Part shown: positions 1 through 64,000 of the stretch, one piece after another | How positions within the stretch are numbered: position 1 is the stretch's first letter | Layout: the number at the start of each line of letters is the position of its first letter | Assembly: GCF_016406085.1 (NCBI RefSeq) | Contig: NZ_JAEHFJ010000010.1 | Coordinates: forward strand, 1 to 64,000 | Source: Aureibaculum flavum | GTDB taxonomy: Bacteria > Bacteroidota > Bacteroidia > Flavobacteriales > Flavobacteriaceae | Length of the DNA stretch: 64,000 nt | Direction: 5' to 3' | Made by a program: the position numbers and the translations under genes | The notes under the pieces: model-generated | Told to the model about the DNA's origin: nothing | The model's database searches: none | Seen by the model: the letters and a program-made list of their open reading frames with translations, nothing else

Positions 1-879
1 AATGTTTTTATTACGAATATCTAGGTCTGTTATGGTATTAATATTTGCAGTTGGCACATAATCATCTAAAGGGCCAGCATCATAACCTAAATCAATTAAG
101 GCTTGTTCAAAATTATCGTCAGGTACGTAGGTTAATTGAGGCGGAATACAATCTACACTAAAACTTGTTTGTGTGTCAATGTTTGTCCAATTGCTTGTGC
201 TATAGGTTACATCGTCAACTTTAATACAGGTTAAATTTGGATTATTATTGGCATAAAATTGTGTAATAATAGTATTATTATCATTTTTTATATTAAGACT
301 TGCAAGTTCATTATCATTACAACGTAACCATTCTAACAAATTATTATTGGATAGGTTTAGACTAGTCAATGCCGCATTAGCAACAATTAACTTTTGAAGA
401 TTAATATTATTGGTTACATCTAGTGCTGTCAATAATGAATTGCCACATCTTAAATCTTCTAATGATATATTGTATGAAACATCTAAGGCGGTTATATCAT
501 TATAGTAACAATGTAATAATGTAAGTGCTGTATTATTTTTAACATTTAAATTGGTTAAGTTGTTGCTATAGCATTTTAATTCTTTTAAGGCTAAATTGTT
601 GCTGATGTCTAAATTGCTTAGTTGGTTATTAAAACATAGTAATTCTTCAAGAGCAACAAAATCTTCAATACCGGTTAAATCGCTAATGTTTTTTGATGAT
701 ACACTTAAAAATAATACCGTATTAATATTTGCAGTTGGCACATAATCATCTAAAGGACCTGAATCATACCCTAAATCAATTAAGGCTTGTTCAAAGTTAT
801 CGTCAGGGACATAGGTGGTTTGCGTAAACCCATAATAGGTAACTAATAGTAATAAAAAGGTAATGGTAAATTTCTTCAT
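1..879 (-). CDS. Leucine-rich-repeat surface protein (C-terminus outside window)
   Basis: Reading the minus strand from the ATG at 877-879 gives an uninterrupted frame to base 1, so the gene is truncated by the window edge (293 codons visible). The N-terminus (MKKFTITFLLLLVTYYGFTQ) is a signal peptide. The rest is short leucine-rich repeats of about 20 residues with a recurring L..L...NN.L..LD..N pattern, typical of flavobacterial LRR proteins that often end in a type IX sorting domain; that end is not visible here. The motif YVPDDNFEQALIDLGYD occurs twice, 228 residues apart, so a whole N-terminal module is duplicated. It lies 141 bases downstream of the LytTR regulator on the same strand. 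The function is unknown; adhesion or cell-surface binding is the usual guess for this class. Confidence 0.8.
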   Translation of the reverse strand, partial: MKKFTITFLLLLVTYYGFTQTTYVPDDNFEQALIDLGYDSGPLDDYVPTANINTVLFLSVSSKNISDLTGIEDFVALEELLCFNNQLSNLDISNNLALKELKCYSNNLTNLNVKNNTALTLLHCYYNDITALDVSYNISLEDLRCGNSLLTALDVTNNINLQKLIVANAALTSLNLSNNNLLEWLRCNDNELASLNIKNDNNTIITQFYANNNPNLTCIKVDDVTYSTSNWTNIDTQTSFSVDCIPPQLTYVPDDNFEQALIDLGYDAGPLDDYVPTANINTITDLDIRNKNI

Positions 880-946
880 AGCTTGCATGTTTTAGGTTGT
901 ATACATAAACAGACAAATGCATTCTGCTTAAGAACGCAATAAAACT

Positions 947-964
947 ACCCTTTACAATAAGGGT
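947..964 (-). terminator. Weak hairpin between regulator and LRR gene
   Basis: ACCCTT and AAGGGT form a six-base stem around a six-base loop. On the minus strand the stem is followed by AGTTTTATT. It could end the kinase-regulator transcript before the LRR gene. The stem is short, so the call is weak. Confidence 0.3.
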
Positions 965-1020
965 TGAAGATTTTATTTAGTAAATGCGATTGTTTTTTTA
1001 GTGAATGCGGGTAATTGTAG

Positions 1021-1710
1021 CTATGAGCGTTTTAATTTACGCATTACCTCTTTTTTTTGTGAAGCACTTAAAGGAATAGGTTCTGTTTTTAAAAAAAGCT
1101 TGTTGCTTTCTATACCCTCTATATGATTGATATTAACCCAATATGAACGGTGAGCTTGAACAAAAAGAGAACTATTCAGTTGCTCAGACATGTATTTTAG
1201 AGTGTGTGGTACTAAATACGATCTTGTTGTGGTATAAACATAGCAATAGTTATCAAAAGCTTTTAAATATAAAATACTATTTTGATTCACTTTATGTGTA
1301 CGACCATCGGATTTAAGAATTAAAAAACCGGCATTTTCTTCCTCGTAATTGTGCCAGGCTAGCTCAATATTACTTCGTAAGCTATGTTCAGTAAAGGGCT
1401 TTACAATATAGCCCAAAGGCTGTGTTGCTTTTACGCGTTCAATGGTTTCAAAATCAGTTTGTGAGGTAAGGTATAAATAGGGAATTTGTTGCTTATCTAG
1501 TTCAATAGCTAAATCTACACCGTCTTTATCGCCATCTAATTGAATATCTACAAGAATTAAATCGGGTTGTAATTGAGCTATATCTTTAAGGGCCGTAATT
1601 ACATCTTCAGCATCACCAACAACATTGTAACCTTGCTTTAACAAAGCAGTTTCAATTGTGGCTGCGATCAAAGGTTCATCTTCAACAATATATATACTTA
1701 TAAATTTCAA
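1021..1710 (-). CDS. LytTR-family response regulator
   Basis: A 229-residue protein with an N-terminal receiver domain (about residues 4-118) and a C-terminal LytTR DNA-binding domain (about 133-229). The receiver shows the acidic pair in YIVEDEP, the phospho-acceptor Asp in LILVDIQLDG near residue 54 and the conserved Lys in YIVKPF. The start appears to be TTG at 1708-1710: no in-frame ATG lies between it and an upstream stop, and the receiver domain begins at once. It is the cognate partner of the histidine kinase ending at 1817, 106 bases upstream on the same strand. Family knowledge says LytTR regulators bind direct repeats in target promoters. The target here is unknown; the adjacent LRR gene is a candidate. 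Confidence 0.9.
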   Translation of the reverse strand: MKFISIYIVEDEPLIAATIETALLKQGYNVVGDAEDVITALKDIAQLQPDLILVDIQLDGDKDGVDLAIELDKQQIPYLYLTSQTDFETIERVKATQPLGYIVKPFTEHSLRSNIELAWHNYEEENAGFLILKSDGRTHKVNQNSILYLKAFDNYCYVYTTTRSYLVPHTLKYMSEQLNSSLFVQAHRSYWVNINHIEGIESNKLFLKTEPIPLSASQKKEVMRKLKRS

Positions 1711-1816
1711 TATCGTTTTATTAGGTTTTGCAAACTACGTTAAAACTACTTGATATGAATTGAATATTTAGTAAATAACATGCTTTTTTTAGTAAACAAG
1801 AATATTTATTATGCAA

Positions 1817-3757
1817 TTATGATAATTGACTAAATTTATTAATATTTAATACCGCAACCGTACCCATACCTATAGTTGAATTATATTTTAATGTTGCTTT
1901 TAATTTTTTAGAAAGAGCTTTCATAAGCATAATACCAAATGAGCTACTTTTTATCTCTCCTTCAAAGCCTTTACCGTTGTCTCTTACTGTTAAAACCAAC
2001 TGATTGTTTGCTTTTGCAAAATTTATATTCAGTTTACTAAAACTATTAACTTCCTTAAAGGCATGTTTTAAGGTGTTAATAATAAGTTCGTTTAAAATAA
2101 GTCCAATTGGGGTTACCGTTTCTATATCTAAAACAATAGACTCTACATCTAATTCATAAGTAATGGTTTCTTTCTGAAATTGATGGCTATCAAAAATATC
2201 TTTTACCAAATCATTAATATATTCTTTAGTATCAATACCCACTAATTCTTCATTATTATACAATTTTTGATGTACAAGTACCATTGAACGAACTCTATTC
2301 TCTGCCTCTTTTATGGCTAATTTACCCTCTTTATCTTCCATGTTCTCAGATTGTAAATAAAGTAGCGATGATACAATTTGAAAACTATTTTTTACACGAT
2401 GGTGTACTTCTTTTAAAAGGGTGTTTTTTTCATCTAAGGCAACTTGTAACAATTTCTTTTGCTTTGCCAAAATAGTGTTGTTTTTCTTGTTTTTATATCC
2501 AAAAAATCCTAAAAGACAGGCTATAACCAAACCAGCAATAGCAAGCGTAAAATACAATCTGTTTTGTTGTTCTTTTTGTTCCGTCTCTACCTTTAATAAT
2601 TGAAGTTGTGTATCTTTTTTTTCAGTTTCATATTTTGCATTTAATTCAAGCATCTGATTCATTTTTTCTTTTCCTAAAATAGAATCATTAATTACCATGT
2701 AGGCAGTTTGATAGTTAAAAGCATTTTTAAATTTATTTTGTTTCTTATTTAATTTTATTAAATTTTCATAGATTCCTACCAATTCAGGTTTCATATCATT
2801 TTCTTTAGCAATAGTCATACTCTTTAAAAGGTATTCCTCTGCCTTATCATCTTGTTCTAAACTTAAATAGGTTTTACCAACGGTACTTAGACTAATGGCT
2901 ATATTTCTTTTCGAAGGCATATTCTCTCTAGCATTCAGAGCTTCGGAAAAGTATTCTAAGGCATTTTTGTAATCACCTTTTTCATAAAATAAATTTCCCA
3001 AATTTTCAGTTACTGAAGCAATTCCATCGCTATTGTTTTCTGATTTTGCGTAAGCTAAAGCTTCTAAGTAAAAATTTTCTGATTTCGGATAGTCTTTAAG
3101 TTCAGAATACGTATTTCCTAAACTTTCATAGGCCATAGAAAGACCAATTTTATCAATAATTGTTTCTTTAAAAAGTTGTATAGCATCTTCATATGCTTCA
3201 ATGGCTTCTTTATGTTTCCCCACCTTTCTTAATAAGTGACCGATGGCTTGAAGCTCGTAAGCTTCGCTGTTTTTATTTTTTCTTGATTTGTATATTTCAA
3301 GTAGCTTATAATGGGTTGCCAAACTCTCTGAAAAATTACCCATATTGGAATGAATAACGGCAATTTGAAAAAGACCATTTATTATTTTAGTACTGTCTTT
3401 GTGTATTCGAGCATAATCTATATATTTTTCTAAATACTCTAAACCTTCTTTATGATTCCCTTCTAATCTGTTTATGAATCCATAATAATAGTGAGATGAA
3501 GCAATACCTTTATCAAAACTAGCTTCTTTTGAATATGCAAATAAGGTGTCATTATACATACGTGCAGAATCAAGTTTAATTCTTGTAGTTGCATAATTCC
3601 AAATAATATTACCATAAACTTGTGACTTCAATTGTAACGAATCTGGATTTATTGTAATCAACAATTCTTTTAAACTGTCGTTCTTTTTTATATTTTGGCT
3701 GTATCCTAAATGAAATATAAAAAGATAAAGTACAAATAGCAGTAAATTTTTTTTCAT
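1817..3757 (-). CDS. TPR-containing sensor histidine kinase (HisKA_2 type)
   Basis: 646 residues. It has a signal peptide (ends near GYSQ), a series of tetratricopeptide repeats over about residues 85-345, a single membrane helix around 400-420 (LYFTLAIAGLVIACLLGFFG), a short coiled segment, then a kinase core. The phospho-acceptor His lies in EVHHRVKNSFQIV (about residue 451), which is the HisKA_2 form. An N-box (LNELIINTLKHAF) and a G-box (DNGKGFEG) follow, so the ATPase domain looks complete. The TPR region would be periplasmic and probably senses through protein contacts. It is transcribed with the LytTR regulator and is divergent from the DUF1080 gene starting at 4016. Confidence 0.92.
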   Translation of the reverse strand: MKKNLLLFVLYLFIFHLGYSQNIKKNDSLKELLITINPDSLQLKSQVYGNIIWNYATTRIKLDSARMYNDTLFAYSKEASFDKGIASSHYYYGFINRLEGNHKEGLEYLEKYIDYARIHKDSTKIINGLFQIAVIHSNMGNFSESLATHYKLLEIYKSRKNKNSEAYELQAIGHLLRKVGKHKEAIEAYEDAIQLFKETIIDKIGLSMAYESLGNTYSELKDYPKSENFYLEALAYAKSENNSDGIASVTENLGNLFYEKGDYKNALEYFSEALNARENMPSKRNIAISLSTVGKTYLSLEQDDKAEEYLLKSMTIAKENDMKPELVGIYENLIKLNKKQNKFKNAFNYQTAYMVINDSILGKEKMNQMLELNAKYETEKKDTQLQLLKVETEQKEQQNRLYFTLAIAGLVIACLLGFFGYKNKKNNTILAKQKKLLQVALDEKNTLLKEVHHRVKNSFQIVSSLLYLQSENMEDKEGKLAIKEAENRVRSMVLVHQKLYNNEELVGIDTKEYINDLVKDIFDSHQFQKETITYELDVESIVLDIETVTPIGLILNELIINTLKHAFKEVNSFSKLNINFAKANNQLVLTVRDNGKGFEGEIKSSSFGIMLMKALSKKLKATLKYNSTIGMGTVAVLNINKFSQLS

Positions 3758-4015
3758 AGAAGTAACTAAAGGCTTATTAGAAATCTAAGAACGCATTTCT
3801 TAATTAGAATACCAAAGTTTTAAATACCTAAAACAAATAATAAAATCAATATTTATAAATTGACTTCAATAAAAGTGAGAATAAGGAAAAAGCAGAAATA
3901 CCACGGAAATCCCATTCAATTGAGTGAATTAATCATGTATTTGCATAAATTATCCATACTAAATTGTAAGATTATGGCTACTTTTATACCATATAAAATA
4001 AAAATATTTATCATT

Positions 4016-5392
4016 ATGAGCAAGAATGCACACATTCTAAAATTAGCTTTATTTTTAGTTGTAGCCGTTGGATTAACTAATTGTAAAAAAACAGAAGTAG
4101 ATGATACCCCTTGGGTAGAAATTTTCGATGGAAAAACCTTAGATGGTTGGTCTATAATTGGAGGAAAAGCCACTTATGACGTTGAAAACAATTCAATTGT
4201 AGGTAGAACTGTTAGAAATACGCCAAATACCTTTTTAAGGTCTGATAAAATGTATGGCGATTTTATACTTGAATTAGATTATAAGGTAGATTCAACCATG
4301 AATTCGGGAATTCAGATAAGATCTAATAGCTTTCCTAATTATAGAGATGGTCGTGTACATGGTTATCAAATTGAAATTGATCCTTCTGAAAGAGCATGGA
4401 GTGCAGGAATTTATGATGAAAGTAGACGCGGTTGGTTAAACCCTATGACAGATAATCCGGAAGCTCAAAAAGCATTCAAGCAAAATGATTGGAACCATTA
4501 TAGAATAGAAGCTATAGGAGATACCATTAAAACATGGATCAATGAAATTCCTGCGGCATACTTAATAGACGACAAAACGGCTTCTGGCTTTATTGGACTT
4601 CAAGTACATAGCATACATGAAGATAAAGCCGAAGGCACAGAAATTATTTGGAAAAATGTAAAAATACTTACAGATAGTTTACAAAAATATTCAAAAAAAT
4701 CACCTTTAACACCGATCATAACAAAAAATCAATTGACAATAGACGAAGCTAAAAATGGTTGGAAATTACTTTGGGATGGTACATCAACTAAAGGATGGAG
4801 AGGTGCTAAACTTGATAAGTTTCCTGAAAATGGATGGGAAATAACAGATGGCATTCTTACTGTTTTACCTTCTGGCGGTGCAGAATCTGCTGCTGGTGGT
4901 GATATTGTTACGGATGATTTATATGGCAATTTTGAACTTAAAGTTGACTTTAAACTAACTCCAGGTGCAAATAGTGGCATAAAATATTATGTAGATACAA
5001 ATATTAATAAAGGAGCAGGATCTTCTATCGGGTTAGAATATCAGATTCTTGATGATGATTTACATCCTGATGCTAAATTAGGTAATCATGATGGTAGTAG
5101 AACAGTAAGTTCTTTATATGATTTAATTCAAGCAGATGTTAATAAACCAATTCATCCAATTGGGGAATGGAACACAGCACACATCATTTCTAAAGACAAT
5201 CATGTAGAACATTGGCTTAATGATGTAAAAGTATTAGAATATGAACGTGGTAGTGATGACTTTTTAAAATTAGTATCCGAAAGTAAATATGTAAAATGGC
5301 CTAAATTCGGATTATTAGAAAAAGGGCAAATTTTATTACAAGATCACGGTGATAGAGTATCATTTAAAAATATAAAAATCAAATCAAACTAA
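4016..5392 (+). CDS. Tandem DUF1080 (3-keto-disaccharide hydrolase-type) lipoprotein
   Basis: 458 residues from the ATG at 4016. That start gives a lipoprotein signal (LFLVVAVGLTNC, Cys acylated), whereas the longer upstream reading adds an unlikely basic extension. Two DUF1080/PF06439 LamG-like domains are visible: about residues 33-215 (WVEIFDGKTLDGW... SGIQIRSN) and 235-455 (WKLLWDGTSTKGW... SGIKYYVD). Members of this family hydrolyse glycosides oxidised at C3 or bind glycans; the double-domain form is less common than the single. The two Gfo/Idh/MocA genes that follow at 10 and 25 bases suggest one operon that oxidises a sugar at C3 and then cleaves the weakened glycosidic bond in the periplasm. 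The substrate is not determined by sequence. Confidence 0.85.
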   Translation: MSKNAHILKLALFLVVAVGLTNCKKTEVDDTPWVEIFDGKTLDGWSIIGGKATYDVENNSIVGRTVRNTPNTFLRSDKMYGDFILELDYKVDSTMNSGIQIRSNSFPNYRDGRVHGYQIEIDPSERAWSAGIYDESRRGWLNPMTDNPEAQKAFKQNDWNHYRIEAIGDTIKTWINEIPAAYLIDDKTASGFIGLQVHSIHEDKAEGTEIIWKNVKILTDSLQKYSKKSPLTPIITKNQLTIDEAKNGWKLLWDGTSTKGWRGAKLDKFPENGWEITDGILTVLPSGGAESAAGGDIVTDDLYGNFELKVDFKLTPGANSGIKYYVDTNINKGAGSSIGLEYQILDDDLHPDAKLGNHDGSRTVSSLYDLIQADVNKPIHPIGEWNTAHIISKDNHVEHWLNDVKVLEYERGSDDFLKLVSESKYVKWPKFGLLEKGQILLQDHGDRVSFKNIKIKSN

Positions 5393-5402
5393 ACCCAACA
5401 AT

Positions 5403-6746
5403 ATGTCAAGTAGAAGAAATTTCATAAAAAAAGCTGCGGTAGGTTCGGCAGGTATTGCACTAACAAGTAACTTAAATGCAATGAGTGCAAAAAGCTATTC
5501 CAAAATAATAGGGTCAAATGATCGCATTCATATTGCTATTCAGGGTTTAGGTAGAAGATACCAAGCTTATTTAGGTGCTATTGCAGCAAAAGATAGTAAT
5601 GTAGAATTGCATTATTTATGTGATGTAATGAAAAGTCAACGAGACAAAGCTTCTGAAGTAGTATCAAAAGTTTTAAAGAATAAATTTAAATTAGAAAATG
5701 ATATTCGTAAGATAATTGATGATAAAGATATTGATGCCATTTTTATGGCAACTCCAGACCATTGGCATGCCCCAGGTGCATGTATGGCTATGCAAGCGGG
5801 TAAACATGTATATTTAGAAAAACCATGTAGTCATAATCCAAAAGAAGGTGAATTATTAGTTGCCTATCAACAGAAATATAATAAAATGGTTCAAATGGGG
5901 AACCAACAGCGTTCTTCATTACAATCTCAAGAAATTATTAATGATATTCACAATGGTATTATAGGTGATGTTTTTGAAGCTACAGCATTTTATACTAGTA
6001 GTAGAGGGCGAGTTCCAAATCAAGAAAAAGCAAATCCACCGGAAGGTTTAGATTGGGAACTTTTTCAAGGTCCGGCTCCTAGAAGAGATTATACACATGA
6101 TACTTGGAATTACAATTGGCATTGGTATGGATGGGATTATGGTACTGCAGAAATGGGAAATAATGCCACACATGAATTAGATATTGCTCGTTGGGCATTA
6201 GATGTTAAGTATCCTGAAAGTGTATCTGTGAATGCAGGTAAATTTCATTATAAAGATGATGGTTGGGAAATGTATGATACTATGGAAGCTCAATTTAAAT
6301 TTTCTGGTAACCGAACCATTAAATGGGATGGACAAAGTAGAAATGGATATCGAAAATTTGGAGCAGGTAGAGGTACCATCATATATGGTTCTAAAGGTTG
6401 TGTTTTTATAGACAGAGATGGTTATAAATTATACAACAATAAAGGAGAAGTAACAAAAGAGAATATTGTTAAAGGTATCGAATCTGGTAACAGCCTAGGT
6501 GGCGGTGGAAAACTTTCTACCTTCCATACTTTAAACTTTTTTGATGCTATTAGAGGAAAAGCACCACTCACCTCACCTATTGAACAAGGTGTAATTAGTC
6601 AAATGTTAACACACTATGCAAATATTTCATCAAGAATAGATAATGGATTTGAAGTTGATGAAACTACAGGAAGAATATACAATAGAGAAGCCATGAAATT
6701 ATGGTCAAGAACGTATGAGCCAGGTTGGGAAATTAAATCCATTTAG
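5403..6746 (+). CDS. Tat-exported Gfo/Idh/MocA oxidoreductase
   Basis: 447 residues. The N-terminus MSSRRNFIKKAAVGSAG is a twin-arginine signal with a hydrophobic stretch, so the protein is exported folded with its cofactor. A Rossmann fold follows (IHIAIQGLGRRYQAYLGAI), then the family hallmark YLEKPCSHN containing the EKP motif, and a C-terminal substrate domain with many Trp and His residues. It is second in the three-gene operon with the DUF1080 lipoprotein. The likely role, by analogy with Bacteroides 3-keto-glycan pathways, is NAD(P)-dependent redox chemistry at C3 of a glycoside. Substrate unknown. Confidence 0.88.
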   Translation: MSSRRNFIKKAAVGSAGIALTSNLNAMSAKSYSKIIGSNDRIHIAIQGLGRRYQAYLGAIAAKDSNVELHYLCDVMKSQRDKASEVVSKVLKNKFKLENDIRKIIDDKDIDAIFMATPDHWHAPGACMAMQAGKHVYLEKPCSHNPKEGELLVAYQQKYNKMVQMGNQQRSSLQSQEIINDIHNGIIGDVFEATAFYTSSRGRVPNQEKANPPEGLDWELFQGPAPRRDYTHDTWNYNWHWYGWDYGTAEMGNNATHELDIARWALDVKYPESVSVNAGKFHYKDDGWEMYDTMEAQFKFSGNRTIKWDGQSRNGYRKFGAGRGTIIYGSKGCVFIDRDGYKLYNNKGEVTKENIVKGIESGNSLGGGGKLSTFHTLNFFDAIRGKAPLTSPIEQGVISQMLTHYANISSRIDNGFEVDETTGRIYNREAMKLWSRTYEPGWEIKSI

Positions 6747-6771
6747 ATACATGCTATTTTAATTTTTAATT

Positions 6772-7971
6772 ATGGATAGAAGGAAGTTTATAAAAAAAAG
6801 CGGAACAGTTTCCGCAGTTTTATTAGGAACATCAAGTATTTTAGCCGGTGTTAGTTATGGTTTAACCAATGATAAAAACATAAACATTGCTATTATTGGC
6901 ACTGGCGATCGTGGTAAAGGATTAATGCCCTTATTAAACAGTATAGAAAATGTTACCCTCTATGCATGTTGCGATATTATACCATTTCGCTTAGAAGAAG
7001 GTTTAAAGCGGGCAGGTAAAAATGTAAAAGGCTATTCTGATTACAAAGAACTTTTGAAAGATAAAGCGATTGATGCTGTAATTGTTTCTGCTACTTTTAG
7101 CATGCATGACGAAATAGCAAAGGCCGCTGTTAAGGCAAATAAGCATGTATATTGTGAAAAAACATTAGCAAAAGGATATGATGGAATTATTGATTTATTA
7201 AATAGTACTAAATCTTCTTCTAAAATATTTCAATCTGGACATCAATATCACTGTTCAAAATTATATGAACATATTGTGGACCTCATAAAAAATGGAAAAG
7301 TAGGAAAAATTGCCGCTTTTGAATGTCAATGGAATAGAAATGGAAACTGGAGAAGAAAAGTTGATAATCCTGAAATGGAACGCATTATAAATTGGCGAAT
7401 GTACAAAGAATATTCAGGTGGTCTTATCGCTGAATTATGTTCGCACCAAATAGACTTTGTGAATTGGGTTTTAGAAGCCACTCCTGAAAAAGTAATGGGA
7501 ACTGGTGGGGTAGATTATTGGAAAGATGGTCGTGAAACGTATGATAATGTTCATTTAATTTATAGCTATCCCAATGGTGTTAATGCTAAATTCTCTTGTT
7601 TAACAAGCAATGCAAATGAAGGGTATCAAATAAAAATTATGGGCGATAAAGGCACCATTTTACTTGATTATGATAAAGCAACTTTTTACCCTGAAGGAAA
7701 AACAAAAGCAGTACAACAAGATGTTGATGGCGTTTCAGGGGCTACTGCAAAAGCAAAATATGGCTATGGTGTCCCAATTAACATTGAACATGAAGAGCCT
7801 ACAAAGCAAGCCATGATAGATTTCAGAGACAATATTTTAAATAATACAATGCCAAAATCGAATGTAATATCAGGAGCAAAAGCTGCTATTTGCGTACAGA
7901 TGGGCTTAGATGCCATGTACAATGAAACAATTGTACATTGGGATCCTAAATTTAACAATTTGGGTAATTAA
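6772..7971 (+). CDS. Tat-exported Gfo/Idh/MocA oxidoreductase (second)
   Basis: 399 residues, starting MDRRKFIKKSGTVSAVLLG, again a twin-arginine signal. The Rossmann fold (INIAIIGTGDRGKGL) and the EK-type motif in HVYCEKTLAKG place it in the Gfo/Idh/MocA family, where the usual Pro of EKP is Thr. It is clearly diverged from the preceding oxidoreductase, so the pair probably carries out two different steps (oxidation and reduction, or two substrates), as in other DUF1080-linked operons. It closes the operon: a strong terminator lies 35 bases after the stop codon. Confidence 0.88.
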   Translation: MDRRKFIKKSGTVSAVLLGTSSILAGVSYGLTNDKNINIAIIGTGDRGKGLMPLLNSIENVTLYACCDIIPFRLEEGLKRAGKNVKGYSDYKELLKDKAIDAVIVSATFSMHDEIAKAAVKANKHVYCEKTLAKGYDGIIDLLNSTKSSSKIFQSGHQYHCSKLYEHIVDLIKNGKVGKIAAFECQWNRNGNWRRKVDNPEMERIINWRMYKEYSGGLIAELCSHQIDFVNWVLEATPEKVMGTGGVDYWKDGRETYDNVHLIYSYPNGVNAKFSCLTSNANEGYQIKIMGDKGTILLDYDKATFYPEGKTKAVQQDVDGVSGATAKAKYGYGVPINIEHEEPTKQAMIDFRDNILNNTMPKSNVISGAKAAICVQMGLDAMYNETIVHWDPKFNNLGN

Positions 7972-8006
7972 AAATACGTTAACGGTATAACAATCATCCA
8001 ATTTTT

Positions 8007-8050
8007 GACAAGGTGTTTAAAATTAAAATACATAAACACCTTGTCTTTTT
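8007..8050 (+). terminator. Rho-independent terminator of the 3-keto-glycoside operon
   Basis: GACAAGGTGTTTA (8007-8019) and TAAACACCTTGTC (8033-8045) form a perfect 13-base stem with a 13-base AT-rich loop, followed by a T run on the plus strand. It also separates this operon from the minus-strand GntR gene. Confidence 0.9.
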
Positions 8051-8209
8051 ATTTATATCTATTTTTAGTTTTAATTGTAAAGTTTAGGTGGAGAAAGCAG
8101 ATGTCGGTAACCTGAACATTCCATAGACTTAACCCAGCACTACCCAATTAAAAGAACCATCATCAAACGTAAAAGCTAACATTTAAGTTACTAATTTTTT
8201 CAGATTTCT

Positions 8210-9250
8210 TTACACCGATTCACGATCAATAAAATTAAAAGGATTTTTAATTTTTCCTTTTTTTCTATTAAGAATCATATCTGCCGCTGTCTCACCCATC
8301 ACCTTAAAATCAGTTGAAATACACGTTATGTTTAACAATTCTTTTAAAGGAGTATCATTATATGAAATAACACCAATATCTTTTCCTAATTCAAATTCAT
8401 CTTCTCTAATTCGATGCACTAGATTAACTAAATCAGATTCTTCAATTGTGATGAATAAATCACCTTTTTTGAGAATAATATCATCAAATATTTCATTTAT
8501 AATTTCGAATTCAAGTTTATTTTCTACACAAAACTTCCTAAATCCATGCAAAATCCTTCTTGGATAGGGATATAACGTATTATTGGGATAGGCTAAAAAC
8601 ATTTTTTTATACCTAGAAATTTTAATAATACCATCATTTAATGCATTATAAATGTCATTTTCAAAATCCTGATAAATAATGTCTGCATCAATATTTGATT
8701 TTTGATTATCTAAAAGTAAAAGTTTTCCCTTTGGTATTTTTTTTATTACATCTTCAGTCGACTTTGTAAAACTAACATGTTTTAATTCTTCGGTCTTAAA
8801 ATGAGGCATTATTACAAAATAATCATAGGCATTAATATTTTTTTCCATTAAATTTAAAAATAGCGTTTCATCACAATGATAAATATATAAATCGATATGT
8901 GAAGTACTCCCCATTTTATTTAAAAACGAATTATATATCTTCATTTTATAAGTACTTAATTTATTTATTAAAAAAAGTATATTTACTTTAGAGATTAATT
9001 TAGTTCTGGTAACATAATATCCTTTGCCTCTAATTGAAGTAATAATTTTTCGTTCCTTTAGTACATTATATGCTTTTTCTACAGTATCTCTTGACAGATA
9101 AAACTCTTCGCTGAACATGTTAATAGATGGTATTTTATCATCCATTTTTAAATTACCATTTGAAATATTATAAATAATAGAATCTACAATTTGTTTGTAC
9201 TTCGGTTTTCTTGAATTTTCATCTATTTTAATTAGGTTTTGTATTTTCAT
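8210..9250 (-). CDS. GntR-family regulator with sugar-binding sensor domain (FucR-like)
   Basis: 346 residues. Residues 1-78 are a GntR winged helix (KYKQIVDSIIYNISNG, then SRDTVEKAYNVL and GKGYYV). The rest resembles a periplasmic-binding-protein/LacI sensor fold (VNILFLI... ISTDFKVMGETAADMIL), a combination found in AraR- and FucR-type regulators rather than in FadR-type GntR proteins. Bacteroides uses a regulator of this architecture (FucR) for L-fucose control; that match is from family knowledge and gene context, not a measured identity. It is divergent from PUL 1 across a 237-base gap and probably controls it. Ligand candidates are L-fucose, L-rhamnose or L-arabinose. Confidence 0.85.
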   Translation of the reverse strand: MKIQNLIKIDENSRKPKYKQIVDSIIYNISNGNLKMDDKIPSINMFSEEFYLSRDTVEKAYNVLKERKIITSIRGKGYYVTRTKLISKVNILFLINKLSTYKMKIYNSFLNKMGSTSHIDLYIYHCDETLFLNLMEKNINAYDYFVIMPHFKTEELKHVSFTKSTEDVIKKIPKGKLLLLDNQKSNIDADIIYQDFENDIYNALNDGIIKISRYKKMFLAYPNNTLYPYPRRILHGFRKFCVENKLEFEIINEIFDDIILKKGDLFITIEESDLVNLVHRIREDEFELGKDIGVISYNDTPLKELLNITCISTDFKVMGETAADMILNRKKGKIKNPFNFIDRESV

Positions 9251-9356
9251 AAAACACTTACTTTCAAATATTTAACAATCTATTAATCAATAATATGATT
9301 ATTTTACTTCTATGTCAAATCTAGATAAAAAAATCAACAATTTATAATTTTAACAT

Positions 9357-9382
9357 ACTACAGTACAGTGCAGGACGGTGCT
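9357..9382. promoter_or_regulatory. GC-richer candidate operator in the GntR/SusC gap
   Basis: A block near 9357-9382 reading CTACAGTACAGTG then CAGGACGGTGC stands out from very AT-rich flanks between the divergent GntR and SusC genes. It contains overlapping ACAGT and GTGC repeats. Position and composition suggest a binding site for the GntR regulator; no second copy was noticed upstream of the other fucose genes. Confidence 0.3.
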
Positions 9383-9487
9383 TTTTAACCTTTGATATAT
9401 CTTTAATAAATAATCGAAAATTCTATTAGATAAAAACAAAACGTTAAGATTATTTTCGATTCACTCAATATAACTAAACTATTATTT

Positions 9488-12400
9488 ATGAAAAAAAAAT
9501 TATTAAAAAAATTACGTGTATTTCTAACAAATCACGTAAAAAAAAACATGCATTTAAAACTATTTGGACTTATGATTATTTCATGTTCGTATGGAATAAA
9601 TGCTACGTCAACTGAAAATAATGTAATTGACAATATTGAATTTGATACATTTCAACAAACTACAACCATTACAGGTACCGTATTAGACAATGAAAATAAC
9701 CCGCTACCCGGTGCTAGTATCATTGAAAAAGGAACTACAAATGGCACAACATCTGATTTTGATGGTAATTTTTCTATAACACTAAAAGATGAAAATGCCA
9801 TAGTATTGGTTTCGTTTGTTGGTTTTACAACTCAGGAAATTACTATTAATGGTAAAAGTAGCATTAATGTAGTTTTACAACCTGATGCTCAAAGTTTAGA
9901 TGAGGTAATTGTTGTAGGTTATGGTACAGCAAAACGTAAAGATATTACAGGTTCGGTAGAACGTGTAAATTTAGAAGATTCTCCAATAGCATTGTCATCA
10001 AACACAAGTGTTTTACAAACCATACGAGGGGCAACTCCTGGTATTAACATTGGAACTCAGAATCAAGTTGGGACAACACCAAGTATTATTGTAAGAGGGC
10101 AAAACTCTATCAATGGAAATAATAATCCTTTAATTGTATTAGATGGTGTTGTATTTTTAGGTAGTGTAAGTGATATCAATCCAAATGATATAGCTTCTAT
10201 CGACATTTTAAAAGATGCTTCTGCGGCAGTAGTATATGGCTCTCGTGCGGGTAATGGTGTTATTATAATTAATACAAAAAAAGGAAAGACTTCTAAACCA
10301 GTTATTAAACTTTCTTCATCTACAGGTGTTAATGTATGGCAAAATAAGCCAAATTTATTATCACGTGATAGCTACTTGGAAAAATATGCAACTCAGGTAG
10401 GTGCAGCGTCGGTAGATGCTATTGTGTGGGAAGAAGAGTATAGAGGAGTATTACAAGATGAAGGCGTTGATACGGATTGGATTGATCTTGTTTCACGTAA
10501 AGGAAGTATTCAAAAACACAATCTTTCCGTATCTGGTAGATCAGAAAATGTGAATTATTTTTTCTCTGGAGGTTATGAAGAACAAGAAGGTGTTATTTTA
10601 GGAGATGAATTTAATAGAGTTTCTTTGCGTTCTCGTGTATCTGCTGATGTTACCGATTGGTTAGAATTAGGTCTTGACGGGTCGTATACCAATAGTGATT
10701 ATTCAGGAGTTACCCCCGACGTTGGACGAGCAATGGTTATGGCACCTATTGGGTATCCGTACCGTTATGACGGTCAACCATTTAATACAGCTTCTAATAC
10801 ATCAACAGCTCTAGAAAGATATCCTACGGCAAACAACGTACCGAGTCCTTTATGGGGAACAGACGGAACTCGAGATTCATTCGATAAAAGAAATTATTTT
10901 AGACTTGCCGCAAATGCTACCGTTAAAGTCCCTTGGATAAAAGGCTTGAAGTATACATTTAACTACTCGCTTAGTGGACAATATAGAAGCGTGGATAATT
11001 TTTATTATGAAGATTATTATATAGGACTACCTACTGAGGGTACACCTTACTATGACAGATATTCTCAAACAGCTATACAAGCCAATTTATCTCAAGCCAA
11101 TGGATCTAATGCTCGTTATAAAGATTACAATTATGTAATGGATAATATTATCAATTACAACAACAGTTTTGGTAAACATAATGTTGATGTGACTTTAGTG
11201 GCTACAAGAGACTATCGAAAGACTGACCAATCTGTTTTAGATGGTAATGATTTTGCTGCGTTAGGAAATACAAGTTTAGGTGTAAATGGAATTACGTTTG
11301 CCACAACACAGACCAATTCTTATGATTTATCTGAAAGATCTAATGTGGGGTATTTAGGTAGATTATCTTATGGTTTTGATAACAAATATAATCTAACAGC
11401 AGCTGTCCGTAGAGATGGTGCATCCGTATTTGGTTCAGAAAAAAGATTTGGTACTTTTTGGTCTGTCGGTGGTGCATGGACACTTAGTAATGAAAATTTC
11501 TTAAGAGATAATAAGATTTTGAATTATCTAAAAATCAATGCTTCTTACGGAACAAATGGAAATCAAGGATTAAGTCCATACCAAACACTTTCAGGTGTTA
11601 TTACAGGTGTACCTGGTGATATTGAATATGCCTTTGGAGATAATCCTTCAGTGAGTCAATACGGTATAGAGCAAACGAGTTTAGGAAATGCTGATTTAGG
11701 TTGGGAATCTACCACCGCATTAAACTTTGGGTTACATTCCGCTTGGTTAAATAGCAGAATTACGTTGGATGCTGATATCTATTTCTCAAAAACAAGTGAT
11801 CAAATTTTTAAACGAAACATTCCAAGTACAAGCGGATTTACTTCTATATTGGCCAGTTTAGGACAAATAGATAACAAAGGGGTTGAGATTTCTTTAGGTA
11901 CAAAAAATGTTGATACCGAAAATTTTAGTTGGTCTTCTAATTTAACCTATTGGAAAAACAGTAATAAAATTACGGAGCTGTATGGTGATGATATTGATGG
12001 TGACGGTGTAGAAGATGACGACATTTCTAATAGTTTATTTATTGGAGAGTCTTTAGGTGCTATTTATGGTTATGATTATATTGGTGTTGTACAAACAGAT
12101 GACACACAATACATTGCTGATACCGGTGCTTCACCAGGAGATGCCATGTATAGAGATTTAGATGGTGAGCCAGGAATTACGGCTGCAGGTGATCGTAAAA
12201 TTTTAGGGTTTAGTACGCCTAATTTCCGAATGGGTTTTTCAAACACCTTTACGTATAAAAACTTTAGTTTGTACATGTTGTTTACAGGAACCTTTGGAGG
12301 TAATGATTATTTTTTAGGTTCTAACCCAAGAAGTAATTCATTACAAAATAGATTTGATTATAATGATGTAGACAATGGTGCATGGTGGACTCCTGAAAAT

Positions 12401-12691
12401 CAAAGTACAACAAACTTAGGTCCAACTTTTAATGATAGTCGTTATAAAGGTTTGCAGTCAAGAGGTTTTGTAAGGTTACAGAATGTAAATTTAACGTACA
12501 AATTTGATAAAAATATGCTTGAAAGATTAGGTGTTGGTATTAGCTCTTTTGAGATGTATGCAAGTGCAGACAATCCTCTTCTTTTTACAAACTGGTACGG
12601 TGGCGGAGATCCTGAAAGAGGAATAGCAGCACAAAGTGGTACCTTACCTATTATGAGTGCATATACTTTTGGAATAAATGTTAGTTTTTAA
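9488..12691 (+). CDS. susC: SusC-family TonB-dependent outer-membrane transporter (PUL 1)
   Basis: 1067 residues, within the usual SusC range. The N-terminus is long and basic before a hydrophobic export signal (LKLFGLMIISCSYGINA). A carboxypeptidase-regulatory-like domain (about 62-140, TITGTVLDNENNPLPGAS) follows, then a TonB-box and plug start (DEVIVVGYGTAKRKDITG), the plug (to about 265, AAVVYGSRAGNGVIIINTK) and a beta-barrel ending in the aromatic residue expected of outer-membrane proteins (NVSF). It would form the import channel with the SusD lipoprotein that begins 16 bases downstream. It is the first gene of PUL 1 and is divergent from the GntR regulator. Confidence 0.95.
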   Translation: MKKKLLKKLRVFLTNHVKKNMHLKLFGLMIISCSYGINATSTENNVIDNIEFDTFQQTTTITGTVLDNENNPLPGASIIEKGTTNGTTSDFDGNFSITLKDENAIVLVSFVGFTTQEITINGKSSINVVLQPDAQSLDEVIVVGYGTAKRKDITGSVERVNLEDSPIALSSNTSVLQTIRGATPGINIGTQNQVGTTPSIIVRGQNSINGNNNPLIVLDGVVFLGSVSDINPNDIASIDILKDASAAVVYGSRAGNGVIIINTKKGKTSKPVIKLSSSTGVNVWQNKPNLLSRDSYLEKYATQVGAASVDAIVWEEEYRGVLQDEGVDTDWIDLVSRKGSIQKHNLSVSGRSENVNYFFSGGYEEQEGVILGDEFNRVSLRSRVSADVTDWLELGLDGSYTNSDYSGVTPDVGRAMVMAPIGYPYRYDGQPFNTASNTSTALERYPTANNVPSPLWGTDGTRDSFDKRNYFRLAANATVKVPWIKGLKYTFNYSLSGQYRSVDNFYYEDYYIGLPTEGTPYYDRYSQTAIQANLSQANGSNARYKDYNYVMDNIINYNNSFGKHNVDVTLVATRDYRKTDQSVLDGNDFAALGNTSLGVNGITFATTQTNSYDLSERSNVGYLGRLSYGFDNKYNLTAAVRRDGASVFGSEKRFGTFWSVGGAWTLSNENFLRDNKILNYLKINASYGTNGNQGLSPYQTLSGVITGVPGDIEYAFGDNPSVSQYGIEQTSLGNADLGWESTTALNFGLHSAWLNSRITLDADIYFSKTSDQIFKRNIPSTSGFTSILASLGQIDNKGVEISLGTKNVDTENFSWSSNLTYWKNSNKITELYGDDIDGDGVEDDDISNSLFIGESLGAIYGYDYIGVVQTDDTQYIADTGASPGDAMYRDLDGEPGITAAGDRKILGFSTPNFRMGFSNTFTYKNFSLYMLFTGTFGGNDYFLGSNPRSNSLQNRFDYNDVDNGAWWTPENQSTTNLGPTFNDSRYKGLQSRGFVRLQNVNLTYKFDKNMLERLGVGISSFEMYASADNPLLFTNWYGGGDPERGIAAQSGTLPIMSAYTFGINVSF

Positions 12692-12707
12692 TTTAAAAAA
12701 AGATATT

Positions 12708-14393
12708 ATGAATATAAAATATATAAATAAAATAGCATTAGTTTTAATGGCTATGATGGCATTTAGCTGTGACGATGATGGATTTTTAGATCAAAAACCA
12801 GAAACATTTCTAACGGTGGATAATGTATTTACCTCTGGTGTACAAGTTGATCAATTGGTATTAACCATGTATCAACAAGATCGTGCTTTGCATGGTTATG
12901 TAGATAATAATCAAGGACGCGTAATGTATGGGCAAGGTACTGATGTGCTTACAGTTCCTACTTTTCGTAAAAACACGAATTTCAGTGATTATAATTCCAC
13001 TATCACCCCAAATGCCGGGCGTTTAAATAATATATATGCTGATTTGTATCAGATGATATCTCGTGCTAATTTGGCTATTTCCTTAGCAGAACAAGAAAGT
13101 CTTACTTTTGAATCAGAAGAAGTTCGTAGATATGTTTTGGCACAAGCTAAGTTTTTTAGAGCTAAGGCACATGGGCAAGCAGCAGAACTTTTTGGAAGAG
13201 TTGCCATAGTGGATGAGCCAACAACAACGGTAAGATTTGACTATGAACAAGCAGAAAGGTCAGAAATATATCAGTTTGCCATAAATGATTTAGAGTCAAT
13301 TCTTGATGATTTACCAGAAACAACAACGGAGTCAGGTAGAGTAGTAAAAGGAGCTGCACAACATTATTTAAGTGAGTTTTACTTAGGGCTTGGTATTGAA
13401 ACTGGAGACAATACCGCTTATGATCAGGCTATTAAATATGCTTCAGATGTTATTGATGGAGGAGTTTATTCTTTAATGACAGATCGTTTTGGTTCAAGAG
13501 CCGGTGAAGCTGGTAAAAATGTGTATTGGGATTTATTTAGATTGAATAACCAAAATTACGCTGATGGAAATACGGAAAGTATTTGGACATATATATTTGA
13601 TTATGAGGCATACAAAGCAGGTGATGAAGGAGCTAGATTAGCCTTACCATATTATATGAGCCCCGTTTGGCGTGCTATACCAGGTGTTCAAGGAGAAGAT
13701 GAATATACGGGAGGAAGAGGTGTTGCTTATTTAAGACCTACTGATTTAACAGAAACTGTTATTTGGGAGCCTAGTATTTCCGATGGAGATATGAGAGGTG
13801 AAGAAAGTAATATCAGAAGAACCGTTTATTATAATAATCCATCTTATGAAGGAGGCTCTTTAGTTGGTCAAGTTGTACCGCAAGATGAATTGGATGCAGC
13901 CAATGTTGGTTTAGCTGATGGTGCGTACTACCCTATTTATGAGAAATTTACAACAGATCAATTTGAAGGTTTAGATGATGGGGAAAGAAGACAAAATATT
14001 TGGAGAGATGATTATGTAATTCGTTTACCAGAAACTATCTTATTAAGAGCAGAAGCTAAGTTACGTAAGGGCGATGCGGCTGGTGCTGCTGATGACATTA
14101 ATATCATTAGAAATAGAGCTCAATGCAATATAGAGGCAACGGCTGCTATGGTTGATATTGATTTTATTTTAGATGAAAGAGCTAGAGAGCTTTTTGGTGA
14201 AGAAAGTAGATGGAATACCTTATTACGTATGGGTGGTAATGTGGCATCTGATCGTATTAGAAGATATGCTAAATATGACTATCAAGTAAACAGTTTAACC
14301 TTTGATTTTAATACATTTCCAATTCCTCAGACGGTTATTGATCGTAACAAAGATGTGGTTTGGGAGCAAAACGACGGTTGGAAAAATAGATAA
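12708..14393 (+). CDS. susD: SusD-family glycan-binding lipoprotein (PUL 1)
   Basis: 561 residues from the ATG at 12708; an earlier in-frame ATG overlaps the SusC stop and would spoil the signal. The lipoprotein signal is VLMAMMAFSC with acidic residues after the Cys (DDDGFLDQKP), a pattern associated with surface export in Bacteroidota. The SusD fold is shown by the N-terminal FLDQKPETFLT, helical TPR-like repeats (VLAQAKFFRAKAHGQAAELFG) and the C-terminal family motif LDERARELFGEESRWNTLLRMG. It lids the SusC transporter and recruits the oligosaccharide at the cell surface. Confidence 0.95.
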   Translation: MNIKYINKIALVLMAMMAFSCDDDGFLDQKPETFLTVDNVFTSGVQVDQLVLTMYQQDRALHGYVDNNQGRVMYGQGTDVLTVPTFRKNTNFSDYNSTITPNAGRLNNIYADLYQMISRANLAISLAEQESLTFESEEVRRYVLAQAKFFRAKAHGQAAELFGRVAIVDEPTTTVRFDYEQAERSEIYQFAINDLESILDDLPETTTESGRVVKGAAQHYLSEFYLGLGIETGDNTAYDQAIKYASDVIDGGVYSLMTDRFGSRAGEAGKNVYWDLFRLNNQNYADGNTESIWTYIFDYEAYKAGDEGARLALPYYMSPVWRAIPGVQGEDEYTGGRGVAYLRPTDLTETVIWEPSISDGDMRGEESNIRRTVYYNNPSYEGGSLVGQVVPQDELDAANVGLADGAYYPIYEKFTTDQFEGLDDGERRQNIWRDDYVIRLPETILLRAEAKLRKGDAAGAADDINIIRNRAQCNIEATAAMVDIDFILDERARELFGEESRWNTLLRMGGNVASDRIRRYAKYDYQVNSLTFDFNTFPIPQTVIDRNKDVVWEQNDGWKNR

Positions 14394-14437
14394 TATATGT
14401 ATTAAAAACGCTAACAAAGCGTAATTTAAACAATGTT

Positions 14438-14510
14438 AAAAGTTGTTCAAAATGATGTTTATTAAATTCGTTTTAATAATGATAGGCATAATTTTTGAAC
14501 AACTTTTTTT
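14438..14510 (+). terminator. Terminator-like inverted repeat after SusD (PUL 1)
   Basis: AAAAGTTGTTCAAAAT (14438-14453) pairs with ATTTTTGAACAACTTTT (14491-14507) around a long loop, and T residues follow. Hairpins after susD commonly set a higher transcript level for susCD than for the downstream enzymes, which probably applies here. Confidence 0.75.
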
Positions 14511-14555
14511 ATTAGCTTATATTTACAATAAGATTAATTATTAAATAATTTCAAC

Positions 14556-16394
14556 ATGAAAAAACATTTTATTTTTATATTTCTTTTGAGTTCAATAATT
14601 GCCATTAATGCACAAAAAACTGAAGAAAAAATAGAATTAGAAACAACGCTAATAAGTCCAAAGAAAATTACTAAAATAAAAGAAGGACATTATTTTATAG
14701 ATTTTGGTAGAGCCTTTTTTGGAAACGTACAACTAAAATCTACGGTTGCACAAAAAGAGCCACTCACCTTTCAACTTGGAGAAAAATTAAAAAGTGAACT
14801 TCAAATCGATGATAATCCAGGTAAAAACATTAGGTATCAAAAAGTAACATTAGAGCATTTACAAAAAAATAAAGTAACTACAGTTAAACTGGTTCCCTAT
14901 AAAAGGAACACTACTGGTGCCGCTATCCTACTACCCGAATCTTTGGGAGCCATTATACCCTTTAGATATTTAGAAATTGAAAATTTAAAAATCCCGATAG
15001 AAGCTCTTGAGATTCAGCAAAAAGCAGTGCATTATAAATTTAATGATAATGCAAGTTACTTCTCCTCTTCTAATGTGGTTTTAGATTCTCTATATGACAT
15101 GTTTAAACACACGATTAAGGCAACTAGTTTTACTGGTTTTTATGTAGATGGAGACAGAGAACGGATTCCTTACGAAGCAGATGCATATATCAATCAATTA
15201 AGCCATTACAGTGTAGATAGTGAATACACTATGGGAAGAAGAACAAATGAATATTTTATAAAAAATCCTACCTGGCCAACGGAATGGTTATTACATACCG
15301 TATTGATGTTTCATGCGGACTACATGTACACAGGAGATTTAGAACCTTTAAAGAAATACTATGATGCTTTGAAGCTAAAAACCTTGATGGATTTAGAAGG
15401 AAGCGATGGCTTGATAAGCTCAAAATCATCCAATCTAACTGATGAGCTTATGGCACAATTAGGATTTGAGAAAGGAGATAAACAAATAAGTGATATTATA
15501 GATTGGCCTCCTGGACAAAAAGATACAGGCTGGAAACTGGCTAGACCAGAAGGTGAAAGAGATGGCTATGAAATAGTTGATACTAATACCGTAGTAAATG
15601 CATTTTATTATATCAATCTAAAATTAATGTCAGAGATTGCCGAACATTTGGGTAAAAAAGAAGATGCCTTACTTTTTAAAAATAAAGCCATCATCACTAA
15701 AAAGGCTATAAATGATAAATTCTTTGATACTACAAAAGGAGTTTATGTTGACGGAATTGGCTCAAGTCATTCCTCATTACATGCCAATATGTTCCCTTTG
15801 GCATTTGATTTAGTACCTACCGAACATATAAAATCAGTGACCTCATTTATTAAATCTAGAGGTATGGCCTGCAGTGTTTATGGATCTCAATTTTTATTGG
15901 AAGGATTGTATAAAAATAATGAAGCATTATATGCAACAGGCTTAATTACCAACACCACAGGTGATAGAAATTGGTGGAATATGATTAGAGTGGGCTCTAC
16001 CATGGCAATGGAAGCATGGGATGTTAAATACAAACCTAATGCCGACTGGAACCATGCATGGGGTACAGCTCCATTAAATGCCATCATAAGACATATGTGG
16101 GGTATTCAACCGAAAACACCCGGATATAAAGTAGCTACAATTAAACCTCAATTAGATAACTTAACGTTTACAAAAATAAAAGTTCCAACAATTATTGGGA
16201 GTATTTTGGCAGAATTTGAAGTTAATCCTAAAAAAGAGGTTCTCTTTAGTTTTGAAATTCCATCAGGCATGATGGCAGAGTTCATTATTCCACAACATTT
16301 TAAAAATGTTTCCTTTAATGACGTTACAATTAATGGCGACCAATCAATACTTAAATTGGATAGTGGAAAACATACTATTAAAGGGAATTATTAA
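14556..16394 (+). CDS. GH78-type alpha-L-rhamnosidase, secreted
   Basis: 612 residues with a signal peptide ending ...AINAQ. A beta-rich N-terminal part leads into an (alpha/alpha)6 barrel. The signature DGDRERIPYEAD at residues about 198-209 corresponds to the GH78 acid motif; a second conserved block, MEAWD (Glu near 485) followed by NADWNHAWGTAP, fits the GH78 base region. A C-terminal beta-sandwich (PGYKVATIKPQL) closes the protein. It is shorter than many GH78 enzymes, which carry extra N-terminal modules. In PUL 1 it would release terminal L-rhamnose in the periplasm. Rhamnosidase activity is inferred from family; this sub-branch could act on another deoxy sugar. Confidence 0.8.
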   Translation: MKKHFIFIFLLSSIIAINAQKTEEKIELETTLISPKKITKIKEGHYFIDFGRAFFGNVQLKSTVAQKEPLTFQLGEKLKSELQIDDNPGKNIRYQKVTLEHLQKNKVTTVKLVPYKRNTTGAAILLPESLGAIIPFRYLEIENLKIPIEALEIQQKAVHYKFNDNASYFSSSNVVLDSLYDMFKHTIKATSFTGFYVDGDRERIPYEADAYINQLSHYSVDSEYTMGRRTNEYFIKNPTWPTEWLLHTVLMFHADYMYTGDLEPLKKYYDALKLKTLMDLEGSDGLISSKSSNLTDELMAQLGFEKGDKQISDIIDWPPGQKDTGWKLARPEGERDGYEIVDTNTVVNAFYYINLKLMSEIAEHLGKKEDALLFKNKAIITKKAINDKFFDTTKGVYVDGIGSSHSSLHANMFPLAFDLVPTEHIKSVTSFIKSRGMACSVYGSQFLLEGLYKNNEALYATGLITNTTGDRNWWNMIRVGSTMAMEAWDVKYKPNADWNHAWGTAPLNAIIRHMWGIQPKTPGYKVATIKPQLDNLTFTKIKVPTIIGSILAEFEVNPKKEVLFSFEIPSGMMAEFIIPQHFKNVSFNDVTINGDQSILKLDSGKHTIKGNY

Positions 16395-16411
16395 TTTTTT
16401 AAGTTTAGGTA

Positions 16412-17923
16412 ATGAGAAAATTCACATTTTATATATTTATATATTTTTTTCAAATAGCACTTGGCTACACTCAAGAATTAAAAACAGCATCCCTATTTAC
16501 TGACAATATGGTGTTGCAGCAAGGTATGTCGGTTCCTGTTTGGGGAATTTCAAAACCCAATGAAAAAATTACAGTGAAATTTGCCAACCAAAGTAAATCT
16601 ACCATTACTGGTATTGATGGTAAATGGATGGTAAAATTAGATCCGCTCTCGATTTCAAAAACAGGAAGGAAAATGAGTATTAGCGGGAATTCTGAAATTA
16701 TACTTTCTAATATTTTGGTAGGTGAAGTATGGATTTGTTCTGGTCAATCGAACATGCAATTTTCGGTAAAAGCCGTTCCTGAAATAGAATCATTGATCCC
16801 TTTTGCGAGAAACATTCGGAGTTTTGAAGTGAAAAGAACAGTTTCATTTAAAGAAGAAGATAATGTAATTGGGAGTTGGTCTACTACCCTTCCCAGCAGT
16901 GCGGTAGCATTTGGATTTGCTTATTTTTTGGAATCCATTGGTGATGTTCCTGTGGGGATTATTCATGCTTCATGGGGCAGTTCTTCTATTGAAGCCTGGA
17001 TGCCTAAAGATATGACTCATGATCTCCCCTATTTTAAAAAAATAATGGAAGATTTTGATAATGATATAACTACACAGAACAAAATTCAAAAGTCTCTAAA
17101 TGCTAAAAATGGCTGGACTAACAAAGAAGATATATTTATGAGACGGCAACCTAATATACTTTACAATGCCATGATAAAACCATTAGCTCCTTACGCATGT
17201 AGAGGTTTGGTATGGTATCAAGGAGAACGTAATACGAGATATTTAACAGGAGTACCCGATGTTACAGAAGCCAACTGGTTTCATAATGTAATAGGTATGA
17301 AAGAATATGGAGACGTTTTAAAATTATGGATTGAACGTTACAGAAAAGAATGGCAGAATGACAACATGCACTTTTCAATTGTAATGCTTCCTGGTTTTGG
17401 CCAAGGCACAGTGGCTAATTCTGATATCGATTCTAAAAGTCCAACTGCAGCCTCTTGGGCATGGATGCGTGAATCTCAACTGAAAGCATTAGAAATCCCA
17501 AATACAAGTGTTGTTAACACGATTGATTTAGGTGATGAAAAAAATATTCATCCAACCGATAAATTTCCGTTGGCACAACGACTGGCTTTACAAGCCGCAA
17601 AATACACCCTCAATAAAAACATTGTTGCTGAAGGTCCAATATTTGATACTGTTGAAACTTATGACAACACTTTAATAGTTCATTTTAAAAATAGTAAAGG
17701 TTTAAAAACGGTTAACAGAAAAGCACCAACAGGATTTTGGATTGCAGATAGCTCATTAAAATGGGAAATTGCCGATGCGAAAATTGAAGGAGAAACCGTA
17801 CTACTCCATAATTCAACAATAGAGAAGCCTTTATACATTCGTTATGCCTTTGCTGGAAAACCAGATGTGAATTTAGTCAACGAAAATAACTTACCTGCTT
17901 ATCCGTTTAGAACTGATATTTAA
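16412..17923 (+). CDS. Sialate O-acetylesterase-type carbohydrate esterase
   Basis: 503 residues with an N-terminal signal (YIFIYFFQIALGYTQ). SGNH-type blocks are visible: WICSGQSNMQF (Ser near residue 113), WYQGERN near 268 and IHPTDKFPLAQR with the His near 380. The N-terminal beta domain (MVLQQGMSVPVWG) is the usual companion of this family. These enzymes remove acetyl groups from sugars; in PULs the substrate is often a plant or algal glycan rather than sialic acid. It starts 17 bases after the GH78 stop, so the two are co-transcribed. Confidence 0.87.
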   Translation: MRKFTFYIFIYFFQIALGYTQELKTASLFTDNMVLQQGMSVPVWGISKPNEKITVKFANQSKSTITGIDGKWMVKLDPLSISKTGRKMSISGNSEIILSNILVGEVWICSGQSNMQFSVKAVPEIESLIPFARNIRSFEVKRTVSFKEEDNVIGSWSTTLPSSAVAFGFAYFLESIGDVPVGIIHASWGSSSIEAWMPKDMTHDLPYFKKIMEDFDNDITTQNKIQKSLNAKNGWTNKEDIFMRRQPNILYNAMIKPLAPYACRGLVWYQGERNTRYLTGVPDVTEANWFHNVIGMKEYGDVLKLWIERYRKEWQNDNMHFSIVMLPGFGQGTVANSDIDSKSPTAASWAWMRESQLKALEIPNTSVVNTIDLGDEKNIHPTDKFPLAQRLALQAAKYTLNKNIVAEGPIFDTVETYDNTLIVHFKNSKGLKTVNRKAPTGFWIADSSLKWEIADAKIEGETVLLHNSTIEKPLYIRYAFAGKPDVNLVNENNLPAYPFRTDI

Positions 17924-17996
17924 ATCACTAATTAAAATCTGCAGTAAGGGAAGCTATTGTATAGAACCAATGACAACCTATTTATTTATAGCTTAG

Positions 17997-19316
17997 ATGA
18001 AAACCTTCATAAACATAACTTTCCACTCTATTATTTTATTAGTATTCTGTCTAATTGGAAAAGTTGCTCTGGCACAAAACCCGATTACAACTTTTAAGGG
18101 TATTTCAGACCCACACATTCGCGTTTTTAATGACACTATTTATCTTTATAGCGGACATGATGCTGCCCCAAATGATAAAACATGGGTGATGAAAGATTGG
18201 CGTGTTTTTGCAACAACAAATCTTTTAGATTGGAAACATTTACAAACTATCACTCCTAAAGATAATTATATGGATGATGGTAGCGAAGATTGTTGGGCTA
18301 GTGATGCCAGTGCGAGAAATGGAAATTACTACTTTTACTTCTCAGACAGAAAACGAGGTATTGGTGTCATGAAATCTAAACATCCAGCCGGAAATTTTAC
18401 AGATGTCTTAAACAAACCTTTAGTTTCTCCCTTGCATGACCCTACTCTATTTACAGATGATGATAAGAACAAAACGCCTTATCTAATTTATGGAGATAAA
18501 ACAGATGCATATTATATTGTTAAGTTAAATAATGATATGATTTCTACGGCAGAAACTCCCAAACCAATAGAAATAAAAGGAGATGCTTGGAAAGATGCAC
18601 CTGAATGGATGGATAAAAACTATCTTTTCAAATATAAAGAATTATACTATCTAAGTTGGGGAAATCAATATGCCATATCCAAGAATATTTATGGTCCTTA
18701 TGAATGTGTTGATGCTGTTGGTAGAGGATATAAGTTGGGTGAATTTGCACATGGTAGTTTTTTTTGGTGGAAAGGTCAGTTTTATCATATTTGGTGTTAT
18801 TACATACGAGATGGATATAAGTTTAGAGAAAGCATTATAAGTTATTGCCATATTGATGATAATGGACAAATAGTTACTGACACCAACTTCTTAGATAAAC
18901 ATTTTAGCAATGGTGTTGGTCAGTATAACGCATCGTGGAAAAAAATTGAAGCAGAATGGTATTATGAAAAATCATCAAATATTAAAAAGCGAGGGCTGAT
19001 GAATAAAGGATTTAGATTGACGAACATAAAAGATGGAAGCTGGATTCGATATGCTGAAATGTTATTCGAAAATGAAAATTATGAATTTCAACTGCAACTA
19101 AATAGTGTTCGGGGCAAAGGCTATTTAGAAATAAGACAAGGTAATTTATCTGGTCAAATTTTAGGAAGAATATCTATTGAATCAGATAATTTACAAAAGA
19201 AATACATCTTAAATAATATCAATTGCTTAAAAGGAAAAACAGATTTGTATTTAACATTTAAGGGAACCGAAGACTTTAATGTGGAATTAGATTATTTTAA
19301 CTTCTTAAGAAAGTAA
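17997..19316 (+). CDS. GH43-type glycoside hydrolase with C-terminal beta-sandwich
   Basis: 439 residues with a signal peptide ending ...KVALAQ. The five-bladed propeller of clan GH-F is suggested by ISDPHIRVFNDTIYLYSGHD (general-base Asp near 38), HDPTLF (Asp near 148) and DAPEWM (general-acid Glu near 203). Residues about 340-439 look like a CBM6-type beta-sandwich (FENENYEFQLQLNSVRGKGYLEIRQG). Typical activities are alpha-L-arabinofuranosidase, beta-xylosidase or exo-galactanase; the subfamily cannot be set by eye. It is the last gene of PUL 1 and its 3' end overlaps that of the opposing symporter gene by 12 bases. Confidence 0.82.
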   Translation: MKTFINITFHSIILLVFCLIGKVALAQNPITTFKGISDPHIRVFNDTIYLYSGHDAAPNDKTWVMKDWRVFATTNLLDWKHLQTITPKDNYMDDGSEDCWASDASARNGNYYFYFSDRKRGIGVMKSKHPAGNFTDVLNKPLVSPLHDPTLFTDDDKNKTPYLIYGDKTDAYYIVKLNNDMISTAETPKPIEIKGDAWKDAPEWMDKNYLFKYKELYYLSWGNQYAISKNIYGPYECVDAVGRGYKLGEFAHGSFFWWKGQFYHIWCYYIRDGYKFRESIISYCHIDDNGQIVTDTNFLDKHFSNGVGQYNASWKKIEAEWYYEKSSNIKKRGLMNKGFRLTNIKDGSWIRYAEMLFENENYEFQLQLNSVRGKGYLEIRQGNLSGQILGRISIESDNLQKKYILNNINCLKGKTDLYLTFKGTEDFNVELDYFNFLRK

Positions 19317-20876
19317 TACATAAATTAGTATTGTTAATGTAACAAGTATAAGTCCTGCCGTTTTTACAGCCGGCCATGATTTTTCATCAGAACCTTTATC
19401 CATATAAGGATGCTCTTCAACGGTTGGAAATAAGTATGAAACTAAAAACATGATGATAAAATTAAGCACAAATTCTATCCCCCAAAGGTGTACAAAATGA
19501 ATGTTTAAATCTAAAATAAATGTGGTTAAAATATAAAAAGTAAATCCAAAAAAGAGTCCCGCCTTAGCCCCTTTCGTATTAATTTGTTTAAAAAAGATAC
19601 CAGCTATAATTATTGAAGAAATGGGAATAAAAAAGATTCCATTTAATTCTTGAAGCAATTGGTACAAACCTTCTGGAGCATAAGCTACCATTGGAGCTAC
19701 ACAGATAGCAATTATGGCTAAAACTACAGAAGACAATTTTCCATATTTCACTAATTTTGCATCTGAGACATTCTTATCTATTATCTTTTTGTAAATATCT
19801 AAGCAGAAAATAGTACTGGCTGAGTTTAAAACACTGTTAAAAGTGCTCAATACTGCTCCTAAAATAACAGCTGCAAAGAACCCATATAAATACGTAGGTA
19901 ACACTTTTTTAACCAACATTGGGTAAATTAAATCAGGGGTTTCATAATATTGATCTTGAAAATAATAGAATGCTATAAGACCTGGTAAAACTATAATCGC
20001 CGGAACAAATAACTTTAAAACTCCTGTATATATCAATCCTTTTTGTGCTTCTACTAAGTTTTTTGCACCAAAAGCCCGTTGAATAATAGCTTGATTCATA
20101 CCCCAGAAATAGAGCTGGTTAATCATTAACCCCGTAAATAATACAGAAAACGGGAGCACGGAATCAGGTTTTCCAATAATATCAAATTTATCAGGTGCAA
20201 AATCATAAACAGTACTTAATCCGGTAAGCATATTACCATCACCAATTTGATAAAGTGCAATCGTTGGTATTAGTAAACCACCAAGCATTAATCCTATACC
20301 ATTTAAACTATCTGAATATGCAATAGCTTTTAAGCCACCAAAAACGGCATAGAAAGCTCCAATAACTCCAATAACCAAAACCGTAAAAATAAGTGAATGC
20401 TGTTTAGAAATGTTGAACATATTTGAGAAATCAAATACACTATCAATATTAATTGCACCAGAATACAATACTATAGGTAATAAGGTGATAACAAATGATG
20501 ACATTAACAAAAAGGCGACTACTGAACGTACAGCTCCATCAAAACGTTTTTCTAAAAACTCGGGTATGGTAAAAATACCCATTTTCATAAATTTAGGAAT
20601 GAAATAAATAGCTGCAATTACTAAAGCTATCGCGGAAGTGACTTCCCATGCAATAATAATGATACCATTTTTATAGGAGCTTCCATTCATACCTATTAAA
20701 TGTTCGGTAGAAATGTTAGTAAGTATCATTGAACCAGCAATAATAGGTCCTGTTAGACTTTTACCTGCTAAAAAATACCCTTTTGAAGTTGTGAATTTAT
20801 CTTTACGAAGTTTAAAAACAGTGTAAAATATTACAAAAAAAGTAAATCCAAAAAAACCCAAATAGGTATAAAACAT
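19305..20876 (-). CDS. Sodium:solute symporter (SSS family), possible inositol importer
   Basis: 523 residues with about 13-14 predicted membrane helices. The SSF signature regions are present (GPIIAGSMILTNISTEHLIGMNG near the first helices; AVFGGLKAIAYSDSLNGIGL in the middle). Its start lies 29 bases after the stop of the myo-inositol oxygenase gene on the same strand, so they form an operon; this suggests that myo-inositol or a similar polyol is the cargo. SSS proteins also carry glucose, galactose and sialic acid, so the substrate remains an inference. Its 3' end runs 12 bases into the opposing GH43 gene. Confidence 0.88.
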   Translation of the reverse strand: MFYTYLGFFGFTFFVIFYTVFKLRKDKFTTSKGYFLAGKSLTGPIIAGSMILTNISTEHLIGMNGSSYKNGIIIIAWEVTSAIALVIAAIYFIPKFMKMGIFTIPEFLEKRFDGAVRSVVAFLLMSSFVITLLPIVLYSGAINIDSVFDFSNMFNISKQHSLIFTVLVIGVIGAFYAVFGGLKAIAYSDSLNGIGLMLGGLLIPTIALYQIGDGNMLTGLSTVYDFAPDKFDIIGKPDSVLPFSVLFTGLMINQLYFWGMNQAIIQRAFGAKNLVEAQKGLIYTGVLKLFVPAIIVLPGLIAFYYFQDQYYETPDLIYPMLVKKVLPTYLYGFFAAVILGAVLSTFNSVLNSASTIFCLDIYKKIIDKNVSDAKLVKYGKLSSVVLAIIAICVAPMVAYAPEGLYQLLQELNGIFFIPISSIIIAGIFFKQINTKGAKAGLFFGFTFYILTTFILDLNIHFVHLWGIEFVLNFIIMFLVSYLFPTVEEHPYMDKGSDEKSWPAVKTAGLILVTLTILIYVLLS

Positions 20877-20905
20877 AGTAAAAGTGTTGATTAGTTAGTT
20901 AGTGA

Positions 20906-21772
20906 TTAAAATTTTAACGAAGATGGTAGGTATTTTGATACTAGCTCTTCATAATAAGGTCTGAGAGCTTTTGCATCTGGTTCTACGGGAGCTTTTGAAT
21001 ACAAATCATAGGGATTAAACTTTTTTACCCATTCAAACATTTCTAGATCCTTTTCATTCATCAAATGCGTATAGGCATTCTCACGATGTTGTGCATAAAA
21101 AGAATGGTATCTAATCATGTATAATGCAGGTTCTGGTAAGTAATTTTTTAATATTTGGTATAAATATTCATCATGACCCCAACTCATTTTCACCTTATCT
21201 AATCCACAATTAGGAGTATAAATTCCATATTTAGTATTATATCGTTCATCTTTAGCGTCTGGGTTCTTCTCAAAAAATTCAGGATATACAATGGTTTCTG
21301 AAAATTTACAACCTACTGGAAAAGTATCACCAACAACTGCCCATTGCGGTTCACCAAAAAGACATAATACCTTACCTAAATCATGAATAAAACCTGTAAG
21401 CACAAACCAATCTGGATGTCCATCTGCTCTTATCGCTTCAGACGTTTGCAATAGATGTTGAAATTGATCTAAATCAATATCAGGATCACTATCATCTACC
21501 AAGGTGTTCAGAAAATCTACGGCATCCCAAAGCGACATTTCTCTTTTATCAAACTTTAAAAATTCATTTTCTTTGTCACACACAAATTGATAAGTTTGAT
21601 TGATATGGTTTACGCGGTAAAACTCCTTTACCGTATCTACGCGTTCAGAATCTATATAATTTCTAAATTCCTCCTTTTCTTTGTTAGTAGCCTTCGGGTT
21701 GGGGTAACGCTCTTTTAAGTTATCTTCCCAATCGTCAATATTATCCATCGGATTATCATTTATCATATCCAT
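20906..21772 (-). CDS. miox: Myo-inositol oxygenase
   Basis: 288 residues, the normal size for the family, cytoplasmic. The HD-domain di-iron ligands are visible in order: [23 protein letters not shown] (HD near 129), MSWGHDEYL and [14 protein letters not shown], together with the family-typical [10 protein letters not shown] and [10 protein letters not shown]. The enzyme opens the myo-inositol ring with O2 to give D-glucuronate. It heads a two-gene operon with the SSS symporter. Glucuronate isomerase and later genes are not in this window. MIOX is best known from eukaryotes, and bacterial copies are comparatively scarce, which makes its place between two PULs notable. Confidence 0.93.
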
Positions 21773-22122
21773 ATTTTTTTAAATTTTAAATTTATTGGCT
21801 ATCCGTTATTAATCTATCGTAACCTTGCGAATAAATATATTATATATTTCTATTGAAAAGATGGACTAATATTTCAAAATTATGGACAAATTCAACGATA
21901 AATCTTTGTGAGTAATCCATTTAGACCGATTCAATTAGACGATGATAATGTTAAAATTAAGTGAATTTTAGTTTTTATAAATGTTAAAGAATTTAGAAAA
22001 CTCATTGAACTTTCCATGTTTTTGAATAAAAAATCCATTCTACAACTCTCCATCTTATGTAATTTTAACAAAATATTAATAACAACAAATAATTAACTTA
22101 AATTTTAACTAAACAATTAAAT
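21773..22122. promoter_or_regulatory. 350-base divergent control region between MIOX and SusC of PUL 2
   Basis: No gene is visible. The region must hold divergent promoters for the inositol operon (minus) and PUL 2 (plus). The motif ATGGAC occurs twice in direct orientation at 21861-21866 and 21882-21887, 21 bases apart (two helical turns), a plausible site for a dimeric activator such as the hybrid regulator. The last 60 bases before the SusC start are almost pure A/T. Confidence 0.45.
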
Positions 22123-25100
22123 ATGGAAAAATTAAAACTCTTACTAATTGTCTTTATGGTAGGTTTTTCAGTTAATACATGGGCCCAAACTACAGTTTCA
22201 GGTACAGTATTAGATGATTTACAAGAACCTTTACCAGGAGCAAGCGTTGTTGTAAAAGGTACAAACAATGGAGTTGTAACCGATTTTGATGGTAAATTCA
22301 CTATTACCGTTAAAAATGAAAATGCTCGTTTATTAATCTCGTTTATAGGTTTTGAAACGAAGGAAATCAGCTTAGATGGATCATCTAATTACACTGTTCA
22401 ATTAGAGGTTGGTGCAAATGCTTTAGACGAAGTAGTTGTCATTGGTTACGGTTCTGTAAAAAAGACTGACTTAACAGGAGCTGTTGCTTCTATTAGTGCA
22501 GCCACAATAACAGAACAGAAAAAAACAGATATCGGTCAAGCAATTCAAGGTAGAATTGCAGGGGTAGATGTTAGAGCGTTAAGTAATAAGCCTGGAGCTC
22601 CACTTTCAATAGATATTAGGGGTAATACCGTAATAAAAAATAATGACGCAGGACGTGATGGAATTAGTGATAATCTTGATAGTGACCTTTCCAAACCACT
22701 TTATGTAGTTGATGGAATATTCTTTGACGACATTAATATTTTAAACCCTGCAGACATCCAACAAATGGATGTATTAAAGGATGCATCAGCAACTGCCATT
22801 TATGGTGCTAGAGGTGCTAATGGTGTTGTTATTATCACTACCAAAAATGGTATTGAAGGAAAAACAGTTTTTAGCTATGAGGCTACTTTAGGGGTGCGTT
22901 CTGCTACTAACATTCCTGATTTTTACAATGGTGATGAATATGTTGGCTTTGTAGATAAGGTATTAAGAAGTACAGCTTGGAAAGGATTATTTAAAAATGG
23001 ATATGAAGGTACTGTGGCTGACTATAATGGCCTAACAGTTGATTTGACGAGAGAATTTAAAAACACCAATGAAGAAGCTGATAATGTAGCCAATCGTCGT
23101 TATACAGACTGGGCTGGTGATTATAGAAAAACAGGCATACAAACAAGTCATAATTTAGCAATGTCTGGTGGTGCAAACGGCCTTACCTATAACGGTTCAA
23201 TTGGATATTTAAATGATGAAGGAGTTATGGGTATTGAAGGTTATGAGCGTTACAATTTAAGTGCTTCTATAACAAAAAAAATTACTGATAAATTTACAGC
23301 GGGTGTAAAAGCTTACTTATCATTGTCTGAACGAGAAGAAGGAAGTAGAGAGTTATTTAGAAGTACACTACGTTTAGCTCCAACAGTTAACTCATTTGAT
23401 CCAGATGGTAATGTTATTTTATTCCCAGATGATCAAGATGGTCGTTTTACCAATCCTTATTATGAAGATAAAGGTGCTTGGAAAGTGAATACAAAATCTT
23501 TAGATGTGATTGCTAATGTGTTTTTACAATATAAGCCTACAGAATGGATGAGCTTTAAAACGCAATTTGCTCCAAATATTAAGAACTCTAGATTTGGTGA
23601 ATATAGAGGTTTATATACAAAAGCGGCACGGAATGACCCTTCAAGAATCCAATCACATTATGATGCTTCTTTTAAAACATCTTATACTTGGGATAATATT
23701 ATAGATTTTGATTTTGATATTACAGATACCCAAAACTTAAAGGCTACTTTAATTTCTTCGGTTTATTATAATCAAAGTGAATACAGTAATATTGAGACAC
23801 GGAATTTTGATACAGACGCGTATTCATTTTACAATACTTCTGCAGGTCTAGATGTTAGAGCTTATAAAACAAATTATAGAAAAGAAACTTTATCTTCCTT
23901 TGCGGGTCGTTTAAATTACAATATTTTAGATAAGTATTTATTTACATTCACAGGTAGGTATGACGGATCTTCTAAATTAGCGGTAAATAACAAATGGGCA
24001 TTCTTTCCTTCTGCAGCATTTGCATGGAAAGCCAGTGAAGAAGATTTTTTACAAGATACAAGTTGGTTAAGTAATTTAAAATTCCGTTTAAGTTATGGTG
24101 AATCAGGTAATGATAGTCCGGTTAGTGCTTACAGTTCTTTAGCCTTTTTAGGTGGTGCTGATTATCTTTTCGGAGATACACATACTAATGGTGTAGATGT
24201 AAATGGATTACCTAATTATGATTTAACTTGGGAACGTTCTAAAGAAGTTAACTTTGGTATCGATCTAGGAATTATAAATAATAGAGTGCGTTTAGGTTTA
24301 GAGCTTTATAGAAAAAAAACAGTAGATGCAATTCTTAGTAGAACTTTATCAAATATTACTGGTTATGGATCGGCAATTGGAAATTATGGTTCTGTAGAGA
24401 ATAAGGGTATTGAAATCACTTTAAATACTGTAAATGTTCAAACGGATAATTTCAAATGGTCTACAAGTTTAAATTTTGCTAAGAATAAAAACTCAATTTT
24501 AAAATTGGATGGTTCATTAGATAAAGAGACTTATGGATCACATGGTGTACTTCAAGTAGGTCAACCAGTTGATGCAATTTATGGCTACAAAAACGATGGC
24601 ATATGGCAAATAGACGAAGCGGCTGAAGCTGCAGTTTACGGAGCCTTCCCTGGACAATATAAAGTAATAGATCAAGATAATAGTGGCACTTATGGGGCGG
24701 AAGATAAAGTTGTCTTGGGTCAAGTTTCTCCAGATTGGATTGGAGGTATGACAAATACTTTTACATATAAGAATTTAGATTTATCAATTCAAATATATAC
24801 AAGACAAGGATCTTACGGTCATTCAGAGTTTTATTCGCACTTTACTCCTTATAACGGTGATGATGCTAAATTTAATAGTCTGGATATGAATTTTTGGACA
24901 CCAAATAATCCAGATGCCAAGTATCCTGCTCCAGAATATGGCAATACAAATTGGTATTATGAAGATTTAAGTTTTGTGAAAGTGGGTAACATTGGTTTAG
25001 GCTATAATGCATCACAAGGTGTATTAGATAAATTAAAAATGGCTAGTTTAAGATTGTCTTTAGATGTACAAAATCCATTTACATTTACGGGTTACAAAGG

Positions 25101-25188
25101 ACCTGACCCTGAAACTGCATTACAAAACTCTTATAATGCGGGTTACATGACAAAAACAGTATTATTCGGACTTAAGGTATCATATTAA
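22123..25188 (+). CDS. susC: SusC-family TonB-dependent outer-membrane transporter (PUL 2)
   Basis: 1021 residues with a clean signal peptide ending ...SVNTWAQ. The carboxypeptidase-like domain (TTVSGTVLDDLQEPLPGAS), the segment DEVVVIGYGSVKKTDLTG and the plug end (ATAIYGARGANGVVIITTK) are all present, and the barrel ends ...GLKVSY. It differs from the PUL 1 SusC in length, signal and plug loops, so it probably imports a different oligosaccharide. It is the first gene of the co-directional run ending at 50183. Confidence 0.95.
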   Translation: MEKLKLLLIVFMVGFSVNTWAQTTVSGTVLDDLQEPLPGASVVVKGTNNGVVTDFDGKFTITVKNENARLLISFIGFETKEISLDGSSNYTVQLEVGANALDEVVVIGYGSVKKTDLTGAVASISAATITEQKKTDIGQAIQGRIAGVDVRALSNKPGAPLSIDIRGNTVIKNNDAGRDGISDNLDSDLSKPLYVVDGIFFDDINILNPADIQQMDVLKDASATAIYGARGANGVVIITTKNGIEGKTVFSYEATLGVRSATNIPDFYNGDEYVGFVDKVLRSTAWKGLFKNGYEGTVADYNGLTVDLTREFKNTNEEADNVANRRYTDWAGDYRKTGIQTSHNLAMSGGANGLTYNGSIGYLNDEGVMGIEGYERYNLSASITKKITDKFTAGVKAYLSLSEREEGSRELFRSTLRLAPTVNSFDPDGNVILFPDDQDGRFTNPYYEDKGAWKVNTKSLDVIANVFLQYKPTEWMSFKTQFAPNIKNSRFGEYRGLYTKAARNDPSRIQSHYDASFKTSYTWDNIIDFDFDITDTQNLKATLISSVYYNQSEYSNIETRNFDTDAYSFYNTSAGLDVRAYKTNYRKETLSSFAGRLNYNILDKYLFTFTGRYDGSSKLAVNNKWAFFPSAAFAWKASEEDFLQDTSWLSNLKFRLSYGESGNDSPVSAYSSLAFLGGADYLFGDTHTNGVDVNGLPNYDLTWERSKEVNFGIDLGIINNRVRLGLELYRKKTVDAILSRTLSNITGYGSAIGNYGSVENKGIEITLNTVNVQTDNFKWSTSLNFAKNKNSILKLDGSLDKETYGSHGVLQVGQPVDAIYGYKNDGIWQIDEAAEAAVYGAFPGQYKVIDQDNSGTYGAEDKVVLGQVSPDWIGGMTNTFTYKNLDLSIQIYTRQGSYGHSEFYSHFTPYNGDDAKFNSLDMNFWTPNNPDAKYPAPEYGNTNWYYEDLSFVKVGNIGLGYNASQGVLDKLKMASLRLSLDVQNPFTFTGYKGPDPETALQNSYNAGYMTKTVLFGLKVSY

Positions 25189-25207
25189 TTTTAAAATATT
25201 ATTATAG

Positions 25208-26851
25208 ATGAAAAAAATAAAAAATATAAATCAGATTATCGTCTTACTTGGTATTACACTATTATTTAGTGCCTGTAACAAGTATATAGAAGAAGATATT
25301 TATAGCGGTATTACAAGTGAGAACTTTATTGATGAAAATACCGCAGATCAATTAGTTGTAGGTCTATATGGAAATGTAAGAGGTGCTTTTCTAAATAGTG
25401 GTTACAAATATTTAGGAACCGATGTTTTCACCACACAATTAGAAATTTTTAACACTTCTAGTGAAAATGATTATGTCAGTTTTAATGCCTCACAAACCAA
25501 CGGTATTTGGAATGCTAATTATGGTATAATTTCAAAGGCGAACACGGCTTTAAACAGATTTGAAAATGAAATTAACTGGAGTTCTGGTAAATTAGCTGAT
25601 AAGACCTATGGGTTAGCTCAAATAAGAGCTTTGAGAGCTGTTGCCTTTTTTAATTTGGTACAACAATTTGGAGGTGTAGTTCTAGATTTAGAAGAACCTC
25701 AAAGTATTCGTAATGACTACACACGTTCTTCAGAGCAAGAAACATATACTTTAATTATTAGTGAGTTAGAAGCTGTTATTCCAGATTTAAAAGCTGATCC
25801 TGAAACAGGTAGATTTTCTAAACGTGCCGCACAACATGTATTGGCAGAAGTATATTTAACAAGAGCTTATAAAGATTATGGACAAAGCACTGATTTTCAA
25901 ACTGCAGCCGATTTAGCTGTACAAGCCATTGATGGTTATGACATTAGAAGTCAATCTTTTGCTGAAGTTTTTGCTTATGACAATCAAGTGAATGACGAAA
26001 TTCTTTTTGCTGGACAATATGGAGATACTGGTTTTTCAGAAGACAATGGCAATAACATGCACTCTTTTGGTATGTATCAAGTATTTAATTTACCTGGTGT
26101 AAGTAGAAAAAACCCTTATGGTGTTAAACTTAGCAATACAATGCCCACTCCTTACTTTTACTCTTTATTTACCGATAACGATTCTAGAGAAGATGTAACT
26201 ATTCATAGAACAATAATAGCAGACGAAGAAAGTGGATTAGGTACTGATATAATTAATCCAGGTGATACTATTATCTATTTTCCGAAATATGCATTGAATG
26301 AAACAGAACTTAAAGATAAGTTAGATCGTTATTGGGTATATCAACCAGATCAATATTTATTTGGTAGACCTGATGATATTGATGGAGTAGTTTATAAGTA
26401 TTCGTTAAATCCAGAGTTTATTAGTTTTCCAATATTAAAGAAATTTGATGATGAAATTTTTGAAGAAAGTGGTAGTGGTGCTCGTGACAATTTCATTTAT
26501 AGAATAGCTGGTACCCATTTAATGGCAGCAGAAGCTTTTTTAGGTGCTGGTAATACTGCACAGGCTTTATTTCATTTAAATAGAGTTAGAGAACGAGCAA
26601 CGGGTGTTGCTGATTATTACACCTCTATTGATTTAGATGATATTCTTGTTGAAAGAGCATTAGAGCTAATAGGTGAAGAAAATAGATGGACTGTTTTAAA
26701 ACGTATGGGGAAATTAGAGGAAAGATTAATATATAATCCTCATTATGTAGATCACGGTGCGTTTGATGCTTCTAAACATTTATTGCGTCCTATCCCTGTA
26801 AAAGAGATTGAGATTTCTCCAGAAACCATGACACAAAATCCTGGTTACTAA
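25208..26851 (+). CDS. susD: SusD-family glycan-binding lipoprotein (PUL 2)
   Basis: 547 residues. The lipoprotein signal reads ITLLFSACNKYIEEDIY. Family segments include NFIDENTADQLVVGLYG, QIRALRAVAFFNLVQQFGG and the C-terminal VERALELIGEENRWTVLKRMG. It begins 19 bases after the SusC stop and acts as the substrate-capturing lid of that transporter. A strong hairpin lies between it and the enzyme genes. Confidence 0.95.
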   Translation: MKKIKNINQIIVLLGITLLFSACNKYIEEDIYSGITSENFIDENTADQLVVGLYGNVRGAFLNSGYKYLGTDVFTTQLEIFNTSSENDYVSFNASQTNGIWNANYGIISKANTALNRFENEINWSSGKLADKTYGLAQIRALRAVAFFNLVQQFGGVVLDLEEPQSIRNDYTRSSEQETYTLIISELEAVIPDLKADPETGRFSKRAAQHVLAEVYLTRAYKDYGQSTDFQTAADLAVQAIDGYDIRSQSFAEVFAYDNQVNDEILFAGQYGDTGFSEDNGNNMHSFGMYQVFNLPGVSRKNPYGVKLSNTMPTPYFYSLFTDNDSREDVTIHRTIIADEESGLGTDIINPGDTIIYFPKYALNETELKDKLDRYWVYQPDQYLFGRPDDIDGVVYKYSLNPEFISFPILKKFDDEIFEESGSGARDNFIYRIAGTHLMAAEAFLGAGNTAQALFHLNRVRERATGVADYYTSIDLDDILVERALELIGEENRWTVLKRMGKLEERLIYNPHYVDHGAFDASKHLLRPIPVKEIEISPETMTQNPGY

Positions 26852-26896
26852 GAATAAATCAGAGTATTTAAAATATATTATTTGAGTTAGTTTTTT

Positions 26897-26934
26897 ATAT
26901 AGGCAGGTAATTATACTACCTGCCTATATTTTAA
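26897..26934 (+). terminator. Terminator-like hairpin after SusD (PUL 2)
   Basis: ATATAGGCAGGTA (26897-26909) and TACCTGCCTATAT (26917-26929) are a perfect 13-base inverted repeat with a seven-base loop, followed by TTTT. As in PUL 1, it sits directly after susD and probably lowers transcription into the enzyme genes. Confidence 0.85.
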
Positions 26935-26950
26935 CAATAGCGTAATTAAA

Positions 26951-29014
26951 ATGGCAAAAATCATACGTCATAGGGTAATCTTTTTTTATACAATTTTAAG
27001 CATCAGCTTATTAATATCATGTAAGCCAGACGTTGCCAAAAACCATACTATTTATTTAATCTATGGTGAAAATGCTTCAGAATTAGAATTAAATGCTATA
27101 AACGATTTAAAAGTAGATTTAACTAAAATCAGTGATACTGATATTCATATAATTTCAGAAAATAAAGAGACACCTTCTCAGGGTATATTCTTTGTACTTG
27201 GCACTCCAACATCAAGTACTTTAATCTCAAAAATGGCAACCAATGATGGATTAGCTATTAGTGTAATTCAACCTGGACCAAGGGGTGGTATTTGGGCTAA
27301 AAAAGAAATAAAAAACAACATACAAGCTATTGTAATAGCAGGTTCTGATGTACAAGGTATGCAATATGCCATCTATGATTACTCTAAGGAAATTCTAGGT
27401 GTAGATGCATTAGAATATTGGACAGGTACACAGCCAAATAAAAATAAGAAAATAAACTTTTTTGATTTTGAAGAAAGAACTATTTCCCCACCACAAATAC
27501 CAATATTAGGTTATTTTGAAAATGATGTCGATGAATTGGCAAATTACCGTGGTAAGTTATTAGAATATGATTGGGAAAGTTATACCGAACTAATAAATTC
27601 TTTAGTTAGAATGCGTTATAATGCCATTCAACTTTTTGACATGTTGGGTCGTCCTGAATTTTTTACCAGACCTGAATATAAAAAATTAAATCCAGATTAT
27701 AAACTTCGCGTTTCTTATGTTGATAGTTTGATAAACTATGCACATGAAAAAGGGATGATGGTTCAAATTGACATTAGCTTAGGTTATAAAATAAAACCAT
27801 TAGATCAAAATAAAGCGGACTGTTGGACAGATTACAAACAAGATTGGATAGATACATGGACCTACTATTTTGAGGAAACACCCTTTGCAAAAGCTGATAT
27901 TTTCTCATTACGCCCCAGAAATCAAGTATGGGATTGGGAATATAAAAGTTCTTGTGGTGAAGATAAAACAGAGGTATTTAATGAAGTATATCAAGTTTTA
28001 GGTGACTTAATTGATAAACACAATCCGAATGCTAAAAAAGTATTGGTCTGTTATGCGGATGGAATGGAAATGTTTAATAACAATTTCAGTCCTCCTAAAG
28101 ATTGGTTAGTAGCATGGTCAGATGATGGATTTAGCGGTTTTAAGCATCTACCTGAAAGTACAAAAGGTTATGATTTCGGAACCTATATGCATGCCGGATT
28201 TTGGCTTAACCATACCGTACATGACCCCTACCCTAATAAAATAGATACCATAATGAAAAGTATGGTAAGAAAATATAAAGCTGACAAATATTGTTTGGTT
28301 AATGGGCAAACATTTCGTCCCTTTCTTTTAAATATGGAAGCCTTCTCTGAGTTATCAAAAAATGTTGAAGCCTTTGATGGTGATACCTTTTATAAAGAAT
28401 GGACACAAAGATATTTTAATAATGAAGCTGCTGACTTTGCTATTAAATCAATGAAAAAGTTACATGAAGCACAATTAAATAGAGGCGGTTACGTAGAACA
28501 TTTATGGGAAATTAGAGAAACAGTGTCTTACTTGAGTAATTCACCAATTAGACGGCCTGGTAAAACACCAGTGCCTTTTAATTACGAGGCTGTTGCTGAA
28601 AATTATGAGCATATCGATAAACGTTTAACGTTGGCAAAAGAGTCACTAGACTTTGCAACTAAAGGACTACAATTTGTATCTGAAGGCGACAATTTTTATA
28701 ACGATTATATCGTACTTCCAATTCATCTTTATTTGGATTTAATAGATTTTGAAAATTGTTTACATAGGATGTCGAAATTTAAAAGGGCATTTGAAGAAAC
28801 AAATGATAACAGTGAATTAGCTAAGGCTATTCAATTATTAGACGAAGCCCATAAGAAATTAGACATCATTCTTAAAAGAAGTTTGGAAGGCGACAAGAAT
28901 AAAAAATGGAAAAATTGGTATAATCCAGAAATCAGAAGGCCAAATAATGGATTTCCATCCAAAGAAATGCTTGAAGCCATTCATACCAATTTGATGAAAA
29001 TAAAAAGTAATTAA
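26951..29014 (+). CDS. GH115-like lipoprotein, short and with a divergent active-site region
   Basis: 687 residues with a lipoprotein signal (ISLLISCKPD). The order of segments follows GH115 alpha-glucuronidases: an N-terminal domain ending AIVIAGSDVQGMQYAIYDYS (compare IGSDRRATAFGLLELS in the GH115 at 41238), then a barrel with RMRYNAIQLFD, WLVAWSDDGFSGF and YMHAGFWLNHTVHD, matching LVWTDDNYGYM and YYHTSYWGRPHD in the full-length enzyme. It lacks the roughly 300-residue C-terminal region of normal GH115. Where the full-length enzyme has VGMRGEHDSP, this protein reads SLRPRNQVWDWEY, so catalytic residues may differ. It could be a distinct hydrolase family. It lies first among the PUL 2 enzymes. 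Confidence 0.6.
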   Translation: MAKIIRHRVIFFYTILSISLLISCKPDVAKNHTIYLIYGENASELELNAINDLKVDLTKISDTDIHIISENKETPSQGIFFVLGTPTSSTLISKMATNDGLAISVIQPGPRGGIWAKKEIKNNIQAIVIAGSDVQGMQYAIYDYSKEILGVDALEYWTGTQPNKNKKINFFDFEERTISPPQIPILGYFENDVDELANYRGKLLEYDWESYTELINSLVRMRYNAIQLFDMLGRPEFFTRPEYKKLNPDYKLRVSYVDSLINYAHEKGMMVQIDISLGYKIKPLDQNKADCWTDYKQDWIDTWTYYFEETPFAKADIFSLRPRNQVWDWEYKSSCGEDKTEVFNEVYQVLGDLIDKHNPNAKKVLVCYADGMEMFNNNFSPPKDWLVAWSDDGFSGFKHLPESTKGYDFGTYMHAGFWLNHTVHDPYPNKIDTIMKSMVRKYKADKYCLVNGQTFRPFLLNMEAFSELSKNVEAFDGDTFYKEWTQRYFNNEAADFAIKSMKKLHEAQLNRGGYVEHLWEIRETVSYLSNSPIRRPGKTPVPFNYEAVAENYEHIDKRLTLAKESLDFATKGLQFVSEGDNFYNDYIVLPIHLYLDLIDFENCLHRMSKFKRAFEETNDNSELAKAIQLLDEAHKKLDIILKRSLEGDKNKKWKNWYNPEIRRPNNGFPSKEMLEAIHTNLMKIKSN

Positions 29015-29069
29015 ATGAAACGAGCATGTTCAGAATTTCATCATCCAAATGAATGTTTAATTGCGAACA

Positions 29070-29098
29070 GTCCCGATCCCGAAGCGTCGGGACGGGAT
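29070..29098. repeat. GC-rich inverted repeat in an intergenic gap
   Basis: GTCCCGA (29070-29076) and TCGGGAC (29087-29093), nested with ATCCCG/CGGGAT, form a compact palindrome whose composition is very different from the surrounding AT-rich DNA. Short CCCGA..TCGGG palindromes of this kind recur in flavobacterial genomes, which points to a dispersed REP-like element. It lies between the GH115-like and GH92 genes and could stabilise or end the upstream transcript. Confidence 0.6.
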
Positions 29099-29127
29099 GA
29101 CCATTGAAAAATAATAACCATAAACAC

Positions 29128-31461
29128 ATGAAAATAAAAAATATTTTAACCTTAGGGTTCTTAATACTTAGCATCCTTTCTATTACGTTTCTTTCTTGTA
29201 AAAATGAAGGAGAAAAAGAAGCACAAAATACTTCAGAAGTAGAAGTATATTTGACTGATAAAGTGTACCCTATTTTAGATACAGAAAATTCTAGATGGTT
29301 TTTCTTTACATCAGCAAGCCGACCGTTTGGAATGGTAAATTTAAGTCCTGATACTGAAATTAATGGTGCCTGGGGAAGTGGATATCGATATGCCATTGAT
29401 ACTATAAAAGGATTTAGCCATATTCATGCTTGGCAAATTTCAGGTCTCTCCGTAATGCCTGTAACACTTTCTGAGGAAAATAATAAAACAATTTTTACCG
29501 ATTTCTATTCAAAATTTAGTCACCAAAACGAAGTGATTAAACCAGGATATCATAAGGTTAAACTTGAAAGATATGGTATCAATGCTGAGTTAACAAGCAC
29601 AAAGCGTGTTGGCTTTCATAAATATGCATTTCCGAAAGAAAAAAATTCGGGTATTTTATTCAATCTGAATACTGTATTGGGTCCTTGTGAAAATATTAAT
29701 GGTGAGTTAGAAAAAATAGGTGATAAAGAATTTTCTGGAAAGCTTATTGCAGCCGCTACACATCGCAGGCCAAAACCCTTAACCATATACTTTAAAGTTG
29801 AGCTTAATCGAGCTTTCAAATCCATTGAACATGATGATGAAACTGGTAATTATTTAATCCGGTTTGATGCTTCAGAAGAACCTATTTTAATGAAAACGGG
29901 TATATCATATACTTCAATTGAAAATGCTTCGAATAATATAGCCTCAGAGTTACCTAAATGGAATTTTGATAAAATTGTAAAAGATTCTCATAATGAATGG
30001 GAAGGTTTATTAGGTCGAATTAAGGTCAAAGGAGGAACGGATCAAGAACAAAGACGTTTTTATACTGATCTTTGGCATGCTTTACAAGGCAGAAGGATAA
30101 TTAGTGATGTAAATGGTGCCTATCCAGATAATACAGGAGCTACTTTTAAATTAGGTCAGCTTCCGTTAAATAAAGATGGAAAACCAAAATTTAATCATTT
30201 TAATTCAGACTCTTTTTGGGGTGCACAATGGACCATTAATACGTTATGGGGACTCGTTTATCCAGAAATAAAAGAAGAATTTGTACAATCACTTTTACAA
30301 TATGAAAAAGATGGAGGTTTAATTCCAAGAGGCCCATCTGGTGGTAATTATACCTATGTAATGACAGGTGCTTCGAGTACACCATTTATAGTAAGTGCAA
30401 TTCAGCAAGGTATAATTAAGGAAGATTTAGAAACTATATACCTAGCACTTAAAAAGAATCATATGCCAGGTGGCATAATGGAAAAAGCAGGATACGAACA
30501 TAAAACAAATCTTGGTGGTGGTTTAACGTATTATATCGATAAGGGATACGTACCCTACCCTATTCCTGAAGGAAAATTTGGAGGTCATCAAGATGGTGCA
30601 AGCCTTACTATGGAATATGCTTATCAAGATTGGACCTTAGCTCAATTAGCAAAAAAACTGGGACATCAAGAAGATTATGATTATTTCTTGAATAGGTCAA
30701 AAAATTATTCAAATGTATTTGATGCTGAAACGGGCTGGATGCGACCAAAAAATGTGAATGGTATATGGAAAAATGATTTTGATCCCTATCAAGTAGAAAA
30801 TGGTTTTATAGAATCAAACGGTGCACAATCTACATGGTTTGTACCTCATGATTTAAAAGGGTTAGCTAACTTAATGGGTGGAGATGAAAAAGCTATTGAA
30901 AAACTAAACAATCAATTCAAAACAGCTGAAAAATTGAATTTTACAGCAGGTAATTCACATTCTCAAGAATTACATCCAGAATATAGGCGGATTCCAATAA
31001 ATTATGGAAACCAGCCTTCTATTCAGACTGCTTATATATTTAACAAATTGGGGCGTCCAGATTTAACTCAATATTGGTCTAGAAAAATTGTAGATAAAGC
31101 TTTTGGAGGTTTGGCACCCTCAACAGGATATAATGGAGATGAAGATCAAGGATTAATGGGCAGTCTAGCCGTGTTAATGAAGATTGGTTTGTTTCAAATG
31201 AATGGTGGAACGGATAGTGATTCAGAATATCAGATAGGAAGTCCTATTTTTGATGAAATAACGATTAAATTAAATCCTGATTATTATTCAGACAGTACCT
31301 TTACAATAAAAACAATAAATAATGGTCCAACCAATACCCTAGTCAATAAGGTTATGTTGAATAATAAGCCAGTTGAAAACTATAAATTAATTCATAGCGA
31401 CGTTATTAAGGGAGGAACATTAATTTTAGAAATGACAAGTGAAGAAACTTTAAAAAATTAA
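29128..31461 (+). CDS. GH92-family glycoside hydrolase, lipoprotein
   Basis: 777 residues from the ATG at 29128; a TTG 24 bases upstream in frame is less likely. The lipoprotein signal is SITFLSCKNEGEKE. GH92 hallmarks: SRPFGMVNLSPDT, GFSHIHAWQISGLSVMPV, FYTDLWHALQGRR, GYNGDEDQGLMGSLAVLMKIGLF and the C-terminal sandwich LNNKPVENYKLIHSDVIKGGTL. The usual Gly/His-rich N-terminal GTGGH-type stretch is replaced by NSRWFFFTSASRPFGM, so this is an atypical branch. Characterised GH92 enzymes are calcium-dependent exo-alpha-mannosidases; whether this branch acts on mannose is open. Confidence 0.82.
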   Translation: MKIKNILTLGFLILSILSITFLSCKNEGEKEAQNTSEVEVYLTDKVYPILDTENSRWFFFTSASRPFGMVNLSPDTEINGAWGSGYRYAIDTIKGFSHIHAWQISGLSVMPVTLSEENNKTIFTDFYSKFSHQNEVIKPGYHKVKLERYGINAELTSTKRVGFHKYAFPKEKNSGILFNLNTVLGPCENINGELEKIGDKEFSGKLIAAATHRRPKPLTIYFKVELNRAFKSIEHDDETGNYLIRFDASEEPILMKTGISYTSIENASNNIASELPKWNFDKIVKDSHNEWEGLLGRIKVKGGTDQEQRRFYTDLWHALQGRRIISDVNGAYPDNTGATFKLGQLPLNKDGKPKFNHFNSDSFWGAQWTINTLWGLVYPEIKEEFVQSLLQYEKDGGLIPRGPSGGNYTYVMTGASSTPFIVSAIQQGIIKEDLETIYLALKKNHMPGGIMEKAGYEHKTNLGGGLTYYIDKGYVPYPIPEGKFGGHQDGASLTMEYAYQDWTLAQLAKKLGHQEDYDYFLNRSKNYSNVFDAETGWMRPKNVNGIWKNDFDPYQVENGFIESNGAQSTWFVPHDLKGLANLMGGDEKAIEKLNNQFKTAEKLNFTAGNSHSQELHPEYRRIPINYGNQPSIQTAYIFNKLGRPDLTQYWSRKIVDKAFGGLAPSTGYNGDEDQGLMGSLAVLMKIGLFQMNGGTDSDSEYQIGSPIFDEITIKLNPDYYSDSTFTIKTINNGPTNTLVNKVMLNNKPVENYKLIHSDVIKGGTLILEMTSEETLKN

Positions 31462-31467
31462 AATATT

Positions 31468-32772
31468 ATGAGAACGAAGATAAAAATTACTATCACTTTG
31501 TTTTTTGCCGTTTGCATTACAACTTTTGCTCAACTTAAAAACAACCCTGACCTCGTAGAAGACTATATGGATATGGGCTTTGGTTTATTTATTCATTGGA
31601 GTGTCGATTCTCAATTGGGTAGTGTTATAAGTCACTCATTAGTTGGTGCTTCAGACGATTATATAGATAAGTATTATAATGAACTTCCAAAAACATTTTA
31701 TCCAGATAAATTTGATGCTGATGAATGGGCCCGATTATTTAAAATAACAGGTGCTGAATATGTTGTTTTTACAGCAAAACACCACAACGGTTTTTGTATG
31801 TGGGATACTAAAACTACCGATTTTAATATTATGAATACACCCTACGGTAAAGACATTGTAGGACAACTTGTTATAGCTTTACGTAAACAAGGGTTAAAGG
31901 TAGGCTTGTATTTTTCGCCAGAAGATTTTAGTGTTTTACGAAGACAAGGGCATTTAATTTCTCGTAAAGGTGAAATGAGTAGTGTAAATAAAAATCCAGA
32001 ATTACTAGCATATGACAAAGAACAAATAGATGAATTAATAGATAAATATAAACCAGACATTATGTTTTTTGACTCTTTTCATAAAGCTGATATTGTAAAA
32101 CATGTTCACAAAAAAGATCCATCAATAATTGTAACGAGAGGCGAAATGAAAACTCCAGAGCAGAGTATTCCTGGAGGTGCAATGCCAGGACCGTGGGAAA
32201 CCTGTATGACAATGGGTACACAATGGCAATACAAACCAACCAATGAGAATTATAAAAGTGGTTCAGAGTTAATTGAAAAATTAATTGAAATTAGAGCTAA
32301 AGGAGGTAATTTCTTATTAAATATTGGTCCAAAACCTAATGGAGAAATACCTATAGAACAAGAAGAACGCTTACGTGAAGTAGCACTTTGGATGTACGTA
32401 AATGAAGAAGGTGTAAAAAACACAAGAACGTTACCTACAATTATTAAAGATGGTGATATGTGGTTTACAAAAGATAAAAAGGAAAATACAGCCTACGTTT
32501 TTATAACAAACCAGCAAAATTGGTTTAAAGGTTTTAGAAGAAATTTTCTGTTAAAAAACATGAAAGCGACAAAAAACACCAAAGTTTCAGTTTTGGGTCA
32601 AAGTGATTTAGTAGTAGAATATTGGCCAGAAAATACTCCCACTACACGGTTTACGCAGCATGACGATTTGTTAGAGATTTCTGTGAGTAGAGCACAACGA
32701 CTCTACAATAATAAAATATGGCATAATCCCATTGTGGTTAAAATTACGAACGTAGAATTCATAAATAAGTAG
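31468..32772 (+). CDS. GH29 alpha-L-fucosidase (first, divergent copy)
   Basis: 434 residues with a signal peptide ending ...TTFAQ. GH29 features: FGLFIHWS, EYVVFTAKHHNGFCMWD, VGLYFSPED, and the presumed nucleophile Asp near residue 202 in DIMFFDSFHK. A C-terminal beta-sandwich follows GGNFLLNIGPKPNGEIP. It is only distantly similar to the two fucosidases at 35410 and 37083, so it probably cuts a different fucosyl linkage. It begins six bases after the GH92 stop, which implies co-transcription and perhaps coupled translation. Confidence 0.88.
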   Translation: MRTKIKITITLFFAVCITTFAQLKNNPDLVEDYMDMGFGLFIHWSVDSQLGSVISHSLVGASDDYIDKYYNELPKTFYPDKFDADEWARLFKITGAEYVVFTAKHHNGFCMWDTKTTDFNIMNTPYGKDIVGQLVIALRKQGLKVGLYFSPEDFSVLRRQGHLISRKGEMSSVNKNPELLAYDKEQIDELIDKYKPDIMFFDSFHKADIVKHVHKKDPSIIVTRGEMKTPEQSIPGGAMPGPWETCMTMGTQWQYKPTNENYKSGSELIEKLIEIRAKGGNFLLNIGPKPNGEIPIEQEERLREVALWMYVNEEGVKNTRTLPTIIKDGDMWFTKDKKENTAYVFITNQQNWFKGFRRNFLLKNMKATKNTKVSVLGQSDLVVEYWPENTPTTRFTQHDDLLEISVSRAQRLYNNKIWHNPIVVKITNVEFINK

Positions 32773-32833
32773 TTATTCTATTCATGAAATTCATTGTAAA
32801 AATATCAATATTAAAATAAGATTTTATTACCTC

Positions 32834-35395
32834 ATGAAATTAACTAAGTACATACTATTTATACTCTGTTTATTTCCAATTTTAGGAATAGCTCAAGAAC
32901 AGTTTCCTTTTCAAAATCAAAAATTGTCAACTGAAAAGAGAGTAACTGATCTTTTAGACCGATTAACTATAGAAGAAAAAGTTTCTTTATTAGTTTCCAC
33001 AGCCGTAGCAATTCCGAGATTAAACGTTGCAAAGTATTATCATGGAAATGAAGCGTTACATGGTGTTGTAAAAGGTGGACGTTTTACCGTTTTCCCTCAA
33101 GCAATAGCCTTGTCAGCAACTTGGAATCCTGATTTAATTTATAACGTATCATCTGCTATTTCTGATGAAGCAAGAGCCAAATGGAATTTTTACAATCAGG
33201 GTTTAGACCAAAAAAATGTTTATAGCGATTTACTAACCTTTTGGTCGCCAACCATAAATATGGCGAGAGACCCTAGATGGGGACGAACTCCAGAAACCTA
33301 TGGTGAAGATCCATATCTAACTAGTAGAATTGGAGTTTCTTTTGTAAAAGGACTGCAAGGAAATGATAAAAAATACCTAAAAGTAGTTTCAACTCCAAAA
33401 CACTTTGTTGCTAATAATCAAGAAGATAATCGATTTGCTTATAACGCTGTAGTTTCAGAAAAATCATTACGTGAATATTATTTTCCTGCTTATAAAGCAG
33501 CTATTAAAGAAGGAAATGTTCAGTCTATAATGAGTGCCTATAATGCCATAAACGGTATTCCAAGTACTGCAAATAATTGGCTTTTAAATACTATATTAAG
33601 AGAAGAATGGGGCTTTAAAGGTTATGTAGTGAGTGATTGTGGAGCTCCAACCTATTTAGTGAAATCACACCAATTTGTAAAAACTAAAGAACAAGCTGCA
33701 AAAGTTGCTATAGAAGGTGGTTTAGACTTAGAATGTGGTGATGATATTTATGCAAAGCACTTATTAACGGCTTATAAAAATGGGTTAGTTTCACAAGCAT
33801 CAATTGACAAATCGGTTATCCGAGTTTTAAGAGCACGATTTAAATTAGGTATTTTTGATTCCACGGAAAAAAATCCATATACAAAAATTTCACCTGATGT
33901 TATTGGTTCTAAAAAACATCAAGATTTGGCTCTTGAAACATCAAGGCAATCCATTGTTCTTTTAAAAAATCACAATAATACGTTACCTTTAAATTCTGAT
34001 AAAATAAAAAAAATAGCAGTAGTTGGTTTTAACGCTAATCAGGTTGTTTTTGGTGATTATAGTGGACTATCAGTTATAAAACCAATATCGCCACTTGAAG
34101 GTATTCGAAATAAAGTAGGTGATAAAATAGCTGTTACTTATGTCAAATGGAAAACGGCTGCAAGAAATTTAAATCTTTTGGAAGCAGAAAATTTACGAAA
34201 TGATTTTAATGATGAATCAGGTTTATTTGGCGAATATTTTGATGATAAATTCTTAGAAGGCACACCGCAAACTCGTATTGACAAAGTTGTAAATTTCGAC
34301 CCTGTAAATAACCCTCCAGATCCATACACCAATTACAGACATAAATCCATACGATGGACTGGTTATATCACGCCCAATTTTTCAGGTTCCTATAAAATTG
34401 GAGTGAACTCTGATGATGGAATACGGTTATGGCTAAACAACAAGTTGGTTGTAGATGAATGGCACAATCGAGGAGCGACTACAGATCAAGTCAAAATTAA
34501 TATGGAAGCTGGCGAAAAATATGCTATTAAATTAGAGTATTTTGATAATGGTGGCGACGCCATTTGTCAACTACTATGGGAAGTACCAAATAGCACTGAG
34601 GATATATACCAAGAGGATAAAGAAGCTGCTAAATCAAGTGATTATGTGATCGCCGTAATGGGAATAAATAAATCTATTGAAAAAGAAGGAAAAGATAGAA
34701 CATCATTAAATTTACCTGAAGATCAAATTAATTATCTAAAAGAGATGTATGCTCTAAACCAAAATATGATTGTTGTTTTGGTGGCTGGCAGTTCTTTAGC
34801 TATTAATTGGATGGACGATAACATACCAGCCATTATTGATGCTTGGTATCCGGGAGAATCTGGAGGAACAGCTATTGCTGATGTTTTATTTGGTGATTAC
34901 AATCCTGCCGGCAGATTGCCATTTACCTTTTATAAATCTGTTGATGACTTGCCTCCAATGGAAGATTATGAAGTATCAAATGGTAGAACCTATATGTATT
35001 TTCAAGGAGACGTGTTATATCCTTTTGGATATGGTTTAAGTTATACTCAATTTGATTACAGCGATTTAAAAATTAAAGAAAATGACGAAAAGATTATTAT
35101 TTCAGCTACCGTAAAAAACATAGGTAATTATAATGGTGATGAAGTAGTTCAATTATACTTTAAAGCACCTGAATCTGTTAATAAAAGTCCCATAAAGAAG
35201 TTAATTGGTTTCAATAGAATTTCTCAACATATCGGAAAATCAAACCAAGTACAATTTGAAGTTTTAAAAAAGGAATTACAATTTTGGGATGAAGAAACTA
35301 AACAATGGAGTTTTACAAATGGTGACTATGAATTTATGCTAGGAGCTTCTTCTGAAGATATTCGCTTAAAGAAAACAATTGTATTAAATCAATAA
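32834..35395 (+). CDS. GH3 glycoside hydrolase with inserted PA14 domain
   Basis: 853 residues with a signal peptide ending ...LGIAQ. The GH3 barrel carries KHFVANNQE and the nucleophile Asp near 268 in VVSDCGAPT, where many beta-glucosidases have Trp after SD. In the C-terminal alpha/beta domain a PA14 module is inserted at about residues 458-590 (GLFGEYFDDKFLEG... YKIGVNSDDGIRLWLNNKLVVDEWH), as in several PUL GH3 enzymes where it shapes the substrate pocket. The probable acid/base region is EKEGKDRTSLNLP, and a fibronectin III-like end follows. It acts on a beta-linked terminal sugar (glucose, xylose or similar). A copy of its last 15 codons is found again at 37033. Confidence 0.9.
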   Translation: MKLTKYILFILCLFPILGIAQEQFPFQNQKLSTEKRVTDLLDRLTIEEKVSLLVSTAVAIPRLNVAKYYHGNEALHGVVKGGRFTVFPQAIALSATWNPDLIYNVSSAISDEARAKWNFYNQGLDQKNVYSDLLTFWSPTINMARDPRWGRTPETYGEDPYLTSRIGVSFVKGLQGNDKKYLKVVSTPKHFVANNQEDNRFAYNAVVSEKSLREYYFPAYKAAIKEGNVQSIMSAYNAINGIPSTANNWLLNTILREEWGFKGYVVSDCGAPTYLVKSHQFVKTKEQAAKVAIEGGLDLECGDDIYAKHLLTAYKNGLVSQASIDKSVIRVLRARFKLGIFDSTEKNPYTKISPDVIGSKKHQDLALETSRQSIVLLKNHNNTLPLNSDKIKKIAVVGFNANQVVFGDYSGLSVIKPISPLEGIRNKVGDKIAVTYVKWKTAARNLNLLEAENLRNDFNDESGLFGEYFDDKFLEGTPQTRIDKVVNFDPVNNPPDPYTNYRHKSIRWTGYITPNFSGSYKIGVNSDDGIRLWLNNKLVVDEWHNRGATTDQVKINMEAGEKYAIKLEYFDNGGDAICQLLWEVPNSTEDIYQEDKEAAKSSDYVIAVMGINKSIEKEGKDRTSLNLPEDQINYLKEMYALNQNMIVVLVAGSSLAINWMDDNIPAIIDAWYPGESGGTAIADVLFGDYNPAGRLPFTFYKSVDDLPPMEDYEVSNGRTYMYFQGDVLYPFGYGLSYTQFDYSDLKIKENDEKIIISATVKNIGNYNGDEVVQLYFKAPESVNKSPIKKLIGFNRISQHIGKSNQVQFEVLKKELQFWDEETKQWSFTNGDYEFMLGASSEDIRLKKTIVLNQ

Positions 35396-35409
35396 TAATT
35401 TTATCAAAA

Positions 35410-36822
35410 ATGAAAATACTATTTCACAAAAATATTTTATTAAGTTTATGCTTTATAGGCTTCTTCTTAACTACATCTTTAGCCCAAACTAACAATAAAA
35501 TGGATTGGTGGAAAGATGCCAAGTTTGGTATGTTTATGCATTGGGGTTTGTACTCTCAAACAGCAGGTTATTGGGATGGACATAAAGCAAAAGGCAGTGA
35601 GCATTTCATGATTCATGAAAAAATTTCCTTAAAAGAATATGGTAAAATAGCCAATGATTTTAACCCTGTAAATTTTGATGCTGAAAAATGGGTACTTACC
35701 GCTAAAAATGCTGGTATGAAATACATCATTATTACCTCAAAACACCACGATGGCTTTGCAATGTTTGACTCCCCTTCAAATAGTTATAACATCAAAGAGA
35801 AAACGCCTTATGCCAAAGACCCCATGAAAGAACTTGTGGATGCTTGCCATAAACACGATATGAAATTTGGATTTTATTATTCTTTGGGTCGCGATTGGGA
35901 AGACCCTGATGTACCAACCGACAAGCCCTTTAAAGGTGGTAGAAGCAATCTGGTTGATTATCCCGATGAGGATATAAAAGTATTTCACAAATATTTTGAA
36001 AGAAAGTTAAAACCACAAGTTAAAGAATTATTGACTCAATATGGTAAAATAGATGTAATTTGGTTTGATACACCACAGGACATTACATTGGAAGAAAGCC
36101 AGGAGTTAAAAGATTTGATTTTAAGCATTCAACCACACTGCATAATAAATAGTAGAATAAGTAACAACCTTGGCGATTATAACGTAAAGGAACAAAAAAT
36201 TGCCAAAGATGTAGAACCAAAACCATGGGAAGCTTGTATAACCATGGGCAAGAATTGGGGATATATCGAGTATGATACTATTTATAAATCTTCAGAATTA
36301 TTGACGCGACAATTGCTCGAAATAGTGAGTAAAGGCGGAAATTTATTACTTAATAATGGCCCTACTGCTAAAGGTGAAATTACAGATTTGGCTCAAGAAA
36401 GATTAGCAGAAATTGGAAAATGGATGGAGAAAAACTCAGAAGGTATTTACGGGTCGAGCCCTTGGAAAATTCAAAAGGAATTACCTTCAAGTTTTATCAA
36501 AACAAATGCTGAAAAGGAACAGAATGACAAAAACACAATGAAAGATGCTGTTAATGATGCCACTTCCAAAAAAATATTTCCTGAAATTAGATTTACTGAA
36601 AAAGATGGATTTGTTTACGCATATGTCTGTAGTTTTAACAATAAAAATATAAGTATTCAATCACTTTCATCTAAAAGTGTCGCAAATATTAAAAGCATTG
36701 TACAATTAGATACTAAAACTATCGTAAAAGGGAAACAAACTCAAACGGGATTGGAGTTAAAACTACCTACTTATTCTAAAAATGAAATTCCCATCACTGG
36801 GTTTAAAATTGAATTCGAATAA
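35410..36822 (+). CDS. GH29 alpha-L-fucosidase, tandem copy A
   Basis: 470 residues with a signal peptide ending ...TTSLAQ. GH29 motifs: KFGMFMHWGLYS, YIIITSKHHDGFAMFD, FGFYYSLGRDW and the nucleophile Asp near residue 220 in IDVIWFDTP. It continues through GGNLLLNNGPTAKGEIT to a C-terminal sandwich. By eye it differs from copy B (37083) at about 53 of 470 positions, roughly 89 % identity. It lies 14 bases after the GH3 stop. Differences cluster around the loop after GRDWEDPDVP and in the linker near residue 360, which could tune substrate choice. Confidence 0.92.
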   Translation: MKILFHKNILLSLCFIGFFLTTSLAQTNNKMDWWKDAKFGMFMHWGLYSQTAGYWDGHKAKGSEHFMIHEKISLKEYGKIANDFNPVNFDAEKWVLTAKNAGMKYIIITSKHHDGFAMFDSPSNSYNIKEKTPYAKDPMKELVDACHKHDMKFGFYYSLGRDWEDPDVPTDKPFKGGRSNLVDYPDEDIKVFHKYFERKLKPQVKELLTQYGKIDVIWFDTPQDITLEESQELKDLILSIQPHCIINSRISNNLGDYNVKEQKIAKDVEPKPWEACITMGKNWGYIEYDTIYKSSELLTRQLLEIVSKGGNLLLNNGPTAKGEITDLAQERLAEIGKWMEKNSEGIYGSSPWKIQKELPSSFIKTNAEKEQNDKNTMKDAVNDATSKKIFPEIRFTEKDGFVYAYVCSFNNKNISIQSLSSKSVANIKSIVQLDTKTIVKGKQTQTGLELKLPTYSKNEIPITGFKIEFE

Positions 36823-36850
36823 TTCCTAAGGATTATTTAATACCTGAGAT

Positions 36851-37031
36851 GTTTATCAGGTTTTGGCTATAAATAGAGATGGTGTGAAATTGTACAATGG
36901 TTAAATGCATAGTATAGATGGATTGAGATTGCAATCATAGAAATGTAAAATTATTATCCAATTTTAAAAACAAGCGATCCATACTAAAATGTATGGAAGC
37001 ATAAAAGGTATACTATTACATCAAGGTGAAA
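36851..37031 (+). pseudogene. Decayed remnant of the two-domain esterase gene
   Basis: Two pieces of this gap match the esterase gene at 38523-40166. About 36851-36912 matches 38787-38850 (shared blocks TTTTGGCTATA and CAATGGTTAAATG). About 36912-37031 matches about 39719-39848 (shared blocks AATTATTATCCAATTTTAA and TAAAAGGTATACT). About 870 bases between them are missing, as is the gene start. The order and strand are those of the intact gene. This is a pseudogene left by a tandem duplication of the fucosidase-esterase unit. Confidence 0.85.
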
Positions 37032-37032
37032 G

Positions 37033-37077
37033 ATTCGCTTAAATAAAACAATTGTATTAAATCAATAATAATTTTGT
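37033..37077 (+). repeat. Duplicated 3' end of the GH3 gene (duplication footprint)
   Basis: ATTCGCTTAAA then AAAACAATTGTATTAAATCA and AATAATTTT repeat, with a single base difference in the aligned core, the last codons, stop and spacer of the GH3 gene at 35360-35404. It directly precedes fucosidase copy B just as the original precedes copy A. It marks the left edge of the duplicated unit and shows copy B inherited the upstream context of copy A. Confidence 0.9.
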
Positions 37078-37082
37078 AAAAA

Positions 37083-38495
37083 ATGAAAATACTATTTAAC
37101 AAAAATATTTTATTAAGTTTATGCTTTATAAGCTTCTCCTTAACTACCACTTTGGCCCAAACTAACAATAAAATGGATTGGTGGAAAGATGCCAAGTTTG
37201 GTATGTTTATGCATTGGGGTTTGTATTCGCAAACAGCAGGTTATTGGGATGGACACATTGCAAAAGGAAATGAGCATTTCATGATTCATGAAAAAATATC
37301 CTTAAAAGAATATGGCAAAATTGCAAATGATTTTAACCCTGTTAATTTTGATGCTGAAAAATGGGTGTTAACTGCAAAACAAGCAGGTATGCAATATATC
37401 ATTATTACCTCAAAGCACCACGATGGTTTTGCTATGTTTGACTCTCCTTCTAATAGCTATAACATCAAAGAGAAAACGCCTTATGCCAAAGACCCCATGA
37501 AAGAACTTGTGGATGCTTGTCATAAATACAATATGAAATTTGGATTTTATTATTCATTAGGACGAGATTGGGAAGACCCGGATGTTCCTACCAATTGGCC
37601 CAATAAAGGAGGGAGAAGTAACCTCGTAGATTATCCAAATGAAGATATAAAAGTATTCCATAAATATTTTGATAGGAAAGTTAAACCTCAAGTAAAAGAA
37701 TTGCTTACACAATACGGAAAAATAGACATTATGTGGTTTGATACGCCACATGATATTAGTTTGGAAGAAAGTAAAGAATTACGTGAATTAATTCTAAAGT
37801 TACAACCAAACTGTATTATTAATAGCCGAATTGGAAATGATTTAGGTGACTATAAAGTAGAGGAACAGAAAATTGCTGACAATTTAGAAGTTAAACCTTG
37901 GGAAGCCTGTATTACTATGGGTAAAAATTGGGGCTATATTGAATATGATACGGTATACAAATCGGCAGAATTGATCACTAGACAATTGTTAGAAATTGTA
38001 AGTAAAGGTGGTAATTTGTTACTCAATAATGGTCCAACTGGGAAAGGTGAAATTACAGATTTGGCTCAAGAAAGATTAGCAGAAATTGGAAAATGGATGG
38101 AGAAAAATTCAGAAGGTATTTATGGGTCTAGCCCTTGGAAAATTCAAAAGGAATTACCTTCATATTCTATAAAAAGAAAGGTTGTAAAACAACAGAATGA
38201 CAAAAACACGATGAAAGATGCTGTTAATGATGCTACTTCCAAAGAAATATTTCCTGAAATTAGATTTACTAAAAAAGATGGTTTTGTTTACGCATATATC
38301 TGTAGTTTTAATAATAAAAATATAAGCATTCAATCACTTTCATCTAAAAGTGTCGCAAATATTAAAAGCATTATACAATTAGATACTAAAACTAGCGTAA
38401 AATGGAAACAATCCAATACGGGATTGGAGTTAAAATTACCAACTTATTCTAAAAATGAAATTCCCATTACTGGGTTTAAAATTGAATTCGAATAA
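37083..38495 (+). CDS. GH29 alpha-L-fucosidase, tandem copy B
   Basis: 470 residues, signal peptide ending ...TTTLAQ. It has the same architecture as copy A: KFGMFMHWGLYS, TSKHHDGFAMFD, nucleophile Asp near 220 in IDIMWFDTP, and a C-terminal sandwich. The gene keeps an intact frame, so both copies are probably functional; about 11 % of residues have diverged. The downstream spacer (GAATAATTCCTAAG then ATTATTTAATA) also repeats after copy A, marking the far side of the shared unit. It is followed 27 bases later by the intact two-domain esterase. Confidence 0.92.
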   Translation: MKILFNKNILLSLCFISFSLTTTLAQTNNKMDWWKDAKFGMFMHWGLYSQTAGYWDGHIAKGNEHFMIHEKISLKEYGKIANDFNPVNFDAEKWVLTAKQAGMQYIIITSKHHDGFAMFDSPSNSYNIKEKTPYAKDPMKELVDACHKYNMKFGFYYSLGRDWEDPDVPTNWPNKGGRSNLVDYPNEDIKVFHKYFDRKVKPQVKELLTQYGKIDIMWFDTPHDISLEESKELRELILKLQPNCIINSRIGNDLGDYKVEEQKIADNLEVKPWEACITMGKNWGYIEYDTVYKSAELITRQLLEIVSKGGNLLLNNGPTGKGEITDLAQERLAEIGKWMEKNSEGIYGSSPWKIQKELPSYSIKRKVVKQQNDKNTMKDAVNDATSKEIFPEIRFTKKDGFVYAYICSFNNKNISIQSLSSKSVANIKSIIQLDTKTSVKWKQSNTGLELKLPTYSKNEIPITGFKIEFE

Positions 38496-38522
38496 TTCCT
38501 AAGAATTATTTAATATTACAAT

Positions 38523-40166
38523 ATGACGAACATAAAAAATAAATTTAAAATATTTACTTTTTTTTACCTATTCTCACTAGTAACTATAGGACAAATCAAA
38601 GATACGATTTATTTGTGGTCAGATAAAGTTCCTAATGAAACTGAAAATAAGCACGCTGCAATTCAAACTAAAAATGTTTCCGGAAATGTGAAACGATTAA
38701 CAGATATTACTAATCCCTCGTTAACTGTCTTTAAACCAGAAAATCCTAATGCATCAAAAGCAGCAATTATCGTATGTCCGGGCGGTGGCTATCAAATTTT
38801 GGCTATAGATAAAGAAGGTTACGAAATTGCTCAATGGTTAAATGAATTAGGTTATACGGCTTTTGTTTTAGAGTATAGAGTTCCTAAAAAAGAAAAAGGT
38901 GCTTTACAAGATGTTCAACGAGCAATTCGCTTGGTGAGAAGTAAGTCCGTTGAATTTAATTTAGACCCACAAAAAATTGGCATTATGGGTTTTTCGGCCG
39001 GCGGTCATTTGTCAGCTAATGCTGCTATAAATTATCATAAAAAATCATATTCAAGTATTGATGTTATTGATGATATTTCAAGTCGACCTAATTTTGCCAT
39101 GCTTATCTATCCCGCATATTTAGATAAAGGAGACAATAGAAATTTAAGTCCTGAATTAAAGATTGATAAAAATACACCACCATTTTTTATTTTTGGCACT
39201 AGTGATGATTCTTATGGTAATAGTTCGTTGGTGATGGCAACAGCATTAAGAGATAAAAAAGTTCCTATAGAATTGCATATGTTAGCTAAAGGAGGACATG
39301 GTTATGGATTAAGAGCAGGTAATATAGCTGCAGAAACATGGCCCACTTTGGCAGCAAAATGGATGGAAAATTGGTTAGATTCAAGAGAAATTGCTAAATA
39401 TCAAAGAGAACTGAATTTTCCTAAGAAAGAAGAACCTTTGCTGAATTCACCTAAAAAAGAAAATGTTTGGGTATTTTTAATGGCAGGACAATCCAATATG
39501 GCAGGTCGTGCTTTTGTGGAACCTAGTGATACTATTTCTTCTCCTCGTATATTGACAATTAATAAAAACAAAGAAATAATACAGGCAAAAGAACCTCTTA
39601 ATATCTATGAACCTAACATGGAAGGGCTTGATTGTGGAATGTCTTTTGCAAGAAACCTTTTAAAAAATGCTCCAGAGAATACATCTATATTATTGATCCC
39701 AACTGCTGTTGGTGGTAGTAGTATAAGTCAATGGATTGGTGATTCTATTCATAGAAATGTCAAATTATTATCCAATTTTAAAGAGAAAGTAACATTAGCC
39801 AAAAAATATGGAATTGTAAAAGGTATACTGTGGCACCAAGGTGAAAGTGATGCAAATAAAAATGGTATTCTTAATTACGATAAAAATTTAAAAATTCTAT
39901 TTAAAAAATTCCGTAGGTCTACAGGAAATAGAAAATTACCCATTTTAGTAGGAGAACTTGGGGGCTATCGAAAAAATAGTGATTCTTGGAAATCGATTAA
40001 TCAAATTATTAATAACCATGCCAAAAAAGATAAATTTTTGTATGTCATTAGTACTTCTGATTTCAATCATAAAGGAGATAATTTACATTTTGATTCACAA
40101 AGTCAAAGGTTATTTGGTAAACGACTTGCCAAAACTTTTACTCAAAAAAATAAAAATAGCAATTAG
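38523..40166 (+). CDS. Two-domain acyl esterase: alpha/beta hydrolase fused to SASA/CE6-type SGNH esterase
   Basis: 547 residues with an N-terminal signal (IFTFFYLFSLVTIGQ). Domain 1 (about 25-290) is an alpha/beta hydrolase: oxyanion-type VCPGGGYQIL, nucleophile Ser near 157 in GFSAGGH, Asp in FGTSDDSYG and His in KGGHGYG. Domain 2 (about 312-540) is an SGNH/SASA esterase: MAGQSNMAG (Ser near 324), WHQGESD near 438 and the Asp/His pair in DNLHFDSQ. Both catalytic sets look complete. The fusion suggests removal of two kinds of acyl group, or one kind at two positions, from the same glycan. Its TAG stop overlaps the GTG start of the next gene by one base. Confidence 0.88.
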   Translation: MTNIKNKFKIFTFFYLFSLVTIGQIKDTIYLWSDKVPNETENKHAAIQTKNVSGNVKRLTDITNPSLTVFKPENPNASKAAIIVCPGGGYQILAIDKEGYEIAQWLNELGYTAFVLEYRVPKKEKGALQDVQRAIRLVRSKSVEFNLDPQKIGIMGFSAGGHLSANAAINYHKKSYSSIDVIDDISSRPNFAMLIYPAYLDKGDNRNLSPELKIDKNTPPFFIFGTSDDSYGNSSLVMATALRDKKVPIELHMLAKGGHGYGLRAGNIAAETWPTLAAKWMENWLDSREIAKYQRELNFPKKEEPLLNSPKKENVWVFLMAGQSNMAGRAFVEPSDTISSPRILTINKNKEIIQAKEPLNIYEPNMEGLDCGMSFARNLLKNAPENTSILLIPTAVGGSSISQWIGDSIHRNVKLLSNFKEKVTLAKKYGIVKGILWHQGESDANKNGILNYDKNLKILFKKFRRSTGNRKLPILVGELGGYRKNSDSWKSINQIINNHAKKDKFLYVISTSDFNHKGDNLHFDSQSQRLFGKRLAKTFTQKNKNSN

Positions 40167-41236
40167 TGAAAAATTATTCAACATATTATTTGCCCTTCGT
40201 TCTGGTTTTTATATTTATTTTAATCAACGATAGTAATGCTCAACATTTAAATGACATTCAAGTAATTGGCAGTCATAACTCCTATAAAATTCCTATTGAA
40301 AAACCTTTGTTTGATTATTTAGAAAAAATAGATTCAAAGAAAATGAAAGGCTTGCAATATGGACATATATCATTAATAAAGCAATTAGATTTAGGTTTAA
40401 GGAATCTAGAATTAGATGTTTTTTATGACCCAAAAGGCGGATACTTTTCAAACCCTAAAGGATTAGATATTGTGAAATTAGCTGGACAAGAACCGTTGCC
40501 TTTTGATAGTGAGGAGAAACTAAAATTACCTGGCTTAAAAATGTTTCATATCCAAGATATCGATTTTAGAAGTCATCATTTACTTTTCACAGAAGGTTTA
40601 AAAGCACTAAAAAAATGGTCTGAAGAGCACCCCGACCACTACCCTATAATTATTTTAATGAACACAAAAGATCAAAAAGTTGATCAAACTAGAAACCCAT
40701 TACCATTTGATAAAAACGCACTGAATAGTATAGATAAAGAAATTAAAAGTGTTTTTTCTAATACCAAATTAATCACACCTGATGATGTACGTGGAAACTT
40801 TAAAACATTAGAGAAGGCTATTTTAAAATTGGGTTGGCCAGAACTAAATACTTTAAAAGGAAAGTTTTTATTTGTACTAGATGAAAAAGAAGAAAGAATC
40901 AATAGCTATTTGGACGGACACCCTTCTTTAAAAGGCAGAGTACTTTTTGTAAATAGCAAAGAAGGCAACCCTGAAGCTGCTTTTAGAATTATTAACGATC
41001 CAATTCAAAATTTCAATTATATCAAAGAGTTAGTTTCCAAAGGTTATATGGTAAGAACACGAGCAGATGCAGGAACGAAGGAAGCAAGAAATAGTAGTTA
41101 TTTACGATTTGAAAAGGCTAAAGCATCTGGTGCACAAGTAATCTCTACAGATTATTACATACCCTCTACTTTGTTTAAATCTGATTTTAAAGTAATATTT
41201 GATGATGATAGTTATGAAAGAATTAAAAAGAATTAA
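40166..41236 (+). CDS. PI-PLC-like, Ca2+-dependent phosphoinositide phospholipase C type protein
   Basis: 356 residues from a GTG that overlaps the preceding stop by one base, giving a signal peptide (YYLPFVLVFIFILINDSNAQ). The X-domain signature is that of calcium-dependent phospholipases C: GSHNSY with His near 37, RNLELDVFYD with Glu and Asp near 82-84, and MFHIQDIDF with the second His near 127. In mammalian PLC-delta the equivalent HN, ELD and second His carry catalysis and calcium binding. It has no PH, EF-hand or C2 domain. Predicted action is cleavage of inositol phospholipid or a related phosphodiester outside the cytoplasm. Its position in a glycan locus is unexpected. Confidence 0.82.
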   Translation: MKNYSTYYLPFVLVFIFILINDSNAQHLNDIQVIGSHNSYKIPIEKPLFDYLEKIDSKKMKGLQYGHISLIKQLDLGLRNLELDVFYDPKGGYFSNPKGLDIVKLAGQEPLPFDSEEKLKLPGLKMFHIQDIDFRSHHLLFTEGLKALKKWSEEHPDHYPIIILMNTKDQKVDQTRNPLPFDKNALNSIDKEIKSVFSNTKLITPDDVRGNFKTLEKAILKLGWPELNTLKGKFLFVLDEKEERINSYLDGHPSLKGRVLFVNSKEGNPEAAFRIINDPIQNFNYIKELVSKGYMVRTRADAGTKEARNSSYLRFEKAKASGAQVISTDYYIPSTLFKSDFKVIFDDDSYERIKKN

Positions 41237-41237
41237 G

Positions 41238-44198
41238 ATGTTTAGAAACAAATATTATTTGAAATTTGTACTTCTTGGTTTTTTGTTTTGTTTACAACTT
41301 AATGCACAAACTGCAATTAACTTTCCCTTAATTTCAGATGAAAATAATGCCACATTACGCATTGACAAACGAGATGCCAAAGTAGTATCTATTGCTGCAG
41401 AAATGTTAATAGATGACATTTTTAAAGTAACTCAAAAAAAACTAGTAACTGATACTAAAAATAATCCTTATCAAATAATCGCAGGCACCTTAGGACAAAG
41501 TAAACTTATAGATCAGTTCGTTTCAAAACATAAGATTGATGTCTCAAAAGTTTCTGGGAAATGGGAAACCTATACTATTCAAGTCATTGAGAATCCTTCA
41601 AAAGAAATTAAAAAAGCATTAGTTATTATAGGTTCTGATCGAAGAGCTACGGCTTTTGGATTACTAGAATTATCTAGAATGATTGGTGTTTCTCCATGGG
41701 AATGGTGGGCAGATGCTGTCCCTACTAAAAAAGAAGAATTAGTTATTCCAATAGTCACTACAACTTACGGTTCACCATCGGTAAAATATCGTGGTATCTT
41801 TTTAAATGATGAAGATTGGGGATTACAACGTTGGGCAGCTTTAAATTTTGAGCCTGAAACCGGTGATATTGGGCCTAAAACATATGCTAAAGTATTTGAA
41901 TTACTATTGCGTTTACGAGCCAATACTATTTGGCCCGCCATGCATAAATGTACCAAAGCATTTTACCATTATCCTAAAAACAAGGAAGTAGCTGATGATT
42001 ATGCCATTGTTATCGGGAGTTCGCATGCAGAACCCATGTTGTGCAACATTAATGCAGAATGGAATCACGAAAGTATGGGAGAATATCGATATGATACTAA
42101 TGCCGAAGTCATAAAGGATTTATTTAAAAAACGAGCTAAAGAAACTCAAAATTTTGATGGAATTTACACTGTTGGTATGCGTGGAGAGCATGATTCACCT
42201 ATGATTGTTGGTGAAGATAATACGGACGCTCAGGTTTCTTTATTAGAACAAGTAATTGCTGACCAAAGAGCTATTCTTAACAAATATTCTAAAAATGGTG
42301 TTGATAAACCCCAAGCGTTCGTGCCTTACAAAGAAGTATTACATTATTACCAAAGTGGATTAAAATTACCAGAAGATATAACCCTAGTTTGGACAGACGA
42401 TAATTATGGATATATGCGTCAGTTAAGTAATCCTGATGAACAATCGCGTTCAGGTGGAGCCGGTGTTTATTATCACACTTCGTATTGGGGAAGACCACAT
42501 GATTATTTATGGTTAAACTCTACAAACCCTGTTTTAATGTGGGAAGAAATGTCTAAAGCCTATGAGTTTAAATCGCAAGATTTATGGATACTAAATTGTG
42601 GAGATATTAAGCCACATGAATACAGTATCGAATTATTTTTAGATATGGCTTGGAATATGAATGATTTCAAAAAAAATAAAGATATCAGTAAACATCAAAC
42701 AAGCTGGGCTTCAAGAGAATTTGGTGCTGAAAATGCAACAAGCATTTCCAATTTAATGCATTCATACTATACGTTGGCGTTTAAAAGACGGCCAGAGTTT
42801 ATGGCATGGAGTCAAGTAGAACCCGTTACAAAGTCAAATCCAACAGAATTTACACAATACCATTATGGAGATGAAGTGTCTCAACGAATTGGTGCCTATC
42901 AGAATTTAATTAATGATGTTACCACACTAAAATCTAAAATTTCTAAAGAGGATCAAGATGCCTTTTATCAATTAATTTACTACCCTGTTATTGGTGCGGC
43001 AAACTTGAATCACAAATGGTTATATGCCTACAAAAACAAATTCTTAGCATCACAAGGAAGACAAAGTGCACTCTATTTTGCAGAAAAATCAGCCCTAGCT
43101 TATGAATCCATAATAGAAGAAACCACCTATTTTAATAAGACATTGAAGAATGGAAAATGGGATCATATTATGAGTATGGCTCCAAGGCATTTACCTGTAT
43201 TCTCTAAACCCTCCTACGCTGCTCCTACTCAAAACAATATTCCAGAATTAGGTTTGGCTTTAGAAAGTTACCAAATGGAAGCAAACAATTCAGTTATAAA
43301 TAGTTATGCTGATGTACTTCCTGTTTTTAATTCATATACTAAAAATAGTTATTTCCTAGATATTTTTCTAAAAGGCAATGGAGAATTGATATGGGAAGCT
43401 AAGCCTAAAGCAGACTGGATTAAGATTAGTAAAGTAGAAGGAAAACTTAATAAAAACAATCTTGAAGAACGACTTTGGGTAACCATAGATTGGGATAAAG
43501 TACCAAAAGGTGAAGCAAAAAAAGAAGCTCCTTTAGGCCATGATTATCAGTTAATTCCACCAAGTTACAAAGTCAATTCTGCTATAGATTTAATATCAAA
43601 TGATACCGTGATTACCATTGGAGTATCCGTATTTAATCCGAAACTAGAGGTGTTAAATACTTATAAAGGTTTCATTGAAGACAAAGGTTTTGTATCTATA
43701 AATGCCGAAAATTATTCACGTAAAACTGATGGAAATGAAGCTAAATGGGAAATTTATAGTGGACTAGGATATTCTGATAATGTTAGTGTTGCATTACCTA
43801 GAACAGCAAAGTCACAAATTACAATAGAAAATATAGTGAAAAATAGTCCTGTTTTAGAATATGATTTTTATACCTTTAATTTTGGTGATGTTAATGTAAA
43901 TATACAAGCGGTACCCACTCATGCTTTTTTTAAAGATAGAGGTGTTAGGTGTGCCGTTTCTATTGATAATGCTGAGCCAGTACTACTCGATTTTCAAACG
44001 TTTGGTCGAAGTGAAAATTGGAAAAAAAATGTATTAAAAAATGCCACAATTCAAGTTGGAAAACAAGTTGTAAATAAGGCAGGAAAACATACACTAAAAA
44101 TTTGGATGGTAGATCCAGGTGTAATGATTGATCAAATTCTTATTGATTTAGGAGGTTGGAAAAATTCATATGCCTTTCCTCAAGAAACTAAAATGTAA
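41238..44198 (+). CDS. GH115 alpha-glucuronidase
   Basis: 986 residues from the ATG at 41238, one base after the previous stop; a longer TTG-initiated reading overlaps the PI-PLC gene and pushes the signal (LGFLFCLQLNAQ) inwards. GH115 segments in order: N-terminal GH20b-like domain (VIIGSDRRATAFGLLELSRM), WEWWADAVP, KYRGIFLNDEDWGLQRWA, RLRANTIWPAMH, VGMRGEHDSP, LVWTDDNYGYM, ILNCGDIKPHEY, then C-terminal beta-sandwich regions. Family members release 1,2-linked alpha-D-glucuronic acid, also from internal positions of xylan or arabinogalactan. It supplies glucuronate and is the full-length counterpart of the short GH115-like protein at 26951. Confidence 0.92.
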   Translation: MFRNKYYLKFVLLGFLFCLQLNAQTAINFPLISDENNATLRIDKRDAKVVSIAAEMLIDDIFKVTQKKLVTDTKNNPYQIIAGTLGQSKLIDQFVSKHKIDVSKVSGKWETYTIQVIENPSKEIKKALVIIGSDRRATAFGLLELSRMIGVSPWEWWADAVPTKKEELVIPIVTTTYGSPSVKYRGIFLNDEDWGLQRWAALNFEPETGDIGPKTYAKVFELLLRLRANTIWPAMHKCTKAFYHYPKNKEVADDYAIVIGSSHAEPMLCNINAEWNHESMGEYRYDTNAEVIKDLFKKRAKETQNFDGIYTVGMRGEHDSPMIVGEDNTDAQVSLLEQVIADQRAILNKYSKNGVDKPQAFVPYKEVLHYYQSGLKLPEDITLVWTDDNYGYMRQLSNPDEQSRSGGAGVYYHTSYWGRPHDYLWLNSTNPVLMWEEMSKAYEFKSQDLWILNCGDIKPHEYSIELFLDMAWNMNDFKKNKDISKHQTSWASREFGAENATSISNLMHSYYTLAFKRRPEFMAWSQVEPVTKSNPTEFTQYHYGDEVSQRIGAYQNLINDVTTLKSKISKEDQDAFYQLIYYPVIGAANLNHKWLYAYKNKFLASQGRQSALYFAEKSALAYESIIEETTYFNKTLKNGKWDHIMSMAPRHLPVFSKPSYAAPTQNNIPELGLALESYQMEANNSVINSYADVLPVFNSYTKNSYFLDIFLKGNGELIWEAKPKADWIKISKVEGKLNKNNLEERLWVTIDWDKVPKGEAKKEAPLGHDYQLIPPSYKVNSAIDLISNDTVITIGVSVFNPKLEVLNTYKGFIEDKGFVSINAENYSRKTDGNEAKWEIYSGLGYSDNVSVALPRTAKSQITIENIVKNSPVLEYDFYTFNFGDVNVNIQAVPTHAFFKDRGVRCAVSIDNAEPVLLDFQTFGRSENWKKNVLKNATIQVGKQVVNKAGKHTLKIWMVDPGVMIDQILIDLGGWKNSYAFPQETKM

Positions 44199-44210
44199 AA
44201 ATGTATTCAA

Positions 44211-46094
<1,884 letters not shown>

Positions 46095-46139
46095 GATCGA
46101 AGTATATATTCAATTTAAGTGGGAAATTTTTTAAACTTT

Positions 46140-49100
46140 ATGAAGAGATTTTTATTCGTTTTTATACTTGCTATAAGTACGCAAATTGGTGCTCAAGATT
46201 TAAAATTTGAACATTACAATGATAATGATGGTCTCTCTCATAATTCAGTACGGCATATTGTACAAGATGGAAAGGGTTTCTTATGGCTGGGTACATTTTC
46301 TGGCTTAAATAGATTTGACGGTTATCAATTCAAGACGTATTTAAGTAATTCAAATACTAAAAATGAATTGTATAATGATGACATAACCGTTCTAAAACTT
46401 GATGAGGAATCCAATAATTTATGGATTGGTACTAGGAAAGGGTTAACTCGATTAGAGTTAGAAACACAAACATTTACTACATTTTTACCAGACAAAAATA
46501 ACCCAGGCACTTTTCCTGATGAAGAGATTCGATCGGTATATATAGATGAATTTAAAAGAATTTGGGTAGGAACAAAAAGTACAGGTTTATTTTTATTCTT
46601 TCCTGACGAAAATAGGTTTGAAAAAGTTGAACTACCGGGATATAATTATATAAAAGAAATATTTGAGGATAAAAATGGTAATATTTGGGTCGGTTCTTAT
46701 GATACCGCATCAATTGCTAAAATTAAATTAAATAGTACTGGTGAAATTACTGAAGTAAACAATTATACCTTATCAATTCCCAATTCAGTTGCCGTTAACC
46801 CCTATATTAATTTTATATATGAAGATGATAAATCTGAAATTTTTGCAGGAACCAGAGAAGGACTTTATAAATACAATAAAGACACAAATACTTTTGAGAA
46901 TTTATATATTAATGATAATGAAATAAGAGATAATTTGGGTCCTTATTTTCTTTCAGTAGCTCGTGCTCCTGATGGTAGGTATTGGGTGGGTACTTTAGGT
47001 GGTTTATTAGTTTGTAATCAATTGGAAGATATTGCAAATGGAGATTTTCAATGGCATTATTCTAAGTTATCAGACAGTACTTCATTAGTTGATAATTTAA
47101 TATCTGCACTTTATTTTGATAGTTCTGGCGTATTGTGGATTGGTACTGAAGATGGTTTAGATAAATATGATCCATTCGAAAATCAGTTTAAAATTAATAA
47201 GGATATCTCTAAATACATTAATAATCAGGCTCCGAGAATTCGTGGCTTTACAAAGTCTTTTGATGATAAAATTATAGTAGCCACAAGACACCACGGTCTT
47301 TTCATTTCTAAAGAGAATACTTTTATCCCATTATATAACGACAATATTGATATCGCTAGTATTTTTTCTACTGACGGGAAAATATTTTATTGTGGTTTGT
47401 GGAATGGTAAAGTTTTGGTTTACGATTATTTAAAAAATTCTTCTAAAATAATTGACATTGGTTTTAATGACTCAGCCGTTCTAAGTTTTGTGGAATTTGA
47501 TGCTAATAGTTTAGTTGTATGTTCCTTTGGTGAAGGTGCTATTATTATAAATAATAAAACATTAAAACCATCAGTAAACTGGGAACATTTATTAAAAAAT
47601 TATGAAATAAATAAAGTAGCAATAGACAGTGATAAAAATTTATGGTTTGCTACGGAAAATGGTATCATAAAATACGATAATAAACTAAAATCTATTGATT
47701 CATTTATGTCTGAGCCAAATTCTACAGCTGGTCTACCGCATAATAATGTAAGTGCCATCATTATTGATGACAAAGGTAAAATATGGGCTTCCACTCGTTT
47801 AGGTTTAAGTATTTATAATAAAAGTAAGAATAGCTTTATAAAAGTTAATGAGCCGAATGAAATTACCGATAAGTGGATTACAGATTTTTTGATTGATTCG
47901 CAAAGTAATTTATGGTTAAACATGAATAATAACACTATTGCAAAATTTAATACTAAAAATAATACTGCTAATATTTATCATGTAAATAGCGGAAATAGAT
48001 TGGATGTTTTTAGTTCTAGTGGATTTTATAATTTTAATTATTCTAAAATATTCCTTGGTGGAAAGAATGGAGTAATTAATTTTTCCCCATCAAAAATGCA
48101 AGAAAACAAGTGGTCTCCGGCACCAATAATAACTGATTTTAAAGTTCAGAATGAAGAAATATTACCTGGACATAAAATTAATGGCCAAATACCATTTCAA
48201 ACGGATATCAATTATGGTAAAAGCATTGAACTAAACTATAGTAATCGAAATTTTTCAATCCAATTTTCAGTGCCTTCATTTGCAAATGAACGACTTAATA
48301 AGTTTCAATATAAATTAGAAGGATTTGATAAAGATTGGGTAGAAACCACTAGTAATTCCAGAACTGTACAATACACTAATTTATACTCAAACAATTATAC
48401 TTTTAAGGTCAGAGCTAGTAATAGCGATGGTAAATGGAGTGAAACATCATCATACAATATTAATATTCTACCATCATTTTGGTTTAGCTACAAAGGCATA
48501 ACTCTATTATTATCAGTGCTTTTGTTACTATTGTATTTTGGACGCAAACAAATTAAATCTCGCCTAAAATTAAAGCAAGAATTATTGTTAGAAAAAGTAA
48601 TGCGAGAGCGTGACGAAAAATTAAATAATGAAAAATTACGTTTTTTTACAAATATTTCACATGAACTAAGAACGCCTTTAACATTAATTTTAGGTCCAGT
48701 AAAACAACTACTAGATCAAGACGGTGCAAGTGGCTATGCCAAAAGTAGAGTCGATTTAATTTATAAAAATGCGAATAGATTACTGCGACTTGTGAATCAA
48801 ATTTTAGATTTTAGAAGAGCAGAAACTGGTGAGTTAAAACTTAAAGTTTCTAAAACTGAAATTTTATCTAAAACGAATGATATCTTTAATTCCTTTCTAG
48901 AACTTTCTGAATCTAAAAATATAAACTTTAACTTAAATATTGAAGACGAAGTTGGAGAATGTTGGATAGATATGGACAAATACACTAAAATTTTATACAA
49001 CCTACTTTCCAATGCTATGAAGTTTACCAATAACTATGGTAATGTAGATTTGTTTTTGGGTATTACCGAAGACAAAAAGACCTTAACTATTGAAGTAAGT

Positions 49101-50183
49101 GATGACGGAATTGGAATACCTGTTGAAAGTCATGAAAAAATATTTTCTCGCTTTTATCAAGCTAAAAACAGTAAAGAAAATACTACTGGAACTGGTATAG
49201 GTTTGTCTCTGGTTCAAGCTCTTGTAGAAATTCATAAGGGTAAGATTCAATTAGAAAGTACGCCTGGTTCTGGTAGTATTTTCACTATTAAACTCCCTGT
49301 TTATAAAGAAGCTTATGAAAATGATGAAATATATAATTTTATTCCAACTGGAGTAGAAATTGAGAAACCTGTAACCATTAAACCTGCTTTATTAAGCGAT
49401 ATTGATGTTAAACAAATTAAAACAAATACTGATATTAAGCATAAAATATTAATAATAGATGACAACCTAGAATTAAGAAAGTATGTAGCTGAATATCTGT
49501 CAAGTTTTTTTAAAGTATATCAAGCAGAAAATGGCAAAGAGGGATTAGAAGTTTGTAGAAAAATTAAACCCGTACTTTGTGTTGTAGATGTTATGATGCC
49601 AATAATGGATGGATTCCAGTTTGTTGAAGAGTTAAAAAATGATGAAAATATTAGCCATACTGCAGTCGTTTTATTAACTGCATTGGCAGAAAATGAAAAT
49701 AGAATAAAAGGCTATAAAATTGGTGTTGACGGATACTTGGTAAAACCATTTGACCCTTCACTATTAAAAACACGCATTGATAATATTATCGGTATCCATT
49801 TTAATTTAAAACAAAAATTTTCTGGCGATGTGGAGACCGATGTTATTACATTGGCACACTCTCAAATTGACATTGAGCTGATCTCAAAAATAAAGGTTTT
49901 GGTTGAACAAAACATGAGTAATACCGGACTAACTTCTGGGTTTTTATGTAATGAGCTCGCCATGAGTTCTTCAAAACTTTATCGTAAAATAAAACAATTA
50001 ACCGATTTATCGCCCAATGAATTTATAAGAACAATTCGATTAAAAAAATCAGCAATTTTATTAAAAACTAAAAATTACAATGTTTCTGAAGTTGCCAATA
50101 TGGTAGGTTTTAATGATCCTTTATACTTTAGTAGATGTTTTAAAAAGCAGTTTGGACACTCCCCTAGCCAACTGATAAAGTAA
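46140..50183 (+). CDS. Hybrid two-component system sensor/regulator (HTCS)
   Basis: 1347 residues from the ATG at 46140, which gives a proper signal peptide (FVFILAISTQIGAQ); a GTG 21 bases upstream is less likely. The order is: periplasmic two-blade propeller repeats (about 25-680, many LWIGT..GL units), Y_Y_Y domain (to about 765), membrane helix near 780, HisKA with the phospho-acceptor His near 840 (FTNISHELRTPL), ATPase domain (DDGIGIP, TGIGLSLV), receiver with Asp near 1149 (CVVDVMMP) and an AraC helix-turn-helix (about 1263-1343). HTCS proteins bind an oligosaccharide from their own PUL and activate it. It sits at the 3' end of PUL 2, so it would raise its own level on induction. Confidence 0.95.
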   Translation: MKRFLFVFILAISTQIGAQDLKFEHYNDNDGLSHNSVRHIVQDGKGFLWLGTFSGLNRFDGYQFKTYLSNSNTKNELYNDDITVLKLDEESNNLWIGTRKGLTRLELETQTFTTFLPDKNNPGTFPDEEIRSVYIDEFKRIWVGTKSTGLFLFFPDENRFEKVELPGYNYIKEIFEDKNGNIWVGSYDTASIAKIKLNSTGEITEVNNYTLSIPNSVAVNPYINFIYEDDKSEIFAGTREGLYKYNKDTNTFENLYINDNEIRDNLGPYFLSVARAPDGRYWVGTLGGLLVCNQLEDIANGDFQWHYSKLSDSTSLVDNLISALYFDSSGVLWIGTEDGLDKYDPFENQFKINKDISKYINNQAPRIRGFTKSFDDKIIVATRHHGLFISKENTFIPLYNDNIDIASIFSTDGKIFYCGLWNGKVLVYDYLKNSSKIIDIGFNDSAVLSFVEFDANSLVVCSFGEGAIIINNKTLKPSVNWEHLLKNYEINKVAIDSDKNLWFATENGIIKYDNKLKSIDSFMSEPNSTAGLPHNNVSAIIIDDKGKIWASTRLGLSIYNKSKNSFIKVNEPNEITDKWITDFLIDSQSNLWLNMNNNTIAKFNTKNNTANIYHVNSGNRLDVFSSSGFYNFNYSKIFLGGKNGVINFSPSKMQENKWSPAPIITDFKVQNEEILPGHKINGQIPFQTDINYGKSIELNYSNRNFSIQFSVPSFANERLNKFQYKLEGFDKDWVETTSNSRTVQYTNLYSNNYTFKVRASNSDGKWSETSSYNINILPSFWFSYKGITLLLSVLLLLLYFGRKQIKSRLKLKQELLLEKVMRERDEKLNNEKLRFFTNISHELRTPLTLILGPVKQLLDQDGASGYAKSRVDLIYKNANRLLRLVNQILDFRRAETGELKLKVSKTEILSKTNDIFNSFLELSESKNINFNLNIEDEVGECWIDMDKYTKILYNLLSNAMKFTNNYGNVDLFLGITEDKKTLTIEVSDDGIGIPVESHEKIFSRFYQAKNSKENTTGTGIGLSLVQALVEIHKGKIQLESTPGSGSIFTIKLPVYKEAYENDEIYNFIPTGVEIEKPVTIKPALLSDIDVKQIKTNTDIKHKILIIDDNLELRKYVAEYLSSFFKVYQAENGKEGLEVCRKIKPVLCVVDVMMPIMDGFQFVEELKNDENISHTAVVLLTALAENENRIKGYKIGVDGYLVKPFDPSLLKTRIDNIIGIHFNLKQKFSGDVETDVITLAHSQIDIELISKIKVLVEQNMSNTGLTSGFLCNELAMSSSKLYRKIKQLTDLSPNEFIRTIRLKKSAILLKTKNYNVSEVANMVGFNDPLYFSRCFKKQFGHSPSQLIK

Positions 50184-50304
50184 AATTAATTAACGTTTTT
50201 AAATACCAAATTATTTTTGAGCAAAATAGGTGTTGGATGTAAATATCAATATGTAAAATATATTAACATGGAAACAATTCTAATGCAGAATGATGCTCTT
50301 CTTA

Positions 50305-51615
50305 TTATAAATAATTTTTCATTAATAAAGCAGCACCTAAGGCACTTTCATTTTTAACATCTGACATTTTAATAGTTACAGACGGTTTTAGTAAAGATAA
50401 AAAATTAACAAAAACCTTATTTCTATTAAAACCTCCAGAAATATAAACCTTTGTAATTTTCGCATCTTTATCTGTAATCAAATCAATTCCTGAAATTACT
50501 TTTTTACAGATTTCGTACACTAATTGATAATAAGCCGATTCATAAGAAGAAAATTTATGTAAAATCTCATTATGTGCTTCAAAATCAGTATCAATTCCTT
50601 CAGACAAGAATATAGTTGCATTCTCATCAATTAATTCATTGCATAGTGCATTACTTAAAACTAGATCCAAATGGGTATTCAAATCTACCGTAAAATAATC
50701 GCTCAATTCTTTTAAATATACCTCATGAATGCGACCCAAAAATTGCATAGACGATTTTACTTGCTGCTTTTCTGGAGTCATAAAACACAAACAATTATTT
50801 TTCAATTGCTCTTGTGTCAGCGTTTCTTTGCTAAACGGATTCATGGCAATAATCCAAGTCCCCGTAGACAATAACACAAAGTCATTTCCTTTTTCTTTTT
50901 TCAGTATTGGAATAATTGATGAAGAACTATCATGTAAACCAGTACCTACAGCTATACTTTCACCATTAATAATTGACATAACAGCTTCGTTTCCTTTACA
51001 TGGTTCTGGTAAATTAATATTTTCATCTTTTAACCAACTGTGGTATTGCATGGTATCAAAATCCCATGTAGCTGTATGAGCACCCACCGAAGTAAAATCT
51101 GCAGTTATTTTTTTAGTAAATAAGTAACTTAAATATTGAGGATAATGTAGAATAGCATCTACCTGATTCCAAATTTTTGGTTTGTTCGCTTTAATCGATA
51201 ACATTTGAATGCCTGTATTTAACATTCCATAGGCAGGTGATGCTGTTTTTCTTGAAAACTCATCAACGCCACCATTTGTTTTATAAAGGTTCTCAAAATC
51301 TTTTAAATCTAACGGTTTTAAATAGTTATATAAAGGAGTTATACGCTTCCCTTCTTTATTTAAAAAAAGTAATGATGCACCGTGGGTGGTAAAATTAATA
51401 GCCTTAATTTTAAAACTACCTGTCTCCTGAATTATTTTAATTTGATTCTGAATCCAATTTTCTATCGCTTCAATGTCATCACATGGAAAACCATCATCAT
51501 CCCTAATTTCTTCAAATTTCTTGGAGTTATTAAAAACGACATTAAAGTTTTCATCAAATAAAAATAACTTCTTATTTGTTTTTCCAATATCTATGATTGC
51601 AATTACTTTCTTCAC
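50305..51615 (-). CDS. fucK: L-fuculokinase-type FGGY carbohydrate kinase
   Basis: 436 residues, slightly short for FGGY kinases. The start is GTG at 51613-51615: an in-frame stop lies 15-18 bases upstream with no ATG between, and the FGGY N-terminus (VIAIIDIGKTNKKLFLF) begins immediately. The ATP-binding segments STGTWIIAMNP and VYISGGFNRN are visible, together with the catalytic-Asp region GTGLHDSSSSIIP. It phosphorylates a ketose, here most likely L-fuculose, because the L-fucose isomerase is next upstream on the same strand. Rhamnulokinase activity cannot be excluded. A hairpin lies between it and fucI, which may set lower expression. Confidence 0.83.
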   Translation of the reverse strand: MKKVIAIIDIGKTNKKLFLFDENFNVVFNNSKKFEEIRDDDGFPCDDIEAIENWIQNQIKIIQETGSFKIKAINFTTHGASLLFLNKEGKRITPLYNYLKPLDLKDFENLYKTNGGVDEFSRKTASPAYGMLNTGIQMLSIKANKPKIWNQVDAILHYPQYLSYLFTKKITADFTSVGAHTATWDFDTMQYHSWLKDENINLPEPCKGNEAVMSIINGESIAVGTGLHDSSSSIIPILKKEKGNDFVLLSTGTWIIAMNPFSKETLTQEQLKNNCLCFMTPEKQQVKSSMQFLGRIHEVYLKELSDYFTVDLNTHLDLVLSNALCNELIDENATIFLSEGIDTDFEAHNEILHKFSSYESAYYQLVYEICKKVISGIDLITDKDAKITKVYISGGFNRNKVFVNFLSLLKPSVTIKMSDVKNESALGAALLMKNYL

Positions 51616-51639
51616 TGTTTTATATTGTAATTAGTATTT

Positions 51640-51685
51640 AAAAAGGTTTTCCATTTGATTATGATGAAAAATCAAATGAAAAACC
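51640..51685 (-). terminator. Terminator-like hairpin between fucI and fucK
   Basis: On the minus strand GGTTTTTCATTTGATT pairs with AATCAAATGGAAAACC (one mismatch over 16 bases) and is followed by TTTTT. It lies between the fucI stop and the fucK start, so it may partly end transcription or stabilise the upstream fucI message. Confidence 0.75.
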
Positions 51686-51769
51686 AATTCTAATTATAAA
51701 AAGAGTATAGTAATTCTAACTCAAACACTTATGAAAAACTTCTTTTTATAATAAACTTAACTCAACTTT

Positions 51770-53554
51770 TTATTTGAACCCATATAATGGACCATAATTA
51801 TCGCAAGCTCTATAATCAGCCCCTTCTAATTCCTCTCCAAAACCAGACCATGCACTTGGTCTAAATACATCATTTTCATCTACATTATGCATATTTACCG
51901 GAATACGCAACATAGAGGCCAATGCTATTAAATCAGCACCAATATGTCCATGAGAAATGGCTCCGTGGTTTGCTCCCCATTTTGCCATTACCGTATAAAC
52001 ATCTTTAAAAAACCCTTTACCAGTGGTTCTTGGTACAAACCAAGTTGTTGGCCATGTTGGGTTTGTTCTTTCATCTAAAATATAGTGAACGTCTTCTGGT
52101 AATTCAACACTCCATCCTTCTGCAATTTGTAAAACAGGCCCTATACCTTTTATCAAGTTTAATCTACACATGGTAATAGGCATGCTCCCTTTTGTTTTAA
52201 ATTGAGATGAAAAACCACCTCCTCTAAAATATTCAAAAATAGCCGCTGGCCATTTTGTATTGTCTAAGCATTTTTGAACCTCTTCTTCAGAAATATCCCA
52301 GAAAGGCTTCATAGTTGGATTTCCTTCAGCATCTGATTGTTGTGCTGTGGCATCTAACGTTGTAGACCCTGAGTTGATTAAATGAATAATTCCATTCTCT
52401 GCTATTCCAGTTAACTTTTTGCCAGTTACACGCTCTACAGATTCTGGACTCCAATAAGTACGAACATCTGAAAACAGCTGTGCTTTATTAGTCAATAAGT
52501 GACCAAATAACATAGAAATTGCGTTTAAACAATCATTTTCTGTGGCAAAAGTATAGGCTTGGCGTATGCCATTCCAGTCAAAAGATGAGTTTAAAATAGA
52601 CTCTGTAAAATCAGCATTTGGCTGATAATCTGTCCATTGGCGTTGCCCTTGGAATCCGCCCATAATGGCATTCCTCCCTTTAGACTCTTCCCCAAACCCC
52701 ATTTCCTTTAACTTAGGATTTCCATTCATTAAATCTTTACAGATCAACGTCATTTTTACAACTTTCTCCCAATCTTTCTCTTTTTCTTCGGCAGATTTTT
52801 GAGCTTCATCACCGTTATAATCTTTTCCTTCTTTACAGTTTTCTTTAGTCCAAGCTAGAGCTTTTTTATACTCCTCTTGATCATAAATTCCTTTATCAAT
52901 ACGTCTTAAAAGCTCTACAGATTCTACAAACTCTGCTCTAACTCCTAAATAATCTTGTAAAAAATTAACGTCTACCATAGAACCTGCAATACCCATAGAA
53001 CTATAGCCGATAGACAAATAAGATTTTCCTTTCATTTGAGCTACTGCCAATGCTCCTTTTGCAAAACGTATAATTTTCTCAGAAACATCTTGTGGAATGG
53101 TCTGATCACCTTCATCTTGAACTTCTTTTCCATAAATTCCAAAAGCCGGTAATCCTTTTTGAGAATACCCCGCTAAAGCTGCTGCTAAGTATACTGCACC
53201 AGGTCTTTCCGTACCGTTAAATCCCCAAACTGCTTTTGGTGTTAATGGGTCTGTATCCATAACCTCTGTACCGTAACACCAACATGGGGTTACCGTTAAT
53301 GAAACTTCTACGCCCTCTCTCTTAAATTTATCAGCACAAGCTGCTGCATCAGCAACACCACCAATTGTAGTATCAGCAATAACACATTCTACTTTTTCTC
53401 CACTAGGAAACCGTAATGTTTCTTCAATTAATTTAGCCGCAGCTTTGGCCATATCCATACATTGAACCTCTAAAGATTCTCTAACGCCTAATTCTCGCCC
53501 ATCAATTACCGGACGTATGCCTACTTTGGGTAGTCTACCTATTAATCTACTCAT
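51770..53554 (-). CDS. fucI: L-fucose isomerase
   Basis: 594 residues, matching the usual length of about 591. Characteristic stretches include [20 protein letters not shown] at the N-terminus, [42 protein letters not shown] and, near the C-terminus, [20 protein letters not shown]. The enzyme interconverts L-fucose and L-fuculose in the cytoplasm with Mn2+. The aldolase gene lies 20 bases upstream on the same strand, so they are co-transcribed. It is the most diagnostic marker in the window for fucose use. Confidence 0.96.
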
Positions 53555-53574
53555 GATTTATAATGTTTTTATAA

Positions 53575-54369
53575 TTATGTAAATTGTTCTAATTCTTTTA
53601 ACTGTGCGTTAGACAAACCCGCTGGTTTGAAACCTGCAGACCAACACATCATTAATAATTTAGCCCCTTTATTCGCAACATCTAGAAAGTCCCATGCCTT
53701 CATAACATCTGGAGCTGTTGCTGTTGCACCATGTTTTTCCCATAATGAAACATTTCTCGTTTTAAAAGCATCGATTGTTACTTTGGCTAAATCTGCGGTA
53801 CTAGACAAAGCATAAGGTGTACAATGAATTCCTTTTGGAACAAACACTTTAACTTCTGGACACATCATCCAAATTTGTCTATTTAACTCTTCTTCATCAT
53901 CAAATAATTCATGATGACTCATACAGATTAACTCAAGAGGATGTGTATGCACTACAGCTAAATTTTCTGGATGATTTATAGAGTTGAATAAATGAATACT
54001 TGCATGAGAAATCAATTCACATGTAGGTCCAAAATTATCTCTATTACCGCCCCAAATTATAGAATATGCAGTTGCCGCTTCATTTATATATAATATACAA
54101 GAAACTTCTTCTAGTTTATCTACTAAATCTCTCAGATAACAACCCGTTCCTGTGATATAAATTACCATTCCTCCTGCCCCTTTTGGAAAATCAAAAGACA
54201 CTTCATTTCCGATACCTTTTACTTCTTCTTTTGAAAAAAAAGAGGTTAAGTTCATTGATATATTACCTGCGTTTCTTTCCGCCCATTCTCTTTGCCATAA
54301 ATATCCAGCAACTGTGGATACTTTTTGTAATTCATTCTCTACTTCAATTGGAAGTTTTAAAGTTTTCAT
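53575..54369 (-). CDS. Class II aldolase, L-fuculose-1-phosphate or L-rhamnulose-1-phosphate aldolase
   Basis: 264 residues. Zn-binding class II aldolase features: ERNAGNIS, ITGTGCYLRDL, the HTHP motif (VVHTHPLELICMSH) and a later His in WEKHGATA. Length and the segments WAERNAGNIS and CPEVKVFVPKGIHCTP look more like RhaD (about 274 residues) than the shorter E. coli FucA (about 215). Even so, it is in an operon with fucI and fucK, so its working substrate is probably L-fuculose-1-phosphate, giving DHAP and L-lactaldehyde. Both substrates yield the same products. It is divergent from the AraC gene at 54469. Confidence 0.87.
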   Translation of the reverse strand: MKTLKLPIEVENELQKVSTVAGYLWQREWAERNAGNISMNLTSFFSKEEVKGIGNEVSFDFPKGAGGMVIYITGTGCYLRDLVDKLEEVSCILYINEAATAYSIIWGGNRDNFGPTCELISHASIHLFNSINHPENLAVVHTHPLELICMSHHELFDDEEELNRQIWMMCPEVKVFVPKGIHCTPYALSSTADLAKVTIDAFKTRNVSLWEKHGATATAPDVMKAWDFLDVANKGAKLLMMCWSAGFKPAGLSNAQLKELEQFT

Positions 54370-54435
54370 AATATGTATCTTATTTTATATTACAAAAATA
54401 CTCTCATATCAAGTTCAACAAATATGTAAAATCCG

Positions 54436-54443
54436 TATTTTTG
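54436..54443 (+). promoter_or_regulatory. Bacteroidota -7 element upstream of the AraC regulator
   Basis: TATTTTTG matches the TAnnTTTG consensus for the primary sigma factor of Bacteroidota. It lies 25 bases before the AraC start codon in the 99-base divergent gap. No good TTTG -33 element is seen, so expression may depend on an activator. Confidence 0.45.
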
Positions 54444-54468
54444 TGTCTAATTCAAACATTACACCTAA

Positions 54469-55368
54469 ATGAAGTTGGTAAAAAACATTGAATTGGGCGA
54501 TCCTTCATCAAACAAGCAAAATTTTATAGACTTAAAATTAAAATTGCTTTGTTGTAGATATTGGCTACTAGACTTATGGGATTGTCACGATATGGTTTTT
54601 CCTTTTTGGAGGCTTTATTGGAATAAAAATAAAGGAGGACAATTGATACACCATGAGAATACTTATGATATGGATCCTGATTACCTCTATATCATACCTC
54701 CATTTACATCGTTCTCTTCACGTTTCACAAAAAAACACATTTACAATTCCGGAATTCATGTATCTGGAAGACAGTTTAATAGTAATTACGATGAAAAGGA
54801 TTATGAAGAGAATTATTTAATTCATTTTTTTATTCATTTTAATCTTGGTATTCCTTTTGACAATGTATATCCTGGAATTCTAAAAATAGAATTAACTGAT
54901 TATCTAAAAAACAGATTGACTTATCTTACCGAAAGACTAAAAATTGAAAATAAAGACTTTAAATTGACTTTTAACCTAAAGCTACAAGCTTTTATAAAGG
55001 AGTCTTTAACTAGTATAGGTCCTGAGTTATGGAAAACGATTAACATTGATGATCGCGTCTTAAAAGTGATCCGTTTCATTGAAATAAATATTGAAAAAAA
55101 ATTAAGTAATCCTGATTTAGCTTCTCTAACAAATATGGCTCCAAATTCCTTTGGAAGATTATTTAAACAAGAAATGACAATTACATTACATCGTTTTATT
55201 CAAAACAGAAAAATAGCAAAAGCATGTGACATTTTTGAACATACTAATAAAACAATTGAAGATGTTGCTTTTAACCTTGGTTTTTCAGATCGATATCACT
55301 TTTCGAGAGTCTTTAAATTAGTTACAGGTCTTACTCCTGCTAATTATAGATCTGGAAAATACACCTAA
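54469..55368 (+). CDS. AraC-family regulator of the fucose genes
   Basis: 299 residues. An N-terminal sensor region (about 1-185) has a cupin-like start (GGQLIHHENTYDMDPDYLYIIPP). A double helix-turn-helix occupies about 195-297, with LASLTNMAPNSFGRLFKQEM and VAFNLGFSDRYHFSRVFKLVTGLTPANYR. It is divergent from the aldolase-fucI-fucK cluster and upstream of aldA-fucP, so it is the natural candidate to control both. The inducer is presumably L-fucose or a catabolic intermediate, which is inferred from position. Confidence 0.87.
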   Translation: MKLVKNIELGDPSSNKQNFIDLKLKLLCCRYWLLDLWDCHDMVFPFWRLYWNKNKGGQLIHHENTYDMDPDYLYIIPPFTSFSSRFTKKHIYNSGIHVSGRQFNSNYDEKDYEENYLIHFFIHFNLGIPFDNVYPGILKIELTDYLKNRLTYLTERLKIENKDFKLTFNLKLQAFIKESLTSIGPELWKTINIDDRVLKVIRFIEINIEKKLSNPDLASLTNMAPNSFGRLFKQEMTITLHRFIQNRKIAKACDIFEHTNKTIEDVAFNLGFSDRYHFSRVFKLVTGLTPANYRSGKYT

Positions 55369-55671
55369 TTCATTTTATAATATACTGGTTAACGGATTGT
55401 TGATAGTAAAAAACATCGCAAATCTAATTTTATATACATCTAGAAAAAAATTGATTTTTTAGCATTGTATTATTTTATGTTTAAATTGTACATATTTTTG
55501 ATTAATACAGATAAACACTACGCTAGTTAAATAAATTATGTTTGCTTATATCGTAATAAAGTTTTATTTCTAACTAATTTTCTTTTGACACTTTTTAAAT
55601 GCAAAAGAAATTAATCTTATTATTTGACTTTCAATAAATTTTAATTTAACTAATCTTAAATAACAGAAAAA
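55369..55671. promoter_or_regulatory. 303-base gap before aldA with a candidate promoter
   Basis: No gene is seen. TATTTTTG at 55493-55500 fits the TAnnTTTG -7 element and would give a 5' leader of about 165 bases before aldA. The remainder is AT-rich with no clear riboswitch-like structure by eye. The long leader may contain regulatory structure that folding software would be needed to detect. Confidence 0.4.
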
Positions 55672-57111
55672 ATGAAAGAATTTAAGCAATTCATAAATGG
55701 AAAATTTGTAAAATCTACTTCGTCTGAAATGATAAAAATTTTAAACCCGTGTACAGAAGAAGTGATTTCTCATGTACCAACGGGTTCCGTTTCAGATGCA
55801 AATGAAGCACTTGATGCTGCCAAAAACGCTCAGCACGCATGGAAATCTCTTACAGCCATAGAAAGAGCTGGTTATTTAAATAAAATGGCAGATGTAATTC
55901 GTGAAAATCGAGTTTTTCTAGCAGAAACATTGGCTTCAGAGCAAGCCAAAGTTATGGGGTTAGCACAAGTAGAAATTGATGTTACTGCAGATTATTTTGA
56001 TTATTACGCAGGTTTCGCAAGACGAATTGAAGGAGAAATTATACAAAGTGATCGTAGTAAAGAACATATCTTCTTACATAAAGCACCAATTGGTGTAGCT
56101 GTAGGTATTTTACCTTGGAATTTTCCATTTTTTGTAATGGCAAGAAAAGTTGCAGGTTCATTAATTACAGGTAACACTTGTGTAATTAACCCGAGTTCTG
56201 TAGCACCAAATACAGTTATGGAATTTGCTGAATTGGTTGAAAAGATAAATCTTCCTGCTGGCGTTTTAAATTATGTTTGTGGTAAAGGTAGTATTGTTGG
56301 TAATGCACTTTCAAAGAGTCCAATCACAGGTATTATCAGCTTAACTGGTAGTGTTGGTGCAGGTCAAAAAGTAATGGAAGCTGCATCAGAAAACATTACA
56401 AAAGTATCTTTAGAACTAGGTGGTAAAGCTCCTGCAATTGTTTGTGCAGATGCTAATTTAGAATTGGCTGTTAATGCTGTGGTATCTTCTAGAATTATTT
56501 TTAGCGGACAAGTATGTAACTGTGCAGAACGCCTATATGTAGAAGAATCTATTCATGATCAATTTTTGGATATGGTTACCAAAAAAATGAAATCTATAAA
56601 GGTAGAAGATGCTTTTTCGGAAAATAATCCAGATATGAGTTCTTTGGTTTCTAAAGATCAATTAGACAAAGTTACTGAAATGGTAGAATATGCTAAAAAA
56701 GAAGGTGCTGAAGTATTAGTAGGTGGATCTAGATCTCCACAGTTTGATAAAGGATATTTTTATCAACCTACTTTATTAACTAATATAAGACAAGACATGC
56801 AAATTATTCAAGAAGAAGTATTTGGTCCTGTTTTACCAGTCATGAAATTTAGTACTCTTGATGAAGCCATTGCTTTAGCAAATGACTGTGAATTTGGATT
56901 AACATCTTCTATCTTCTCTGAAAACTTTAACAAAGTAATGCATGCTGCAGAAGAATTAGAATATGGAGAAACATATATCAACAGAGAGCACTTTGAAGCC
57001 ATTCAAGGTTTCCATGCCGGATGGAAAAAATCTGGAATAGGTGGTGCCGATGGAAAACACGGTATGGAAGAATACTTGCAAACTAAAGTAATTTACGCTC
57101 AGTACCGTTAG
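55672..57111 (+). CDS. aldA: L-lactaldehyde dehydrogenase
   Basis: 479 residues, the same length as E. coli AldA, and closely similar through its whole sequence as I remember it (ADYFDYYAGFARRIEGEIIQSDR, GILPWNFPFFVMARK, GETYINREHFEAIQGFHAGW). The catalytic Glu lies in LELGGKAP near residue 247 and the catalytic Cys in SGQVCNCAER near 282. It oxidises the L-lactaldehyde made by the aldolase to L-lactate using NAD+ in the cytoplasm. It is followed by fucP, with a hairpin in the gap. Confidence 0.95.
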   Translation: MKEFKQFINGKFVKSTSSEMIKILNPCTEEVISHVPTGSVSDANEALDAAKNAQHAWKSLTAIERAGYLNKMADVIRENRVFLAETLASEQAKVMGLAQVEIDVTADYFDYYAGFARRIEGEIIQSDRSKEHIFLHKAPIGVAVGILPWNFPFFVMARKVAGSLITGNTCVINPSSVAPNTVMEFAELVEKINLPAGVLNYVCGKGSIVGNALSKSPITGIISLTGSVGAGQKVMEAASENITKVSLELGGKAPAIVCADANLELAVNAVVSSRIIFSGQVCNCAERLYVEESIHDQFLDMVTKKMKSIKVEDAFSENNPDMSSLVSKDQLDKVTEMVEYAKKEGAEVLVGGSRSPQFDKGYFYQPTLLTNIRQDMQIIQEEVFGPVLPVMKFSTLDEAIALANDCEFGLTSSIFSENFNKVMHAAEELEYGETYINREHFEAIQGFHAGWKKSGIGGADGKHGMEEYLQTKVIYAQYR

Positions 57112-57131
57112 AATATTTAATAAATAACAAT

Positions 57132-57186
57132 AAAGCACTGTTAATTTTTAGATAGTATATATCTTAACATTGATAGTGCTTTTTTA
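57132..57186 (+). terminator. Hairpin after aldA
   Basis: AAAGCACT (57132-57139) pairs with AGTGCTTT (57175-57182), with a second AT-rich stem inside the loop, followed by T residues. It probably ends or attenuates the aldA transcript before fucP. Confidence 0.65.
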
Positions 57187-57216
57187 TACTTTAGCATTAA
57201 CATTAACAAGTTTACA

Positions 57217-58515
57217 ATGACTGACTCAAAAAAAATACCGGTAGTCTCTAAAGAGATGCTCATACCTTTTATAGTAATTACTTCATTATTTGCTCTTTGG
57301 GGTTTTGCCAATGATATTACGAACCCTATGGTTGCGGCCTTTGCTACAGTTATGGAAATATCTACTGCCAAAGCTGCTTTAGTGCAATTTGCTTTTTATG
57401 GTGGTTATGCTACAATGGCCATACCTGCCGCTCTTTTCGTCAGAAAATACAGTTATAAAAAAGGAATTATTTTAGGCTTAATTCTTTACGCAATTGGGGC
57501 GTTACTATTTTTTCCAGCAGCAAAATTTGAGGTATTTGGTTACTTTTTGGTGTCATTATATATTTTAACTTTTGGATTAGCTTTTCTTGAAACTACTGCA
57601 AATCCGTTTATACTTTCGATGGGTGACGAACGCACCGCGACCAGACGTTTAAATCTAGCTCAAGCTTTTAATCCCATAGGCTCACTTTTCGGAATGTTTG
57701 TAGCATCCAAGTTTATACTTGTTGCTCTAGATTCTGATAAACGAAATGAAGCTGGAGAATTAATCTTCAGTACATTGGACGAAGCTCAAAAAGCAATTAT
57801 TAGAACTCACGATTTATCTATAATAAGAAACCCTTATGTTATCCTTGGTTTTGTTGTTATTGCGATGTTAATAGTTATTGCAGTTACTAAAATGCCTAAA
57901 AGGAAAAAAAATGAAAATCAAACAAGTGCTTTATCCTCATTTAAAAGACTATTTAAAAATGGAAAATACAAAGAAGGTGTTTTAGCTCAATTGTTTTATG
58001 TTGCTGCTCAAATTATGTGTTGGACATTTATTATTCAATATGCAGGTAACTTAGGTATACCAAAAGCAGAAGCCCAAAATTATAATATTGTAGCCATGAC
58101 TATATTTTTACTTAGTCGTTTCATAAGTACTTTTTTAATGAAGTACGTAAATTCAAGAAAGCTACTGATGATTTTCGCTCTTTGTGCAATGGCTACCATT
58201 TCTGGAGTTATTTTAATTGAAGGCATGGTTGGTTTATATTTATTAGTAGCCACTTCTGCTTTTATGTCCTTGATGTTCCCTACGATCTACGGTATTGCAC
58301 TTACAGGTCTAAAAGAAGAAGATACTGCCTTAGGAGCAGCGGGTTTGGTTATGGCTATTGTAGGTGGAGCTTTAATGCCAATTTTACAAGGAACTATTAT
58401 TGATATGAAAACGGTTGGTCCTTTTACTGGTGTAAACTTTTCATTTATATTACCCCTTATATGCTTCTGTTTTATAGCACTTTACGGATATAGAACATTA
58501 AAGGTTCATAATTAA
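57217..58515 (+). CDS. fucP: L-fucose:H+ symporter
   Basis: 432 residues, MFS fold with about 12 membrane helices. Two residues known to matter in E. coli FucP have clear counterparts: the Asp in LWGFANDITNP near residue 31 and the Glu in GLAFLETTANPFI near 126. It would carry L-fucose released by the GH29 enzymes across the inner membrane. Relatives of this family in Bacteroidota also carry glucose or galactose; the fucose assignment relies on the surrounding fucI, fucK and aldA genes. Confidence 0.9.
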   Translation: MTDSKKIPVVSKEMLIPFIVITSLFALWGFANDITNPMVAAFATVMEISTAKAALVQFAFYGGYATMAIPAALFVRKYSYKKGIILGLILYAIGALLFFPAAKFEVFGYFLVSLYILTFGLAFLETTANPFILSMGDERTATRRLNLAQAFNPIGSLFGMFVASKFILVALDSDKRNEAGELIFSTLDEAQKAIIRTHDLSIIRNPYVILGFVVIAMLIVIAVTKMPKRKKNENQTSALSSFKRLFKNGKYKEGVLAQLFYVAAQIMCWTFIIQYAGNLGIPKAEAQNYNIVAMTIFLLSRFISTFLMKYVNSRKLLMIFALCAMATISGVILIEGMVGLYLLVATSAFMSLMFPTIYGIALTGLKEEDTALGAAGLVMAIVGGALMPILQGTIIDMKTVGPFTGVNFSFILPLICFCFIALYGYRTLKVHN

Positions 58516-58530
58516 TACATTTATAATAAT

Positions 58531-58575
58531 AGCATAACTAGTGTTTCAAATACAAACTTTAGTTATGCTTCTTTA
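58531..58575 (+). terminator. Terminator after fucP
   Basis: AGCATAACTA (58531-58540) and TAGTTATGCT (58560-58569) are a perfect 10-base inverted repeat with a 19-base loop, followed by TCTTTATT. It separates fucP from the next AraC gene. Confidence 0.75.
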
Positions 58576-58678
58576 TTAAAGCATATTTCAACATCAAAAG
58601 ATAATATTATTTTTGCCTTAATTGTATATCTATTTGTAATTTACCACCTTTACGTATTGATTGTATATATTTCAATTT

Positions 58679-59551
58679 ATGAAACTACATTTATTAGATA
58701 GAAGTAGCATTAATAATACCTCGTTAACCACTAAAGTTAATGACTACCCTTATTTCTTAAAAATTTGGCATTATCATCCTGAATTAGAACTTGTAGTAAT
58801 ATTAAAAAGTGAAGGTACTTGTTTTGTTGGAGATAGTATTGAAAAATTCGAAGTTGGCGATGTTATTTTGATAGGAGAAAATGTACCTCATATGTGGTTA
58901 AATGATGAAGATTATTTCAAACGAAATTTAAAAGGAGGTGCAAAAGCCATTGCTGTGCATTTTAAACAAGATTATTTAGGTAGTACCTTTTTTGAAACTC
59001 GTGAAATGCAACATCTTTCAGAGCTTTTTGAAAGAGCTAAATATGGATTAAAATTTTTAAACATTAATAAAAGTATTATCGAAGATATTTTATCCATGTT
59101 AACGCAAAAAGGCTTTGAAAAAACAATTTCCTTTCTAAACATCCTTAATGAACTAGCGGAGCATAGTACAACCAAAAAACTCTCAAGTGAAGGATTTATA
59201 AATTCATTTAAGGCCACAAAAAGTGATACTCAAAATAAAGTAATGGCCTATATCTTTAAAAATTTCAACAAAGCCATTACACTTGACAAAGCTGCACACA
59301 TTGCAAATATGAATGCGTCGGCCTTCAGTCGCTATTTCAAACGAATCAATCGTAAAACGTTTTCTCGATATGTGTCTGAAATTCGTATTGGTTATGCATG
59401 TAAATTACTGCTTGAAGACAAAATTAATATCGCCGCAGTCTGTTATGAATCAGGATTTAACAATATTTCCAATTTTAATAGACAATTTAAATTAATAATG
59501 AATTGTACACCGTCAACATATATGAAAGAGCATAAGTTTGAAATTCACTAA
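58679..59551 (+). CDS. AraC-family regulator with cupin sensor domain
   Basis: 290 residues from the ATG at 58679; a TTG 18 bases upstream is less likely. An N-terminal cupin (YPYFLKIWHYHPELELVVILKSEGTCFVGD, then FEVGDVILIGENVPHMW) resembles sugar-sensing AraC proteins such as those for rhamnose or melibiose. The C-terminal HTH (about 188-290) contains AAHIANMNASAFSRYFKRIN and VCYESGFNNISNFNRQFK. It lies upstream of lutABC on the same strand and may control it, or may respond to another sugar of the locus. The ligand is unknown. Confidence 0.87.
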   Translation: MKLHLLDRSSINNTSLTTKVNDYPYFLKIWHYHPELELVVILKSEGTCFVGDSIEKFEVGDVILIGENVPHMWLNDEDYFKRNLKGGAKAIAVHFKQDYLGSTFFETREMQHLSELFERAKYGLKFLNINKSIIEDILSMLTQKGFEKTISFLNILNELAEHSTTKKLSSEGFINSFKATKSDTQNKVMAYIFKNFNKAITLDKAAHIANMNASAFSRYFKRINRKTFSRYVSEIRIGYACKLLLEDKINIAAVCYESGFNNISNFNRQFKLIMNCTPSTYMKEHKFEIH

Positions 59552-59816
59552 TTTGGTAGTGGATTGGTTCTCAAATTTAACATCTGAAATGTTACTCAAT
59601 ATATATTCAAAATCACATTAATAAATAATAATTATTTGCTCTAAACATAAACACAAACCATTAAAAGCAAAAATAGTATTATAATTAATCAAATAATAGA
59701 TAGACTTTTAGCTCTAATCCGTTTATTATTGTATCATCCATTTCTAATACCTTATACTAGAATTTAAAGTAATATAAATGGTTGATTTATTATGTATTTG
59801 AGTCCTCATAAAAAAA

Positions 59817-60560
59817 ATGAAAATGAAAGTAGGTTTATTTATACCTTGTTATATTAATCAACTGTATCCACAAGTAGCAATTGCTACTTTAGAATTATTA
59901 GAAAAATTAGGCGTAGATGTCTATTATCCAAAAGGGCAAACGTGTTGTGGTCAACCGCTAGGTAATTCGGGTTATGAAGGTGATGCCAAAGGTAGCTGTC
60001 AGGTATTTGTCGAAAATTTTAAGGAATATGATTATATAGTTGGTCCGTCTGGAAGTTGTATTTATCATGTAAAAAAACATTTCGATATTATAGAACAAAC
60101 GCCTGAAGTAGTTAAAGTGCGGAACAATGCCTATGAATTGTGCGAATTTATTGTAAAAATTTTAGGTAAGACAGATTTAGGAGCTTCCTTTCCTCATAAA
60201 GTCGGTTTACATAAAAGTTGTCATGGATTAAGAGGATTGCATTTAGGTTCCTGTTCTGAACGGATGGACCCTCCTTTTTCAACCGAAGAAGATTTATTGA
60301 ATAACGTAAAGGGATTGGAGTTAATGTCACTGACCAGAAAAGATGAATGTTGTGGATTTGGAGGTACATTTTCGGTATTTGAAGAAGCTATTTCTGTTAA
60401 AATGGGTAAAGACAGAATTCAAGATCATTTAGATAACAATGTAGAAGTAATTACCGGAGCAGACCATTCGTGTCTAATGCATTTAGAAGGATTAATCAAT
60501 AGAAATAAACAACCCTTACGAGTAATGCATATTGCTGAAATTTTAAATAGTAGTATTTAG
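59817..60560 (+). CDS. lutA: Lactate utilization protein A (Fe-S oxidoreductase subunit)
   Basis: 247 residues made of two CCG-type cysteine-rich domains: QTCCGQPLGNSG near residue 45 and DECCGFGGTFSVFE near 185, with SGSC and KSCHGLRG between. This is the normal LutA/YkgE size. With LutB and LutC it forms a cytoplasmic complex that oxidises L-lactate to pyruvate. It is first of three genes separated by two bases or overlapping, so clearly one operon. Its place here fits use of the L-lactate formed by AldA from fucose. Confidence 0.93.
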   Translation: MKMKVGLFIPCYINQLYPQVAIATLELLEKLGVDVYYPKGQTCCGQPLGNSGYEGDAKGSCQVFVENFKEYDYIVGPSGSCIYHVKKHFDIIEQTPEVVKVRNNAYELCEFIVKILGKTDLGASFPHKVGLHKSCHGLRGLHLGSCSERMDPPFSTEEDLLNNVKGLELMSLTRKDECCGFGGTFSVFEEAISVKMGKDRIQDHLDNNVEVITGADHSCLMHLEGLINRNKQPLRVMHIAEILNSSI

Positions 60561-60562
60561 TC

Positions 60563-61927
60563 ATGAGCCACGCAGAGAAAGCCACAATTTTTAATAAAAA
60601 TGAAGCCAAAGTAAATTGGCATGATAAGGCCTTGTGGTACGTCAGAGAAAAACGAGACAATGCCGCCCATGGCGTTAAAGAATGGGAATATTTAAGAGAT
60701 TTAGCCTCGGCTATTAAAGCCAATGTTCTTTCTGATTTAGATACTTATTTGGTTGAATTTGAAGCCAATGCTCTAAAAAACGGGATTAAAATTCATTGGG
60801 CTTCGGATGCTGAAGAACACAATGCCATTATCGGTAAAATCTTAGACGATAATAAAGCAGAGAAAGTCGTAAAAAGTAAGTCAATGCTTACAGAAGAATG
60901 CCATTTAAATCCTTATTTGGAAGCTAAAGGCATAGAAGTAGTAGATACTGATTTAGGGGAATACATCGTACAAATAGCAAAGGAAACTCCTAGTCATATT
61001 GTGTTACCAGCTATCCATAAAACCAAAGAGGAAGTTGACGAATTATTTCAAGAACACTTAGGCACAAAACCTAGTAATGGTAATCCTGAATACCTAACCA
61101 ATGAAGCTAGGAAGCACCTTAGAGGGAAATTCTTAAAGGCTGATGTGGCAATTACAGGCGTTAATTTTGCCATTGCAGATACCGGTGGCTTTGTTGTATG
61201 TACCAATGAGGGAAATGCAGATATGGGTTCTCATTTAGCGAACGTTCATATTGCAAGTATGGGGATAGAAAAAATTATTCCGAAAGAAGCTCATTTGGGA
61301 ATATTTTTACGTTTGTTAGCTCGAAGTGCTACGGGACAACCCATAACCACCTACTCCTCGCATTTTAACAAACCTGCCGAGGGTAAAGAAATGCATATTG
61401 TAATTGTAGACAACGGAAGAACAGAACAACTTAGCAGAGAAGATTTTAGAGCCTCGTTGCATTGCATACGTTGTGGAGCTTGTATGAATACCTGTCCTAT
61501 TTACAGACGAAGTGGTGGCCATAGTTATGACGCTACCATCCCAGGACCTATAGGTTCTATTTTGTCGCCAGGTAAAGATTTAACCAAACACAGTTCATTA
61601 CCCTTTGCATCAACCTTATGTGGTTCATGTTCTAATGTATGTCCTGTAAAAATAAACATACATGAACAACTCTATAAATGGCGACAAATAATTGTAAAAG
61701 ACATAAAGCAGCCCATGGTTAAAAAATCAATTTTAAAAATAGCAGCTTCTGTATTAGCAAAACCTAAAATCTATGATTTTGCAGGTAAATCTGCTCGATT
61801 TATGTTAAAGCACGCTCCTCGATTTATGATTTACAACAAACTAAATGCTTGGGGAAAAGCACGTGAATTACCAGAAATTAAAAATGAAAATTTTGATCAA
61901 TGGTACAAAATAAACAGAAAGAAATAA
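60563..61927 (+). CDS. lutB: Lactate utilization protein B (Fe-S protein)
   Basis: 454 residues. It contains the LUD domain (about 60-290, ADVAITGVNFAIADTGGFVVCTNEGN) and a ferredoxin-like region with two cysteine clusters, CIRCGACMNTCPIYR and CGSCSNVCPVKI, able to hold two 4Fe-4S centres. The C-terminus is basic and helical. It begins two bases after the lutA stop and its own TAA shares one base with the lutC ATG, which indicates coupled translation. Confidence 0.94.
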   Translation: MSHAEKATIFNKNEAKVNWHDKALWYVREKRDNAAHGVKEWEYLRDLASAIKANVLSDLDTYLVEFEANALKNGIKIHWASDAEEHNAIIGKILDDNKAEKVVKSKSMLTEECHLNPYLEAKGIEVVDTDLGEYIVQIAKETPSHIVLPAIHKTKEEVDELFQEHLGTKPSNGNPEYLTNEARKHLRGKFLKADVAITGVNFAIADTGGFVVCTNEGNADMGSHLANVHIASMGIEKIIPKEAHLGIFLRLLARSATGQPITTYSSHFNKPAEGKEMHIVIVDNGRTEQLSREDFRASLHCIRCGACMNTCPIYRRSGGHSYDATIPGPIGSILSPGKDLTKHSSLPFASTLCGSCSNVCPVKINIHEQLYKWRQIIVKDIKQPMVKKSILKIAASVLAKPKIYDFAGKSARFMLKHAPRFMIYNKLNAWGKARELPEIKNENFDQWYKINRKK

Positions 61928-62505
61928 TGGGAAGAGATTCAATTTTAAAAGCTATAAAGCAACACAAGCCAGACCTACTTCCAATTCCGGAAATTGATGG
62001 TGCACGTTTTGATGATGATGTAAATCTATTAGATATTTTTAAGCATAATGTTGCTCTTGTTGGCGGAAGTATTAAAGAGGTTGACAAAGCTTTAATAGAT
62101 ATCGAAATTAAAAAGCAATTCCCTCATGCAGAAAACATTGTGGCTCTTAATGAAACATCTACTTTAGGTACTATTTCCGTGAACAAGCAAACGGATCCTC
62201 ATGAGTTGGCTACGATTGATTTAGCCATTGTAAATGGAGCTTTTGGTGTGGCTGAAAATGGAGCAGTTTGGGTTTCTGAAAAAGAGAGCATTGTTAGGGT
62301 ACTTCCTTTCATTAGTAACGATTTGGTTATTATATTATTAAAAGAACAGCTTGTTCTTCACATGTTACAGGCATATCATAAAATTGCAACAAGAGACCGA
62401 AATTTTGGAGTTTTTATTTCAGGACCTTCAAAAACGGCAGATATTGAGCAATGTTTGGTTATTGGTGCTCAAGGTGCTATGAGTTTAACGATACTTTTGG
62501 TATAA
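61927..62505 (+). CDS. lutC: Lactate utilization protein C
   Basis: 192 residues from the ATG at 61927 that overlaps the lutB stop (TAATG). An upstream in-frame ATG inside lutB is less likely because it adds a polar tail before MGRDSILKAIKQ. The LUD domain carries LATIDLAIVNGAFGVAENGAVWVSE and the C-terminal GPSKTADIEQCLVIGAQGAMSLTI, matching LutC/YkgG. It is the third subunit of the L-lactate oxidation complex and the last gene of the operon. Confidence 0.93.
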   Translation: MGRDSILKAIKQHKPDLLPIPEIDGARFDDDVNLLDIFKHNVALVGGSIKEVDKALIDIEIKKQFPHAENIVALNETSTLGTISVNKQTDPHELATIDLAIVNGAFGVAENGAVWVSEKESIVRVLPFISNDLVIILLKEQLVLHMLQAYHKIATRDRNFGVFISGPSKTADIEQCLVIGAQGAMSLTILLV

Positions 62506-62536
62506 ATAATTTCTCTTTTTTATTTTTAAATGACAT

Positions 62537-62579
62537 AAAAAAAGAAGAATTCATAGTTGCGATGCTCTATGAATTCTTC
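62537..62579 (-). terminator. Terminator of the GH3 gene at the window end
   Basis: GAAGAATTCATAG (62544-62556) and CTATGAATTCTTC (62567-62579) form a perfect 13-base stem with a 10-base loop. On the minus strand it is followed by seven T residues, so it serves the minus-strand GH3 gene; it may also limit read-through from lutC on the other strand. Confidence 0.85.
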
Positions 62580-62624
62580 AAAAAACTAATTCAAATGAAA
62601 AGTTAAATTTCTTTACCTATTGTC

Positions 62625-64000
62625 CTATTCGACAATAAAATTTTCCTTTAATTTTATATCTTCAGAAGAGGCTCCAATTCGTATTTCAAATTGACCAGAT
62701 TCCACCGTCCAATTCATATTTTTATCTAAAATTGCTAAATCATCAGGATGCAGTATAAAGTTTACTGTCTTTGTTTCGTTCGGTTTTAAATGTATTCTTT
62801 CAAAACCTCTAAGCTGTGAATCATACGTGGTAACACTACTAACTTCATCTTTTACATATAATTGAACCACCTCATCCCCTGCTCTTTTACCCGTATTTTT
62901 GATGGAAAAGGAAACATGAACATCTGCTTGTGAATTTATGGTATTGGGTGTTACTTTCAAATTACTATATTCAAAAGTTGTATAACTCAAACCATAGCCA
63001 AAAGGATATAAAGAACCTAGTACTCTTGTGTTTCCAGCTCTATTTGGTCCTTCACCAGGTTGACCTGCTTGTGAGCCCGGTTTAAAAGGAAAATTCAACG
63101 GTATTTGACCCACCGATTTTGGAAAAGTAACTGATAATTTTCCACCTGGATTATAATCACCAAATAAGGTTTCTGCAATAACTTCTCCAGCTGCTGTGCT
63201 AGGAAACCAAGCTTCTAAAATGGCAGGTAAAAATTTATTTTCCCAATTAATAGTTAAGGGTTGTCCATTAATAAGTACTAAAACCACAGGTTTCCCTGTT
63301 GCATATAACGCTTGTACTAATTGTAGTTGACGGCCAGGTAAATCTAAACTAGTTCTTGATTTTGACTCTCCAACAGTATTGTCATCCTCACCAACCACAG
63401 CGATAATTATATCAGATTTTTTTGCTTGCTCTACTGCCGCATCAATATCCTCTTCTTCTTTTCTTGACAATGGTGTTGGTATAATTTCACTCTCTGGCCA
63501 ATTAGGATCAATAACATCACAACCTTTAATAAAATTCACTTCAGCCTTATTACCTGCATACTTTTTTATACCTTGATATACAGAAGTTGATGGATTAAAT
63601 GCAGGACCATACCTACTATATGTAAAACTGGTTTCATCAGCTAAAGGTCCAGTTACTAAAATGTTATTGATTTCATTAACATCTAATGGTAAAAGGTTGT
63701 TTTCATTTTTTAGCAACACTAAAGCTTCACGATTTATTTGTTTTGAAAAAGCTTGATCTTCTTTAGTATGCACCAATTTATCTGCGGCCTTCGTATCTTT
63801 AACATAAGGACTATCAAACAAGCCTAACCTAAATTTGACTCTTAATACATCCGCTACTCTAGCATCAATAGTTTTCATTGAAATTTCACCATCATGAATT
63901 AATTCACGTAAAGGTTCAATAAAAGATTCTGGTGTTCTAAATGTAGTACGAACGTTTAAACCTGCTTCTATAACTTGACGAACCGCTTCTTTATAATCTT
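62625..64000 (-). CDS. GH3 glycoside hydrolase (N-terminus outside window)
   Basis: The frame stays open to base 64000, beyond the internal ATG at 63878, so the gene is truncated by the window edge (458 codons to the stop). The visible part begins at the end of the GH3 barrel (EAGLNVRTTFRTPESFIEPL), covers the alpha/beta sandwich with a probable acid/base segment (VVGEDDNTVGESKSRTSLDLPG), LEAWFPSTAAGEVIAETLFGDYNPGGKLSVTFP and SLYPFGYGLSYTTF, then a fibronectin III-like end. No PA14 domain is inserted, unlike the GH3 at 32834. The nucleophile lies outside the window. Probable beta-glucosidase or beta-xylosidase; it may belong to another PUL to the right. Confidence 0.9.
   Translation of the reverse strand, partial: DYKEAVRQVIEAGLNVRTTFRTPESFIEPLRELIHDGEISMKTIDARVADVLRVKFRLGLFDSPYVKDTKAADKLVHTKEDQAFSKQINREALVLLKNENNLLPLDVNEINNILVTGPLADETSFTYSRYGPAFNPSTSVYQGIKKYAGNKAEVNFIKGCDVIDPNWPESEIIPTPLSRKEEEDIDAAVEQAKKSDIIIAVVGEDDNTVGESKSRTSLDLPGRQLQLVQALYATGKPVVLVLINGQPLTINWENKFLPAILEAWFPSTAAGEVIAETLFGDYNPGGKLSVTFPKSVGQIPLNFPFKPGSQAGQPGEGPNRAGNTRVLGSLYPFGYGLSYTTFEYSNLKVTPNTINSQADVHVSFSIKNTGKRAGDEVVQLYVKDEVSSVTTYDSQLRGFERIHLKPNETKTVNFILHPDDLAILDKNMNWTVESGQFEIRIGASSEDIKLKENFIVE

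Follow-up and report, generated by a model that had tools for sequence, protein, structure and literature searches.

GH115 is, by the titles of the matched PDB entries, a family of alpha-1,2-glucuronidases. The characterised enzymes have four or five domains, according to the part of PMC13059095 that was available. In BoAgu115A, as described in the accessible sections of PMC3879575, D206 is the proposed catalytic acid, the D332A mutation abolishes activity, and the R328A, H422A, Y420A and E375A mutations decrease it by 10^3 to 10^5 fold. The same sections assign the binding of the carboxylate to Y420 and H422, make W245 part of a hydrophobic channel proposed for the 4-O-methyl group, and state that the C-terminal domain helps shape the cleft for xylan, a polymer. 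The numbering of M327, R328 and D332 was checked here against entry 4c90.

In plant membranes, GIPCs rank among the most abundant sphingolipids. The head group of the plant series A GIPCs is Hex-GlcA-inositol-phosphate in the available parts of PMC11496612 and PMC9113257, and the reference list of PMC11496612 contains a title on alpha-D-Man-(1->4)-alpha-D-GlcA-(1->2)-myo-inositol from rose cells. Neither an enzyme for the alpha-glucuronosyl-inositol bond nor a bacterial locus which consumes GIPCs was found in the literature searched, including searches for GIPC together with PUL.

A rare family on the GH115 fold

The window (the whole stretch of 64,000 nucleotides from Aureibaculum flavum that was analysed) contains the gene under study at 26951..29014 on the + strand. 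It starts with ATG and encodes a GH115-like protein of 687 residues, recognised from the open reading frame, a Pfam match and the matches of its structural model. The gene directly follows a SusC/SusD pair, in keeping with an earlier reading of the DNA (the sequence-only reading) which had placed it first among the enzymes of the PUL. That reading also described a lipoprotein. Sequence inspection and a pattern search indeed find a lipobox, L-I-S-C, with Cys24 as the predicted lipidated residue (27011..27022, + strand), and the simple lipobox pattern occurs in 32 of 51 family sequences.

A true full-length GH115 of 999 residues, with a catalytic domain and a GH115_C domain (Pfam), is encoded 14 kb downstream (41199..44198, + strand); its closest solved relative is BtGH115A. 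The short protein has 312 residues fewer, close to the deficit of about 300 at the C-terminus noticed earlier. The two proteins are homologous (BLASTP E 5e-17, identity about 21%). The profile search which the sequence-only reading had proposed gives a two-sided answer: the 687-residue protein matches PF15979 (Glyco_hydro_115) with 60.9 bits (E 2e-16), above the curated cut-off of 27, but its score is about a seventh of that reached by the downstream enzyme, and the C-terminal domain is missing. Pfam gives no other family for this protein at the limit used, and no NCBIfam profile matches it.

Scanning genome contigs yielded 72 loci of the family. The carriers, most of them marine, are mainly Flavobacteriia (Maribacter, Zobellia, Arenibacter, Cellulophaga, Algibacter and others), together with other Bacteroidota including Chitinophaga, one Puniceicoccaceae (Verrucomicrobiota) and several Gammaproteobacteria. 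The family alignment has 51 rows. One is the window protein, and the other 50 are genes drawn from 49 of the 72 loci after removal of near-duplicates and fragments. All 51 sequences match PF15979 at E <= 0.001, and PF17829 (GH115_C) is absent among the families listed for them. Members share 41-91% identity with the window protein, and the next matches, which are true GH115, are near 22%. The 17 members sampled for a tree cluster in a single clade (support 98/99), whose stem measures 5.4 changes per column; the faulty row L100 is included in that tree.

The PF15979 match above the cut-off speaks for a merely divergent ordinary GH115, active on glucuronoxylan or arabinogalactan and redundant with the full-length enzyme; a Maribacter GH115 has been linked to arabinogalactan in the part of PMC11036162 that was available. 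We consider this explanation unlikely. Among the PF15979 matches in 296 Bacteroidota genomes, nearly all score 410-534 bits and two score 191 and 152, whereas the family scores 53-55. The long stem, the lack of GH115_C and the replacement of two tryptophans, W245 (by Q, H or E) and W249 (by L), also argue against it, as does the fact that no GH10 or GH11 endoxylanase profile is found among the window proteins scanned. The short protein thus belongs to a real and conserved family on the GH115 fold, discrete and well separated from GH115 proper; the idea of a distinct family, already put forward from the sequence, holds given the identity gap (41% vs 22%), the clade of its own and the long stem.

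The family is rare. Pattern-independent profile searches, limited to scoring two or three candidates in each genome, found it in three of 395 Bacteroidota genomes and in one of 369 gammaproteobacterial genomes, and this last genome is the one on which the search was centred. Nothing was found in the viral contigs scanned. A search of plasmids returned six records, one of them with a close member (Catenovulum adriaticum pCadTS8_2, 42.9% identity over query residues 5-397 only). This copy (L118, 9001-10570) is truncated or broken and is annotated as hypothetical proteins. Elsewhere, a GH115-like gene of another divergent branch (L116, 936-3058, genome G018) is split into two overlapping frames.

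Three domains and a rewritten loop

An AlphaFold2 model built from the 51-row alignment has a mean pLDDT of 90.2 and a pTM of 0.88. The top eleven chains retrieved with Foldseek are all GH115. With VIA-align, seven GH115 entries match model residues 29-687 with Z of 26.0-27.3 (570-581 residues aligned, rmsd 3.6-4.6), and beyond GH115 the scores are 19.9 for GH84, 19.7 for GH67 (1k9e), 19.6 for GH89 and 19.2 for GH138. The modelled protein is a three-domain GH115 fold, consisting of an N-terminal domain, a TIM barrel and a helical domain. The structure match stops close to residue 671 of the 4c90 chain, which has 822 residues, and the missing part is therefore the C-terminal beta-sandwich. Its absence is easier to reconcile with a small head group than with a polymer.

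The active site was compared in a multi-family L-INS-i alignment which includes intermediate GH115-like proteins, 17 sampled members and 17 sampled GH115 (every second of 36 sequences; L100, in a wrong reading frame, was dropped, which left 17). The positions of the six functional residues of BoAgu115A are occupied in each of the 17 sampled members, and the residues themselves (D206, R328, D332, E375, Y420 and H422) are present in 17 of 17 sampled GH115. From the multi-family and 51-row alignments, the counterparts on the + strand are D192 for the proposed acid D206 (27524..27526), D370 for E375 (28058..28060) and Y412-M-H414 for Y420/H422 (28184..28192), which bind the carboxylate according to the available part of PMC3879575. 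R323 (codon 27917-27919, + strand) and D328 (codon 27932-27934, + strand), assigned from the multi-family alignment, would correspond to R328 and D332. The six residues are invariant in 51 of 51 family sequences, Asp370 standing throughout at the E375 position, so that the Glu itself is not kept. The invariance of D192 is partly by construction, as this residue sits in the search pattern YFENDVD (50 of 51 rows). That of D328 is not built in, because 19 rows lack the second search pattern and all of them keep D328.

R323 and D328 lie in the loop SLRPRNQVWDWEY (residues 319-331; 27905..27943, + strand; both alignments), which takes the place of the GH115 segment VGMRGEHD. The replacement of VGMRGEHDSP had been noticed before and stands. 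The loop seems to have been rebuilt around an Arg/Asp pair that is kept, with one residue inserted, a register which comes from one multi-family alignment and is not certain. Indeed, pairwise MAFFT and hhalign give other registers, which leave R323 unpaired with R328 and set the GH115 MRG opposite a gap or other residues. The R323/D328 register is favoured by the model, in which strand 317-320 ends just ahead of R321, and by two intermediate proteins (L114 and L115) which share the pattern of a strand followed by R-x-x-x-D. The reading in which the catalytic residues are lost was rejected on the basis of the multi-family alignment, the pairwise reading having compared loops of unequal length.

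Beyond W245 and W249, the family also differs from BoAgu115A in having Gly at D424. BtGH115A, which is a characterised enzyme by its PDB title, deviates at two of these positions as well (His at W249, Ser at D424). As judged from the alignment, the loss of W245 suggests a uronosyl group that is unmethylated or differs in some other way. The loop is rewritten, yet a dead site is not indicated by the sequences.

A non-catalytic binding protein, which was one of the roles suggested from the sequence, would be consistent with a probable lipoprotein adjoining SusD and with the altered loop. It is very improbable, since the proposed acid, the base-side Arg/Asp, the second carboxylate and the Tyr/His clamp are invariant in 51 of 51 sequences, along with many further polar residues across the family. 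For the same reason, the claim of different catalytic residues finds no support: all six mapped functional positions are filled. The family is most likely active, and most probably an alpha-glucuronidase. The different linkage proposed earlier is plausible, and the GH115 barrel may be reusable with a rewritten catalytic loop.

The locus and its inositol genes

Upstream of the gene lie a SusC-like TonB-dependent transporter (22123..25188, + strand) and a SusD-like lipoprotein (25208..26851, + strand), both recognised by reading the sequence, not by profile, and kept in place in 51 and 43 of the 72 loci, respectively. After the short GH115-like gene, the + strand carries a GH92, three GH29, a GH3, an esterase, a PI-PLC-C1, the GH115, a metallophosphoesterase and a regulator. 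The GH92 (29104..31461, + strand, Pfam), of the alpha-mannosidase family, is the most conserved neighbour (GH92-like in 57 of 72 loci). The PI-PLC-C1 (40166..41236, + strand, Pfam E 6e-127) belongs to the Ca2+-dependent phosphoinositide phospholipases C. The metallophosphoesterase (44211..46094, + strand, Pfam) occurs in 12 of 72 loci, and also in Catenovulum loci, and the hybrid two-component regulator of the locus (46119..50183, + strand, Pfam) in 28 of 72.

On the other strand lie a myo-inositol oxygenase, MIOX (20906..21772, - strand, profile E 1.5e-112), and an adjoining sodium:solute symporter (19305..20876, - strand, profile match), for which inositol uptake is a proposed role. MIOX makes D-glucuronate from inositol. 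The symporter/MIOX pair (19305-21772) diverges from the SusC gene and is central to the substrate proposal. These inositol genes, the main clue to the substrate, were overlooked in the sequence-only reading.

Other parts of the window deserve a mention. Two very similar GH29 genes of 470 residues (35410-36822 and 37083-38495) stand in tandem, apparently after a recent duplication. A fucose isomerase, a class II aldolase, an FGGY kinase, an aldehyde dehydrogenase and an MFS transporter (50305-58515) form a probable fucose catabolic cluster adjoining the GH29 genes. At 3860-7971, a 3-keto-disaccharide hydrolase, also seen in 23 of 72 loci, and two GFO/IDH/MocA oxidoreductases are a possible oxidative route of glycoside cleavage. 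UxaC (uronate isomerase) and UxuA (mannonate dehydratase) are adjacent in the A. flavum genome.

The neighbours in the 72 loci were labelled by their best BLAST match to the window proteins, within flanks of at most 10 kb. By this count the family itself is labelled in 70 loci, GH92-like in 57, SusC in 51, SusD in 43, the regulator in 28, PI-PLC and GH29 in 27 each, a true GH115 in 13, and MIOX and metallophosphoesterase in 12 each. The minimal recurring unit is SusC-SusD-short GH115-like gene-GH92-regulator. In the smallest loci (Arenibacter and some Zobellia), only SusC/D, GH92 and the regulator stand beside the gene.

MIOX is present in 38 of the 49 carrier genomes searched; in 31 it lies no more than 20 kb from the gene. 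PI-PLC-C1 is present in 30 of the 49, in 26 of them within about 10 kb. One or the other lies within 25 kb of the gene in 32 of the 49; nine have neither anywhere. Among 149 relatives, MIOX above 300 bits is found in five of five carriers and in seven of 144 non-carriers (Fisher 1.4e-6), and PI-PLC-C1 in three of five and eight of 144, counts which share ancestry and are not phylogenetically independent trials.

The association extends to distant carriers. Catenovulum adriaticum, a gammaproteobacterium from algae, has its truncated copy among GH92, GH28, MIOX, metallophosphoesterase and PI-PLC. In another Catenovulum (L073) the copy is intact, with MIOX adjoining and PI-PLC and phosphoesterase upstream. 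The verrucomicrobial locus includes GH92, GH28 and MIOX. In Rheinheimera, the next gene codes for a protein of a phosphatase family that has a jacalin-like lectin domain. L010, L011, L035 and L075 have UxuA close to the short GH115-like gene, and in L062 and L071 GH67 comes directly after it. Some loci have a sulfatase, and GH28 or GH67 is present in some cases.

Two non-carriers (G060 and G077) have a locus with GH92, GH115, PI-PLC, phosphoesterase and MIOX, but no short GH115-like gene. A GH28 beside the GH92 was considered as its substitute there, and dismissed since GH28 also adjoins the short GH115-like gene in other loci.

In five loci (L018, L019, L020, L022 and L025), PI-PLC-C1 is fused to a BD-FAE-like esterase (612-618 residues); in the window the two are separate neighbouring genes. 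Three neighbours have no Pfam match: L066 13636-15801 (721 residues), L014 12063-13697 (544 residues) and L026 14502-16199 (565 residues), the last two being mutual relatives.

Proposed function and comparison with known systems

We tentatively propose, and would put it at slightly short of an even chance, that the short protein is an active alpha-glucuronidase with an inverting mechanism, that it represents a new branch of the GH115 superfamily with three domains, and that it cleaves the GlcA-alpha-inositol bond of mannosyl-glucuronosyl-inositol lipids. From the computed homology, fold, residue conservation and gene linkage, we infer catalysis, linkage, substrate, order of steps and cellular location as follows. 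SusC/D would import a mannosyl-glucuronosyl-inositol (phospho)glycan and GH92 would remove the alpha-mannose. The short enzyme would then split GlcA-alpha-inositol, with D192 as putative acid, R323, D328 and D370 as base-side machinery, and Y412 and H414 holding the carboxylate. PI-PLC and the metallophosphoesterase would free the inositol, the symporter would import it and MIOX would convert it into D-glucuronate. Both halves, GlcA and inositol, would thus reach hexuronate catabolism, because MIOX turns inositol into D-glucuronate.

Among known glycans, the one that matches is Man-alpha-1,4-GlcA-alpha-1,2-inositol, of the series A GIPC head group type. Together, GH92, a GH115-type alpha-glucuronidase, PI-PLC, a phosphatase and MIOX would dismantle this head group, and the specificity of the family is plausibly for glucuronosyl-inositol. 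It is possible, though we lean against it, that this GH family for the alpha-glucuronosyl-inositol bond is the core of a bacterial locus for consuming glycosylated sphingolipids of the inositol type, either plant GIPCs or their algal counterpart. As part of the same reading, and to be held just as cautiously, such a family would be borne by marine Bacteroidota, Chitinophagaceae and Gammaproteobacteria. The available part of one review (PMC9113257) calls the addition of GlcA to inositol phosphoceramide plant-specific, while most carriers are marine, and no GlcA-bearing inositol lipid is documented for marine settings in the literature found. The GH29, GH3 and esterases, sometimes GH28 or GH67, and the true GH115 in 13 of 72 loci suggest a target more complex than a simple head group. 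The nine carriers of 49 without MIOX and PI-PLC also count against the inositol reading, as do the smallest loci of Arenibacter and some Zobellia.

These observations bear on a further explanation, which we regard as possible with some doubt. An alpha-glucuronidase or other alpha-uronidase of the same branch would have as its substrate an algal polysaccharide or a glycoprotein glycan that bears uronic acid (and is fucosylated, mannosylated, xylosylated), and MIOX and PI-PLC would be nearby because the regulon also gathers inositol from dying algae. The operon of the short gene, which combines three GH29, a GH3 with PA14, a BD-FAE/SASA esterase and a true GH115, supports it, as do the fucose catabolism genes that come next at 50305-58515, the sulfatase of some loci and the nine carriers without either inositol gene. 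On the contrary, GH92, MIOX, PI-PLC and phosphoesterase, not fucosidases, are the genes that recur in different phyla. Moreover, G060 and G077 keep MIOX, PI-PLC, GH92 and GH115 together without the short gene, and the inositol genes therefore belong to the locus. If the proposal of a GlcA-alpha-inositol alpha-glucuronidase is true, it names the enzyme and the partners which remove the glucuronosyl-inositol core of GIPCs, for which the literature searches found no bacterial route, and it offers a tool for cutting GIPC head groups. Membrane glycolipids would then be added to the food sources of Bacteroidota that are regarded as polysaccharide eaters.

The breakdown of plant GIPC by a fungal GIPC phospholipase C (PMC11496612) shares with this proposal the substrate core Hex-GlcA-inositol-phosphate and a phospholipase step. 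It differs in that the enzyme is fungal and that no glycosidase step is seen in the available part of that paper.

GH67 alpha-glucuronidases have a related fold (Z 19.7 for 1k9e), clearly more distant than GH115. Two of the 51 family sequences also touch the GH67 N-terminal profile, and in L062 and L071 the GH67 is a separate neighbouring gene.

The GH115-like branches L114 and L115 match PF15979 with 191 and 152 bits and keep the D, R, D, E, Y and H positions. They group with GH115 and not with the short family (support 89/88, with long branches).

GH115 alpha-glucuronidases (BoAgu115A 4c90, BtGH115A 5by3, SdeAgu115A 4zmh and AxyAgu115A 6nps) are alike in the first three domains, with Z of 26-27, and in the multi-family alignment the short protein has counterparts of D206, R328, D332, E375 (as D), Y420 and H422. 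In contrast, identity is about 14-22%, the C-terminal beta-sandwich is absent, the loop is rewritten around R323/D328, W245 and W249 are replaced, E375 becomes D370, and the genomic setting differs.

Follow-up and report, generated by a model that had tools for sequence, protein, structure and literature searches.

Scar of a probable tandem duplication between two GH29 fucosidase genes in a polysaccharide-degradation operon of Aureibaculum flavum

The window analysed here comprises positions 1 to 64,000 of the Aureibaculum flavum contig NZ_JAEHFJ010000010.1, read on the + strand and representing one strain of the species. It carries a sugar-degradation (polysaccharide) operon of this Flavobacteriaceae bacterium, in which two adjoining GH29 fucosidase genes, fucA and fucB, are separated by a gap of 260 bases (Table 1). 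The fucA product scores 296 bits against the Pfam model Alpha_L_fucos, far above the curated cut-off of 25.2, and fucB shares its membership in GH29 at 89% identity to A. The nearest solved chain by sequence is 9s0x_A (E 1e-89). Both proteins keep the WFD motif with Asp220, which we take to be the GH29 nucleophile. Over the full length, dS between the two genes is 0.66 and dN only 0.064, well below the synonymous level.

Table 1. Features of the fucosidase-esterase locus in window coordinates.
Feature	Position	Strand	Basis
GH3 glycosidase gene	32834..35395	+	Pfam GH3 N/C, PA14, Fn3-like
Last 36 nt of GH3 and short spacer, leading edge of the putative duplicated unit	35360-35409	+	matches 37033-37082
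Fucosidase A (fucA, GH29), intact, 470 aa	35410..36822	+	Pfam Alpha_L_fucos 5e-88; ORF
Divergent core of fucA	35881..36369	+	maximum-likelihood breakpoints; 24% different from fucB, ends 7-8%
Copy of the post-fucB spacer (38496-38515)	36823..36842	+	19/20 identical
Esterase relic, piece 1	36843..36910	+	matches 38779/38790-38847; 81% identity
Esterase relic, piece 2	36910..37032	+	matches 39719-39847; 100/129 aligned columns, about 78%
Putative duplication joint: esterase ...CAAGGTGAAAG meets GH3 ATTCGCTT...	37032..37033	+	alignment ends
Second copy of GH3 3' end and spacer, now non-coding	37033..37082	+	47/50 identical to 35360-35409
Fucosidase B (fucB, GH29), intact, 470 aa	37083..38495	+	ORF; 89% aa identity to A
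Divergent core of fucB	37554..38042	+	breakpoint model of A/B differences
Intact two-domain esterase, BD-FAE-like alpha/beta hydrolase and SASA acetylesterase	38523..40166	+	Pfam BD-FAE 68-175, SASA 315-540

All elements of the gap (36823-37082) lie on one strand, in the order spacer copy, esterase piece 1, esterase piece 2 and GH3 tail. An earlier sequence-only reading had proposed exactly this series, and the alignments bear it out with small shifts of the borders. At its start the gap does repeat the spacer behind fucB. The two decayed esterase pieces, placed by that reading at 38787-38850 and 39719-39848, were found in the expected order and strand at 38790-38847 and 39719-39847. The GH3-tail copy is present too, but extends to the equivalent of 35409, at the start of fucA, rather than stopping at 35404, and in the alignment it runs unbroken from 37033 into fucB. 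The core of piece 1 aligns over 36854-36910, and a weaker backward extension to 36843/38779 can be followed by eye (CCTGA-GATGTTTATCA against CCGGGCGGTGGCTATCA). The local-alignment scores are 59 for piece 1 (67 nt) and 107 for piece 2 (123 nt), and elsewhere in the window the two pieces reach no more than 31 and 33. The window's own esterase is also the closest match of the relic, with at most 49 and 76 for any relative, and BLAST of the gap against the whole 4.75-Mb genome returned the gap itself and the named parent parts only.

The single-fucosidase arrangement predicted by the sequence-only reading exists in a congener (G007/L025), which has the identical operon order with one fucosidase, one esterase, short clean spacers and no scar. 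Its genes run GH92, GH29, GH3, fucosidase, esterase, phospholipase-C-like, GH115-like and phosphoesterase, the last two names being presumed from general knowledge of such sequences. Scanning some 85,000 genomes, one for each species, yielded 15 further fucosidase orthologues in Flavobacteriaceae and relatives, and a family search of 397 genomes gave seven other genomes with an orthologue, mostly the same species again. The congener and 17 other distinct orthologues are single-copy. None of these genomes carries the fucosidase twice, and no relative was found in which two esterases are intact or two fucosidases of the fucA/fucB type are linked. When a viral origin was considered, no fucosidase relative turned up among viral contigs. 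The arrangement of genes near the fucosidase changes among the relatives: GH3 lies upstream of it in the window and G007, and downstream in L028, L030, L031, L032, L034, L036, L038 and L042. The esterase also varies, with both the BD-FAE and SASA domains in the window, G007, L028, L034 and L038, and with only the first domain matching in L027, L031, L032, L035, L037, L039 and L042.

We propose that the gap is very probably the non-functional scar of a tandem duplication followed by decay of one esterase copy. The copies are adjacent and in the same orientation, the flanks are duplicated in the expected order around a novel joint, and the relatives show the single-copy state. The event would have copied 2815 bp, from the last 36 nt of GH3 through the fucosidase to esterase codon 442, the copied unit corresponding to the equivalents of 35360 to 39847 and the second copy to 37033-39847. 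The duplication from the GH3 3' end into the esterase gene, already put forward from the sequence, gains weight from the single-pair congener with identical gene order and from the closeness of the relic to the window's own esterase. At the joint, esterase codon 442 is linked directly to the GH3 tail. Its position agrees with the earlier proposal, whereas the short homology suspected there comes down to an imperfect TGAA(A)GA similarity (TGAAAG/TGAAGA) on both sides, with no exact overlap. The first esterase copy would have been truncated at its 3' end by the joint itself, born without its last 319 nt, and would have decayed afterwards. These 319 nt encode the end of the SASA domain (residues 315-540), and the BD-FAE-like domain would have been complete at birth. 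This truncation was missing from the earlier account, which had correctly named the loss of the start and of the internal segment.

The alignments show the later loss of the start region, of which about 263 bp (38516-38778 equivalents) are missing, and of 871 internal bp (38848-39718 equivalents). Read from the sequence, the two relic pieces join at a TAG that is repeated in the intact esterase at 38848-38850 and 39719-39721, so that the internal loss falls between two TAG triplets. The relic has no start and no intact frame, and it differs from the intact esterase at 48 of 193 sites (25%). When relatives were used as outgroups, the changes assignable to the relic fell 8/14/7 on codon positions 1/2/3 (0/0/2 for the intact esterase). 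There is no third-position concentration, as expected for unselected sequence. Both fucosidases, by comparison, have intact GH29 frames and appear to have been retained under purifying selection, in line with the earlier view that two fucosidases were kept and the extra esterase discarded. Because the esterases of several relatives match only about residues 7-298, the first copy, though truncated, may have worked for a time.

Between the two fucosidases there are 187 differences in 1413 sites (13.2%) and 53 in 470 residues, very unevenly distributed. A three-segment model divides A at 35881 and 36370, and the two genes differ by 7.9% in the first segment, 24.3% in the second and 6.9% in the third. 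It gains 38 log units, compared with at most 12.4 in 200 permutations, and delimits a divergent core of 489 bp. The same contrast is seen at third positions, with 29/160 differences in the N-terminal segment (0.18-0.21), 83/160 in the core (0.52) and 15/150 in the C-terminal segment (0.10; chi-square p about 9e-18). The core value is comparable to the between-genera level. The divergence of about 11% given by the sequence-only reading averages a mosaic and is not a clock, and a simple history of duplication followed by 11% divergence is incomplete. Uneven constraint was rejected as the cause, since comparisons of A or B with relatives lack such a pattern, their C-terminal part diverging to roughly the same degree as the core or further. 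Trees of the end segments pair A with B as sisters, and for the C-terminal part L025 joins them next (100%). The core tree separates the two: A groups with L029/L035 (96%), and B has a weak affinity to L040. This separate placement is suggestive only, as the AU test of A and B as sisters in the core gave p of 0.06-0.21.

A further shift in divergence encloses the whole fucosidase-esterase block (35395-40319). Compared with G007, its dS is 1.3-2.3, whereas the genes on either side have values of 0.18-0.45, and the shifts lie near the GH3 stop codon and within the opening 150 bp of the phospholipase-like gene. The esterase tree still joins the window and G007 as sisters, at four times their distance in the GH3 tree (0.52 vs 0.13). 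Judged from the sequences, this suggests an allelic replacement of the block in one of the two species.

How the mosaic arose can be weighed by setting the relic against its non-coding flanks. Between the GH3-tail and spacer copies only 4 of 70 positions (6%) differ, compared with the 25% of the relic (Fisher p = 0.0004); the contrast becomes marginal (p = 0.056) when it is restricted to changes assignable to the relic lineage. An age read from the fucosidase ends would leave too little time for the decay of the relic, and an old duplication with later homogenisation of its ends and flanks is the simplest account. We regard this as the best reading of the mosaic and as somewhat favoured: gene conversion would have re-homogenised the fucosidase ends and their immediate flanks and spared the 489-bp core. 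The tracts of excess similarity lie within the gene, are unexplained by constraint and include the non-coding flanks. A less probable but still serious possibility is that the tandem duplication is young, that the ends give its true age, and that the core of one fucosidase was replaced by a divergent allele through homologous recombination. Such an import competes with the conversion step only, not with the tandem duplication. It would fit the between-genera difference of the cores and their placement in the core tree, and the divergence of the whole block from G007 indicates that allele exchange seems to occur at this locus. Against it, 25% decay in the relic is too great for an age taken from 6% divergence in the flanks, and neither the scan of the roughly 85,000 genomes nor the search of the family turned up a donor whose core is closely similar, the best relatives having 70-77% protein identity.

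A competitor of tandem duplication as the origin of the second fucosidase is a horizontal insertion beside the first gene, with the esterase pieces as the ragged end of the insert. The unusual divergence of the block from the congener could be read in this way. We consider it very unlikely, as the window's copies of the GH3 tail, the spacer and both fucosidase ends share 91-95% identity and lie a long way from all relatives. The relic is also closest to the resident esterase, and copying in place takes fewer steps.

It is also highly improbable that the gap is kept for a function, for example as an RNA hairpin or an internal promoter setting fucB expression. The relic does contain a perfect 7-bp stem, TCCATAC..GTATGGA (36978-36997), which is terminator-like on the minus strand, and the fold z-score of the gap is -1.86. 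This fold is weak, an Rfam search of the gap gave no RNA family, and the promoter-like matches exceed shuffles by only about 2 sd, for a consensus unsuited to Bacteroidota. For the Bacteroidota promoter motif TANNTTTG, the gap contains a single plus-strand occurrence (37069), and the window as a whole shows no excess of it. With no Rfam family and only weak folding, we view the gap as most probably an inert operon spacer. The inverted repeat (TCCATAC-TAAAAT-GTATGGA) is perfect in the relic and imperfect in the intact esterase, and it could reflect a templated (quasi-palindrome) mutation.

Finally, chance similarity of two short pieces in an AT-rich region, the hazard that the sequence-only reading had named for itself, was refuted and can practically be dismissed, as none of 2000 dinucleotide shuffles per piece reached the real scores (best 38 and 39 vs 59 and 107), order and strand fit, and the genome holds no matches outside the named parts.

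The residue differences between A and B also gather in the middle of the protein, with 28 of the 53 within residues 161-320. Tentatively, conversion could keep the ends alike and leave the catalytic core sheltered, so that the pair would represent two specificities on one shared shell. If so, the changes around residues 171-174, 216-270 and 291-298 would set substrate choice. The locus forms a compact record of a polysaccharide-degradation operon gaining a second enzyme, with the copying joint, the lost neighbour gene and the two surviving paralogues still legible. The case also cautions that the average divergence of tandem paralogues can mask a mosaic and mislead dating.

Like known GH29 alpha-L-fucosidases, A and B have the Alpha_L_fucos domain and the WFD motif, and the same activity is predicted for them. 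A literature search on gene conversion in such loci gave no match. With gene conversion between tandem paralogues in general, the pair shares tracts of high similarity that include non-coding flanks and low similarity elsewhere in the gene; it differs in that homogenisation is confined to the ends, next to a deeply divergent core, for which core import remains a rival. The locus is a clear and well-preserved case of an ordinary, common process, with the added twist of paralogues alike at their ends and very different mid-gene. As in other tandem duplications with a pseudogene relic at the joint, a gene and fragments of its neighbours are repeated in order around a novel joint with a decayed partial gene. 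Nothing essential is different here, although the case is unusually readable, with the parent parts within 3 kb.
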